Below are positions 1 through 64,000 of a DNA stretch of 64,000 nt, one piece after another. Source of the DNA: Argentina anserina (taxonomy: Eukaryota > Streptophyta > Magnoliopsida > Rosales > Rosaceae); assembly GCF_933775445.1 (NCBI RefSeq), contig NC_065875.1, forward strand, positions 26,845,555 to 26,909,554, written 5' to 3'. Positions within the stretch are counted from its first letter, which is position 1; each line of letters begins with the position of its first letter. The notes beneath the pieces are model-generated. The model searched no databases. It saw only the letters and a program-made list of their open reading frames with translations, and was not told the DNA's origin. The translations under genes and the position numbers were made by a program.

Positions 1-14
1 TCGGAAACTTCAAA

Positions 15-1766
15 ATGGACTCCGAGCAGCGCCGCAAGCGGAAGCGCTTGGTGGGCCGGTCCTACTCGCAGTCGCGGAGGTCACTCTTTCTCTGCTTCTC
101 TTTCTTCATCTTCCTCCTCTTCTTGTCCTCCCGCCGCTTCCGAACGGCGTCGTTCCGCCCCGTCATCACCGCCTCCTCCACCACTTTCTCTCTCCTCTCC
201 TCCACCGCGCACAACTCGGTTCTCGACTCGTTCGCTCACCGCAACGACTCGCCCCCGCCGGTGAAGGTCCAAGATCGGGTCTTGTTTCCCGATCACGTCC
301 TGCTCATTGCCGCCGGCCGGTTCCGGCCGGAGGATCAGTTGGACTGCGTCTACCGGAAGTTCAACGGCTCCGACGAGGTCGCCTTCGCCGTCAAGCCGGC
401 GATGTCGGTTGAGAGTTACGACGAGGTCCGGTCGATTGTGCGGTGTCCGTTCGGGAACTACTCGTCGGCCGTCGGCTTGAGGAGGCGCGGCGGGAAGCAT
501 GATTGGACGGCGAGGATTAATCAGACGGTGGCTGCTGCTTCTCCTTGGGATAAGGTCGTTTACGAGGCGGTTATGGATGACGACAAGGCGGTTGTGTTTG
601 TTAAGGGTCTGAATCTTAGACCGCACCGAAAGTCCGACCCGGCCCAGCTCACTTGCCATTTCGACTTCGGCGATGGCTTTGAGCTCGCTACCGAAGCCGT
701 TGCGGCAGCTCAGGAAGTTGTGAGGTGTTCGTTGCCGAAGAGCATTGGCAACAACCCGGATATGGCTTCGGGTATTCGGGTCACAATTGGGTACAACACT
801 GGGCACCCGAGAGCTCCGGTCCATGTAACTCTTCCTTCTGTGGCCACAATTCAAAGTTCAAAGCCTAAGTCCGTTGAGAATAATAAGAAGAAGAAGCATG
901 AGCTTTGTGCTTGCACCATGTTGTGGAACCAAGCTCCCGCGCTCAGTGAGTGGGTCATGTACCACGCTTGGCTAGGCGTCGAGCGGTGGTTTATCTACGA
1001 TAACAACAGCGATGATGGGATTGAGGAAGCGGTTTCGGAACTCGACTCGCAGGGATACAAAGTCACTAGGCAGTCATGGCCGTGGATCAAGACTCAGGAA
1101 GCAGGGTTTTCGCATTGTGCTTTGAAAGCTAGAGAGGAGTGCACTTGGGTTGGTTTCTTCGACGTGGATGAGTTCTTCTACTTCCCTAGGGAGTTCAGGA
1201 AACGTGGGAGAAATCGCATTCCCGGCGAAAACTCGTTAGGGAAGCTGGTTTCTAATTTTTCAAACTCTCCGACAATTGGTGAGCTGAGGACTGATTGTCA
1301 TAGTTTTGGTCCGTCCGGGTTGAGCTCACATCCGTCACAGGGAGTAACTGCAGGGTACACTTGCCGGCTGCAAAGCCCCGAGAGGCACAAGTCGATTGTC
1401 CGAACAGACTTGCTTGATGCTACATTGCTTAATGTGGTGCACCATTTCAGGCTTAGAGAGGGTTTTAGGCACCTGAATGTGCGGGAAGGCGTTGCGGTGA
1501 TAAACCACTACAAGTATCAGGTTTGGGAGACCTTCAGGGCCAAGTTCCACAGAAGGGTTGCTACATATGTTGTGGATTGGCAGGAAGATCAAAACCAAGG
1601 GTCCAAAGATAGGGCGCCGGGGTTGGGAACAGAAGCCATTGAACCGCCGAATTGGAGATTAAGTTTCTGTGAGGTTTGGGACACTGGCCTTAAAGACTTT
1701 GTTTTGACTTTCTTTGCTGATCCTTCAAATGGGTCACTGCCATGGGAGAGGGCTCAACTTTGGTGA
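15..1766 (+). CDS. Glycosyltransferase family 92 (DUF23) protein, type II membrane
   Basis: An intronless 583-residue reading frame. After a basic N-terminus there is one hydrophobic segment (about residues 24-40), as expected of a Golgi type II membrane enzyme, then a variable stem. The GT92/DUF23 region covers about residues 295-540. It starts with the CACTMLWNQA stretch, continues with the ERWFIYDNNSDDG nucleotide-binding-type segment, and contains the acidic DVDEFF motif around residue 390, the likely metal/UDP-sugar site. Plant GT92 members include the GALS beta-1,4-galactan synthases. This protein is closer in layout to the uncharacterised At1g27200 type, so the donor and acceptor are unknown. 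The start is the first ATG, only 14 bases into the window, so the promoter is outside. No broken motifs are seen. Confidence 0.9.
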   Translation: MDSEQRRKRKRLVGRSYSQSRRSLFLCFSFFIFLLFLSSRRFRTASFRPVITASSTTFSLLSSTAHNSVLDSFAHRNDSPPPVKVQDRVLFPDHVLLIAAGRFRPEDQLDCVYRKFNGSDEVAFAVKPAMSVESYDEVRSIVRCPFGNYSSAVGLRRRGGKHDWTARINQTVAAASPWDKVVYEAVMDDDKAVVFVKGLNLRPHRKSDPAQLTCHFDFGDGFELATEAVAAAQEVVRCSLPKSIGNNPDMASGIRVTIGYNTGHPRAPVHVTLPSVATIQSSKPKSVENNKKKKHELCACTMLWNQAPALSEWVMYHAWLGVERWFIYDNNSDDGIEEAVSELDSQGYKVTRQSWPWIKTQEAGFSHCALKAREECTWVGFFDVDEFFYFPREFRKRGRNRIPGENSLGKLVSNFSNSPTIGELRTDCHSFGPSGLSSHPSQGVTAGYTCRLQSPERHKSIVRTDLLDATLLNVVHHFRLREGFRHLNVREGVAVINHYKYQVWETFRAKFHRRVATYVVDWQEDQNQGSKDRAPGLGTEAIEPPNWRLSFCEVWDTGLKDFVLTFFADPSNGSLPWERAQLW

Positions 1767-2549
1767 CAAATACTAAGAAGACTTGTATAACAACAGAGTA
1801 AACACAGCAGCAGCTATTCTTTTTCTTCGATTCTTTTGCCCTCTCGTACCTGACTCTTTTTTCTTTCATACAATTGCATGGAGATTACTTACAGGAGTCT
1901 TACACTGTAAATTTGTGACACAATGAAATGAACTCTTATTTTTTCAATTTGTAACCATGCTTGTAGGAGCAATTCATTTGTTAATTAAGGAGTTGGTTAT
2001 AGATTCTCTTCTCTGCTTCCTTCTGTCACTTTGATCATGCATGTTCTTCATTATAGCCAACATCTAAGTCTATATTGAGAAGCAAATGTGGATGATCACA
2101 AGGAATATATTACATTATAGAACAAGGTAAATCTAAGACAATAGAGTTTTGAAGAGCCAGGCATAACTATTCAGGTATACAGAACAACTTCAAGTATTTT
2201 TCTCATACAAAATTGAAGCTCTGTTGGTTTAACGATGACCATGTACAACTGCGGCAACGGAACATTCTTAAGAAACTGACAAATTAAATCTGTGAGCATA
2301 AAACAATCTTGTACTTCTTAACTAATATGAGAATGAGAATATCTCTAAAGACTAGTGTTTCTTCTCTGTAGTTCCCAGCGAGCATCAGTGATGAATCCTT
2401 TAAAAGTGCATAAGCAATGTTATCAAACTGACATAGTTGACAACATATTGAACAGACTATATACATGGTGTATCCCATAACCACGTAATGGCTCAGGAGT
2501 TGCTGTAGAATTGCCTGGAACCAGAGTACATTCATGCCACCATTCCGCA
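1767..2549. other. Intergenic: 3' flank of the GT92 gene
   Basis: AT-rich sequence with no supported gene. It presumably holds the GT92 3' UTR and poly(A) site (AATGAAATGAA near 1922). A minus-strand frame at 2284-2553 overlaps the end of the neighbouring CCB4-like remnant but has no family features. Confidence 0.5.
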
Positions 2550-3379
2550 TCATTCTCTATTATCAAATGTATTGAACACTTGATCCAGCCTAAGAAAGAA
2601 AATGTTGAAAGTTAAATTAAAAAGATCCTAACCACAGAGTCTGTATCAGAGAGCTTTTCACTACTCAAAACTAAACTGGAACTTTGAAACTTCTGGGCAT
2701 AATTACTACTACAATAATACTATAATAGTGAGCGCAACTGAAACCAAATGATACAGTTTAACTGGTGCTGAAATTGTGGAGTGTTGAGATTAGATACATT
2801 AGCAAGCATATTTCAAACCTTACCTGGCTTAGGTAGGGGAAAACCCATTGCAGTGCAATGATAAAATAAAGAAACCTACCTACTTCAAAACTGGGTCTTG
2901 AGACAATGGGAGGTCATCGAAACATCTTGCTAGTGAAGCATCCAGCTTTTCCCCAATCAATGAAATCCATGCCTGTAACCGTTTCAATGGTTACCTTAAC
3001 ATTTACAGCAAAAATAGTTTGATCAACTGGCAGCACTGTGGTGAATAACATTCTAAGGGATATATGTTTACTGGTAATCTGGTATACACTATCAAAAGCC
3101 TTAAAGAAGTGAATGTTGCAATAACATCAAGTCGAATATCAACTATTCCCAGGTTAGATGAAATATTTGTCATATTACAGTCCTAGGTGAATAGCATTCA
3201 ACTATTAAGAAATATGTTAAGTTTTCTCCAAAAGGAAATACAAAAAGAGATAAAACTTTTGAGTTGAGTTCAATCCAAGGGAAAAGAGTACAAACCTGAT
3301 CACAGGCTGTGAATCCTCTAATTGTGTCACCACCAATTATTGCAACACCTTTGTCTCCAAGTGGCTGCAATATTACTGC
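2550..3379 (-). pseudogene. 3'-terminal fragment of a CCB4-like cytochrome b6f cofactor-assembly gene
   Basis: Three minus-strand exons join in frame with consensus splice sites: 3296-3379, 2884-2972 and 2550-2589, ending in TGA. They encode about 69 residues. The first exon carries LQPLGDKGVAIIGGDTIRGF and continues TACDQ. The second begins AWISLIGEKLDASL. A glycine-rich core followed by RGFT..DQAW resembles the C-terminal end of the CCB2/CCB4 family (chloroplast haem attachment to cytochrome b6), from memory. A complete family member has roughly 300 residues, and no upstream exon is visible between 3380 and the MYB gene, so this is probably a truncated relic. It could instead be the end of a gene whose first exons I failed to recognise. 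Confidence 0.5.
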
Positions 3380-4734
3380 CTACAAAGTTTGAGATCATGC
3401 TATAAATCCTTAATTGCATATTTGAATCAGGGATCATGAAAATGCAGAGTTAATTTCATTTGGATACCCAATAACTTCTTCATATTTCTTTGCAATTTTT
3501 AATGGGAGAATCGAGGTGCATCTCATCTTTCACGACAGTTCTGGACACCATCTTATAGGGTACTACTTAGAGAGAAATATCGTGTAAGAGAGATTAAGAT
3601 AAAATTTGCCTGCTCTGTTATCGGTCTATCGATTTGCTGTTGGTAGCACTGACACCACCATTTCTTCATCGGAAGAGACGTTCACCGGCAATCTCATTCG
3701 GACTTTTCTAGTTTTTGCTTGTTTGGGACTCTTTGTTGCCGGTGTAGTGATCATATCAAAATCTCATTGATATTTAAGTTTTTAATAAAATACCCATTTG
3801 AAGTTTTGCACCGAAAGGTTTGGCTGGTGAGGAACACAAGGACAAGTAGCTCTGGGAATCTGAATTGTGTGAGGTTTAGTTGGATTTATTTAGGAGATTT
3901 AAGGAGAGTTTTGGTTCTTTTAAGATTATGATTTGGGTTTGATAGGTTGATGTAGGTGATTATCTTGAGGATTCTTTCTTCATGATTAAGAGAGATGTCA
4001 TTTTCAGTAAGAGGAGGATGAACATTGGAATCAGAATCATCTATTGCCATTTCCCCCAAATCTCCAATTAATTTCAGGATGAGGGAAAAGAAAAGAAGGA
4101 AATTTGAGGTTTCCGTATGAAAATACCTATTTACCCTTTGAAATATTGTAAAGTAACGGATCCATTGACGGCGGGTATTGAAACTGAGTCGTTCCACCCA
4201 CAGGTACCATTGTGACAATTTGAAAAGTAAGCTAACCTTCATTTAGAGTGGCTCATTAGTCATGTACGGTTCTCAAAATTTTCTCATTTTCTTCTCCCGC
4301 TTGAAGTTTCAAAGGGTGTCCTGCCAGACCAATTAAGTAACAATGTGCACCTGGTCATGCTTTATCATTTCACTCCCAAAAGGAACCAGACAGATTCAAA
4401 TTAAACAAGCAAGAAATTCCCCACCTCACACACCGAAGAGAAGGACATCCCATCTTGTCCTAGTTAATTAATACAAGAGCTGTACATAAAAATAGGAAGA
4501 AAGGAATTAATCACCTGATCACCTACATAAACCTAAACCCCACCATTAATCTCTGTCTGATTAAGTGGAATATAATCTTATTGCTTTAATTCGGACCCAA
4601 ATAATCAACCTCAACAGTACAACCATTCCATAATAATAATCATGCATGCTTTGAGTCGCTTCTTCATTTCTTCTTCTTCTAGCCGGCCGTATAATACACG
4701 AAACTGAAAATAAGTGATGACGTCATCGCATACA
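3380..4734. other. Intergenic region between the CCB4-like remnant and the MYB gene
   Basis: This stretch should contain upstream exons of the CCB4-like gene if it were complete, but I see none. A minus-strand frame (3886-4242) contains MAIDDSDSNVHPPLTENDIS, which looks somewhat protein-like but matches no family I know. The part next to 4734 is the 3' UTR side of the MYB gene. Confidence 0.4.
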
Positions 4735-5905
4735 TCAAGCTACACTGATGATGCTATCAGTGCCACTAGACATGGCCTGAAAAGCAGACGAGTGACTCGA
4801 AGCCGTCGGCGACTGCTCCTCAGACGACGTCGTTGTGGAGAGCTTTAGTGACAAAAGTGGCTCTTGTGCTGCTGCTCTGCTAGGTGGATACTTGTGATTC
4901 AAGTTGAGGTCGGCCATTTTTGCAGATGGAGGAACAGGATGAACCGGAATCGGACGGACGAGTTTTCGAGTAGTTTGTGCGCCGGTTGCCATCTGCTGCA
5001 CGTCGTTGGATGGATTTGGTGCTACCAATGATGCTAGACTCTCGACCGGAGACAATGTCATCGGAAAGGTTGAGATTGGAAACCCGCCGATAAGATTACC
5101 ACTCAAACTGGTCGCCTGCGGTGGAGGGTATGGCATCACCGGTAGTGATAGTTGTGCACTATTTTCTTGGTGCAGGCCTAGATCTTCTTCCATTAATGAA
5201 TTCATAGACTGCAAACAGAGGTACATGATTAGTTATAAACAACACAATAAACTATAAACTATAATTAAGTTTAACCAATAAGATTGATTAATCAAGATTA
5301 AGCAAAGACTTACCGGAGTATCGGTAGTGATATCAAAGAGACTAGATCTACGGCGTCTACGGTTATGGTTGTTGCGCCTCAGAAAGTACTTCTGAGCATG
5401 ACTCGCCACCTGCGTCGGCGTCCGAGTCTTCACGAAGTTTCTAGAAATCCCTCTCCAGTCTCCTTTCCCCACCTTCTGCAATCCCAACAAGAACAACCTG
5501 TGCTCCTCCTCCGTCCACGCAACACCTTAAAATCAAATCATAGAACAATAATACTCAATATCACTTTTTGTATATATAAATCCGAGGATTAGACGATATT
5601 AGCTCCATAGCAGTGAACTTAAAAGTACCTCTCTTGCGCTCGCGGCGGTTACCAGAAGCGTGAACGACGTCGTCAGAGGCATAGCCTGCGTCGGGGTTGG
5701 AGTCCTGAAGGGGCAGTTGGTCGTACTGGGAGAGATTGTTCATGCTAGCACTCTTCCTGAAGGCGTTCCCCTGCTCGGTGATCAGTCTCACTCCGAAGAG
5801 CATGATGCCATTTTCTTCCGGCGAGGCGGCCCCGCCAACGGCGGCCTCCGTGCATGTTCGAGAGTTGTGGCCGTTGTTCCCGCACTGAGAGCACGTGCGA
5901 GACAT
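4735..5905 (-). CDS. SHAQKYF-class single-repeat MYB transcription factor (KUA1/MYBD-like)
   Basis: Three exons: 5629-5905, 5314-5525 and 4735-5208, giving 320 residues. The N-terminus starts [18 protein letters not shown], a CCHC zinc knuckle typical of this MYB subgroup. Exon 2 carries the single DNA-binding repeat, from [14 protein letters not shown] through [13 protein letters not shown] to the diagnostic [12 protein letters not shown]. Exon 3 is a low-complexity region with an EAR-like DLNLNH motif and a C-terminal LSLKLS motif, suggesting repressor activity. Members bind I-box/TATCCA-like elements and act in light, sugar and growth control; the nearest Arabidopsis analogue is probably At1g70000 (MYBD) or At5g47390. 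All splice sites are GT-AG and no break is seen. The start is the ATG directly before the zinc knuckle. Confidence 0.92.
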
Positions 5906-8300
5906 CTTCTATTGGACGACGACGTCGTACGAGTTCTTGTTGTTGGTTTGCGGCAATTTAACAAGGCATGCAAGGAAAGAAAGGATCAAGAGAGGAGAGG
6001 GATTATTAGTTAGGTAGGAGGAGAGAAATCGGTTTGTCTAATGAAAGAGAAAAATGAGGGCTGGTAGGGTTCATATATAGTAACAGCTGTAAGGCTGTAG
6101 CAGTACTAGCTAAAGTAAATTAGGGTTTCCTTGTGTTTATGCTATCTGTACGAACATGGACCATGGGATGATGTTACGATGCTTCGCAATTGGTATTAAT
6201 ATCTAGTATACATGTACTTGGAATCGTGAACCATCGCCGTTGATTTGGTTTTGGATGTCGATCAATACCATTGAATTTAGATACATGTTGTCGATGTAAC
6301 CGAGCATCCGTTTCATAGTAATATCCTATAGTCTTTTGGTCCCGATATTACTTGGATGAGATTTGTTCTCTTCAAATGGATTGATCAGTAAGGTTTGTAT
6401 AGCTGATTAACCAAGGTATTTCAAGATTGAGTTATATTCAAACATGCAAGTCATGATGAGAACTTGAGAAGAAATCACAAGACTCCCTCAAAGTCCTGCT
6501 AATCATCTCTTCGTATGCTAGAAATGCAAGAAACTAAAAATTATAGTCTAATTAACGGCATATTGTTGCATATTTCAAGCGCATAAATTCGAAATATATG
6601 TCCAAGATACTAATGGTCACCATAATGCTTATGCATTGTAGCACTGTGATTCTAAGAAACCAGAGCTCCAATATTAGAATGGCATATCAAAGGTGCTGTC
6701 CTAATTGTAGTATAATAGAGCACACAGATGTGATCTTGTTGTTTTACTTTGTTGTCATTATGCATCCATTATCAAAAGCCTAAGAACAATAAACTATGGC
6801 TATGGTACGAGACGCTTAAGTAATATATATTGTTTAGGGGTGTTTGCTTGGTAATCAAAATCCATCGTCCAAACTTTTGCTAGGTTAATATAATAGACAA
6901 ACCAGAAAGAGAAATATAATTTAGATCGGAAAAAAGCGATGGTGGAGGATCAAAGGGTTTTGTGCACCGTCAACTAGGCATATTCGATGGCTCCTTAAGA
7001 AAAAAGATATCATTGTCCGTCTCAATGCTTCGCGTTAATTAAATCAAAATTGGATCGCTATTGGTGGACATTGTTATATACGTGGTTGTGAACGATAAGC
7101 AAAGCCCTATGATGGGTCCTACACATCACCAACACAGAAGCTATAGCTCGTCGATCTCTTTGCTTTAACCTCAGCCTCTCTATGTGGCTCGCACTCTGGC
7201 TTATTAGGGGGACTCTGGACCCTCCGGTCTGGTGGTGGACTGGTGGTGCGATGCCCTTTTCGCTTTCGTTGTCTCTTTTACACGAGCGGAGAAAGTTCCT
7301 CCACCACGAACTAACCCTAGGAAGAACCAATCACACGTAGCCACGTCGGGATCGGGATATAAAAACGTGGCGGGGGAGGAACGGCTGTGGCTGTGGGAGG
7401 CTGTGTTGTAAAGTCGACGGTGGTCTGTTCAGTTTTGTTGGGTGATTCTTGCTCTCTAAGGAATCACGTGTTTCTCACTTGCTACGCTGCTTTCAAAGCC
7501 TTTAATCCATTTTATAAATATACATGATTTCTTTAGGGTTCTTTATCATATCATCGTCGATCTGCAGTAGAGAAACTATAATGTATTGAATGGAATTTCC
7601 AAATTTTTGGCCGCACGTTGTTTTCTCGTGCTATCAGTTTCTGGAGTAATGTTCACACTCAGATGCAGTGAACCGATCAATGAGAAGTAGTAGTGGTAAA
7701 GGTAGGACTAGTACTAACCGGTGGCGGTTCGTTTCATTCGTCAATGCTCGATCAGTTTATCCCACTGTTACTTAGTTGAAGAACTCTCCGACTTTACTGG
7801 ATTTGTCCGATCTTGGTCTGAGAAACCACGTTAACTGATCGAGACCTCCATTTCATATATATAATGGAGTATCGCTGAATTTTAGAGCAACACTCATCAT
7901 GTTCTGTGTGACACTTATTAATTAATACTTGAAATTGATAAATATTATCTCTTTTTGAGTTTTTTCTTTACTGCCTTTCTGTATATTGATCTGAGTACGT
8001 AGATCGACTTGTCTCTAAGACAAAACAAATAATTTTATCTACCGTCCAAACATTGGACTGTGTATATAGTACCTTTACATAAGAAAATCCACTTTCACAT
8101 GGCACAGTACAAACATTGTTCCCACGTATATCACATGATTTGGTAAAATTATAGAGGTATAATACTATAATATGCGTGAGGAGATATAAGAGACATGGGT
8201 TAAAGTATTAAACTGCAGGCAGGAAACATGCTGCTATAATTTCTCCATCACGTACGCACTCTTATTGGATTCGACCATGTTTTGTTCTTAATTAGTAGCA
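5906..8300. promoter_or_regulatory. Upstream region of the MYB gene, with ACGT-core motifs
   Basis: On the minus strand a TATATA sequence near 6070 lies about 165 bp before the MYB start codon and is a candidate core promoter. Further upstream, 7330-7470 is GC-richer and clusters ACGT cores (CACACGTAGCCACGTCGG, AAACGTGGCGG, ATCACGTGT) next to a plus-strand TATAAAA near 7359. No protein-coding gene is supported here. Confidence 0.35.
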
Positions 8301-11300
8301 TAGTTTTGATTCACTTCACTAGCTCCGGGATCTATTTAGATTTATAAACTCATGTTTTAGTAGACTTGATAAGATCGAATTGCGGAGATCAGTGTACGTA
8401 GTACTTGAGAATCAATTTTTTGTATTTGCTCGATTAGATTGGAATACTACAAGTTGAAACAGCCGCGTGAATGAAACTCTATAACGATCTTTTTTGTATG
8501 AAAAATGATATGTCATTAGTAGTCTACCCCCACCGTAGATGACGGGATTGATTAATGTACGTATAGTTAGAACCTAGCTATCTGGTTAGGGTATGGAATA
8601 GCTACAGTACATGATTTAGCGAGGATCACCCAAGTCAAAAAGATGAGGTGCATCTTATATCCACGATAGGATAAGTTGCTGACTTTAATGGCCATTCAAA
8701 ATTCCAACCAGTATTGATTGGTGCTTTGTTATCTACTCCGATAGGGCACCTATAAATTTACGTCCAGAATCCAGAGTCTTTGATTCTTGGGGACTCGTTG
8801 ACAACATATGAGTTAAAAACCAAAAAAGCCCTACAAATGAATTATGGCGAATTCATTTGTCTTGTTCGGATGACGATTCAGACTGCGGACCTCTATCGAT
8901 CAGTGGACCAACACATATATAGTTTCCGAGCTGTATTTTCCTGATTAGGATTCAAGTTTAGGTTGGACCAAATCCTGACTATTACTGATTACTCAACACG
9001 CCAATAAGCCAATAAGACAATAACACAAGAGGGTATGTCTGAACTCTAAATTCTATTAAGGCACCCATAGACACAAACTAGTACTATCATCTATGCTCTA
9101 AATTAATACAAGTTTCATATTTTTGTTATTTGCTATTTCTTTATGAGAGGTTTTAGTTTGGTCTTTTTCTCTCTTCTTTTTCTTTTTATTTAATCTACTA
9201 AGTTGTTAGGGGTTTTTACTCCCTTTCACTCATCTTTCCGCAGAAAAAAAAAAACTTCCACTAGCTATAGATGAACTCCAATATAATTTCCTAATATTAT
9301 CAAGAAATGTCGGAATGAGCGTACGTGCATACAAATTAACTAGTTAATTACTGCAGTCTTACCTCAGGAGGGTTCTCGCGTCATTATAAAAATTGACAAA
9401 TTGCAAGTATCATGAATGGCTAATTGGATCCCAAGTTTCCAACCCTACGTACATCCGGATTTCGAATTGACTATATTCTTCTTCTTTTTGAGAAAAAGAA
9501 ATTATATATTGCAATAAAATCAGATTATAACGAAGAGAAACACTCGGCGGTGAAACTAGATTCTACACGCTCATTCCTACCAAGACTGCTAGTCACATGA
9601 TTATCGCAAGAAGTAATAGACATGAGTGAAGAATGCCCAATCCCGTACCAATCAAACTGATTCCAGAAGTAGTCGAAAACCTACTCGCCACCAATCTCAA
9701 GAAGAGAACCGCTCCAATAGTATCACATACCAAAATCTCTGGCATATTTGCAGAGACAACCTCTCCATTACATTGATACCAAGAAAAAACCGATATTTAG
9801 ATAGTCGCTGAAAATGACATGCATCATAACCATGACACAACCAACAACACGACCGACAACATATCGACACCCTAAACCAGGGGATGATCCAAGGCTTAGG
9901 TGGTAGGGCTCAAGCCCAACCAAGAATTATGGGGAAAAAAACTAAGTATATACATTTTTTTAATAATAGACAATTAAACACTAAAAAATTCCCGTGTTCT
10001 AAAACTCTTGGCTCCTCTTAGTCTCTCTATTAATTAGTGCACTATCTCCATCAATTTTGAAGTCTCTCTCAGTCTCTCAGCATCATCAATTATTTCGACT
10101 CCTCCATCTTCTTCTTTATATGGTAAAAATATATTGTAAGTATAATTAATATATTATTTTCAATTCGGGGATAACTAATAATTGAGTTTTCTTATTTGAT
10201 CTGATTTTGTTCTAGTTTGTCTCTAATTTTGTTGGGTTTATTCCTAGAGTCCCTGGAACAAAGGTAGGCATGGCGTGAGATGAATCAAACACTGGTGTAT
10301 TAATTTTTGGGTTGTTGACATTCAAATACGAAATTGGGAATTTGATTATGTCACTGCCCTAAACCTCCAATTTATGGATCTGCCAGTGCCCTAAACCCTC
10401 ACGTAAGAGTGATGATAAAACCAAACTACAAAAACCTAAATGTAAACAAGTATGGACCAATCAGGCCAAACCCACCTAATCCTAGGCCCAAAAGAGCCCA
10501 GGCCCCACCATACGGACCGTAACACACCAACAACCACGAACACCAGCCGACTTACCACCCACCGTCTAGCCACAACACCGCCGTCGTCGTCAACGCTGAC
10601 GGACGCCAGAGATAAAACACCCAAGTCCTTGACGGCAAGATGACACACCACCTGCATCAATCAACCGAGCAGCAAAACCATCAACCTCCGACCTCGATGA
10701 AACCCAGGTAAGAGACCGATGTCGGCCTGTGCTCCCCCATCTCTGAACCACAGCACCATCATCTCAAAACCGCCACGGAGAACTGATCAGCCCCTCTAGA
10801 TCGACACCAAAGCCTCGTAGCCGCCAGCGTTGCCGCAACCAAACCATAGCCACAAACCGGACCAATCCCGGAACTTCATATCTCTCACGATCCACCACCA
10901 CAACAACCCTCCTGGCTAGGCCACCTTCTGGCCCTCCTTATCTCCCGTCCGACGGCCGCTTTAATTGACGCGTCATCGGAGGGAATATAATTTTTCCTCG
11001 AAAACCTTAAGAAGATCCGATTTTAGCGGAACTCTCGGGGACGATTAGTTGATTCCGAATTGACTGTATTCGTATGTTTTGGTTGTTCAGTTATTATTTT
11101 CGGACCCAATTTCATATCGCTAATGGCCCAAAGTGAATAAAGTATGTGTGCGACTTAGGATTGTGATAACTTCAAAAAGGAAAATATAGTGTCCCAATTA
11201 AGCTTTTTATTTCTTCACATAGTACATTCTTTTGTATGATTAGTTACAAATCATCTTGATGCTATATATTGTTTCAAAAGAAGAACAATTAAGACTGAAC

Positions 11301-11392
11301 TCGATGCTTTAGGTAGATCGAAAATAATTAATTGGGAGCTAGTAGGTGAAAGGCGTTTTAATGCAGTAGCAGCACTAAGAGTACCAGAAGTA
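8301..11392. other. Gene-poor DNA with probable transposon-derived blocks
   Basis: AT-rich sequence to about 9480, then lower-complexity AC-rich sequence, and a distinctly GC-rich block at about 10440-10980 unlike its flanks. The short frames on both strands there (for example 10436-10660) have no domain and an arginine/serine or valine bias typical of non-coding GC-rich DNA. A decayed LINE or LTR remnant is possible but I cannot name it. Confidence 0.3.
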
Positions 11393-11887
11393 CTATTCAG
11401 TATTCACATCGTTAATGATTTGCCTCCTTCTTCGAATGAACTCTTCAGCTCGATCATCAATGTCGTCCCGTATTACTTGACGATCACGCTTCACAAGTAC
11501 AGACGATGGAGTAGTGACAGTAGTAAAACCTTGAGGGATGTTTGCTGCGACTTTTGCTGGCTTTGATTCATGATGATTGTTTCGAGCAACAGGAGCTGGT
11601 TCCTCTGGTCCTTTCTGGCTTGTACTCGGACGCCGATAAGGTTGTATATCTACCAAAACCTTGGTGGAAGCAGCAGCTCTAGTACTTGTACTACGCACGA
11701 CGTTGGTGGTTTCATGCCCCGACTGAGCTGTTCTTGGCTGCACTGGTGTAATTGCTGTTGTCGTCGTGGTGGTTCCGCAACTCATTTTACTAAGGGAATC
11801 AGATGAAAGCCTAATGATGTTCGCTACCAACACCATTGATTTCTCACAGAGAGACTTCCTTTTGCGTAGTTCGCTCGTGTGTTTCAT
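11393..11887 (-). CDS. Small uncharacterised protein with a DUF761-like C-terminus
   Basis: An intronless 164-residue frame with a real ATG. The N-terminal part has a basic start and a short moderately hydrophobic stretch (SMVLVANIIRLSS, residues 16-28). The middle is Thr/Ser/Pro-rich and probably disordered. The C-terminus (DDIDDRAEEFIRRRRQII) resembles the DUF761 motif of plant 'cotton fibre' proteins, in which an acidic patch is followed by A.EFI.RF. This motif is the only recognisable part and the biochemical role is unknown. Length is typical for small DUF761 proteins. The coding call rests on length, motif and codon use, so it is moderate. Confidence 0.6.
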   Translation of the reverse strand: MKHTSELRKRKSLCEKSMVLVANIIRLSSDSLSKMSCGTTTTTTAITPVQPRTAQSGHETTNVVRSTSTRAAASTKVLVDIQPYRRPSTSQKGPEEPAPVARNNHHESKPAKVAANIPQGFTTVTTPSSVLVKRDRQVIRDDIDDRAEEFIRRRRQIINDVNTE

Positions 11888-13855
11888 CCCTAGCTGGCTT
11901 CAATCCTAAGCTAGCTAGCTGGTTTGTGACTTATTACCTTCTAACTTGTAGCTACTTAAATAATTAAAGGACAGAAAACTTTCGAGGGGATTGACACAAG
12001 ACCTGAAAGATGCCTATCCAAAAAAAGATTGCAACGAATGCAGAACGAAATTGAGTTTTGAAGGGTTAATGGTTATGATAATCGATGTTGCATCTGAAAA
12101 GGAGCTTTGATTGAAAAAAAGGGAGAGGGAAGACGACGCTAAGTCAAGTTATTCTATTCTGTGGGATTCCGCAAACTAGCTTGGTAGGACGCACTGGACG
12201 TCTGGACTCTTGTTAGTATTCTATTCCTAAGTTTGTGATTACTTCCTGAAGAAATTGGCCCAAGTAAGCTTCTTTCATACCTCTTTCTTTTTAATTATGA
12301 CATTGTGAGGATCTGAAGTTCCTTCCTTTCGATCTTTTACAGTGGTAGAGTTGATGTCTTGTAATGAGAGGCTATGAAGGGTAGTACTCAATACGGAACG
12401 TAACTATCAATTTATAATTCTGTCACACATTAATATTTATGGAAAAGAGGAAACAAAAGGATCACATTCTCACTTGTGAGTCTCATTTGATCGATGGGGC
12501 TGTCTTAATCTACATGTTAATCTTGGATTAATTGCTTTAATTGTACTTATATACTTAGATACTACATTGTGCGTTTTGGTACCCTCGACAGACACGTCAA
12601 GTACGTATACTTCAGTTCAGCAAGATAGATTCGTCTCACATTATGAAATAATTTGTCAATTTGATTCTTCTCCAATGCTAGCACCTTTTGATCTAATATA
12701 TAAAGGAAGTTATGATCATGCCAACATCAGAATCTTTCACTGTCATTGCATAATTTCCTGTTTCCTTGGGAAAGCATATATCCGTAGCTTTAAGAAACAA
12801 AACTACAATTTCAGAATTTGTCATTTCCCTGAGGAGTTGTAGCTTTAAAACTTGAAAATGCAAACACTTAAGCAGTTATTCTGGTTACTGTATTGCTTTA
12901 GAAGGTCCAGCTATTCTGGTTGTATTACTTGCTTCTCAGGGCATGCACCGACTTCTTTATATAAACTTCTGTTTTAATTATATTTGTTTCACCGAAATCA
13001 TAACCCTTTTGCGTCTAAGAGCAATTCTAACACATTTCTCATTTATATATACATATATATATATATATATATCTCATATATATATATATATTCTAACACA
13101 TTTCTCATATATATATATATATATATATATATGAACTTTTCATAAACTTAGAGCATCATAGTATTATCATAAACCCTAAACCCAGTGGGCCGCCGAAAAA
13201 CCTATGAGGCTGGCCAGTCCGTTAAAATAATTTTAGAATCAATGAGTTTCCGATTTTCTGTGTCCAAGGAAAGCTTGACTGCTTTCCAAATGTTTCCGTA
13301 AAGACTTGATAGGGCTGTGTTCCAGCTCCGATCAATACTTGCATGTTATTCCAAGCTAGCTAGTAATATTACATTACATACTATTCTCCATTAATTTGTT
13401 CTATTAGGTATACATTTGGAAAGGCATGGATGGGCAGATCGATGTTGCTTATTATCAATACAGAATAGGTACCTGAGTCATTGTCGCCACATAATAGAAT
13501 TTTCCTCTCCAAAAAGAAAAGAATGTAAGACTATATTGAACATATCATGTCTTAGAATATACTAAGGAAAACCAATTAGTTGATGATTAAATAGTTGAGA
13601 TTATAATAATAATTATCCGGTAATATATTATTTATGTGATATAATATATTGATAGGAAACAATAAATGATTAATACAATTCTAAAGATTTGCTATTAAGG
13701 TTATTAGGTTATAAAATTGTGTGTTTTTGTATCCTCGATCCGTATAAGACACAAGACCTTATAAATACAAGTCCTACGCTCAGTCTATAGCTAAATATAG
13801 ACTAAAGATTACAAAGAAGAAACCCTAATCGGAGGTCTTCGAACCCCCTGAAACC
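11888..13855. other. Intergenic, AT-rich
   Basis: Apart from the AT microsatellite listed separately I see no gene. A plus-strand frame at 12567-12842 has no family features. A TATAAATA at about 13759 followed by a pyrimidine/AAACCCTAA leader may be the old promoter of the RRM/kelch pseudogene. Confidence 0.4.
13043..13133. repeat. (AT)n microsatellite, interrupted
   Basis: Two AT tracts separated by a short TTCTAACACATTTCTC spacer, which also precedes the first tract, so the spacer plus tract is itself duplicated. Reading frames through it are artefacts. Confidence 0.9.
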
Positions 13856-16149
13856 ATGTCGCATCCTCAGGAGTGCCCGAAGGAGATTCGCTCCATACGG
13901 GTCGCCGACTTATGATGCCAGATGGATGCGAGATATCTCTTCCAGTGCTTCAATGACAACGCAGAGGTACATATATTTAGGCATGAATACATCTGATTTG
14001 CTTTTGGTGAAAGTACTTGTACGTTGCTTGGTACATTAGGTTTTCACCAGAAATTATATAAAACCAACGACTTTCTGTGTGTCTCAGAAACAATCCCATT
14101 ATGTTCTATTCATGCTATTTTTTGTGTGGTGGTGATTGTAGGTTTTGGCTGCAACAGTTCTTCCTGAAGCTTATGGTTTTGTCGAGTTTGAGCAGCACAG
14201 CATGGCTCACTTTGTCTTGAACTCCTACAATGGTGAGCTGATGCCCAACTCCAATAAAACGAGATATGTCCTCGAATGGGACACTGAAGGTTGCGGTACA
14301 AGGTGGCGCTGGTGTCCTGATTACCAGTTTTACACTTTTCATGGTTATGATGAGTGGGGTGCTGAACTGTGTGTCTCCAAGGTGATGGAGATGGAAAACT
14401 ACCCCAGGCCATTATTTCCTAGGGAGCCATCTGTTTGTAATCTGAAACATATGATAATCCGGAAGGTATATAACTTCTAGTTTTTACTGCATAATGATCT
14501 GTAGCACTAACACCTCAAGTGTTTTATCTAATAGTTGCTATGCTTGCAAATTTTATCTTCATCTTGACTGCCAGATAATTGATCGTGGCCTGCATTTAAC
14601 AAACTTGTTAAGGTGCCACGCATTTCGTCCCCTCTAAAGGTTTATTAAGTTATTTATGTTTAACCGTATCATTCCCCTTTCTTTGAGGTAGCCTTTAATG
14701 CTGAACCCTAGGTGTGTAAACCACTATTTGTTCGTCACTTCAACAGCAGACATTAATTTGTGCTGCATGTAAAACACAGTAGGTCTTCTTTGCTTAAATG
14801 AGAATACAATTTTTTTTTGAGTTTTTTCTTTCATATTCTGCAGAGCGCTTTAGTGTGTCTATGTATTCCTGAATATGTGCATATGCAATCTTGAAACTGC
14901 ATTCTTATGTGCTTGTCTTGTGCAGCTCCCTGCCTGGATGCATGCCATACGTATTATGGAGGAGGAATAGTTCCTACGCCGAAGTCGAAGGAGAAAGAGC
15001 TGTATATGTGTTTCCATGAAATTAACTGGATGGGAAAAAGTTGTTACGTTTTCCGCACCATCAAATTGTCCCACTTACTGTCATGCTCTTGTAAGTTTAG
15101 CTTCGAAACTGGAACATTAACTGATTGCGACTATTGCACCACCAAAATTAAATCAGAATTTCAGTTGCGCCAGCGAGCATGGATATGCCCCTGGGAGAAT
15201 TTCCCTAGCCCGGAGGAAAACATCCCACTTTATATGGGTTGCTGCACCTCCAGCTCCCAATTCTTCTTCGCTGGTGGTATGGTTCCACAACCTGATCCAA
15301 AAAATCTAGTGTGTCTTTTGCCTCGTGGAGATTTCTATAGTTTTACTCCAGAGTCTATTAGTTGACAAAAGCATGACTGGAGTTTCCTGAATGAAAAGAA
15401 ACATCCCATGCTTTTTGAGGTAAAGGGTAATTTCTATGGTCTCGCAGGTCAACCCGCTGTTGGTGCTGTTGAACATCCCACCTTCGAGGTTTACAATAGC
15501 CGTACCGGTGAATGTGAGGTTCTGCCGGATCCTCCAATTTACACACTGGAACAAGAAGGAGAGTGTTACATGCACTGTCTGTATCGTATAGAATATGCTT
15601 ATGCTGTTGTTGGTAGCAAGATCTTGATCTCAGCCGGGGGCCATAGGAATCCAAATTGTTCTGACATGCCCGTTATGTGTTTGACGTGAATGACAAGGAA
15701 AAGAAATGGAGAGAAATGGCTTCTTTGTTTGATGGTGGGTGTTTCCCCTTCGAAGGGAGGGCTTTAGTTCTGGAAGTGAAAGATGGCACGCATGTCATGT
15801 TTTCCTATCGTGATCGTGATCTATATGCGTCTGTGTTACATTCAGTTGATGATGGTGGTATATGCATGTTTCGTGACATATGTCTTTGTACCTTTGCTGT
15901 TATTAATACCTTAATGCGTGACTATGAGAACTTGTCGCACGTCTTTGTCGATCTTGGAGATCAAAAGGTTGGCTTTGTTTTGTCTGGGAACATATCATGT
16001 GGGTTGTCTATATCATATCCCATTTTTTGAGAATGGCTACTGTAGGCATTGCTGGTTGATTGAACGGAATGCATATGTGGGTTGTCGTTTAGAGTTCAAG
16101 CAGGCCGACCTGATTAAATTGGAAGAACTTATTATTGTTATTGTTAGTT
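13856..16149 (+). pseudogene. Broken chimera: half RRM domain plus kelch/beta-propeller-like protein
   Basis: The first exon (13856-13966) encodes IRVADL, an in-frame TGA at 13913-13915, then MDARYLFQCFNDNAE. Exon 2 (14142-14465) continues VLAATV, then YGFVEF and LNSYNGELMPN. Together these follow the RNP2/RNP1 pattern of the first RRM of RBP45/47-type RNA-binding proteins. Downstream (about 14925-16030) the sequence changes to a Cys/Trp-rich, kelch-like protein with FEVYNSRTGECEVLPDPPI and FDVNDKEKKW. Damage includes the TGA above, a phase break at the third exon junction (about 14926), a TGA at 15363-15365 and a one-base frameshift near 15661-15675. It is therefore unlikely to make a full protein. 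Similarity to plant DUF1668/kelch proteins is inferred from motif style only. Confidence 0.6.
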
Positions 16150-16376
16150 GAAGATTTTACATCGAAGAAAGAAGTGGCACATGGATCAAATGTAGTGGTT
16201 AAATGGCTATGACATCTAGCTCTTAAAATGGTACCGGTTGTAGCTAGTTGGTCAGTTTTTGTCAAAATCACATCAGGATTGAAGTTGTTTGACCGTAGTT
16301 TCTAAGCCCAAAATTTCATAAGTGTACAACTTTGTCACCTCATGTGTGGGCCAATTTGCAGTTAGACTTTTCTATA

Positions 16377-16528
16377 TTTCCATACTATTAAGCGTGGGTG
16401 GATTTTACTGTTCACCGCTTAACACTGTTCACAGTACAGTGCGCAGACGGTGGTTTCCATACTATTAAGCGTGGTGGGTTTACTGTTCACCGCTTAACAC
16501 TGTTCACAGTACAGTGTGCAGACGGTGG
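16377..16528 (+). repeat. Two tandem copies of a ~76-bp subterminal unit of Helitron 1
   Basis: Copies at about 16377-16453 and 16454-16528, both beginning TTTCCATACTATTAAGCGTG and ending CAGACGGTGG. Each unit can fold through TTAAGCG/CGCTTAA and CACTGT/ACAGTG. The units differ by a few bases and a small indel. Confidence 0.85.
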
Positions 16529-17472
16529 TACCCTTATATTTAGCTGGGTTTGGAGAGGGGAGGATGGTTAGAGTGGTCATTGGATCATAAGGATTTTTAG
16601 TATATTTACCGTTTTGCCATTCACATTTACTATTTTTCCAAGGTGCATGTTTGTGTGGTTCTTTTGTTGGTTCGTGGAGGAGGAAGGGAGAGGTGTCGCC
16701 ACATTAGAAATTCCGTGTTAGACCATGAGGTCTTCTCATGGACGCCAACTACCCTCGCTCTTCTCATAGTCGTCTCTGAGAACGAATCACTACATGATAG
16801 GTCCTATGGATTGATATAGAAGACGAATTGGGATTTTGGGATAAGAAAATGAGGGCAGGCTAAGCAAGAGCGGGAGAGAAGATATTGATTTCGTTGGCGT
16901 CGTTCGTATTCGGTGGGGAGATCTGGGTATTTGGAATTGGGGCTATTCAGCAAGAGATGAGTATGGGTAAGTTTTTGTATTTTATCGTATGTTCTGATTG
17001 ATCTTCTTATAGCTGACGAACTCAAACAATTTGTTGCTGGATGTATATGCTTCTGTCTTGAACATGGACTCCCATTATAAATTCTTTAATTATTATAAAT
17101 TTGCAGATTTTTGTTCTTCTGTAAATTAGGAAACCATTGAAGAAGATAAGAAAGTTGGCATATGTATTTTAAGTTCAATGTGTGATACTAGAATGAGAAA
17201 TACGTACACAAATTGCAACAAGATAGAGATAGTGTTAATATATTGAACAAATAACAAAATAAGACAAATGAATTCCAAAATCCCACATGGAAGATCAGAT
17301 AATGAACTGTTTAACTACTGCTGATTATGGTAGAGGTGACAGGAGAATAAATATTTGATATAGGAAGTAATAAAGTAAGGGTCATTTGCTAGATTGTTTG
17401 GGAAAGACGTTCTCACAAATTATTTTTAAATTTCATGTATGATTGCTATGAAGTTTGGATAACTGTGGCTAT

Positions 17473-17994
17473 TTGATTATGTTTTTGATTTTGAGGGTGC
17501 TTTACAAGTTAATATTCAATAATGAGCTAACGGGTTTCATTTTTTTTTTTATGCGGAAAGAGTCATTGCATCACTCATTGAATGGAAGTTGTAGCTTTCA
17601 TTGTGCAGGTATCCACATCCTCCTTCAGATTTTCATTTGAACTTTTTTTTAAACAAAAATCTTTGAAATACCCAAGTTTCAAGGCTGACTTCGGTTGCAT
17701 TTGAATTTATTTAAATGTTGGGGAAATTTGATTGTGTTTTTGATTTTAAGGGTGCTTAATATTCAATAATCAGTTAATGGGTTCCATTCTTTTTGTACAG
17801 AAAGATTTTCGTTCCATCGCCCACCGACTTTGATAAGCACTCATTGAATTAAATTTGTAGCTTTCATTGTGCAGGTATCCACATTCTCCTTAATATTTTC
17901 ATTTGAACCTTTCTTTTCAAACAAAAATCTTTCTTTGCATTGCCCAAGTTTCAAGTCTAATTACGATTGCATTTGAATTTGGTTTAATTATTGG
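17473..17994 (+). repeat. Imperfect tandem duplication (~255-265 bp units)
   Basis: Copies start at 17473 (TTGATTATGTTTTTGATTTT) and 17728 (TTGATTGTGTTTTTGATTTT). Both run through a shared TGTAGCTTTCATTGTGCAGG block and a CCCAAGTTTCAAG block. Divergence is substantial, so this is an old duplication inside Helitron 1. Confidence 0.75.
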
Positions 17995-20900
17995 GGCGTT
18001 GGATTAGTGTGAGTTTTTCTTTTTTTGTTGATAACTATAGATGCAGAAAGGGGAACTGTTATGTTAGATATTATATAGTTGTTTGGAACATTCTCTGCCT
18101 TGCTTATAGCTATTGGTAAACATTCTATGAATTGAGTCCGTAGCTTTTATTGTCACGTTTAATGGTGCTCAATTATAGTGGAATTTGTACCATTGTGGAT
18201 CTTCTTTGATTTTAACTTCTCAGAACCAATTTTGGTTGTTATCTTATCAGGTTCTGGATCAACTGTTGTCAGTCTCCAATATTTTGGCTGAGAACATTGC
18301 AAGCCAAAGATATGCATCAACATTCGTTCAATTAAAACAATCTGGGTAAGTGTCATTTTTATGTGCTTTTGATTTCTTAATGTGTTCTGAATGAATTGTA
18401 ATTTTTAGATGCTCACTTTTTCGTGAACTTTTCCTACTACATTATATTTGTGCTTTTGTTCAACACACCCTATCACCAGAAAGTGTATTTTTGCTCTAAA
18501 TGGACAGAAAGTGCATTTACAGTGCATATGCGCATAGCCTTTGTCAACAATTTCAACAGTTCATATGCGCTATGTTACTGGGAGAAGACACCCTCATAAG
18601 TGCTTTTCTATCTTTAATTTGATTCTTTCTATACATTTCTTTGGTTATTTTGAAATAATCTTGATTGAGCTAAAGCATTTCTGGGAAACTGATTAGAATA
18701 GCACTGATTACATGTTAAGCTTCTTTTAATCTCTAAAATTGATCAAGAATCCACTTGCTTTTGAACTTCTACATAGTCTTATCTCTTTATTGATATGAAA
18801 ATCATCTTATCAGGTTGTCTAATTTCACTTTTGTAGACTTGCATTGTAGTAATCCTAATTGACCGATATAAGTCTTGAGTTGAAAGGATTAAGCTGAACC
18901 ATTTGGAAATGACGAGTTTCTTTGTTACTTTTACTACATTTTTGGTGAATCGGCCCCCTCAATGTCTTAAGCACCACAAGTTGAACTCTCACTTCATTAA
19001 CCATATGACATAGCTCAGTACCTTTTGTCTGAGAGATGATGAGTATGGAAGATGAACTGAAATTTAAGCAGCAGCAAGTTACTGAACAATTTGCTTTCAA
19101 TTTCTCCTGTTACTTCCTTATACATTTGAACTTTTACTTTGTACTCAATATTAACGTAGTGTCTTCCTTCAATGGTATTGTCATGGAATGAACAATGTCA
19201 TTACTCTTTGATTTGAGTTTGGTATGTTGTATACGTTTTTATCTTTAAGTTTTTTTCTGAAGGTTTACAACCTCAATTGCTTTGTTTGGGTTATCATCAA
19301 TTTCTTTGATGTAGCTCTTACTGGGTTTTCTTATTTGTTCATGTAACATAATAAATTCTTGAGGCAAAATCAATTCTGGGAGAGGATTCAAGTTGCTGCA
19401 TAAGCGCATTAAATTTCTTTTATTCATTCTTTACAGGTAACAAACCCAATTATTTAAATTACATATATGAAAATGGCTGTGTTTTGATCTATTGTTACGT
19501 TCTATGGCTATTTCTGTGGATTTGTCAAATATGGATTAGATGCTAAGAGTTCAAAATAGCTATAAATTGATAAATGATTTGTTAGGAGAACATGGTTATT
19601 GTTTTCCCATTAATATTTTTCATATCATTTGTTTGTGTACATGAGTGAACTGTTTGCGTCTTGAAGACAATTAAGATGAAGCAAAAACTAGGAATAGATA
19701 ACTGGAAAAAAAGAAGACCAGAGCAATGATGTATGAACAATGAGTATTAACCAAAGGAAATTACGAAAAAATGTTGATCGTAACACTCGATCGTCATGTT
19801 TTGCACTTTTCTCTGTATATGATTGATTCTGGGTTTCTGTTCCATCTATGTTTTTATAGTGATCATCTTGGTTTTGGTTCTCTGTATATATGATTGTTAC
19901 ATTTGATCATTGTACTAATCCAGAAGTAAAAGCTTGAGCAAATTGAAGCACATGCTTAGTTCATCATTAGATATATGGTATAAAGTTATAAGGGTTGGAT
20001 GATACTAATGCCCGTAATAGTTGATTTGTTTATTAAAATATGGTTATGGTATTTACATTGCTGTTGTTTTGAAGCGGGTAATGTTGTTTGGTTTTACTTT
20101 GTTATTAGGTAACTTATAACATTTACTATTGGAGCAAGTTATGTCATTTGGATTTAGATTATCGGATAGGGTAAGGTCACTGGAGGATAATATTTACCAT
20201 TGATTTTGCAATCGAAGGTGAGTTTGTGCATATCTTATTAGAAGTGAGAGCAAGATGACACTTATGTTCTTTTTTCCTGATGGTGAATAAAAATATAAGA
20301 TCTTCATGTGATACAACGTGTGATGTTATGTGAGAAAACACAGCTTAGACTCATTGGAGTTCTGGTGTGAGTTTATGTTTATATATTTATAGGACTAATT
20401 GGATTCTCTATCGAGTTTCATGAGTATTTATTTTTGTTTTTGTGGGTTTTACTTAAAGATGTTGCGAGCCAAATTTTGTATTTAAGGTCTGTGTTTAGTT
20501 TATTTTACTTTCACATGAGTGCTAATGTAGACCTGTTAATAACTTACTTTCGAAGGGATTAGATTATGCTCTGGTGTTTTCAGTTGGGGTTCAATGGGTG
20601 TATTAACCAGTGGTGTTCGTGTTGTGAACCTGCAATTCGTGTTGCTGGTTGCTTCTGGGAATTGATTGATGTGCTTGACTTCCTAATTTTGAGCAGAACA
20701 TTTGTTTTCGGTTGTGTTTTTGGCTGAATGTAAATTGTTTGTGCTTCAGCTAAACTTGGAACTGCAAGGTGAGCTATGGGAATCTATATAGCCTTGCTTT
20801 TTGAAGGTACAGTTTGAACGGGTCGTTAGTGCTTAATTTTTTGCTTTCCTTTTTGAAGTTTGTATTGCAAATTTTCAATGGTACCTATTTGCAGGTTGAG

Positions 20901-21779
20901 GTTCTGTTGGTTTTTATTTTACTTGCAATTATTTGAGTCTTTAATAATATGTTATTTTTGAATATTTCAAGATACCTGAATCCGTGGTGATGGTTGCAAT
21001 TGGAAAGTGGTGATTTCTGTTAGGAGTGCAAGTTACGTTAAACGGTGAGCCGCATTTTAGTTCGGTTTGGTTGATCTTATTTTCTCTTTATATCTCCTCA
21101 AATTGTGGGAAGTCTTTTATGTTGAATTGTGGTTTTGGCTTTTGTTCTTGGCTGAATTTAATTCTTCATTATTTCAGCTGTACTTGGTGCTGCAAGGAGA
21201 CATAATTTTTTCTCTTCTTTTTGGTCCTCAAATGCTATCTTTACCATCATTTATTGGTTTTCCTGTTAACTTTATGAATGAGACGTCAGTAGAATGAAGA
21301 GGTGGAAAGTTTTGTGAGTTTTGTGTGTGGCTATTGTCAATTTTTTTGTACGTTTTATCTTCATATTCGTTCTTCAATCCTTCAATTTTCCGTGTTAAGG
21401 ACAATAAAGAAGGTTATTCTGGGTTGTTAGGTTGAAGTGTGGAGTTCTATGTTTCTTTTTATTGTTTTTCATTTGTTAGATTGGATGTGGATTTGGGTTC
21501 TAGAATATTTTGGAAAAAAAATCATGTATACATATGAATGGAAAATGCATGAAAACCCCATAACCCAAATGAATCTAGAACTTCAATTGCATTTAAAACA
21601 AAAGCCCTTTACGGCAGCATTGTGGTACTGTTGAGCTCTTTCTTGGAAAACATATTCAGTTTTAGTGTTATATACGGATTAATGAATGGTGTGCATATTG
21701 ATCCTTTCGAGATTATGCCCATAAGCCCCATATGATAGGATTTTCAATGATATTTGTTCATCATTAGCAAGAATATGTG

Positions 21780-22680
21780 TATAATTGATGTATTTTCTCT
21801 TTCTGTTAATCCAAGATGTTAGTTCATATTGCTAGGTGTTTTTCCAGTGCTTTATACAATTATTCTGGACTCGCTACTCTTTTCTTTTTGAAATTAGAAG
21901 TGGATCAGGTTTATTTTCAGCAAGTTGAATGTTGGGGCATGTGTTTATATGACTACAAACTGATCCAGATAAATTTTGGGGTTTAGAGCTATATGAAAGT
22001 TCATGTGTTCTAGGTACACTGCCGAACAAAACATGATGACCACCTCTTTAAATATTTCTCCTATAAACTACTGCCTACACAATTTATGCCAGCAATAAAG
22101 CCTCTATTTTAAAATTTGGAATAACAGTTTGTGTTTAAAGAGGTGGTGCAAATTTGTGTGTTTTTAAAATTTGTATTTAACATGTTTTTGGTCCTGGTGA
22201 GTAATATAAATTTTTTTTTTGCACTGATTGGGGTCATATCTTCCTTTGTTGTATTTCTTTTACTTATATAGAAGTCTATGTTATGCAGGTTATGTGTCTT
22301 CTGCATTTTGGCATTTGAGTTGTTAATCACAAGAATATAAAGCTACAAATGCACATATTAAGTATATGGGGCTATGCATATAATTTATGCATTTTCACTT
22401 TCTGTTACTCTTGGATTAACGAGTTCGGTTTTTCCGGTGTTTTATGAAATTAGTAGTCAGTCCATTTTCTATTCAAAATTAGAAGTGAATTTAAGTTTAT
22501 TTTCAGCAAGTTGAATTATGAAGTATGAGTTTATATGACTAAACTGATCCCCGATGAATTTAGGAGTTTAGAGCTATATGAAAGTGCTACAAGTGTTTAG
22601 TTACACTGTACAACAAAACATGATGAACACGTCTTTAGATATTTCTCCTACATACTACTGCCTGCACAACTTGTCATGTA
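21780..22680 (+). repeat. Two imperfect ~300-bp direct repeats separated by ~290 bp
   Basis: About 21780-22090 and 22378-22680 share TTTATTTTCAGCAAGTTGAA, the TTTAGAGCTATATGAAAGT block, the CAAAACATGATGA block and the ATATTTCTCCTA block in the same order. They lie in the 3' part of Helitron 1. Confidence 0.75.
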
Positions 22681-22771
22681 ACCCTTGCTTAACTCCAAAG
22701 GACACTAGCTAACGCCGCTGCAGAGCGCGGCCTCACAACTAGTTTACTATATACTAAGGCAGAGTTCGGGG

Positions 22772-22857
22772 CTATTCGGCTTATGAATAGTACCGGCTCC
22801 CGCCGAGCTATCTGCTATTCGGCTTATGAATAGTACCGGCTCCCGCCGAGCTATCTG
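22772..22857 (+). repeat. Two tandem copies of a 43-bp subterminal unit of Helitron 2
   Basis: Unit 22772-22814 is repeated at 22815-22857, apparently without change. Each copy contains two small hairpins (CTATTC/GAATAG and CGGC/GCCG). It lies about 30 bases inside the 5' end, the same relative place as the tandem duplication in Helitron 1. Confidence 0.9.
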
Positions 22858-23797
22858 CCATATACCTAAATAAACTTCTTCTCCAGATGACTCACTCATC
22901 ACCTCTTCACCCACAACCCCTATTTTTCGACACATGTATAGAACTTTCACTGGCCGCCTGTACATCTTCATACACTATCTTTAATTTTTTCCATCTTAGT
23001 TTTGTTATGGGTTCTTCAAACTTATATAATATTGTGGATTTATATAAGTTCTTCTCCTCATTCTCCAATTCTCTTTCTTCGATCTCCTCCGACTCACCTA
23101 TTCACTCATAACCAGAATTTGCTGGTAAGTTTCCCGATCAACGAATTCACTTCCATCTCTGTAGTCACAATTTTTTTCTATATCTGGGTTTTCTGGATTT
23201 TTGGGTCTGATTTTGAAAAGTGGCGCAGACCAAGACCTCAGGTTTGGAGTTAACCTTGAAGAGCCGGAACAGGTAAAAACTCTTCTGGGTTTCACAATGA
23301 ATTCTTGGTGTTGTTTGAATTGAAATCAATATGTTGGGTTCTGGTATGGATTAAGGTTAGATTTGGATTGAGTTATGAGTTGGGTTTTAATTAAATTAGT
23401 TTATTAATCTCACAAATTAGGTTAGTTTCAATTTGGATTGAGTTATGATTTGGGTTTATATGTTTTCTGGAATGTGGATTGTCTACACCTACACCAATGG
23501 TCTAAATATAAGTTTTCTCAAGTTGATTATAAACTATATGTGTGGGTTATTATGTTTGGTTATATCGAGCTGCTGTGTTTTGTACATATAGGATCTTATA
23601 CATATATGTACATATAGGTTATTGTTTAGCTCTTTAACTCAGTCATCTCACTGTTTTTGTCTTAATCAATTTCTATGATGGACAGTTTCCAGTAATAACC
23701 TATGTAAATATGTTTGAGTATGTATGAATATTGTTACATATAGATGTTGCATTTAATGTGACAGAAATTTGATTCTCTGCCGTGTATTTTTTCAGTC

Positions 23798-25015
23798 ATG
23801 GCTTACAAGAGTAGAATGAGCAGGAGGAAAAGAATGTTGGATGAGTTGAATGGAAATGATCATCAGCCAAGACATGATAATATAGCAGTAGATTCACGAT
23901 GTTATGAGCATGGAGACACAAGCGGAACAAAAAATGACACAGCAAATTTCAAATGCATCACTATGTCTGAGATAAGTGAGAATGAAATAGGTATCTATAA
24001 ATCACTATGATTTTGTCCAACTGATTGCTCTTCATTTTTCACTGTTATTAATATGGTGATGAAACAATCTAGACTCCTATATCTATTTCAGAAGTTATTA
24101 ATCAGTAGTTTGCTTAGTCTCTTATAATTTGGTTCCATCATTTACAGGTATATACCATAACAATATAAGCTTCAACATAAATATTTATGAATAATAAGAG
24201 AGTAACATATCAGTGCCGGTTATGTTACTAAAGATTCATCATACCAGTGAAGAACTAATAAATATTATTCATCAGCCAATGAATATTTAATCCCAATGCT
24301 GTTAAATATTATGTTTAGACTCTTATGCTCTTTTTCTTATTTAATATATGGTGCAGTCCAAAACTCCACTTCATTTGGCCAGGCATTCTACCAAAGAAGT
24401 CGACCAGGTATATTACATCTGAGTTGGTTATGTCCTCCTGTTAAAATTAATTTGTTCGAATTATTGTTCATACATTTTGAAAACATGAAATTTTGGTACT
24501 GGTAATTGCAGCTAGGATTACAAATTATCATGATTCTGGCGATGATGCATTTGAATGTCAACACTGTCGTGCTTGCTTTTGGTTGGGTGAAGCACAAAAA
24601 CACACTCGCAAGAAAAAGCCTATTTACAGCAATTGTTGCTTACAAGGACAGATCAGACTCCCGCTGGTGAATTCTACACCAGCATACCTGGAAGAATTAT
24701 TGGATCCAAAAAATGGTCGTCGTAGTATTTGTTTCCGTGAAAATATCCGTGTTTACAATTCTGCTTTGACTTTTACTTCAATGGGAGCAAAAATTGACCA
24801 TGGTATAAATGATGGTTCAACACCTTATATATTTAAAATATGCGGACAAGTACATCATTTGATGGGTTCTGTATTACCATCTGAAGGTGAATCTCCAAAA
24901 TATGCCCAGCTGTATGTTTATGATACAGATAATGAGATTTCAAATCGCATGAATGCCATTGACCCCTGCCATGTTAATAAAAGTATTAAGCATGATATTG
25001 TTGAAGGCTTGCACA
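23798..25015 (+). pseudogene. Helitron helicase-like N-terminal domain fragment
   Basis: Three exons (23798-23990, 24357-24407 and 24512 to about 25015) join in phase. The leader starts MAYKSRMSRRKR. The third exon gives the Helitron_like_N signature: a zinc-ribbon-like FECQHCRACFW, LQGQIRLPLV, then LTFTSMGAKIDHGIN, PYIFKICGQVHHLMGS, LPSEG, PKYAQLYVYDT and NEISNRMNAI. After KHDIVEGLHNF the family similarity stops abruptly, where a full Rep-Hel protein would continue for more than 1,000 residues with the two-His Rep motif and helicase motifs. The break meets the polypyrimidine tail of an intron belonging to the downstream RPA gene. The domain is intact as far as it goes but useless for transposition alone. 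Confidence 0.8.
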
Positions 25016-25037
25016 ATTTTATTGTTTTCTTATACAG

Positions 25038-27001
25038 GGCGACGCAATCCATGCGATGATAGCAGAAAGGACTCTTGCTCGCGTTCCTTACAAGATGCAG
25101 GAAGGAAGTATATATGATATCTTTTGTTTTCCCACACAAAGAGATCCTGCTCGAGCAAGGGTTGTTGAGCATCACACCATAGTGTATTTCAATGCAAAAA
25201 CACAGTTTGTTTTGGTCTCAGAACCTGTTGCACCAATTCCATTACACTCTTTCCATCTCCTAGAGTTCAACCAACTATTGGCTGAAGTTGCCAAACAAGA
25301 GATCCTCACAGGTAACTCACAAAATCAGTTGTGTTTATGTATATTATTAACGCATTGATAGTAAACACATTATGTTGTTTCAATCAACATCAGATGTTTA
25401 TGGGTGCATTAAAGATGTCGTACCCCAACACATAGCATCTGTGAGGAGTGAAAAAAAAACCGAATCAAAGTGTGTGATAACTCTTCACAATTCCAGGTAC
25501 TAACTATACCTCCATGTTCTATATATTGATGTCTCTTTTTTTTTTTTTCTTTTATAAAGGAAACTGCTTCAAAACAACTTACTGACTGTCATATATTTTA
25601 TACAGGAGAGAAACCCTTAAAATCACCCTTTGGGGAGATGTTGCTCGACAATTTCCTCTTGAAACCGTGCTAAGTTCAGAACCGTCGAAGCTAGCTGTCA
25701 TTACTAGCTTAAAATTAAGCACATACTACCGTAAACAATCTCTAAAAACTATCCATTACAATTTTGTTAATACCAATGTCTACTACAAAACTGATGATAT
25801 CTTGCACAGGTCGTGCAAAAGGATCAAACACCAACCATACATGCATCATCATAGACCCAACTATTCCACAGAGGGAAGAATACAAGACTGAGTAAGTGAT
25901 TTGACCACCATTTTCACTACAACATATTTCAGCTGATCATTTTCTATTATCCACATTTACTTTTTTCCAGATTCAGTGGACCAGACGACAAAGTTAAAAT
26001 GCTTCCAATACCATTTAGGTGTCTGACAGCTGAAGAACAAGACCAACAAGCTCGAATCAAATTATCGGAACTGAACGCCCTCAACCCTGAGGAACATCTG
26101 GTATCCACAATTTCTTCATTCAACTTATATGCAAACCTTTGTTTTTAAACACTAACAAAATATATGACCAGCAGGGAGAACCTGTCTATGTTGTTGGTAA
26201 GATTATAGATTTTTCTGACAACGGCTGGTGGTACAAGGGCTGCCCCATTCCCGAATGCTTTAAAGTTCTCAAGAAGAAAGAGGAGAACAATAAATACAAT
26301 TGTCCAGACCATCTTTCTGAAGTGATACCACTTCCATGGTAAATTCTATTCTCATATAACCTATAGATCAAACGAATTTGACCAAACATTTTTCATTCCA
26401 ACAAACCTCCAACAGTAATTTCATTTACCTTTCTTTTACTATCTTTGTTCACTAACCTCCACACTTGCATACAGCTACAAGGTCTACATGATAATTGAAG
26501 ACGACACTAACGAATCCATGGTGACTTTAATGGGGAGACCAGCCGAGGAACTTTTCGGAGCGTCTTGCCGAGAACTCCTCAATAGAAGATTCTATGCAAG
26601 TGAGACAGAATTACCAGAGGAGATCACAAACACAATAGGTCAAACCCATCTCTTTGAAATCAAAATGAGCTACAACAGTGAATTCTCGGTCAAAGATGTG
26701 CACCAAGCCCCTCAGTCCACACAAACATCAGGCCATGCCGTCCACCCTACTGCTGAAACACCTGAACGTCTGAATTATGGAAAAAACCGAATAGGACAAA
26801 CGACTGAAATATGCATGTTCACACCAGAGAGTGAGAAAAAAAATAAAGGGTAAGTCTGTGAATGACTTCAATTCAATTTGACAATGCAGATTAGGTCTAA
26901 TTAACTATTTCCATTTTATATATCTTCATAACAGGAAAGGAAACAAACATGCATCATCATCACCAACCGGTCAGAGACTAAGCAAACAGAAAATGAACTA
27001 G
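25038..27001 (+). CDS. RPA70-like single-strand DNA-binding protein of a Helitron, 5'-truncated
   Basis: Eight exons with GT-AG borders: 25038-25311, 25394-25496, 25606-25730, 25810-25891, 25971-26100, 26175-26338, 26475-26849 and 26935-27001 (stop TAG). The first begins GDAIHAMIAERT and continues with EGSIYDI, the N-terminal OB fold. The second to fourth hold the next OB fold (DVYGCIK, TLKITLWGDVARQF). The sixth has the DBD-C zinc site, WWYKGCPIPEC followed by YNCPDH. The C-terminus is basic. RPA-like genes are common passengers of plant autonomous Helitrons. The first RPA exon is missing and replaced by the Helitron domain, which is in another frame unless a short intron (donor near 24984) joins them. 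Inner exons show no stop codons. Confidence 0.75.
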
Positions 27002-27393
27002 CTATTTGCATGACTTTTGCTGCACTAACATCTTCATAACAGCTGCGACTGAAGTCAACAGTCTACATTTTTGGATGAGGTCCTAATTAATATGACAGAT
27101 CAAAATAGGAGTATTTTTTTGTGGAAACTACCTCTCATGAACCTTCAATACACAGCAGCTGCTTTAGTTTAGCTGGGATGCTCATGTATAATAGTGTGCT
27201 TATATATTATAGTGTGATGCTATTTTGTGAGCATAAACTCCAATGAAGATGTAAGTGAAACCTGGTAATATGACAAAGTATGATAGTCTTCTTATGTAGG
27301 ACAGTAATGTTGCTAATTAAGAACTAATTAACTAACTTTACAAACTTACCACCATCAATTAGCCATAGAAATAAACTGTCAACCATCAATAAT

Positions 27394-27421
27394 CGCGCCT
27401 GGGCGCGGGCTCTCTATCTAG
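27394..27421 (+). other. Helitron 2 3' terminus (hairpin + CTAG)
   Basis: Stem CGCGC/GCGCG with loop CTGG, followed by 14 bases ending CTAG. This is the structural stop signal for rolling-circle transposition. Confidence 0.85.
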
Positions 27422-27918
27422 TTTATACTTAAGTAGTATTGTAATCAATACTGTATATGTGTTCTTCAGGCAGGCAAAGGTCGAATAGGCTTAATGGTAA
27501 GCACTTCAACTCTACGCTTAAAGACGGACCACCAATAATGAAGGAGTAAGTCACATTAGGTATTATATAATACAGAGAAAAGTTGCATTCTCGTAGCCAC
27601 TAAAGCCCAACCTAATCTTTTGTAGTGGCTGGAAGTTAAGACTTAGATCTTAATCAAGGAGCCTTAATCAATCAACTCCACAACTCTTTAATTACTAGTT
27701 TAGTGTTTAATCAAATATAAAAACTTAAGCATCACCATTTGCACCACATCAGGGACAAAACGACGACGTAATAAGGCCCCACCAACAAAGACCAGTCAAA
27801 ACATTCCAAAAGCTGCTGCTCCTCCTTTGAATCAAATGGGACTACTCTTGTTCTCTCTCAGCCTCCACCATCACCATCATCTCCACCGCCTCAAAATCCA
27901 ACCCTAAACCCTAACACC

Positions 27919-29736
27919 ATGAAGATCGCTTCACCCCTAGCTTTAGTCTCACTCGTCGTCTTCCTCAGCTCGCTCCGCTTCTGCCGCTCGATCGAGGACG
28001 ACCTCACCTGCCTCGCCGGCGTCAAGCGCTCGCTGGCCGACCCCGACGGCCGCCTCAGCCAATGGAACCTCGCCAACAACTCCGTCGCCTCAATCTGCAA
28101 GCTCGTCGGAGTTTCGTGCTGGAACGAGAAGGAGAATCGCCTCCTCAGCCTCCAGCTCCCGTCGATGAGCCTCGCCGGCGAGCTACCGGAGTCGCTCAAG
28201 TACTGCCACAGCCTCCAAACCCTAGATCTCTCCGGCAATGCTCTCTCCGGTCCGGTCCCGCCGCAAATCTGCGACTGGCTACCTTATCTCGTGACTCTAG
28301 ATCTCTCTAGTAACCGTCTCTCCGGCTCGATTCCGCCGGAGATTGTCAACTGTAAGTTTCTGAACACTCTGATTCTGAACGATAACCGTCTTTCCGGTTC
28401 GATTCCGTATGAGCTTGGCCGGCTGGACCGGTTGAAGAAGTTTTCAGTGGCCAATAATGGCCTTTCCGGCACAATCCCGCCGGAACTGTCCAAATTCGAA
28501 AAGGACGATTTCGAAGGGAACGGTAAGCTGTGTGGGAAGCCGCTGGGGTCGAAATGCGGCGGCCTGAGCGGCAAAAGCCTCGGGATTATAATCGCCGCCG
28601 GGGCTATCGGCGCGGCGGCGTCTCTGGTTTTGGGGCTGGTGATTTGGTGGTGGTTTTTTATTAGGGGAAGTAAGAAAAAGCAAAGCTTTGGTGGTGTTGG
28701 TGTGAAAGGTGAGAGTGGCTGGGTTGGTTTGTTGAAGTCACACAAGCTTGTTCAGGTTTCTCTGTTTCAGAAGCCCATTGTGAAAGTCCGGTTAGCTGAT
28801 TTGTTGGTGGCTACAGGCAATTTCGACGCGCAAAACATTGTCATTTCGGGGAGAACAGGGGTGTCGTACAAGGCGGTGTTGCCTGATGGGTCTGCATTGG
28901 CGATCAAGAGGCTTGGTGGGTGTAAACTCGGAGAGAAGCAGTTTAGGTTGGAGATGAATAGGTTGGGGCAGCTGAGGCATCCGAATTTGGTGCCTTTGTT
29001 GGGGTTCTGTGTTGTGGAGGAAGAGAAGCTTTTGGTGTATAAGCACATGTATAATGGTACATTGTACTCGCAGTTGCATGGGAGTGGTAATGTGAGTAGC
29101 CAGTATGGTTTTTTGGATTGGTTGACACGGTTGAGGATTGGTGTGGGAGCAGCAAGAGGACTTGCTTGGCTTCATCATGCTTGCCAGCCGCCGCAGATGC
29201 ACCAGAACATTAGCTCGAATGTGATTCTTCTTGATTATGATTTTGAGGCTCGGATAACGGATTTTGGATTGGCGAGGCTGGTGGGTTCTCGTGATTCAAA
29301 TGATAGCTCGTTTGTGAATCTAGGAGAGATTGGTTATGTTGCTCCGGAGTATTCGAGCACAATGGTTGCGTCGTTAAAAGGGGATGTCTATGGATTCGGG
29401 GTAGTTCTTTTGGAATTGATTACCGGACAGAAACCTTTAGAAATCAGTAATGTAGTGGAGGGGTTCAAGGGGAATTTGGTGGACTGGGTGTCTGGCTTAT
29501 CAAACACTGGTAGGAATGTTGATGCCGTAGACAATGTCTTAGCAGGGAAAGGTCATGATGATGAAATTTTACAGTTCATGAGGGTGGCTTGCTCTTGCGT
29601 GGTTGCTAGGCCAAAAGATAGGCCTTCTATGCATCAAGTTTACGAGTCATTGAAGAGCTTGGCTGATAAACACGGTTTCTCTGAACAGTACGATGAATTT
29701 CCATTGATATTGGGCAAGCAGGTTCCTGAATCTTGA
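27919..29736 (+). CDS. BIR-type LRR receptor pseudokinase
   Basis: An intronless frame of 605 residues. A signal peptide (1-24) is followed by an LRR N-cap (DLTCLAGVKRSL) with a GVSC cap motif, about five LRRs (70-195), a short Cys pair cap, a transmembrane helix (about 222-247) and a kinase fold (about 300-585). The nucleotide loop is degenerate (SGRTGVSYKA). The AIK lysine is present and DFG is intact (ITDFGLARL). The HRD catalytic loop reads HQNISSN, so the catalytic Asp is gone. This is the pattern of BIR2/BIR3-like proteins, which bind BAK1 and restrain brassinosteroid and immune receptor complexes at the plasma membrane. Position beside GT92 and PP2A matches At1g27190/At1g69990. It appears intact and probably expressed. 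Confidence 0.93.
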   Translation: MKIASPLALVSLVVFLSSLRFCRSIEDDLTCLAGVKRSLADPDGRLSQWNLANNSVASICKLVGVSCWNEKENRLLSLQLPSMSLAGELPESLKYCHSLQTLDLSGNALSGPVPPQICDWLPYLVTLDLSSNRLSGSIPPEIVNCKFLNTLILNDNRLSGSIPYELGRLDRLKKFSVANNGLSGTIPPELSKFEKDDFEGNGKLCGKPLGSKCGGLSGKSLGIIIAAGAIGAAASLVLGLVIWWWFFIRGSKKKQSFGGVGVKGESGWVGLLKSHKLVQVSLFQKPIVKVRLADLLVATGNFDAQNIVISGRTGVSYKAVLPDGSALAIKRLGGCKLGEKQFRLEMNRLGQLRHPNLVPLLGFCVVEEEKLLVYKHMYNGTLYSQLHGSGNVSSQYGFLDWLTRLRIGVGAARGLAWLHHACQPPQMHQNISSNVILLDYDFEARITDFGLARLVGSRDSNDSSFVNLGEIGYVAPEYSSTMVASLKGDVYGFGVVLLELITGQKPLEISNVVEGFKGNLVDWVSGLSNTGRNVDAVDNVLAGKGHDDEILQFMRVACSCVVARPKDRPSMHQVYESLKSLADKHGFSEQYDEFPLILGKQVPES

Positions 29737-31210
29737 TTCTTATTAAGGAATAGTTGGGCTGGAAAGTATTAAATGTACAAGATAATACTGCAGCATTCGG
29801 GCACATCTTTGTTTTACGCTTGTGAAGAGGCATTTTCAGCAGTTGGTATGGTTTTTTGAGCATGATTTCCCTGTTGTAATGCCCACCTCTTGAATCTTTC
29901 TGTATTATAAAGAAGCATTGTAATTTTCACGTCGTTCAAAATGAAATCTCTGTCTGGCTTTTTTCTTTCCATTTGCTTTGTTCTCTCCATAAAGCTTACG
30001 AATCAAGTTAAGGTGCATCTCAGGCCTCGCCTTTGAATCATTCTTTGAACTTTCTCCATCTCAAAGGCCCCCACTCACCCACTCAGTATTATAGAACATA
30101 AAGCCTGGAGTTAAATGAAACAATCATGTGTGTCTTGTATTCAGTGATCTTTCTATTCTGACCAGGAAGAAGAACAAACCGTAACCAAACCATGGCCTTC
30201 TCGTGACCTCTGCAGAAAATATTTAAGAACCCAGCAGCATTATTCGAGCTAGACCATAAATAACCTATGTTTCAGTAGGGGGGCATTTCATGACCCAACC
30301 CTGCGATGTGGGGGCGTTATGAAATGGCGTCGTTTAAGTCATACTGGTGGTTTGGCTTTCAGCTTCCGGCTCATCACCCTGAAGAATGAAAAACATGCTT
30401 ATATAGTCCATTACTAACTGATGCAATCAATTTTAAATTTTTTGCCAGGAACCTGTTATTAGTGTTACCATGACCTTTATATTAGTGCAGGAATTATAAT
30501 CATCCCACAAAAGTGATGTATCATAGTTTAATTGATTGGGAATTAAAATGCAGCAAAGTCAGCTTTAGGGTTGTGCTATTACGGAGGTGGTGACCAAACC
30601 CAGATGACTCTACAGAACGTGGACACTGGACACTTGCTAGCCAAGCTCTCTCTTTTAATATGCTTTTTGATAAATGAAGTTTTAATTTGGTATTCAGAGT
30701 GGGTTTTTTGTTGTTGACTGAACAGAGTGGGTTATCAGACCTATTCTTTATACATTGGTAGATAACCACTAAAAATGTTTGTCGGATTAAATTGTTGTCA
30801 ACTACTCTGTTACCACTGATGATTCTATTTCACGAATGGTTTGCATATTTGTGTAGGCTCATCTTGTCCTGGTTGATTAAAGCCGACCGTGTTTTCCTTA
30901 GTGAGAAAATCCGTATACTGCGTGGTGCTTGTAGACGACTCTGTATAGTAGCTAGTAAATAAACTAATAATGAGCTCTCCCAGCCTCTTCAGGAATATGA
31001 GATCCGGGTTAGGGCTTGATAAACATTCAAGCAAACCCCAAATCACCTCTACGCTTCTGGCCCAAATCGCGCATAAATACCGCTAAAAGGCGGGGTCGTT
31101 TTATAAATACTTAACAACATAAGGGCCACTTTTGTTAATTAAAAAATTGAATGTCCCATTTTAGCAGAAACTCCAGAAAGAGAGAGAGAGAGAGGAGAAG
31201 CAACGAAAAT
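29737..31210. other. Intergenic between the BIR-like and JTB-like genes
   Basis: Contains the BIR 3' flank and, at the right end, the leader of the JTB-like gene with a (GA)n run at about 31177-31196. I see no further gene or recognisable repeat. Confidence 0.5.
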
Positions 31211-32745
31211 ATGCCCTCAGATTCACCATTCTTTCTCCTCCTCTTCTTCTTCTTCGCTCTGCTCTCAATAGGCTACGCCACGTAAGCCCTAATACATATA
31301 CGTATGTACGTACTTGTTTGATTCTTAATATGTGATCTGCTGCAGTTGAATTTTGAACCTGTTTTTTTTTTTTTGTTCTTTGGGGCTTATACAGAATCGA
31401 GGAAAGAATTGGAAGTAGAGAGCTACTGGGTCTGAAAGAAACCCCACATGGAACTAACGCGACCTATGAATGCTCTCCTGATGGCCCCTGCGTTGCTTGC
31501 CAATACTCTGAAAAGGTCTCTATTTCAATTTAATTCTAATCAAATTGATTTGGATTTTAAATTATCAGTGCGTATTTTGAAGCATTGAGTTTTGGTTTGA
31601 GCTGGTTTCGGTTTTATTCTAGTTATACATTTTGTTGGACAGAATGGTTTGGTATCTAAATTGGCTTTAAAAATGCTGCAAATGAAAAGCAACACTGGAA
31701 CAATTGAAACTGATGATCTTAATCTAGATTTTGATTTATAAGGCTCTCAAGCTAGACAGCTAGTGCAGGTGTTAAGGGAATGTTGGAGACCTAGTTAGAT
31801 GTAGCTAAAGGAGGTAATGAATACGAAGAATTGAAGATAATGAGATGTTGATATATAACCCAGATTAGAATGATTTCATTTGCAACTGATGCTCTTGATA
31901 GAGATAGAATCTTTGTATTAATGTGTAGTTGGGGGATATTTAAAGGGTCCGATGAAGCAATAGCGCTATGATTTTGATCTTGTATGAGATTGGGTAAGCA
32001 CTGTTAGGTGACTCTGATTGAGAAATTCCATACTGAATGGTTGTTATGATGTGTTGCTTCTAATATCATAATAACACTGATTGAATGCTTTTTTCTTTCT
32101 ACTGGCTGTGTCTCCTACCGTGTCTTTCAAATTCATTTGCCTCATAGCAGTAGTAATTCTATCTTTAACTGTAGAGCAATGAGAAGTATCGCTGCAGTGA
32201 GACTGGCTATCGCATCCCTTTGAAATGTGTGGAAATTAATCAAGGATTAAAGGATGTGAAGGCAAAGAAAGACCCTAAGAAGATTAGATCAACTCTGGAA
32301 ATTTCTCACAACATCTCAACATACTATAATGCGGAAGAGCTTCGTACTCTTTTAAACCATAGAAGTTTACTGGATGCTTCTTCTACAGAAGAGAATAACC
32401 AGCAGGGTTATATTACTTACAGAAGCTGTATACCACCAGTTAATGAAGATAAGTTGTCAGTGCTTGGTTTCGAGGTATTGTCTGCAACTTTAATCACCCA
32501 TCTTATTCTTGTGAGATAATTAATGGTTATGGAACAAAAGAGGACAGAGAGCAGTAAAACACTTTATTCTTATGCTTCTATTATGAAGTGCTATTCTTAT
32601 GGCCATAGACATGCTAATGAACTCCTTTGAGCAGGTGATTGTGCTGTGTTTGCTAGTCATTAGTGGTTCTTTTGTATACTACAAGAAAAGGCAGACAACT
32701 ACGATTGCAGGATTTTCCCGAATTCAAAGCAATGCGAGATTTTGA
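31211..32745 (+). CDS. JTB-like single-pass membrane protein
   Basis: Four exons (31211-31281, 31395-31515, 32175-32474, 32635-32745) join in phase to 200 residues. A signal peptide (1-23, Phe/Leu-rich) precedes a Cys-rich lumenal part (YECSPDGPCVACQYSEKSN, then CSETGYRIPLKC and YRSCIPP). A hydrophobic helix (VIVLCLLVISGSFVYY, about 164-180) comes next, then a short basic tail. The order C..C, C..TGY..C, then S/YxSC just before a single helix, with a basic tail, resembles the JTB (jumping translocation breakpoint) family. This assignment comes from pattern recognition only. The likely Arabidopsis counterpart is the uncharacterised At1g69980 between PP2A and the BIR gene. Function in plants is unknown. 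Confidence 0.8.
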
Positions 32746-33396
32746 TGCAGTTCCTGTGCTGAATCGGAAGTCCCTCGCTGCCTTCAATATCTCTCGTTGT
32801 ATGCTCATTCAGTCATTCATGTATTGAAATGACTCTGCAGAATCAGTTCTCTGTAGTGTAATATGACTCTTGTTCTTGTTTGGTATGAAACTGCAGAAAA
32901 CCTATCCTTGCTACCCCAAAGTGCATTTTTCAATGTGCCTTGAGCCTTGTAAAGTTTGCTGCTCTAAGGGCAATGTAAATGGAACAGTTGAGTTGTACCA
33001 CACCCTACCCCCATATTGATATCATCATAAGATTCACAGATTATAGTACGCAATATGCATTCAACTTATAATGTGTACCGCTGTTAGTGCAATGTAATTC
33101 AAAAATCAGCTTTCTAAGTTGAAGAAGCAAAATTACTGAACAAGATATACCATGTTATTGATGTTTCCTCTCAAAAAATATACAAGACAACAGTGACAGA
33201 CCACGGGCGACTACTGTCAATTCTCCTAACGAGTTTCTTCGGAAAATCAACAAAACAGCAGCAGCAGGACAAAAACTCCAAACAAAAGAATCATGTTGAC
33301 CATAACCCTCAACTTAAAAAACGGAACTCCTCTTAAAGACACATCTACAGTAACATGGCAGAAACATGGATTACACAGCCCATTGACATATTGAAA
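32746..33396. other. Convergent 3' flanks of the JTB-like and PP2A genes
   Basis: No further coding is seen. The two genes are convergent (tail to tail), so this stretch holds both 3' UTRs. Confidence 0.5.
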
Positions 33397-37406
<4,010 letters not shown>

Positions 37407-37415
37407 TTTGAAATT

Positions 37416-38749
37416 GAGAAAAAAGCACCAATAGTTCTTGAACTCTTGTGCGCAGACCACTTTAATACCCGAACTCATAGAGCTATTAATGTAGTACCTG
37501 AATTCTTAATTTGCTATCAAACACATACTTCTGTCAAATTAACCTAACGGATCCGTTAGATATCCGATGCAGCAAGCATGTGCACGAGCAAATGACCGAA
37601 ATAGCCCTCAATTTCTATTTGAAAGGTTAATTATTGAATTATATAATCATAGAACGTAAATTTCTCCCTCTTCTTCTTCTCTTCTTACTGTTAGGCCACG
37701 TTTGGTAACCAGGAAAGTAGACATGGAAAAGGAAAGTGCTTCCTTTCTTGAATTTGGGAATCCAAGAAAAATGGGGGGAAAAGGAAATTGGTTCTAAAAT
37801 GAAAAGAAAATTGGGTGGAAAACGTTTCCCTCCCCACCCCGTGGAAACATTTTTCATTTCTTGGTTGATTTCAATTCCTTTCCATTCTAGTTACCAAACG
37901 TGGCATTATATCATTCTTTCCGCAGAAAATCCCAGCACAAATCCATCCTATTTCTTCCTTCAAATCCAAAACTATTCAAACACACGGCAAGCAAGCCATG
38001 ATATTCAATTATACATATGTAAGCTCTCAACATACAAAGACAAAATGTTCCCTTCAAACCATAAACACACAATCTGAGTTTCTAATTGCAATTTTGCCCC
38101 AAAATCATTCCAAATCCATCCTCCCCCATCTGAATCCACATCATGCTTGTTGTCCTAACTGTTGGGAGAACCACCGTTTAACCCAAAACACCAATAATCG
38201 ACTCCAACGACATATACTAGTAATGAGCTAGGTCTGAATAGGTGGTTGGGCGAGTGAGTGGCTTGAGAAAGAGAGGGGTTTGGGGTTTTTGTTCTTTTGT
38301 AGAGTTTACGGGTTTACGATTTCTAAGATGGTTGGGAATTTAATTTGGAGAGAGGCTTTTAACACGAGTATAGAACATGAGGCTTCTCAAACCCAGTTTC
38401 CTTATGACTTGAACTTTATTGATTTATCTTTGTACTTCAGTTTTGGTTCATTCTGGGTTCAAGATCATACTGGATTGAAGGGATGGAGTTTATAAATATA
38501 GTGTGAAGCAGGAAAACGAACACGAAGAAAAGAGGGAAGAAGGAAAACGTAAATTTTGTTGTCATTTGTGGTGAAAGACATGTCCACCTTTTATGTTTTC
38601 TATCTTTAACGGATCCTTTAGGTTAATTTGACAGAAGTATGTGTTTGATAACAAATTAAGAATTCAGGCACCACGTTGATAGTTTTGTGAGTTCGGGTAT
38701 CAAAATGGCATGCCCACAAGAATTCAGGGACTGGTGGTGCATTTTTCTC
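37416..38749. mobile_element. MULE-like element with ~145-bp terminal inverted repeats
   Basis: The left arm (37416-37560) and right arm (about 38604-38749) are reverse complements with roughly 80-90% identity by eye, both starting GAGAAAAA, one base, then GCACCA. Flanking 9-mers TTTGAAATT (37407-37415) and TTTGAAGTT (38750-38758) look like a target-site duplication with one mismatch. Long TIRs and a 9-bp duplication are typical of Mutator-like elements. There is no transposase frame, so it is non-autonomous. Confidence 0.75.
37694..37905. mobile_element. Nested 212-bp MITE, PIF/Harbinger-like
   Basis: The ends GGCCACGTTTGGTAACC and its near-complement GTTACCAAACGTGGCA are flanked by TTA on both sides (37691-37693, 37906-37908). 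It lies inside the MULE-like element, so it inserted later. The 3-bp TTA duplication suggests the PIF/Harbinger (Tourist) type. Confidence 0.75.
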
Positions 38750-38758
38750 TTTGAAGTT

Positions 38759-40747
38759 GGAACAAATTTGGGAAAATTTATTATATGTAACCAATACATA
38801 ATTTATTTAACGTACTTCTTTAATATTATTAGTCTATTTTTACTATATTTATTTCTAATTAGTTACTCATATTTAAATAATTTTTTTATCTTTCACCGCG
38901 TGCATGTTTACTATACTATTGAGTAATATAATTGGTTAGATACACCACATGACAGTGTCACGTAGTGTTCCGGGTACACATAATAATTACTCTAAATCTA
39001 GGAATTAGATGAATTTCCAAGTCAACGTACTTCAAGTTTACTGATCACTCTCTGATGCTGCCATGCATATAGCGAACTGGACGAGAGCATATAGATACCA
39101 TTACTTCCAAGCTCGATCTTTTTTATTTTTCTGATGGTGGTAGACCGGTAGTTGCTCCATTTTGAACCACGGAGCTCTTTAATCTTGGTCTGTAAAGTAT
39201 ATATGCTATAAAAGATAAAGAGGAGGATGTAAAGCTCGGTTCAGTTAATTGATTAATTAGTTCTCACTTTGAAGAGTTCGGAATGGACCAATACAGTAGT
39301 AGCAGTACTTCCAGCATTATATATGTACGTTTAACCAGACGAATCTAGGTGGGAATTGAAAATAATCGACCAACACTTCCAGATGCAAAACACCTTTAAT
39401 ATAAATAGATGGTGGATTGGTGGAATTCACTTTAAAGCACTACAGCATGCAGTTTTGGAACTCATGCCAATGATGCCATTCTGTTTAATTTAGATGTTTT
39501 AGAATCTTCAACAAGGGCCAAAGCTAAAGCCAAATATGGATAATCATTGTAAATTATCAGAAAGTAAAAGAAAAATAAGAAATAACAATAATACATATAT
39601 ATATATGTATATATGATATATCTCGGCGACATTACCGATATATATATATATATTCCATAATGTCTTTATATGCTGCATGCAATTTAAATAGATATTGATC
39701 TTCTCTCTTCTATATCTACTAAAAAACTAAAATCTGTCGAGCCTACTAAAGTTGAGTTTCTGAAACAGTTAATTTTCTCTGTGGCTAGCTAGATACGATC
39801 TTTTTGAACTTGCATGAGATCGAGCGAGGAAAGTCGAGCGTATGTATTGTGTATCACTCAACTTTCATTTCATTTACCCGTCTAACTGTCTGTGAAACCA
39901 ATTTCCAATTAGTTTTGAAGATTTTATATGCTGTAGTTCCAGGATATATACGAAATACACACACACACACACATTAGCCTAATATTAATAATTAAGGTAA
40001 GATACACATAGGCATCTATCTTCATCAATTGAGCTCGTACGCCCGTCATCGTCTTTGATATGCACTCCCTGCTGAACTTAGCTCTGTAGAGTACTGCTCC
40101 ACTGGTTAAGCGTGGCCAGGCGGTCGCCCGGAGTTGCCAGATCTCCTGTATGATAAAGAAAAGAGTGAGAAATACGTCCAAGTAGTAATTGATCGAAGTC
40201 TCTAAACTAAGGTGAAGGCCTCTGTTCTAATTAGGGTTGTTTGCTTTATGCATATATTTACTTCGTTAGGACCAAGATACGTACCGTCATGTGTCTCGAT
40301 CGTTCATTGTTTTGATTGCAGTATTTAGTGATTCTAGTTGCGTTGTAGTTTAAATACAGACTGATCAATTGCATGCCTAGATCGAGCTAATAAGGTAATT
40401 GCAGCCTATTTGCTGTTTATTTTCATACTAACGTACTATCGCAGCTCGCGATTCTTATTCTCAAGTATCCTGAGCCCTAATAAAGGCGAAATGCTGAAGG
40501 AGAAAGAGAACACAAGATGGAACATTATTTAGCCAATTAGCCTTAAACAAGCATCACTAAGATATGGAATGGAATAAAGTGAAGATACATACTTTATTTC
40601 TCTTTTGTCCAAGTGAGAAAATATATGGGAGATAAATAACTGTACCTAAATATGCTTAAACTGTTTGCAACAAATCCAAGGAACGGTTTATTTTCCATAA
40701 CGATGACCAATGGAACAATTCAAGCATGAGAGGGCATCTTAGTGACT
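38759..40747. other. Intergenic, AT-rich, with a small GC-rich island
   Basis: AT microsatellite-like sequence lies at about 39590-39655, including a palindromic ATATATATATATGTATATAT stretch. A GC-richer island (about 40030-40145) keeps an open frame on the minus strand with an acceptor-like CATACAG before it. I cannot identify it. Confidence 0.35.
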
Positions 40748-40757
40748 TAGTTTACAT

Positions 40758-41187
40758 CAATGTTTTAAAAAGCGAAGACGTACTCTAAGACATTTTCTTG
40801 AAAGTCTTGAGCAATAAAACTTGAGGTGCATTAGACGTAAGTCTTATGTTATAAAAAAATTAGTAGTTAAATATGTAAATATATAATTATACACGTACAA
40901 AAAAACAAATATATATAAGAACTTATCAATTTATTACATTTTGATATAATGAAATTCCTAATCTAAACATTTTGTATAGTTTTCATCAATTTAAACACAC
41001 AATATATAAAAATATAAAAATATATCTAAAACGATTATTTTTAAGGCATAGTAAAATGCGTGAAAACGTAGCTATAAACGTAAAATGCGTAAGCTTCATT
41101 GCCTAGACCGAAAAACATATGCGTTATGTAAGTAACTTTAAAATTTTTAAGCATCAGATGAGTCTTGAGACGAGTTTTTTAAAACAT
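40758..41187. mobile_element. ~430-bp MITE-like element
   Basis: The ends are inverted (ATGTTTTAAAAA at the left, TTTTTTAAAACAT at the right), with further complementary sequence inside (CTCTAAGAC against GAGTCTTGAG). The near-identical 10-mers TAGTTTACAT (40748-40757) and TAGTTTGCAT (41188-41197) flank it and could be the target duplication. The class is uncertain. Confidence 0.5.
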
Positions 41188-41507
41188 TAGTTTGCATGTT
41201 TATTCGTTTTAATAATTTAATTCTTTGTACACTTCATTGTGGGTGCCCTAAACATAAAAGTTTCTCTGAGATTTATGCACATGAAAGACAAACAGTCAAA
41301 CAAGATCAAGAATCCGTGTTAAAATTAAACCTAAAAAACTAGCTTGATTGGGTGAAGAAAGGAAGAAATTCATTTTATCCACACGTACATTTCAGTCTAG
41401 TTGCGGGTTGCGACGGAAAATAGAATATGTGAATGAGCATTATATATATTTTCAGATCGGAAATGAGATCCAACAAGCTTTTGATGAATGTCCTCACGTA
41501 CTCTTAT

Positions 41508-41547
41508 TCACCGTTGCCGATCGATTCTATAAAACCACATATAAGGG

Positions 41548-41589
<42 letters not shown>

Positions 41590-41883
41590 GGTACCTGTTG
41601 TGAATAGGATCCGGGCCATTTGGAACTCTTCTTTTGCTCATATAGTTGAGATCCAGCTCCGGATGAACAAGTTTCTGATCTTCGGGCTTCATACTCGTAC
41701 CTGAAAACTGATACGATGAAGCTGATGATGGGGTCATATGTGTACTCTTTGTTGACCCTATGCCTCCTTGAGCTTGATCAGTAGAAGTCGAGTCTAGCGT
41801 AGCAACCAACAAAACCAAGATAAAGCCTACCACCATGGCTGTTCCCAACAGTACCTTAACAAAGCAAGAAGAAACACGATCGT
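41508..41883 (-). pseudogene. CLE25/26-like peptide gene, 3' part, separated from its start by a retrotransposon
   Basis: Minus-strand exon 41595-41883 encodes a hydrophobic signal-anchor stretch (MVVGFILVLLVATLDSTST), a variable linker and the CLE motif KRRVPNGPDPIHN. The motif has the RxVPxGPDPIHN form of CLE25/26, ligands of CLV1-family receptors in phloem and drought signalling. A donor at 41595/41594 and an acceptor at 41527 would add exon 41508-41526 (IDRQR and stop). No ATG lies between the LTR and codon 23 of the original frame. The first eight codons are now at 52937-52960, and the two parts match in frame across the 5-bp target duplication. An internal ATG at 41834-41836 precedes the hydrophobic core and could still start a secreted precursor. 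Confidence 0.8.
41551..41585. repeat. (AT)n microsatellite in the CLE intron
   Basis: About 17 AT units just after the predicted splice donor of the CLE gene on the minus strand. Reading through it makes a spurious Tyr-Ile tail. Confidence 0.9.
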
Positions 41884-44800
41884 TGTAACGACCCTAAAAT
41901 TTCGAGCTTCAAAACTCAAAATCTTAGGATCGTTAAACACAAAAATAATCTCAAATAAACCGAAATCATTTTAATGTCGCAGCGGATCATTTCTGAGTTC
42001 TCAATACAACTCAGACAACCAATTATTACAACCCAAATTATAATCCATACACAAAATGGAAATGTAATAATTCTCACAAATCACTCACAAATCTCACAAA
42101 TGAAAATACACAAATCCTCACACACGAATCCATGCTAAAATCTCACCACAAGTAGGATCCGAACGACTTCGAGCCTCTGTAGTCGTCACTCAACCACCAC
42201 TAATCAGCACCTGCAGAATTATCCCCTACACCATCGAATTGGTGCACCGGGATTGTAAACACAAACCCGGTAAGCTTATAGCTCGTATGAGTAAAATCAC
42301 AATACAGTTCGCATATCAATATATACGAAAGATCACAACACAACAAATATAAATGCCCCCATGAGCCAATGGTCAGCCCATCTGGTTGACCCAAAGAAAT
42401 AGGAAATGAAAAGCTCATGAGGAAATTAAGTAACCCTTCTGGTTACCCAATGCATTTATAATACGGGTACCAAGAACGCTGGTACACATCTGTTACCCCT
42501 CTCGTAATACACCGTTGATATTGGATAGCCACCCGCTACCCAACATCCAAAATACACCGAGTACCCATGAGCAGATAACCACCCGTTACCTCACATGCAG
42601 TACTAAGGCAGACAGACTAGAGCTCTAACTGTATCGTAACTTTCGCCCGGCCAAAGGCTAGGTTCCGACTTGCCAAACACGCACAATAATCTCACATCAT
42701 ATTGTGCCAAAAATCAGGTCCGAAGACAATTCACATTTTAACAATCTCAATGTTAAAAATCACGTACAATAATCCCACATCATATTGTACCACACATCAC
42801 GTCCGAAGACAAATCACAATTTTTTTTTAACATTCTCCGTGATAAAATCATGTACAATAATCACTCATCATATTGTACGTTTTAAAACTTTCACGATATC
42901 ACCACAATAAAAATCATAACAGTATATTATATAGCAAACTATATATATTCGTATTTATTACCATTTATACAATATATACATAGTCCACTATATCCTATAC
43001 ATGTCATATTTCATAAACACCTGAAGAATTACGTACAATATTCTCACATACTCATGCTCAATTTTCCGTCACCGAAATGACTATTTTTAATGCATTAATA
43101 ACAGTACGTAATTTAATGAACTATATATATATTATGTACCTATTACCATTATACTATATATATGTAGTCCACTAAATTATATACATGTTATAATTCATTT
43201 GATACACACACATGCCAAATGTTGAATCACCACAAGGGTAGATTCGTAAATTCAGTGAGATTTTACTCACCTTATTGACTTGAGCGTAATTCCTCAATTT
43301 CCGATAATAATCCCTTTCCTCGATTTAGCGATCACCTTAAAAAGATAAAACAAGAATTTAGAATCGTTTCGTAAACCTTTAAATGCCAAAACAGTAATAT
43401 ACGGTACTGTTCAGCAATTTGGTTATACGAAGTTACTGTTCACTGTTCACTATTCACGGTTACTGTACAATACTCCATTAATACGTATTTCTGTACGTAT
43501 AAATATTTAATACGTATTTCTGTACGTATAAATATTAAATACGTATTTCTGTACGTATAAATATTAAATACGTATTTTCTGTACGTATAAATATTAATAC
43601 GTATTTCTATACGTATAAATATTAATACGTATTTCTGTACGTATAAATATTAATACGTATTTCTGTACGTATAAATATTAATACGTATTTCTGTACGTAT
43701 ACGTACGATTTAATGTAAATACAAATTCAGTAAATAAAATTTACTAAATTACCCTTTTTACAATTTACTTTTTACATTTACTGAAAGTAAATTATAATTA
43801 CATTTACCGTAGGTAAAACTTAATTACATTTACCGCAGTAAATAAAAATTACATTTACGTTTACCGTACACAGTAAATTACCAAAATACCCCTTCATTCA
43901 AAACTAATTACACCGCCTCGTATGGCGGCGCGTGTGGCACACGCGCCACCTCCGGCCGGCAGCGCGTGGGGCCCACGCGCCGAGCCCAAAACCGGCGCGT
44001 GTGGCGCCACCACCACCCCAAAACCGTCCTCCTTCCTCCCCTCTTCCTCCCTCCGCTCCTAAGCAGCCCTTACACCACCCCACGCCTCCCCACGCGCCGC
44101 CTCTAGGCGGCGGTATCTCCTCTCCTCTTCCTCCTCCAATCCCCCACCAAAACACCACAAATCGATCCACAATTACAACAACAACATCACAATGACCAAT
44201 CCTAGCTAAACCTCACCTTGATTCGAACCTTTGGATTGTCAAATCGACGTTGATGAGCTTGAGGTGCCGGCGGCCTTGCAGTTGAGAAGCGGCGGTGCTT
44301 GTCGCGGTTTCCAATAGCCGATTGTGTCACCGGAGGCACTAGGGGTGAGGAGAGATGATGGTGATGCAGCTCAAGTCTTGGTCTCACCGGTGGAGTGTTT
44401 TGGGCGACTGTGAATCGCGCGGTTTCGGTGAGAGGGAGAGGATGAGGTGACAGTGAGAGGGAGATGGAAAAGAGCGATCGGTGAGGGGGAGAGGGGGAGC
44501 GATCGGTGAGGGGGAGAGGGGGAGCGATCGGTGAGGGCGAGAGGGATCCGAGTGAGGGAGAGAGAGAGAAGGTCGGGAGAGTGAGAGAGAAGAGAGAAAG
44601 GGAGAGCGGCGGAATGAGAGAGAAGGGAGAGAAAGGGTTTCTGATTATGGAAACCCTAATCCCATAGTTATCTATTTATACTAGTTTCCAAATCGGAAAC
44701 TAACTTCCGACGTTAATAACTTTTACTTCCGACGTCCGATTCGAACGCGTCACATATACACGAACTCGTATCGACGAGCTCTACAACTTCCGTGAAGAAA

Positions 44801-44999
44801 GTTTTCACAACCGAGCGACGAAATGAAAGTTGATAAATTCGTTCGGAAACGTAACGTTTTCTTATTAAACGTTCTCGGAACGCTTCCGTTTCCGTTTCGT
44901 AACGATTGCTAACAACTCAAATTCGATTTAAAAACAAACTTCACAACTCAATAGAATTTAATTAAATTCAAATATTGTTTGAAAACGTGGGTTATTACA
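41884..44999 (-). repeat. LTR (3' LTR of the element), left copy
   Basis: 3,116 bp. Contains the 28-bp tandem array at about 43479-43712, a GC-rich block (43904-44195), a purine-rich block with GATCGGTGAGGG-type repeats (about 44466-44545) and a terminal AT-rich part. Short open frames in the GC-rich block are composition artefacts. In element orientation it lies directly upstream of the remaining CLE coding sequence. Confidence 0.95.
43479..43712. repeat. Tandem array in the LTR, about eight ~28-bp units
   Basis: Units read TAATACGTATTTCTGTACGT followed by ATAAATAT with small variations. Each contains palindromic TACGTA/GTAC cores. The same array is at 51416-51649 in the other LTR. Confidence 0.9.
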
Positions 45000-45000
45000 A

Positions 45001-45014
45001 TCTACCCCCCTTAA
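45001..45014 (-). other. Polypurine tract of the retrotransposon
   Basis: On the minus strand, AAGGGGGGTAGA lies directly before the 3' LTR. It is the expected primer for plus-strand DNA synthesis. Confidence 0.85.
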
Positions 45015-45039
45015 AGGAATTTCGTCCCGAAATTCGAGT

Positions 45040-48000
45040 TCACTCAACAAACAACTGTGGATATCTGGTCATCATGTCCGACTCTAGCTCCCATGATGCA
45101 TCACCCTCATCATGGTGACTCCACAACACTTTGACTAGCCCAACTTCTCTTCTCCGAAGCTTCTTTGTGGATCTATCCAGGATACGAACCGGTTCGACCA
45201 CAAATGTAGCATTTTCCTTCACCTCAATGGTGCTATGATCAATCACATGTGACTCATCTGGTACATACTTCCTTAACATGGAAATGTGGAAGACATTGTG
45301 AACACCCGACATACTAGTAGGCAAGGCTAGGCGATATGCTAGTTCGCCCACCTTCTCAAGTATCTCAAAAGGCCCAACATACCTCGGTGCCAATTTTCCC
45401 TTCTTGCCGAATCTCACTACGCCCCTCATAGGTGAAACTTTCAAGAACACATGATCACCAATCTCGAACTCCACATGTCTCCTCTTCAGGTCTGCATAGC
45501 TCTTCTGTCTACTCTGAGCGGTCCGGATTCTGTCTCGAATGATCGAGATCTTCTCCGTGGTTTCCTGAACCACCTCTGGACCCATCAGTGCCTCATCACC
45601 AACTTCGGCCCAACAGATCGGAGATCGACATGGTCTACCATAAAGTGCCTCATAAGGTGCCATGCCGATGCTAGAATGGTAGCTGTTGTTGTAGGCAAAC
45701 TCAATCAATCTCAAATGATCTTCCCAGCTACCCTTGAAATCCAACACACATGCTCTCAACATGTCCTCCATCACCTGATTCACCCTCTCCGTCTGTCCAT
45801 CCGTCTGAGGGTGAAAAGCTGTACTCATATCCAAGGTAGTGCCCATCGCCTTCTGCAAACCACCCCAGAACTTCGAAGTGAAACGTGCATCTCTATCGGA
45901 AACAATAGAAACTGGAGCACCATGAAGTCTCACTACCTCATCCACATATAGTTTCCCAAGCACGTCCACTGAGTACTTCATCGACACTGGGAGAAAATGA
46001 GCCGACTTCGTCAATCGGTCGACAATTACCCATATGGCATCGTGACCCTTCCTCGATCTAGGCAACCCGGTCACAAAATCCATAGATATCTGCTCCCACT
46101 TCCAAAGAGGAATAGTCAGTGGTTTCAACATGCCAGCTGGTCGTTGATGTTCTGCTTTCACTTGCTGACATGTAAGGCACTTCGATACAAACTCTGCTAC
46201 ATCTTTCTTCATACCGTTCCACCAGAATTGTCTGCATAGGTCCTTGTACATCTTGGTGTTCCCTGGATGGACGGTATAGCGTGAACGATGTGCCGTACGA
46301 AGAACTTCCTCCCGAAGATCATCACAATCTGGGACACACAACCTTGCCCCAAACCTCAACCCTCCATCGGGTCCAACTCTCCACTCAGAAGGACACTCAT
46401 CAAGCGTATCAACTACAAGATCCGCCAACTTGGCTCGTGAGTGTCTATCCTGCGCCTGACCCTGTATGATCCTCGTGATCAATGTGGGTTGCACTGTGAC
46501 ACTACCAAGAAAGACCCTTGGTTCTCCTCCCGATGGTACCAAATCAAACTCTGATGCAGCTTCTAGCATGAACCATTCCTGGACCATAAGAGAAGCTACC
46601 ACACCTCTCGGTTTCCTGCTCAAGGCATCCGCCACCACATTTGCCTTCCCCGGGTGGTACTCTAATGTGAAGTCATAGTCCTTGAGGAGTTCCATCCACC
46701 TCCTCTGCCTCATATTCAGCTCCTTTTGTGAGAATAAGTACTTCAAACTCTTATGATCTGAGAAGAGTTGAAATTTCTCCCCATACAAGTAATGTCTCCA
46801 AATCTTCAGTGCAAATACTACTGCCGCCAGCTCTAGGTCGTGTGTCGGATAATTCTTCTCATGAATCTTCAACTGTCTCGAGCCATATGCAACAACTCCT
46901 CCATTCTGCATCAACACACAACCCAAACCTTGGAGCGAAGCATCACTGTAAATGACATAGCCACCACCACTAGAGGGAATCGTCAACACTGGAGCTGTGG
47001 TCAGTCTAGTCTTTAGCTTGCTGAATGCTTCCTCACATGCATCCGTCCACACGAACGGAGTATCTTTCTTGGTCAACTTGGTCAATGAAGATGCGATACT
47101 AGAAAACCCCTCGATAAACCTCCTGTAGTAACCTGCCAACCCGAGGAAACTACGTATCTCTGTAGGGTTCTTTGGACGACTCCAATTCTTCACTGCCTCT
47201 ACCTTTGCTGGGTCCACTAGTACTCCATCTTTTGAGACAACATGACCAAGGAATTTGACCTCTTCTTTCCAGAACTCACACTTCTCTAGCTTGGCATACA
47301 GTCTCGCCTCCTTCAAGGTCTGCAACACTGTTCTCAGATGCACCACATGTTCTTCTTGTGTCTTGGAGTATATCAGAATGTCATCCACAAACACCACTAC
47401 GAACTCATCCAAGTATGGACTAAATACTTGGTTCATCAAACTCATGAAGACAGCTGGTGCATTCGTTAGACCAAATGGCATGACAACAAACTCATAATGT
47501 CCATACCGGGTCCTGAAGGCTGTCTTCGATATATCTTCTTCCTTCACTCTGAGTTGATGATAACCGGATCTCAAATCAATCTTTGAGAACACTGTAGCAC
47601 CTTTGAGCTGATCGAACAAGTCATCAATCCTAGGTAAGGGATACCTATTCTTGATGGTCACCTTGTTCAGTTCTCTGTAGTCCACACATAACCGCAGAGA
47701 ACCATCTTTCTTCTTCACGAACAAAACAGGTGCTCCCCAAGGTGAAACGCTAGGTCTAATGAACCCTTGATCTAATAACTCATCGATCTGCACCTTCAGC
47801 TCCTTAAGTTCATTCTGCGCCATTCTATATGGCGCCTTTGACACAGGTGCTGTACCGGGTACTATATCAATGCAGAAATCTACCACTCTTCGAGGAGGTA
47901 GCCCCGGTATCTCTTGGAACACTTCACCAAACTCAGATACTACCACAATGTCTGTGATAGTCACTTCCTGATCCACTGACTCCACATGTGCCAAAACTCC

Positions 48001-49532
48001 TGATCTCATGGCGTTGTCGGACTTGAGGCAACGATAACGAAACACTGGCTCTCCAGGTCTATGAAAGGACACTACCATGTCGAAACAATCAATCACAGCA
48101 TGTTGTGGTCTCAACCAATCAATCCCCAAGATCACATCATAAGTGTGGTCCGGAATCACAATCAACGAAGCAGAGAACTCTCTACTCCCAATCAATATAG
48201 GACAAGCTTTGCAGATTGTCTCTAACTCAAGTGACACTCCAAGGGGTGAAGTGACACATAAGGCGTCCCCGAGAGGTGTAGGAATCAATCCTAGCATCTC
48301 CACTACCGAACTAGCAATGAATGAATGTGATGCTCCCGTATCAAACAACACTCTAGCAAGGTAGTCAAAAAGTGATAATGTACCTTCCACCCCTGTATCT
48401 CGCTGACCCACTGCGAACACTCTAGCTTGACCCGCTGGTAGCTGTCTCTGCGGCCGTTCCTGTCTACCCGGAAGTGGTCGGGTACAATCTCGAGCTATGT
48501 GTCCCACTTGCCCGCACCGGTGGCAGCCTGCTCTCTTCGGTTTCGGACATGCTGAGGCGTAATGTCCCATCTCATTGCAGCTATAACACCTCACTGCTGC
48601 TAATGGTCTGACTGGTGCTGCTCTGATGGCTAAGGGTGGCGCCCTTGTCGGGGCCTGATAGTGGGGTCTTGGCCTCTTCCATGACCTATCCTTCGGCCCT
48701 GAGTGCTCGCTGCCTGTATAGACTGCCTTGCCTTTCCCCTTCGCATCTCTGTTCCCCACGTCACCTGCTCGAGTCTTCTCTGCTTGCTCCAAACTCATAG
48801 CACTCTCAAATATCTGCTCCCGTGAAGTCAGGCAAAGGACTGATATCATGGTCTTGTACTCTTGCTTCAGCCCACGTAGATACTTCTGAGCTAAAGCAGT
48901 CGCACCCATAGGCCTGACATACCGATACAGTTGCGAGAATCGAGCATCATACTCTCTAATGGTCATGTCTCCCTGTACCAATGCCAGAACTCCAACTCTA
49001 AGTCCTCCTGTACTGAGGCTGGGAAATACTTCTCTTGGAATATGGTGGTGAAATCTCCCCATGTGAATGTAGACACATCCACAATCTGTCTCATGCTCTT
49101 CCACCAATCTAGAGCATCACCCTTGAGAAAGAATGTAGCTATCTTTCTCTTCTCAATCTCTGTGCACTCTATCATCTCAAAATAAGTCTCCATACCCTCG
49201 ATCCAATGGTCAGCTACCATGTGATCTAGTCCCCCATGAAATGTCGGAGCTGACAGTGCACTAATATCCTTGATCAGCTTCAACACTCGACCGTCATCTC
49301 TAACCGCAGGAGCTGGCTCATCCTGCTCCTCCTGCGGAGCAGCCTCCTCATAGAGGTTCTCCACGTTGCGGACTCGACCTGTGGCCCTACCTCGACCTCG
49401 GCCTACCCGCTCTACCTGTGGAGCAGCCTCCTCATAAAGGTTCTCCACGTTGCGGACTCGGCCCGCGGTCCTACCTCGACCACGTCCTCTCGCCCGTCCT
49501 CGGCCCTGTCCTCGGCCCTTATCAGCGTTCAT
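45040..49532 (-). CDS. gag-pol: Gag-Pol polyprotein of the Ty3/gypsy element, with a one-base frameshift in gag
   Basis: Translation should start at ATG 49530-49532 (MNADKGRG), giving a Gly/Arg-rich start and the gag core ([35 protein letters not shown]). The frame is then lost around 48990-49000. The second frame resumes with [14 protein letters not shown] and runs uninterrupted to the stop at 45040. It holds two zinc knuckles ([28 protein letters not shown]), an aspartic protease ([11 protein letters not shown]), reverse transcriptase (FVDDIL), RNase H ([10 protein letters not shown]), an integrase with HHCC zinc site and DDE residues, and a chromodomain-like tail. Apart from the frameshift I see no lesion. 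The shift probably prevents normal Gag-Pol synthesis unless it is a sequencing error. Confidence 0.93.
49330..49500 (-). repeat. Internal duplication in the gag N-terminus
   Basis: The segment [16 protein letters not shown] with its Arg/Gly-rich lead occurs twice in tandem in the predicted gag start, with highly similar DNA (GGTTCTCCACGTTGCGGACT on the plus strand in both). It looks like a recent ~100-bp duplication. Confidence 0.85.
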
Positions 49533-49805
49533 CACCTTCAAACAACGAAACACTTAGTCAACACTTGTGAAATCTCGAATTCAACTAAAACAGATTCAAT
49601 AGGTATTAACATGAAATTTCAGCATATGATGAATCATCGAAGTATCATCACGATACATCTCGGAGGACCAAACCATTAGGTATGGCTCCTAAAACACTCT
49701 CGCGTACCCGACGACATATCAATACCGAGGAGCATGTGATGGGGGCCCGCCTGCAGTCGGATCATCGCTCCCGGATGATATTGATAATCGCCAAATACGC
49801 ACTTA

Positions 49806-49818
49806 GGCTCTGATACCA
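49806..49818 (-). other. Primer-binding site (initiator tRNA-Met)
   Basis: On the minus strand TGGTATCAGAGCC starts two bases after the end of the 5' LTR and is complementary to the 3' end of plant initiator Met-tRNA. Confidence 0.92.
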
Positions 49819-49820
49819 AC

Positions 49821-52800
49821 TGTAACGACCCTAAAATTTCGAGCTTCAAAACTCAAAATCTTAGGATCGTTAAACACAAAAATAATCTCAAATAAACCGA
49901 AATCATTTTAATGTCGCAGCGGATCATTTCTGAGTTCTCAATACAACTCAGACAACCAATTATTACAACCCAAATTATAATCCATACACAAAATGGAAAT
50001 GTAATAATTCTCACAAATCACTCACAAATCTCACAAATGAAAATACACAAATCCTCACACACGAATCCATGCTAAAATCTCACCACAAGTAGGATCCGAA
50101 CGACTTCGAGCCTCTGTAGTCGTCACTCAACCACCACTAATCAGCACCTGCAGAATTATCCCCTACACCATCGAATTGGTGCACCGGGATTGTAAACACA
50201 AACCCGGTAAGCTTATAGCTCGTATGAGTAAAATCACAATACAGTTCGCATATCAATATATACGAAAGATCACAACACAACAAATATAAATGCCCCCATG
50301 AGCCAATGGTCAGCCCATCTGGTTGACCCAAAGAAATAGGAAATGAAAAGCTCATGAGGAAATTAAGTAACCCTTCTGGTTACCCAATGCATTTATAATA
50401 CGGGTACCAAGAACGCTGGTACACATCTGTTACCCCTCTCGTAATACACCGTTGATATTGGATAGCCACCCGCTACCCAACATCCAAAATACACCGAGTA
50501 CCCATGAGCAGATAACCACCCGTTACCTCACATGCAGTACTAAGGCAGACAGACTAGAGCTCTAACTGTATCGTAACTTTCGCCCGGCCAAAGGCTAGGT
50601 TCCGACTTGCCAAACACGCACAATAATCTCACATCATATTGTGCCAAAAATCAGGTCCGAAGACAATTCACATTTTAACAATCTCAATGTTAAAAATCAC
50701 GTACAATAATCCCACATCATATTGTACCACACATCACGTCCGAAGACAAATCACAATTTTTTTTTAACATTCTCCGTGATAAAATCATGTACAATAATCA
50801 CTCATCATATTGTACGTTTTAAAACTTTCACGATATCACCACAATAAAAATCATAACAGTATATTATATAGCAAACTATATATATTCGTATTTATTACCA
50901 TTTATACAATATATACATAGTCCACTATATCCTATACATGTCATATTTCATAAACACCTGAAGAATTACGTACAATATTCTCACATACTCATGCTCAATT
51001 TTCCGTCACCGAAATGACTATTTTTAATGCATTAATAACAGTACGTAATTTAATGAACTATATATATATTATGTACCTATTACCATTATACTATATATAT
51101 GTAGTCCACTAAATTATATACATGTTATAATTCATTTGATACACACACATGCCAAATGTTGAATCACCACAAGGGTAGATTCGTAAATTCAGTGAGATTT
51201 TACTCACCTTATTGACTTGAGCGTAATTCCTCAATTTCCGATAATAATCCCTTTCCTCGATTTAGCGATCACCTTAAAAAGATAAAACAAGAATTTAGAA
51301 TCGTTTCGTAAACCTTTAAATGCCAAAACAGTAATATACGGTACTGTTCAGCAATTTGGTTATACGAAGTTACTGTTCACTGTTCACTATTCACGGTTAC
51401 TGTACAATACTCCATTAATACGTATTTCTGTACGTATAAATATTTAATACGTATTTCTGTACGTATAAATATTAAATACGTATTTCTGTACGTATAAATA
51501 TTAAATACGTATTTTCTGTACGTATAAATATTAATACGTATTTCTATACGTATAAATATTAATACGTATTTCTGTACGTATAAATATTAATACGTATTTC
51601 TGTACGTATAAATATTAATACGTATTTCTGTACGTATACGTACGATTTAATGTAAATACAAATTCAGTAAATAAAATTTACTAAATTACCCTTTTTACAA
51701 TTTACTTTTTACATTTACTGAAAGTAAATTATAATTACATTTACCGTAGGTAAAACTTAATTACATTTACCGCAGTAAATAAAAATTACATTTACGTTTA
51801 CCGTACACAGTAAATTACCAAAATACCCCTTCATTCAAAACTAATTACACCGCCTCGTATGGCGGCGCGTGTGGCACACGCGCCACCTCCGGCCGGCAGC
51901 GCGTGGGGCCCACGCGCCGAGCCCAAAACCGGCGCGTGTGGCGCCACCACCACCCCAAAACCGTCCTCCTTCCTCCCCTCTTCCTCCCTCCGCTCCTAAG
52001 CAGCCCTTACACCACCCCACGCCTCCCCACGCGCCGCCTCTAGGCGGCGGTATCTCCTCTCCTCTTCCTCCTCCAATCCCCCACCAAAACACCACAAATC
52101 GATCCACAATTACAACAACAACATCACAATGACCAATCCTAGCTAAACCTCACCTTGATTCGAACCTTTGGATTGTCAAATCGACGTTGATGAGCTTGAG
52201 GTGCCGGCGGCCTTGCAGTTGAGAAGCGGCGGTGCTTGTCGCGGTTTCCAATAGCCGATTGTGTCACCGGAGGCACTAGGGGTGAGGAGAGATGATGGTG
52301 ATGCAGCTCAAGTCTTGGTCTCACCGGTGGAGTGTTTTGGGCGACTGTGAATCGCGCGGTTTCGGTGAGAGGGAGAGGATGAGGTGACAGTGAGAGGGAG
52401 ATGGAAAAGAGCGATCGGTGAGGGGGAGAGGGGGAGCGATCGGTGAGGGGGAGAGGGGGAGCGATCGGTGAGGGCGAGAGGGATCCGAGTGAGGGAGAGA
52501 GAGAGAAGGTCGGGAGAGTGAGAGAGAAGAGAGAAAGGGAGAGCGGCGGAATGAGAGAGAAGGGAGAGAAAGGGTTTCTGATTATGGAAACCCTAATCCC
52601 ATAATTATCTATTTATACTAGTTTCCAAATCGGAAACTAACTTCCGACGTTAATAACTTTTACTTCCGACGTCCGATTCGAACGCGTCACATATACACGA
52701 ACTCGTATCGACGAGCTCTACAACTTCCGTGAAGAAAGTTTTCACAACCGAGCGACGAAATGAAAGTTGATAAATTCGTTCGGAAACGTAACGTTTTCTT

Positions 52801-52936
52801 ATTAAACGTTCTCGGAACGCTTCCGTTTCCGTTTCGTAACGATTGCTAACAACTCAAATTCGATTTAAAAACAAACTTCACAACTCAATAGAATTTAATT
52901 AAATTCAAATATTGTTTGAAAACGTGGGTTATTACA
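49821..52936 (-). repeat. LTR (5' LTR of the element), right copy
   Basis: 3,116 bp and collinear with the left LTR at an offset of 7,937 bases. The same internal arrays occur at the shifted positions. The only difference I noticed is A at 52604 where the left copy has G at 44667. Confidence 0.95.
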
Positions 52937-52960
52937 ATCGTCACTACCACCACTACCCAT
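52937..52960 (-). pseudogene. First eight codons of the split CLE gene
   Basis: On the minus strand the sequence starts ATG at 52958-52960 and reads MGSGGSDD up to the retrotransposon edge. The next codons of the gene are at 41878 and below (RVSSCFVKVLLGTAM). Allowing for one copy of the duplicated 5 bp, the frame is continuous across the insertion, which identifies these bases as the original coding start. Confidence 0.75.
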
Positions 52961-55690
52961 ATTTTCTTTTTCACCTTTAATACCAGAATACATAACCTCT
53001 AAGCAAGCTAGTGCATCGAAATAGATTGACTGGAAATTAGAATAAACTAAATAATCAACGCTGTTGAGGTCGATATATGTATATAAGAGCTAGCTAGCTA
53101 GAGACTAGTTGAGGTCGAGGAAGGAAGAAAGTAAGAGAAGAAGAATTAGCTAGCTAGGCAAGAAGTTTCTCTCTGGGGCAGTTTAGTTTTTACTTCATGG
53201 CGAGTTGGATGTCTTTATAGGTATGAGGGTTTATGTTGCAGCATGCACTTTCTCGAAGCTTGGATAGAGAAAGAGAAAAGGGTTAAAGGAGAAAGATGGG
53301 CTTAGCTTCGGTTACTTAGCTTTGCTGGTTTGGAACGTGACATGGAGCTTGAGATTTGAGAACCCACTTTGCTTTACATATAGGACTACTGACCGGCCGG
53401 TGAATCATGGTTCCGATATATACGTCGGCACTACTCCTTTTTAATCAGTTGCTTGGATACGACATTCTTCTTTTGAGTATTGCTTTCAATTCGCGTATTT
53501 TGTCGCATCTCTTTCCACCTCTACTATGCCAAAATACCGTCTTTTCTTAAGAACGAACGTACGTACATCAATATGCCTGTATATAACGGAAGCAAACGAG
53601 AATAGGGTTGTGCTGCCCACACACAGTACGTGATATGAAATGTACACAAACATGAAAAATTGAGATACTCGATCAGTTTATTTATTTCAAGAAATTATAT
53701 GATATCAGTGATCAGTGAAGTGTGATTAACATTTTCATACAATTGTATATTAAACTTTACGATTCCGGCCAAGGCATATGATCCACAGAAATATGCCCAA
53801 GTAACTTGAACCACTCTTTACTGCGAGTGATAATTTTAATTAAGTAAGATCGACTTCTCTAATCAGTCTCTGCAGCCTTCTTTCCCTCACTATGAATATA
53901 TAAGAAGACTGCTGTGTAAGCCGTATATCATACATGATTGTTCGTGAACGTTACGACAAGAATAGTGTTAAAAGAAAAATTCCAGATGGAAGCTGGTTCT
54001 TTGAGAGAAGTTTTGATTGGTGAGAATATATATCGCGCGCACGGCACCCCATTACTATAGTACTGGCCAAAGCATTTCGCACATTTTGGCTCATCCAATA
54101 ATCTAATGCATGTATCGATCTCATGCACAGTAGAAACACTTAAAATTGTTGTTGTTGGAGAGAATCAAATGCCTTCTCTTCGATGATCGTAAATTATATC
54201 TGCATGCACTGCATTAGCTAGCTTCTTCTTCAAGGTAAATTATAACAGTTCTCTCTCTCTTTCTCCCTCTCTCTGTGAATCTGTGATCTTTATGTATGTA
54301 TGCATCAATGCATATATAAATTTTGGATCGATATATACCATGCAGGCTTTCGGGTTTCTAATAATAGCCAGCTAATCATGACCGATCGATGTTGACTCCA
54401 CGATGTAAAGAAAATAAAGACACCATAACCCAATAAACCATTCAACATCAAGCAGCACCGAAATACTGCACACTGCAATCTATAAAGCCTATCCTGCATA
54501 ATCTATATACAGTACTGATCTCCCATATATAAAATCGGGATTTAGGAATATGGATTCGCGGTACATGACAACTAAGTGAAATGTCTTCACATATTCGATA
54601 TGTTTAAGGCTCGAATAGTTCAGCCTATAGTAGCAAACAAAAGTGATTATACTGTGCTCCGAGCTAAAGTTTGACTACGCTGGGTTTATGCTTATTCATT
54701 GTTTCCTGCTGTCACTAAAGAGTAATGACTAATGAGTCATGTAAGGTGTAATCGATCACTAGGGTCAATAATTCATATAGTTTTTTGTCAACGAGGTGAT
54801 ACCCGGCCAAATCTCCTCTGATTCTGGTTGCTGGACCGGTGACCGATAACCTGGTAACGCCATGAGTCATAACAGCTAGCAAGGTAGTGATACCTCCGAT
54901 CTGGACATCGCCATTGGCGCCGCCCAAAATGGCACGCCTGAACAATAAATGTATCTTGTGCTGGTTCACATTCCCACATTAGGGGAATTACCCAACATTT
55001 TCTCCTAATGCACATATAAAAGGTCCACATAGACCACAAGAAAATGATAACGTATTCCTAAGCCATTAACTCTCGAACTTAAATTCTGTTCCAATTCTAA
55101 CTTAACCTTCAGAGGGTCAAAGGCTGGCGCACTACTGACTATTTGACTTGACACATGTTGTATGAAGGTCTCATTGAACTGACACATCGGAATACAATGT
55201 AATGAGGAGTTAGGTCCTCTGAATTTAGCACTCGTAACAGTTTTTCTCCTTTCAAATTATTTTAGCGAGCGGATATAATTCTTGTAGATGACAAAAAGAT
55301 ACAAGTATGTTATTCTTTCACATGATCTCTTGTAACCTACAAACAAATATTCAAACCGATATAAAGTTCTTGAGATTGGTCATAAGAAATGTAATTGATC
55401 AGTCTAGCTAATAGAATAATGAAAATTTTCAACACATTCTATGTGTTCTTTCAAAAGCAATATCGCCTTTAAGAAATGAAGCTAATGTGACACTTCATCA
55501 TTACAAATCGTATAACTTCACGTTTTTACTTTCATAACAAGTATGATTGTATGAAAGACGGTGAGTATGCTTTAAAGTGACTGGTCCTCTATCTATTTAC
55601 CATTTGTATATAACATACCGAATACTCAGCAAGAAGTGTATATGTTATTCAAACTAAACTAGTACTAACTATCACTATACGACTATTATC
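52961..55690. promoter_or_regulatory. Original CLE promoter/5' UTR and intergenic DNA
   Basis: On the minus strand a TATAAAG (about 53214-53220) lies roughly 255 bp before the CLE start codon and could be its TATA box. The stretch farther right is AT-rich. A segment near 54715-55190 keeps several overlapping minus-strand frames and may be a decayed element, but no domain is visible. Confidence 0.4.
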
Positions 55691-55734
55691 ATAAATTATT
55701 GTATGCAGGACGTGGAAGTAAACACCGAACCATC

Positions 55735-55960
55735 AATATATGGAGTGTAATAAGACTCTGCCCTATGAAGCACGGACACGCTATTTGGGTCACGTGTCCG
55801 TATCGGACACGCGAACTGACTTTGGACACGGCTCAGACACGCTACAATACGTAATGGACACGCGAACGCGCACCAACTCATGATAAAAGTGAAAATGTTT
55901 ATGGTGAGATTCGAACCTTGGTCATCCAAGTCACCCAACAACTTCTCAACCATTCTAACA
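55735..55960 (-). mobile_element. Possible tRNA-derived SINE
   Basis: On the minus strand, TGGTTGAGAAG (55942-55952) fits the pol III box A consensus and GTTCGAATC (55908-55916) fits box B, about 36 bases apart. A downstream body has GTGTCC-rich repeats (CGTGTCC several times). The 3' tail and target duplication are not clear, so the extent is approximate. Confidence 0.4.
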
Positions 55961-56018
55961 GATTCAGTTTTTGTTATATTTATGCATAATTTAATATATA
56001 TATATATATATATATATA

Positions 56019-56394
56019 CAGTCTCTATCCAGAGTGAAGTTTCACTTTGAAATTTCAGAGTGAAGTTCTACTTTGAAATTTTAGAGTGAAGTTCCAATTT
56101 TGGCACACTTTTCGGTCAATTTTTTTCACCATAAGCGATTCAATATTTAGATATGCTATTCAAGATCATCTCTATAAAGTTTCATCCAATTTGATAATGA
56201 TTTGAGCTTTCAAAATTGAGATTTACACGAACGGTTCACGTTGAACAGTTTTAATTCATTCATTGATTTAATCTAATTTCAATACTTTAATGATCTTGAA
56301 TAGCATACTTAAATATTGAATCGCTTATACTGAAAAAATTTGACTCAAAAGTGTGTCAAAATTAGAACTTCATTCTGAAATTGGATAGAAAATG
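56019..56394. mobile_element. 376-bp foldback MITE, Tc1/mariner-like
   Basis: Both halves are inverted copies for well over 100 bp: GAAGTTCCAATTTTGGCACA on the left matches the complement of TGTGTCAAAATTAGAACTTC on the right, and AAGCGATTCAATATTTA occurs in both arms. The ends are CAGTCTCTATCC and GGATAGAAAATG. Both sides are flanked by TA, as for mariner-type MITEs. Confidence 0.7.
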
Positions 56395-56594
56395 TATATA
56401 TGACTATATTTATAGATCACGGGCCAAACACGTACATGATTCCAAACCGGATCCAAACCGCTAAAGCGCGCCAGAGCTTCTGGTTCTCATTTTCCCTAAC
56501 CGAAAAGCTCGAGTGCCATGACAGCATGCTGACTCACCACCACCGTCGAGCCCGCGCGAGTGAGCTCACCAAATTGGCAACCCAACTGGTGAAC

Positions 56595-58310
56595 ATGATC
56601 ACCCACCCGCGCACGTTAGCGTCGTCCGCTAACGAACGCCTCTCATCCCAATTTTCCCGCTCATTTGCCACCATGAACTAAAACGACGAGTCGCTCGAGG
56701 CTATATTCTGGCAGAAGCACTCGCTCCGGTCCAGGATCCGCAAGGAGCTCAGGAACATGGACCCGACCCGAAAATCCGAAGAAGGTACTCCGTACTCGCT
56801 TTTTTCCCTCTGGATTTAATATATGGCTTTATATGTACGACTATGACCTCCAGGTGTTTGTGAAAATGCCTCACTGAAATTATTGGATTTTTCAGATGCT
56901 GAAATCCAGAGCATTGTGTTGAGTGCTCCATGGTTCAAGCGTAGTAACAGTATATGTGCTTATATAAGCTCTCCTGAGCTGCGAGAAGTTGATACGTCAA
57001 GGATTGTGTCCGAGATCTTATCGAAACCTCGCAATGGTGTGTGGATTATAGTAGCATTCGTTTTGATGTTGTTGCTGTTGAGCTTGTGGAGGTTGTTATA
57101 GTAGTGTTGATGATCTGATTGTGAAGTCTATGAACGTTTTGGAGCCTGCGCTTTCGGATGCTGAGGGGAAACAATACGAAGATGGTATATTTGTTTTTCT
57201 TACAACATGATTGTGAAGTCTGAGATATAATCTTTGCATTTGTTTTCTGAGTTTAATCGATGTCCAAGCTCTCCTCTTCCTAGATAAATTGAGTAACTCT
57301 GCAAGAATTATGTGAAAACAAAAATTGATACGTATGAGAATATTTCGCCATCTCTAGTGAAGTTTTGGATTTATGCATTTGATGATCAGAATGTAGTAAA
57401 CTCTACTGCATTTTTGTATGTAATGTACGTTTCCCTTGGTTAGTATGTTGGTTCTCTGAAGGATGATTTCATTGTAGCTATGGAGGCGAAGGATCCAGTT
57501 GATTTGTTCATCCTACCTGGTAATATCTTTTAATCCTTGCTTATAATTACGTAGCTGCACTGGGGCATTCTTATTTGGAAGACTGAGTAGAATTTCATAT
57601 TTTCTCACTTCCATTTTCTTACTAGATCTTGCTTTTAACAGATGTGGAAGACGTTTAGGCCGTAGTGGAGGGTGGGTTGATACATCTCATAACAATGAAG
57701 GACATATAGGATGATTTTATGCAAAGTACTGGTAATTTAAAGCATAAACCATAGTAATGTTTGTAAACCTGGTAATGGCTGATATCATGTGATTATATTC
57801 ATTTGCAGTGCATCACTAATGAACCCAAAGTCAGAGACATTGATAAAGAATTGTTGAACATGGAATCTATAATATCTAGAGATAAAGACTGGACTGACTT
57901 TTTATACCACTGCATCTCCTCCATTCTCATCTTGAGTGTCTGACTAATGTTTTTTCTTCATTATCGGTTGTCCTGGTTAATTATTGAAGTTATTATGGAA
58001 AGTTCCTAAAGAAGTAACAAAAGTTGCAAAGGATCAGAAATGGAAGGATCCCCTCTGTGGTAATTATCCCCTGTTCTTTTACAGTAATCAACTCTGGTTT
58101 TGGAAGTACAGTAGGACATTTCATTTTTGTCATGTGGAGTTATAAGATTTCCAATTTCTATTCTGGTGGTAGTTGCGCTGTCATATTCAATACAAATCGT
58201 GGAGGAAGGAGCCATACCTGTCACTTCAAATGATGTTTCTGTGGATGCTCTTGTATCTCCAGCTGGTTTTGTTCCAATAAGCACAGCTGCTTGGAAAATA
58301 CGTGCCTGAA
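56595..58310 (+). pseudogene. Decayed 5-formyltetrahydrofolate cyclo-ligase gene
   Basis: Exon-like pieces in the right order carry 5-FCL similarity: 56595-56784 (transit-like start, in-frame TAA at 56678-56680, then FWQKHSLRSRIRKELRNMDP), 56896-57036 (AEIQSIVLSAPWFKRSNSIC, YISSPELREVDTS), about 57108-57183 (DLIVKSMNVLEPALSDAEG), about 57479-57519 (MEAKDPVDLFILPG), 57632-57700 (GRRLGRSGGWVD, the degenerated GRGGGYYD motif) and 58170-58305 (ALSYSIQIVEEGAIPV, VDALVSPAGFVPI). Introns are retained, so it came from DNA duplication rather than reverse transcription. Stops, lost exon borders and the altered glycine motif argue against function. The enzyme recycles 5-formyl-THF in mitochondria. Confidence 0.75.
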
Positions 58311-58965
58311 AGGAGCAGTCTGTATTTAACTACCTACATTGCAGATGTTTCTACATCTGGTGAGTGTCTGCTAGGAACTCACAGCTCTTTTATTTACTCG
58401 AGATGGCCATCCTTTTGATAACGAAATGTATCAGCAAGTCTCTTCTTTTCCCCGTTAGTGGAGGTAATGGTTATGTTTTTTGCTGCTTCACGCACTCCTG
58501 ATTCCTGATCGAGCAATGATATGCAGCATTAGAAACTTGGGTCTTCAGGATGTTGCATAGGAATTGTAAGACACTAAGACTTGCTGGATAACCAGAAGCG
58601 GGGGTCCCTGCCTGTATCATGGATTATGTATACATGTAAGTCTTCACTCTTCACCACTTATACACAATACACTGTCATCTAATGCAAGTCATAGATTGCC
58701 GTCATTATTTTTACTAATAAGAAAGCATGAAATAAAACTCATAGTATCAAACACTCTTTTTTTCTGATGGCTTGAACCCAGTGGGAGGCTAGGCCATCAC
58801 GCCTGTGAAGTTATTATACATTACATACAGTATCATATTCAAAGTTTCAAACCCATGAATCACAACTAGTTCAACCACACAACTGAATAAAGGAGCTAAA
58901 TTCAGGAGATTCCTCTCTCTTTGGTGTGTTCCCCCATTCGTGAGGGTGCGGGTGCAGCCGCCTCA
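58311..58965. other. Intergenic between the 5-FCL relic and the NLR gene
   Basis: Low-complexity AT-rich sequence; possible further decayed 5-FCL sequence at its left. No gene supported. Confidence 0.4.
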
Positions 58966-61900
58966 TTAAAAAGAGCCGAGAAAATTTGCCAGTCGTTCTG
59001 AACGGGATTGCTGGCTTTCGTCTAGTGATTCTTCATCTCCTTCATAATCATCATCACCTTCATAAATCAAATAAATCCCCCACTTCTTCAGCTCCACGCC
59101 TTTCGTAAATGGCGGCTCTCTCCTCTTTACATGTATCTTGTAACCATCTTTCAATAGTGATACCAAAGGATGATCAATTGGATACCGGCACAAGTGAAAC
59201 TGATCATCATTTGTATTCGGTACTCCCGATAAGACCAATGTCGTGGCACACAAGTGAGAATCCAGTATGAGGATCTCGGCTTGAATATCTACCACATCAG
59301 GGAGGTCGTCTCTTAGGTCATCTTCTATCTGATGGTCGAGAGAAACTACAACACATACGATTATACTTTTGAGAGGGCGGTTTTCTCGTTCTGAGAATGT
59401 AACCATTTCTTGAGAAAACCAGTCTGGTATGTTGCTTCCAGGCATGCTAAGATTGCGTATTTTCCTCAAGTACCTCTGCAACATTTTTCTTTTATCAGTT
59501 AGAGCATGCAACTCAGTACCAACACAAATCACACTGCGAGGAAAGTTGACATAAACACAGGAACAACTTACACAGCTGTTTACCAAACAATTATGCCTAC
59601 TCTTAACACCACGTAGAAGCTCAAACATTTTGCATATGATAAACAGTTAAACACACAAGTACGTTTAAAAATAAAAATAAAAACACACAAGGACGTAGAG
59701 AGCGAGAGACGGTACCTTTTCCCCAAGCCTTCTCTCAACAGCTGATGAACGAGCATTGGAGCCACCCATATACAACCTTACCAAGGAATTCAAGCATTCA
59801 AGACCGGCAATATTCTAAACTTTCACACAATTGGCAAGGTTCAGGTCTGTCAAGTTCTCCAGGTTTGAAACATCAGAAATACTCTCTAATGCAATACAGT
59901 TTGCAATATCTACCTTTTTCAGACTTGAGGGAAGCGGAGGCAGAGACTTGAGCTGTCAACAATGAGACAATAAAAGCTCTTGGAGCATGGACATGCCACT
60001 CAGGCTGGCTGGAAGGCGGCAGAAACTATTACGGCTGAGATTCAAAGTTTCAAGCGATGATAACCTCTCAAAATCATCAGAAATTTCACCAGATATATTA
60101 CAAGCACGAGCATCCAGTTCATACAGCAGGGACAAATTTGAGAAGGAAGCTGGAAGTATAAACTCCTCTTCTGTATGTCTCCCAATTTGATGCTTCTTCC
60201 CCATTCTCAAAACCATCAAACTGGAAAGCATTCCGAAGCTTCCAGGTAGTTCTGTCACTGCAGTTTCCACCATGTACAATCGGTGCAAGGATTTTAACTG
60301 TCCTATTGATGCTGGAAGCTTGCGGAACTGTTTACATCTGTCCAACCGTAACATGGTAAGATTTTCTAACATCCCTACAGATTCTGGCAACTCCGTGATA
60401 TTTGGTGCAGTTATAATTATAGAAGTTAGGGCCCTCATTCTTCCAATTGACTCCGGTAATGATGTAAGAAGTTCACAGTTCCTGAGCTCAAGTTTCTCAA
60501 GTGTTTTCAAATCACCAATCTTCTCTGGGAGGTCTTTGATTGATGCCTGCTCTATCTTCAGCTCAACTAAAGAATTCAATTCCCCAACTGAATCAGGCAA
60601 TGAGCTCAATCCTCCAACTGAATCAGTCGTTGAGCTCTGAATTTGGTCCCCAATTTCTAGTTTTCTTAAGCTTGACAAACGGCCAATGGTCACAGGCAGT
60701 TCTGTGAGTGGAGTACCATAAGTACTTAATTCCTTCAAGAATTCGAGTTTCCCAATGGATGTAGGAAGAGCGGTCAGTGATTTACACCAGAGTAAACTTA
60801 GTTTCTCAAGGTTTGCCAAAGAGCCAATAGAATTAGGTAGCTTTTTCAAAGCAGATCCATTCAGGGAGAATTCTTTCAAAGAACACAGCTTTCCAATCTC
60901 CTCAGGTAGCTCCTTTAATACACTGCACCGGTTCAAGCTTAGTTTTTCGAGTTTAGTAAGCCGGAAGATAGATTGGGGAAGAATTTCTATAGCAGTGTCA
61001 TCAAGGAGAAGTTCTTTCAATGACACCAGGCTTTCCATGTTTGGCAGTTTTTTGAACTGGGAAGAACCAGAGAGGATCAGGTACTCGAGCTTTCTAAGGC
61101 CAGAGACATCACTTGGAAGCTCAACAAGCTTTGAACACCTTCGCAAGTTCAAGTGGACTAATGTGTTTAAGTTCCCGATTGAGGCATGAAGCCTAGTCAA
61201 TGAAATACAGCGCTCAAGATTCAGCTGTTGAAGCGCCCGATTCCCAGATAAATCAGGAATTTCAGTTAGGTAAATACAGTTGCTTAGATTCAAGAACATC
61301 AATTTCTCAGCCGCCTGAAATTCAGTATATTATATTTAGACTTTCAGTCAATTCTGCAGATATGCACTGCATTACTGTTTACCTTAGAAATAGAAGTAAG
61401 ATGCTTCTTGCTTGCTAATTAAAAGGAAGCACATATACCTGGTTTTCGTCACCACTGCAGGTCAGACAAGTGAAAAGTGCCATAATACTGCATCCTCCCC
61501 ACAACTTTGTGATATTGCTGTCTGAGAGATCAAGGACAGCGAGTTGCCGAGGTAAATAATCAGAAGGGAGAGAGTTTAAAGGACAACCTTTCCATTGTAA
61601 CCACTTGACTCCCGCAGGAAGAAACTTTAACTTTCCTTCCAATTTCACATTATTCATTTGAAGCAGCCTGAGATTGACCATTGCTCCAAAAGCTTTAGAG
61701 GAAATCTTCACTACTCCCTTTTCCTCTTCTTGGCTTTTAAGATGTGCTTTGTATATTTCCTTTAGGTACGTCATTGCAGAGGTACAATTGGGGCTTCTCC
61801 GAAAGTTATTCCAAGAAATTATGTCACCACCTGGATCACTCACCATCCTTTTCATTTCATAGTCTAGAACAATCCCTTGTATGGATGGTGTTCCCTATTG

Positions 61901-63147
61901 TCAGTGCAATACAAAATATATGAGCTAGCTGAGTCGATAAAGCTCAAGTTATGTGATGAGAAATATATGAACTATGAAGAACAACTTATATTTATATATC
62001 AAATGATATCTACTTATCTAGTACCTTGTCATGCTCGAAAACGTTCATGATTTCATCTCGATCCCACAGTCTACTACGCATGCCAGGATGTGAAATGTTT
62101 TCGTGTGTAACTATCTGTCTTCCCATGTCTCTGACTTGATCGTGCATCCACAGTGTAGTGTCTTCAGCGATCTTAATGAGTGATCTTGCTGTGAGGACAC
62201 TAAGTACTATCTCACCATTAGAACCACAACCCTTCAATATGTCAACTGCGTCTTCTCTTTTGGTCTTCATTTTAACAAATAAACATGCAATGTCTAGAAA
62301 GATACATTTCTCTTGCTCATCTAGCGCATCGTAGCTTATCATCAGTACATCCTGAAGAATCCGTGGACGAATCTGTTTCAGTTTTTGCAGAGCATCTTCC
62401 CATTCCTCTACTCTCCTTTTATCATACAGGCTAGAGCCGAAAACTTCAAGAGCTAACGGTAGTCCACCAGTAAGAGCCACAATTTGCTTAGATAGTTTCA
62501 GAAAGGTATCTGCTGGGATCTCTTTAATTCCCAGTGCATGGTGACTGAAAAGTTCCAGAGCTTGAGACTCATATAACTCCCTGACTTCATACAACTTATG
62601 ATCGACACGATGATTAGTTAAGAGTTCTCTATCTCTCGTCGTAACAATGATTCGGCTTCCATCATAAAACCATTGTCCATTGCCAACTAAGGCACTGAGT
62701 TGGTCGATGTTATCAACATCATCCAGAACAACGAGAACTCGCTTCTCATACACAACCGCTTTGATGGTAGCGATGCCATCAGTTGTCTGATTTATTTTGG
62801 CCTTTTTCCCATGGGAAAGATCACTAATCAGGTTATTTTGAAGAGTTACTAAACCCTCCTCATCGTGTCCTGCTGAGGTTTCTCTAACATTTGAGATGAA
62901 ACTACGGTGATCAAATTTACCAACAAGTCTATTGAAAAGAGCCTTGGCAAGGGTTGTTTTGCCAATGCCGCCCATGCCATAAACTCCGACAACTTGAACG
63001 GTTTTGGATCCGATATCTAACAGCTTGATCACCTCTTCAACTCGGGAAAGAAGTCCCACTGGGTACGGAGTGAGACCCATTGGTATTTTGTTCATTTCTG
63101 CCAAAACATCTTTTACTAATCTTTGAATAATCAAATCTTCTTCATTT
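58966..63147 (-). pseudogene. TIR-class NLR (NB-ARC, LRR, C-JID) with two nonsense codons; 5' exon(s) outside or lost
   Basis: Exons in phase: 62025-63147 (NB-ARC), 61439-61894 (linker and first LRRs), 59716-61314 (LRR array) and 58966-59475 (C-JID). NB-ARC motifs are intact: GVYGMGGIGKTTLAK, kinase-2 VLVVLDDVDN with the terminal D typical of TNLs, SRIIVTTRD, GLPLAL, FLDIACLF and MHD (WMHDQVRDMG). The LRR exon holds about sixteen 23-residue LP..IG.L repeats. It then meets TGA at 59956-59958 and TAG at 59815-59817, after which the frame continues correctly into LRKIRNLSMPGSNIPDWFSQ of the post-LRR domain. No TIR (DVFLSFRG type) is visible to 64000. It is either a recent pseudogene or a truncated receptor lacking the C-JID. 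TNLs are intracellular immune receptors. Confidence 0.85.
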
Positions 63148-64000
63148 CTGTCATTTTATATACACGATCAGAAATATATTCTAGGTCATAGAAAATGTTA
63201 AAACTTACAAGGACATGAGTAAATAATCATCGAAAAAAAGGATATGAGTGAACTGTGCATGCATATGAACTATGAAGTCAACTACAGCCAAGTCTCACAC
63301 TTTCGATTAATTCTGGATTACTGGGCATGAAGGATCATCTGGCAGATTACTATTTAATTAAGCGCGACAAGGCAAATAACCAACTAAATAAGTAGGTCCC
63401 TCGTCCAAGACGTACCTATGAATGGTAAACAAAATAAAATGATAATTCTAGTAGGGGCCTGCATAATGCATGGTTTCAGAAGTCTTCGATCGACATGTTT
63501 TAATTGTTTATCTTCTTCAATTCATAAAAAAAAAAGAGGTTATGTATATGGTATATCTTAACAGCAAGTAGCGCAAAAATAGTACGTACCTAAACCCTAA
63601 TCAACATTATCGATCAAGTGCTCAAATCTCAACGAAATTATAGCTAGTAAACAAATACAACTATACATTATCAAGAACGTACAGACGACTTAAATTTAAG
63701 GCCTCTGGCTTCTCGGTCATCTGAAATTCTGAATCGCTATTCATCTCAAAATGATAATCTATCTGGTTCAAGTTCAAGACAACATCGTGAATCGTGATCC
63801 ATCTTCTGGTCCGAGAAGAAAACATATATAGATATGCTAGGATTGTTAGCTAGCTAGGGCAATTTTAACAGATCGAAAATCCAATTGAGCGAATAATGTA
63901 AGTTTGTTTGAGATTAATTTAGCAAGTTCCTCACGTATATCTCTTGTTAAAAATCTTCATTAAAAACAGATCGATTGAGAATACGCAAGATTTTGTGTTC
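63148..64000. other. Upstream flank or first intron of the NLR gene
   Basis: AT-rich DNA without a TIR exon on the minus strand. If the TIR exon exists it lies beyond 64000, implying a first intron of more than 850 bp. Confidence 0.4.

What the first reader, a model, noticed from the sequence alone, without database searches (positions are those of the whole stretch)
41508..52960. A CLE signalling-peptide gene cut after codon 8 by a very young LTR retrotransposon
Bases on the two sides of the 11-kb element join, after removing one copy of the ATCGT duplication, into one reading frame: MGSGGSDD on the right, RVSSCFVKVLLG and the rest on the left, ending in a CLE25/26-type motif (RRVPNGPDPIHN). 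The joined precursor would be 108 residues including a small second exon. The insertion separates the promoter and start codon from the body.
Basis: partly seen in the sequence, partly recalled or inferred. Interest (0 to 1): 0.88.

Follow-up and report, generated by a model that had tools for sequence, protein, structure and literature searches.

The report
Plant hormone gene split by retrotransposon
In the sequenced haplotype of silverweed, a gene for a small CLE25-type signalling peptide has its start codon cut off from its body by a recently inserted 11-kb retrotransposon, probably silencing that copy, although an intact related gene for the same peptide remains and three other haplotypes were not seen.

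Summary
The window fits chromosome 4 of Argentina (Potentilla) anserina. A Ty3-type LTR retrotransposon (41884-52936; LTRs of 3116 bp differing at one site; 5-bp duplication ATCGT) sits inside a minus-strand CLE25-type gene. Without the element and one duplication copy the flanks form an open frame, MGSGGSDD|RVSSCFVKVLLG..., which matches the Rosa and Fragaria orthologues from their start. The public model of this locus (LOC126791656, 93 aa) is exactly residues 23-115, starting at a methionine inside the severed body. Four sister copies elsewhere are also young. Most likely this is a loss-of-function allele: the native start now encodes a 21-residue stub. The consequence may be small: the plant is tetraploid, only one of four haplotypes is assembled here, and an intact old paralogue on contig 6 encodes the same 12-residue peptide. 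Whether the insertion is heterozygous, fixed or private could not be tested. It is a clean new example of a known kind of event, comparable to the copia insertion in rose RoKSN.

The parts
52937..52960 (-). Severed 5' end of the CLE gene: ATG and codons 1-8 (MGSGGSDD), including the right copy of the target-site duplication
   Evidence: aligns with Rosa P0002 from residue 1
52937..52941 (.). Target-site duplication, right copy (ATCGT)
49821..52936 (-). LTR next to the start codon (5' LTR in the element's own orientation), 3116 bp
   Evidence: followed by TGGTATCAGAGC, like a tRNA primer site (the site name is recalled)
48963..49553 (-). N-terminal gag frame of the element; gag goes on in another frame in the next ORF, so gag is frame-shifted in this copy
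   Evidence: ORFs; Retrotrans_gag profile positions 1-55 here, 49-96 in the other ORF
45040..49107 (-). Rest of gag and pol: zinc knuckle, protease, RT, RNase H, integrase zinc-binding and SH3-like domains (RT before integrase: Ty3/Gypsy)
41884..44999 (-). LTR next to the gene body (3' LTR in the element's orientation), 3116 bp, holding the one substitution that separates the two LTRs
41879..41883 (.). Target-site duplication, left copy (ATCGT)
41595..41883 (-). Body of CLE exon 1, codons 9-103 (with the left duplication copy); no in-frame ATG between the LTR's stop codon and Met23
41834..41836 (-). Met23 codon, start of the public 93-aa model LOC126791656
41597..41632 (-). CLE motif RRVPNGPDPIHN (residues 91-102)
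40146..41594 (-). Intron, 1449 bp, AG|GT donor and CAG acceptor; holds an (AT)n array and a dispersed repeat
   Evidence: for the array, for the repeat
40106..40145 (-). True exon 2: RSGNSGRPPGHA and stop TAA (first codon shared with exon 1)

Best explanation
A recently active Ty3-type LTR retrotransposon inserted, in the same orientation as the gene, between codons 8 and 9 of a CLE25-type peptide-hormone gene of Argentina anserina. Shown: the insertion with its 5-bp duplication, the open empty-site frame, the gene's two-exon structure, and an intact paralogue. Inferred: the allele is a null or near-null. Transcripts from the native promoter would encode MGSGGSDD plus 13 residues of LTR sequence and then stop, and the body with the hydrophobic leader core and the CLE motif has lost its promoter and start codon. 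Inferred: the loss is tolerated because other haplotypes of the tetraploid and/or the paralogue on contig 6, which encodes the same dodecapeptide, supply the hormone.
For: LTRs 3115 of 3116 identical, 5-bp duplication. The joined frame matches Rosa and Fragaria CLE25 from the start (the alignment used the 108-aa version) and in the tail, and groups with them at 100/100 support. From the native ATG the reading stops in the LTR after 21 residues, also if only a solo LTR were left. In this assembly the 5' flank has 1 match and the body 1 strong match. Intact 99-aa paralogue P0121 with RRVPNGPDPIHN. Four other full-length copies with 5-bp duplications and LTR pairs differing at 0, 0, 3 and 1 sites point to a recent burst. 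The species is tetraploid and the assembly is one haplotype of four (PMC11162522, section 5 read).
Against: A public gene model covers the severed body (P0001); if it rests on RNA reads, the body is transcribed. Met23 gives an open frame with a hydrophobic beginning, so a product might still be secreted. No expression data could be seen here, and no empty-site DNA from another haplotype or relative.
Confidence: 0.78

Rival explanations
1. The insertion rewires rather than kills the gene: the adjacent LTR (same orientation) or a cryptic promoter in it transcribes the body, and translation starts at Met23, giving a precursor with a shortened leader but an intact CLE motif under retrotransposon control.
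For: Element and gene have the same orientation. Met23 opens a 93-aa product identical to the public model. The 11 residues starting at Met23 are the most hydrophobic 11-mer among those starting in the first 40 residues, mean 3.36. TATA-like sites in the LTR, e.g. 44680, 42460, 42325.
Against: The TATA-like site at 44680 lies about 2.8 kb before Met23, and 46 ATGs lie between the LTR's beginning and Met23. Residues 1-22, lost in this form, hold the leader's arginine and lysine. No RNA evidence was seen. Homologues rarely start there (3 of 118).
Confidence: 0.13
2. The insertion is a private or low-frequency allele of no consequence, present on one of four haplotypes and absent from the others and from other accessions. 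This concerns its effect on the plant and is compatible with the best explanation of the allele itself.
For: Tetraploid, one haplotype in this assembly. One substitution between the LTRs implies roughly 12-23 thousand years at two recalled rates, outer 95% bounds about 0.3-128 thousand years.
Against: Not testable here; no result speaks against it.
Confidence: 0.55
3. Assembly or polishing artefact.
For: The assembly was curated from a tetraploid, with haplotypic duplications removed.
Against: Exact 5-bp duplication and primer-site and purine-tract anatomy, assembly from HiFi reads, four sister copies with paired LTRs and 5-bp duplications.
Confidence: 0.02

Closest known systems
RoKSN copia allele of rose (PMC8012652, passages seen)
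   Same: A young LTR retrotransposon with identical LTRs interrupts a developmental gene in a relative from the rose family, and its product is no longer accumulated.
   Different: RoKSN is a TFL1-type floral repressor with a known phenotype, and its LTR-only derivative is hypomorphic. Here the element splits a short peptide-hormone coding exon, a solo LTR would still stop the frame after 21 residues, and the phenotype is unknown.
CLE25 and CLE26 of Arabidopsis (PMC10863546, passages seen)
   Same: Same hormone type; in Arabidopsis CLE25 acts in drought signalling, and the CLE26 peptide differs from it by one residue.
   Different: The Argentina gene is interrupted; its motif is RRVPNGPDPIHN. 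Function in Argentina untested; the Arabidopsis sequences themselves were not compared here.
Rosa and Fragaria CLE25 orthologues P0002, P0003
   Same: 78% identity each in the alignment (108-aa version), same start region, same tail; one group with the joined frame at 100/100 support.
   Different: Uninterrupted; 115 and 113 aa.
Argentina CLE25 paralogue P0121 on contig 6
   Same: Identical 12-residue motif and an intron at the same place after HN.
   Different: Intact, 99 aa; on the other side of a branch with 99/92 support.

Membership tests
CLE peptide hormone genes, CLE25 type | C-terminal 12-residue CLE motif | tested here: met
   RRVPNGPDPIHN at 41632-41597; the same 12-mer in 114 of the 120 listed homologues
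CLE peptide hormone genes, CLE25 type | Precursor with start, leader and tail as in orthologues | tested here: met
   for the joined frame only:
CLE peptide hormone genes, CLE25 type | N-terminal secretion signal | tested here: inconclusive
   strongly hydrophobic stretch from residue 23; no signal-peptide predictor was used
CLE peptide hormone genes, CLE25 type | Contiguous start codon and body (working gene) | tested here: not met
   an 11,053-bp element (41884-52936) between codons 8 and 9; this is a broken allele of such a gene
CLE peptide hormone genes, CLE25 type | Pfam profile match | tested here: inconclusive
   PF27922.1 is precomputed for P0001 and most of the 120 listed homologues, but the local Pfam copy reported it for none of the 5 proteins, intact orthologues included, nor for the 108-aa version; the copy probably lacks that model
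Ty3/Gypsy LTR retrotransposons | Paired LTRs, 5-bp target-site duplication, primer site, polypurine tract | tested here: met
   (what a primer site looks like is recalled)
Ty3/Gypsy LTR retrotransposons | RT before integrase in pol | tested here: met
   RVT_1 at residues 464-623, Integrase_H2C2 at 930-985; the integrase core profile itself scores below its cut-off (18.1 against 32.6)
Ty3/Gypsy LTR retrotransposons | Continuous gag-pol frame | tested here: not met
   gag lies in two frames; a property of this copy, not of its membership
Tekay chromovirus lineage | C-terminal chromodomain and RT phylogeny | tested here: inconclusive
   Chromo profile 13.1 bits, cut-off 25.1; no RT tree was made

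The most novel reading that the evidence does not exclude
The insertion has not killed the peptide gene but put it under retrotransposon control. A methionine in the body that the rose and strawberry orthologues lack (Met23; they have Ala there) serves as a new start at the edge of the leader's hydrophobic core, so the hormone RRVPNGPDPIHN is made from LTR-driven RNA in new places, on one haplotype of a tetraploid.
Probability: 0.1. Interest if true: 0.65.

Novelty: new member of a known kind. Interest (0 to 1): 0.36.

Why it matters
It is a natural, datable break of a CLE25-type hormone gene, a type tied to drought signalling in Arabidopsis (PMC10863546), in a wild tetraploid plant. It shows that the public 93-aa 'uncharacterized protein' LOC126791656 is the severed part of an interrupted CLE25 gene. 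It also offers an empty-site marker for how recently this retrotransposon family has been active. The effect on the plant is unknown and may be nil.

Tried and rejected
The first protein, Pfam, PDB and own-genome searches and the alignment used the 108-aa version; one search repeated only Pfam with the 115-aa version, and searches used 115 aa.

Removal of the whole element by splicing was not modelled. A plasmid-collection search with part of the 5' flank and a PDB sequence search found nothing. Paper searches: CLE genes with retrotransposon insertions gave 2 papers, of which I saw one passage of one (it speaks of RoKSN) and only the listing of the other; a second wording gave 0; CLE family in Fragaria gave 4 listed papers of no evident use; CLE25/CLE26 with Rosaceae gave 3 listed papers, not read. 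The library holds open-licence papers only, so this is weak evidence of absence.

In the LTR comparison copy A was cut by motif to 2992 bp, and its LTRs differ from those of the other copies at 139-140 sites; copy D's right LTR carries 29 extra bases relative to its left one. In one search, 2 of 120 homologues were dropped because no residue aligned to G26. In one search I had chosen 25 proteins by hand and labelled Nelumbo as window-type beforehand; on the midpoint-rooted drawing it lies on the paralogue's side of the root, though the 13 window-type rows are still one side of a branch.

Full report
Where the window lies. The own-genome search places it at C4:26845555-26909554 of an assembly of 236,821,716 bases in 146 contigs. 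The best protein match to the joined frame is an Argentina anserina protein on a contig of 27,772,565 bases. The silverweed genome note gives chromosomes 4, 6 and 7 as 27.77, 37.35 and 24.26 Mb in a 237.1-Mb assembly of 148 scaffolds (PMC11162522, section 5 read); contigs C6 and C7 here are 37,345,693 and 24,256,894 bases. I take the window to be drPotAnse1.1 of Argentina (Potentilla) anserina.

The insertion. Two 3116-bp LTRs at 41884-44999 and 49821-52936 differ at 1 site, and ATCGT is duplicated at 41879-41883 and 52937-52941. In the element's orientation (minus) the LTR beside the start codon is followed by TGGTATCAGAGC, which I recall as a usual tRNA primer site, and a purine-rich stretch precedes the other LTR. 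The inside encodes gag, protease, RT, RNase H and integrase-type domains in Ty3 order. Gag lies in two overlapping frames, so this copy as it stands does not encode one continuous Gag-Pol. The chromodomain profile is below its cut-off (13.1 against 25.1 bits), so the lineage is not settled; a 2025 paper says that Tekay dominates the Gypsy elements of this species (PMC12320355, first part of the text read).

Youth. For one 973-base LTR piece 40 candidates were scored out of 2922 in the first look; ten rows, this element's own two among them, are at 100%. They form five full-length pairs: this one and four others, with 5-bp duplications CATAT, CTTCC, AGTGT and ATTTG and with 0, 0, 3 and 1 substitutions between their LTRs; one pair also differs by 29 bases of insertion, and one copy's LTRs are divergent from the rest over part of their length. 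The one difference in the window appears to be a change in the left LTR, since the right LTR is nearer to each of the four sister copies by one site. With two recalled rates, 7e-9 and 1.3e-8 per site per year, one difference means about 23 or 12 thousand years, with Poisson bounds of 0.6-128 or 0.3-69 thousand years. A 2021 paper puts the species' LTR burst at about 0.18 million years (PMC8700974, passages seen).

The gene. With the element and one duplication copy left out, an open frame runs from ATG 52960: MGSGGSDD from the right, RVSSCFVKVLLG onward from the left. Intact aligned relatives instead end in tails such as RRTGNSGRPPGQA, and such a tail is encoded at 40145-40106 behind a CAG acceptor. 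From the same donor it gives 115 residues, the length of the Rosa protein P0002. Public protein P0001 (LOC126791656, 93 aa) equals residues 23-115 letter for letter. That the annotators' model starts at Met23 because the true start lies 11 kb away is my inference.

Start codon. The Rosa and Fragaria orthologues start in the same place and share the leader. Of 118 listed homologues with a residue aligned to G26, 3 have fewer than 10 residues before it, P0001 among them; the median is 22. At position 23, 7 of 117 aligned homologues have Met (a count that includes this locus's own model) and 61 have Ala; Rosa and Fragaria have Ala. An in-frame ATG 11 codons upstream, at 52993, means that the severed piece could be 19 rather than 8 codons.

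What happens now. From the native ATG the reading enters the LTR and stops after 21 residues. It would do so also if only a solo LTR were left; in rose RoKSN the LTR-only allele is hypomorphic (PMC8012652, passages seen). In the frame of the body there is no ATG between the last stop codon in the LTR and Met23, and 46 ATGs lie between the beginning of that LTR and Met23. TATA-like sites exist in the LTR (44680, 42460, 42325 and others), but no transcript data could be seen. I therefore favour a null or near-null allele and keep LTR-driven expression of the Met23 form as the bold alternative.

Back-up copies. The assembly is of one haplotype; [quoted passage not shown] The genome note compares the plant with an autotetraploid cytotype, whereas a 2025 paper calls the species an allotetraploid with subgenomes A and B. 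In this assembly the 5' flank has one match and the body one strong match, so no empty site or second allele was seen. The own-genome protein search found 4 places: this locus, C6 at E 2.2e-4, and two weak ones (E 0.3 and 0.4) that I did not follow. The C6 gene reads through as an intact 99-residue precursor, matches public protein P0121 at 100% over its whole length and carries the same RRVPNGPDPIHN. A tree of 25 hand-chosen proteins puts the window gene with Rosa and Fragaria at 100/100 and has one branch at 99/92 between the 13 window-type and the 12 C6-type proteins. Both types occur in Rosa, Prunus, Malus, Ziziphus, Morus, Rhamnella and Populus, so the pair is old.

Function from the literature. 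In Arabidopsis CLE25 is required for drought resistance, and the CLE26 peptide, which differs by one residue, acts in drought memory (PMC10863546, passages seen). A 14-residue peptide SKRRVPNGPDPIHN was applied to Medicago seedlings in 2008 (PMC2254619, passages seen); the same stretch is in this precursor. I found nothing on this gene in Argentina: the term CLE as a gene was not seen in the passages of PMC8700974, and CLE and CLAVATA do not occur in the main text of PMC12320355.

Verdict. This is a real and well-resolved gene disruption. The consequence for the plant is open, and ploidy plus a paralogue make a mild one likely. It is a new example of a known kind.

Noticed in passing
L010 (C6:35301698 region), ORF 1387-1737 and exon 2 from about L010 2491: Intact paralogue with the same 12-residue CLE motif, named CLE25 of Argentina anserina in public sources (P0121); its exon 2 encodes the rest of the tail RRAVKTRQPAGRA.
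   Followed up: yes
window 41836: Public model LOC126791656 ('uncharacterized protein', 93 aa) starts at Met23 and appears to be an annotation consequence of the insertion.
   Followed up: yes
window 52993: In-frame upstream ATG, 11 codons before the start used in relatives.
   Followed up: no
G000 C7:23.68 Mb, C7:13.38 Mb, C7:7.26 Mb, C6:25.36 Mb: Four full-length sister copies with 5-bp duplications and 0-3 LTR substitutions; the first has LTRs that differ from the others over part of their length.
   Followed up: partly
window 41002-41204: Dispersed repeat of about 190 bp inside the intron; 39 further scored matches at 78-83% identity in the genome.
   Followed up: no
window 59956-63095, minus strand: NB-ARC (with a Roq1-like winged-helix domain) and LRR frames of a disease-resistance type gene.
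   Followed up: no
window 27919-29736 and 15-1766, plus strand: An LRR receptor-kinase-like ORF of 605 aa and a glycosyltransferase family 92 ORF of 583 aa.
   Followed up: no
L011 (C2:26349126) and L012 (C5:8252694): Weak CLE-like matches (E 0.306 and 0.437).
   Followed up: no
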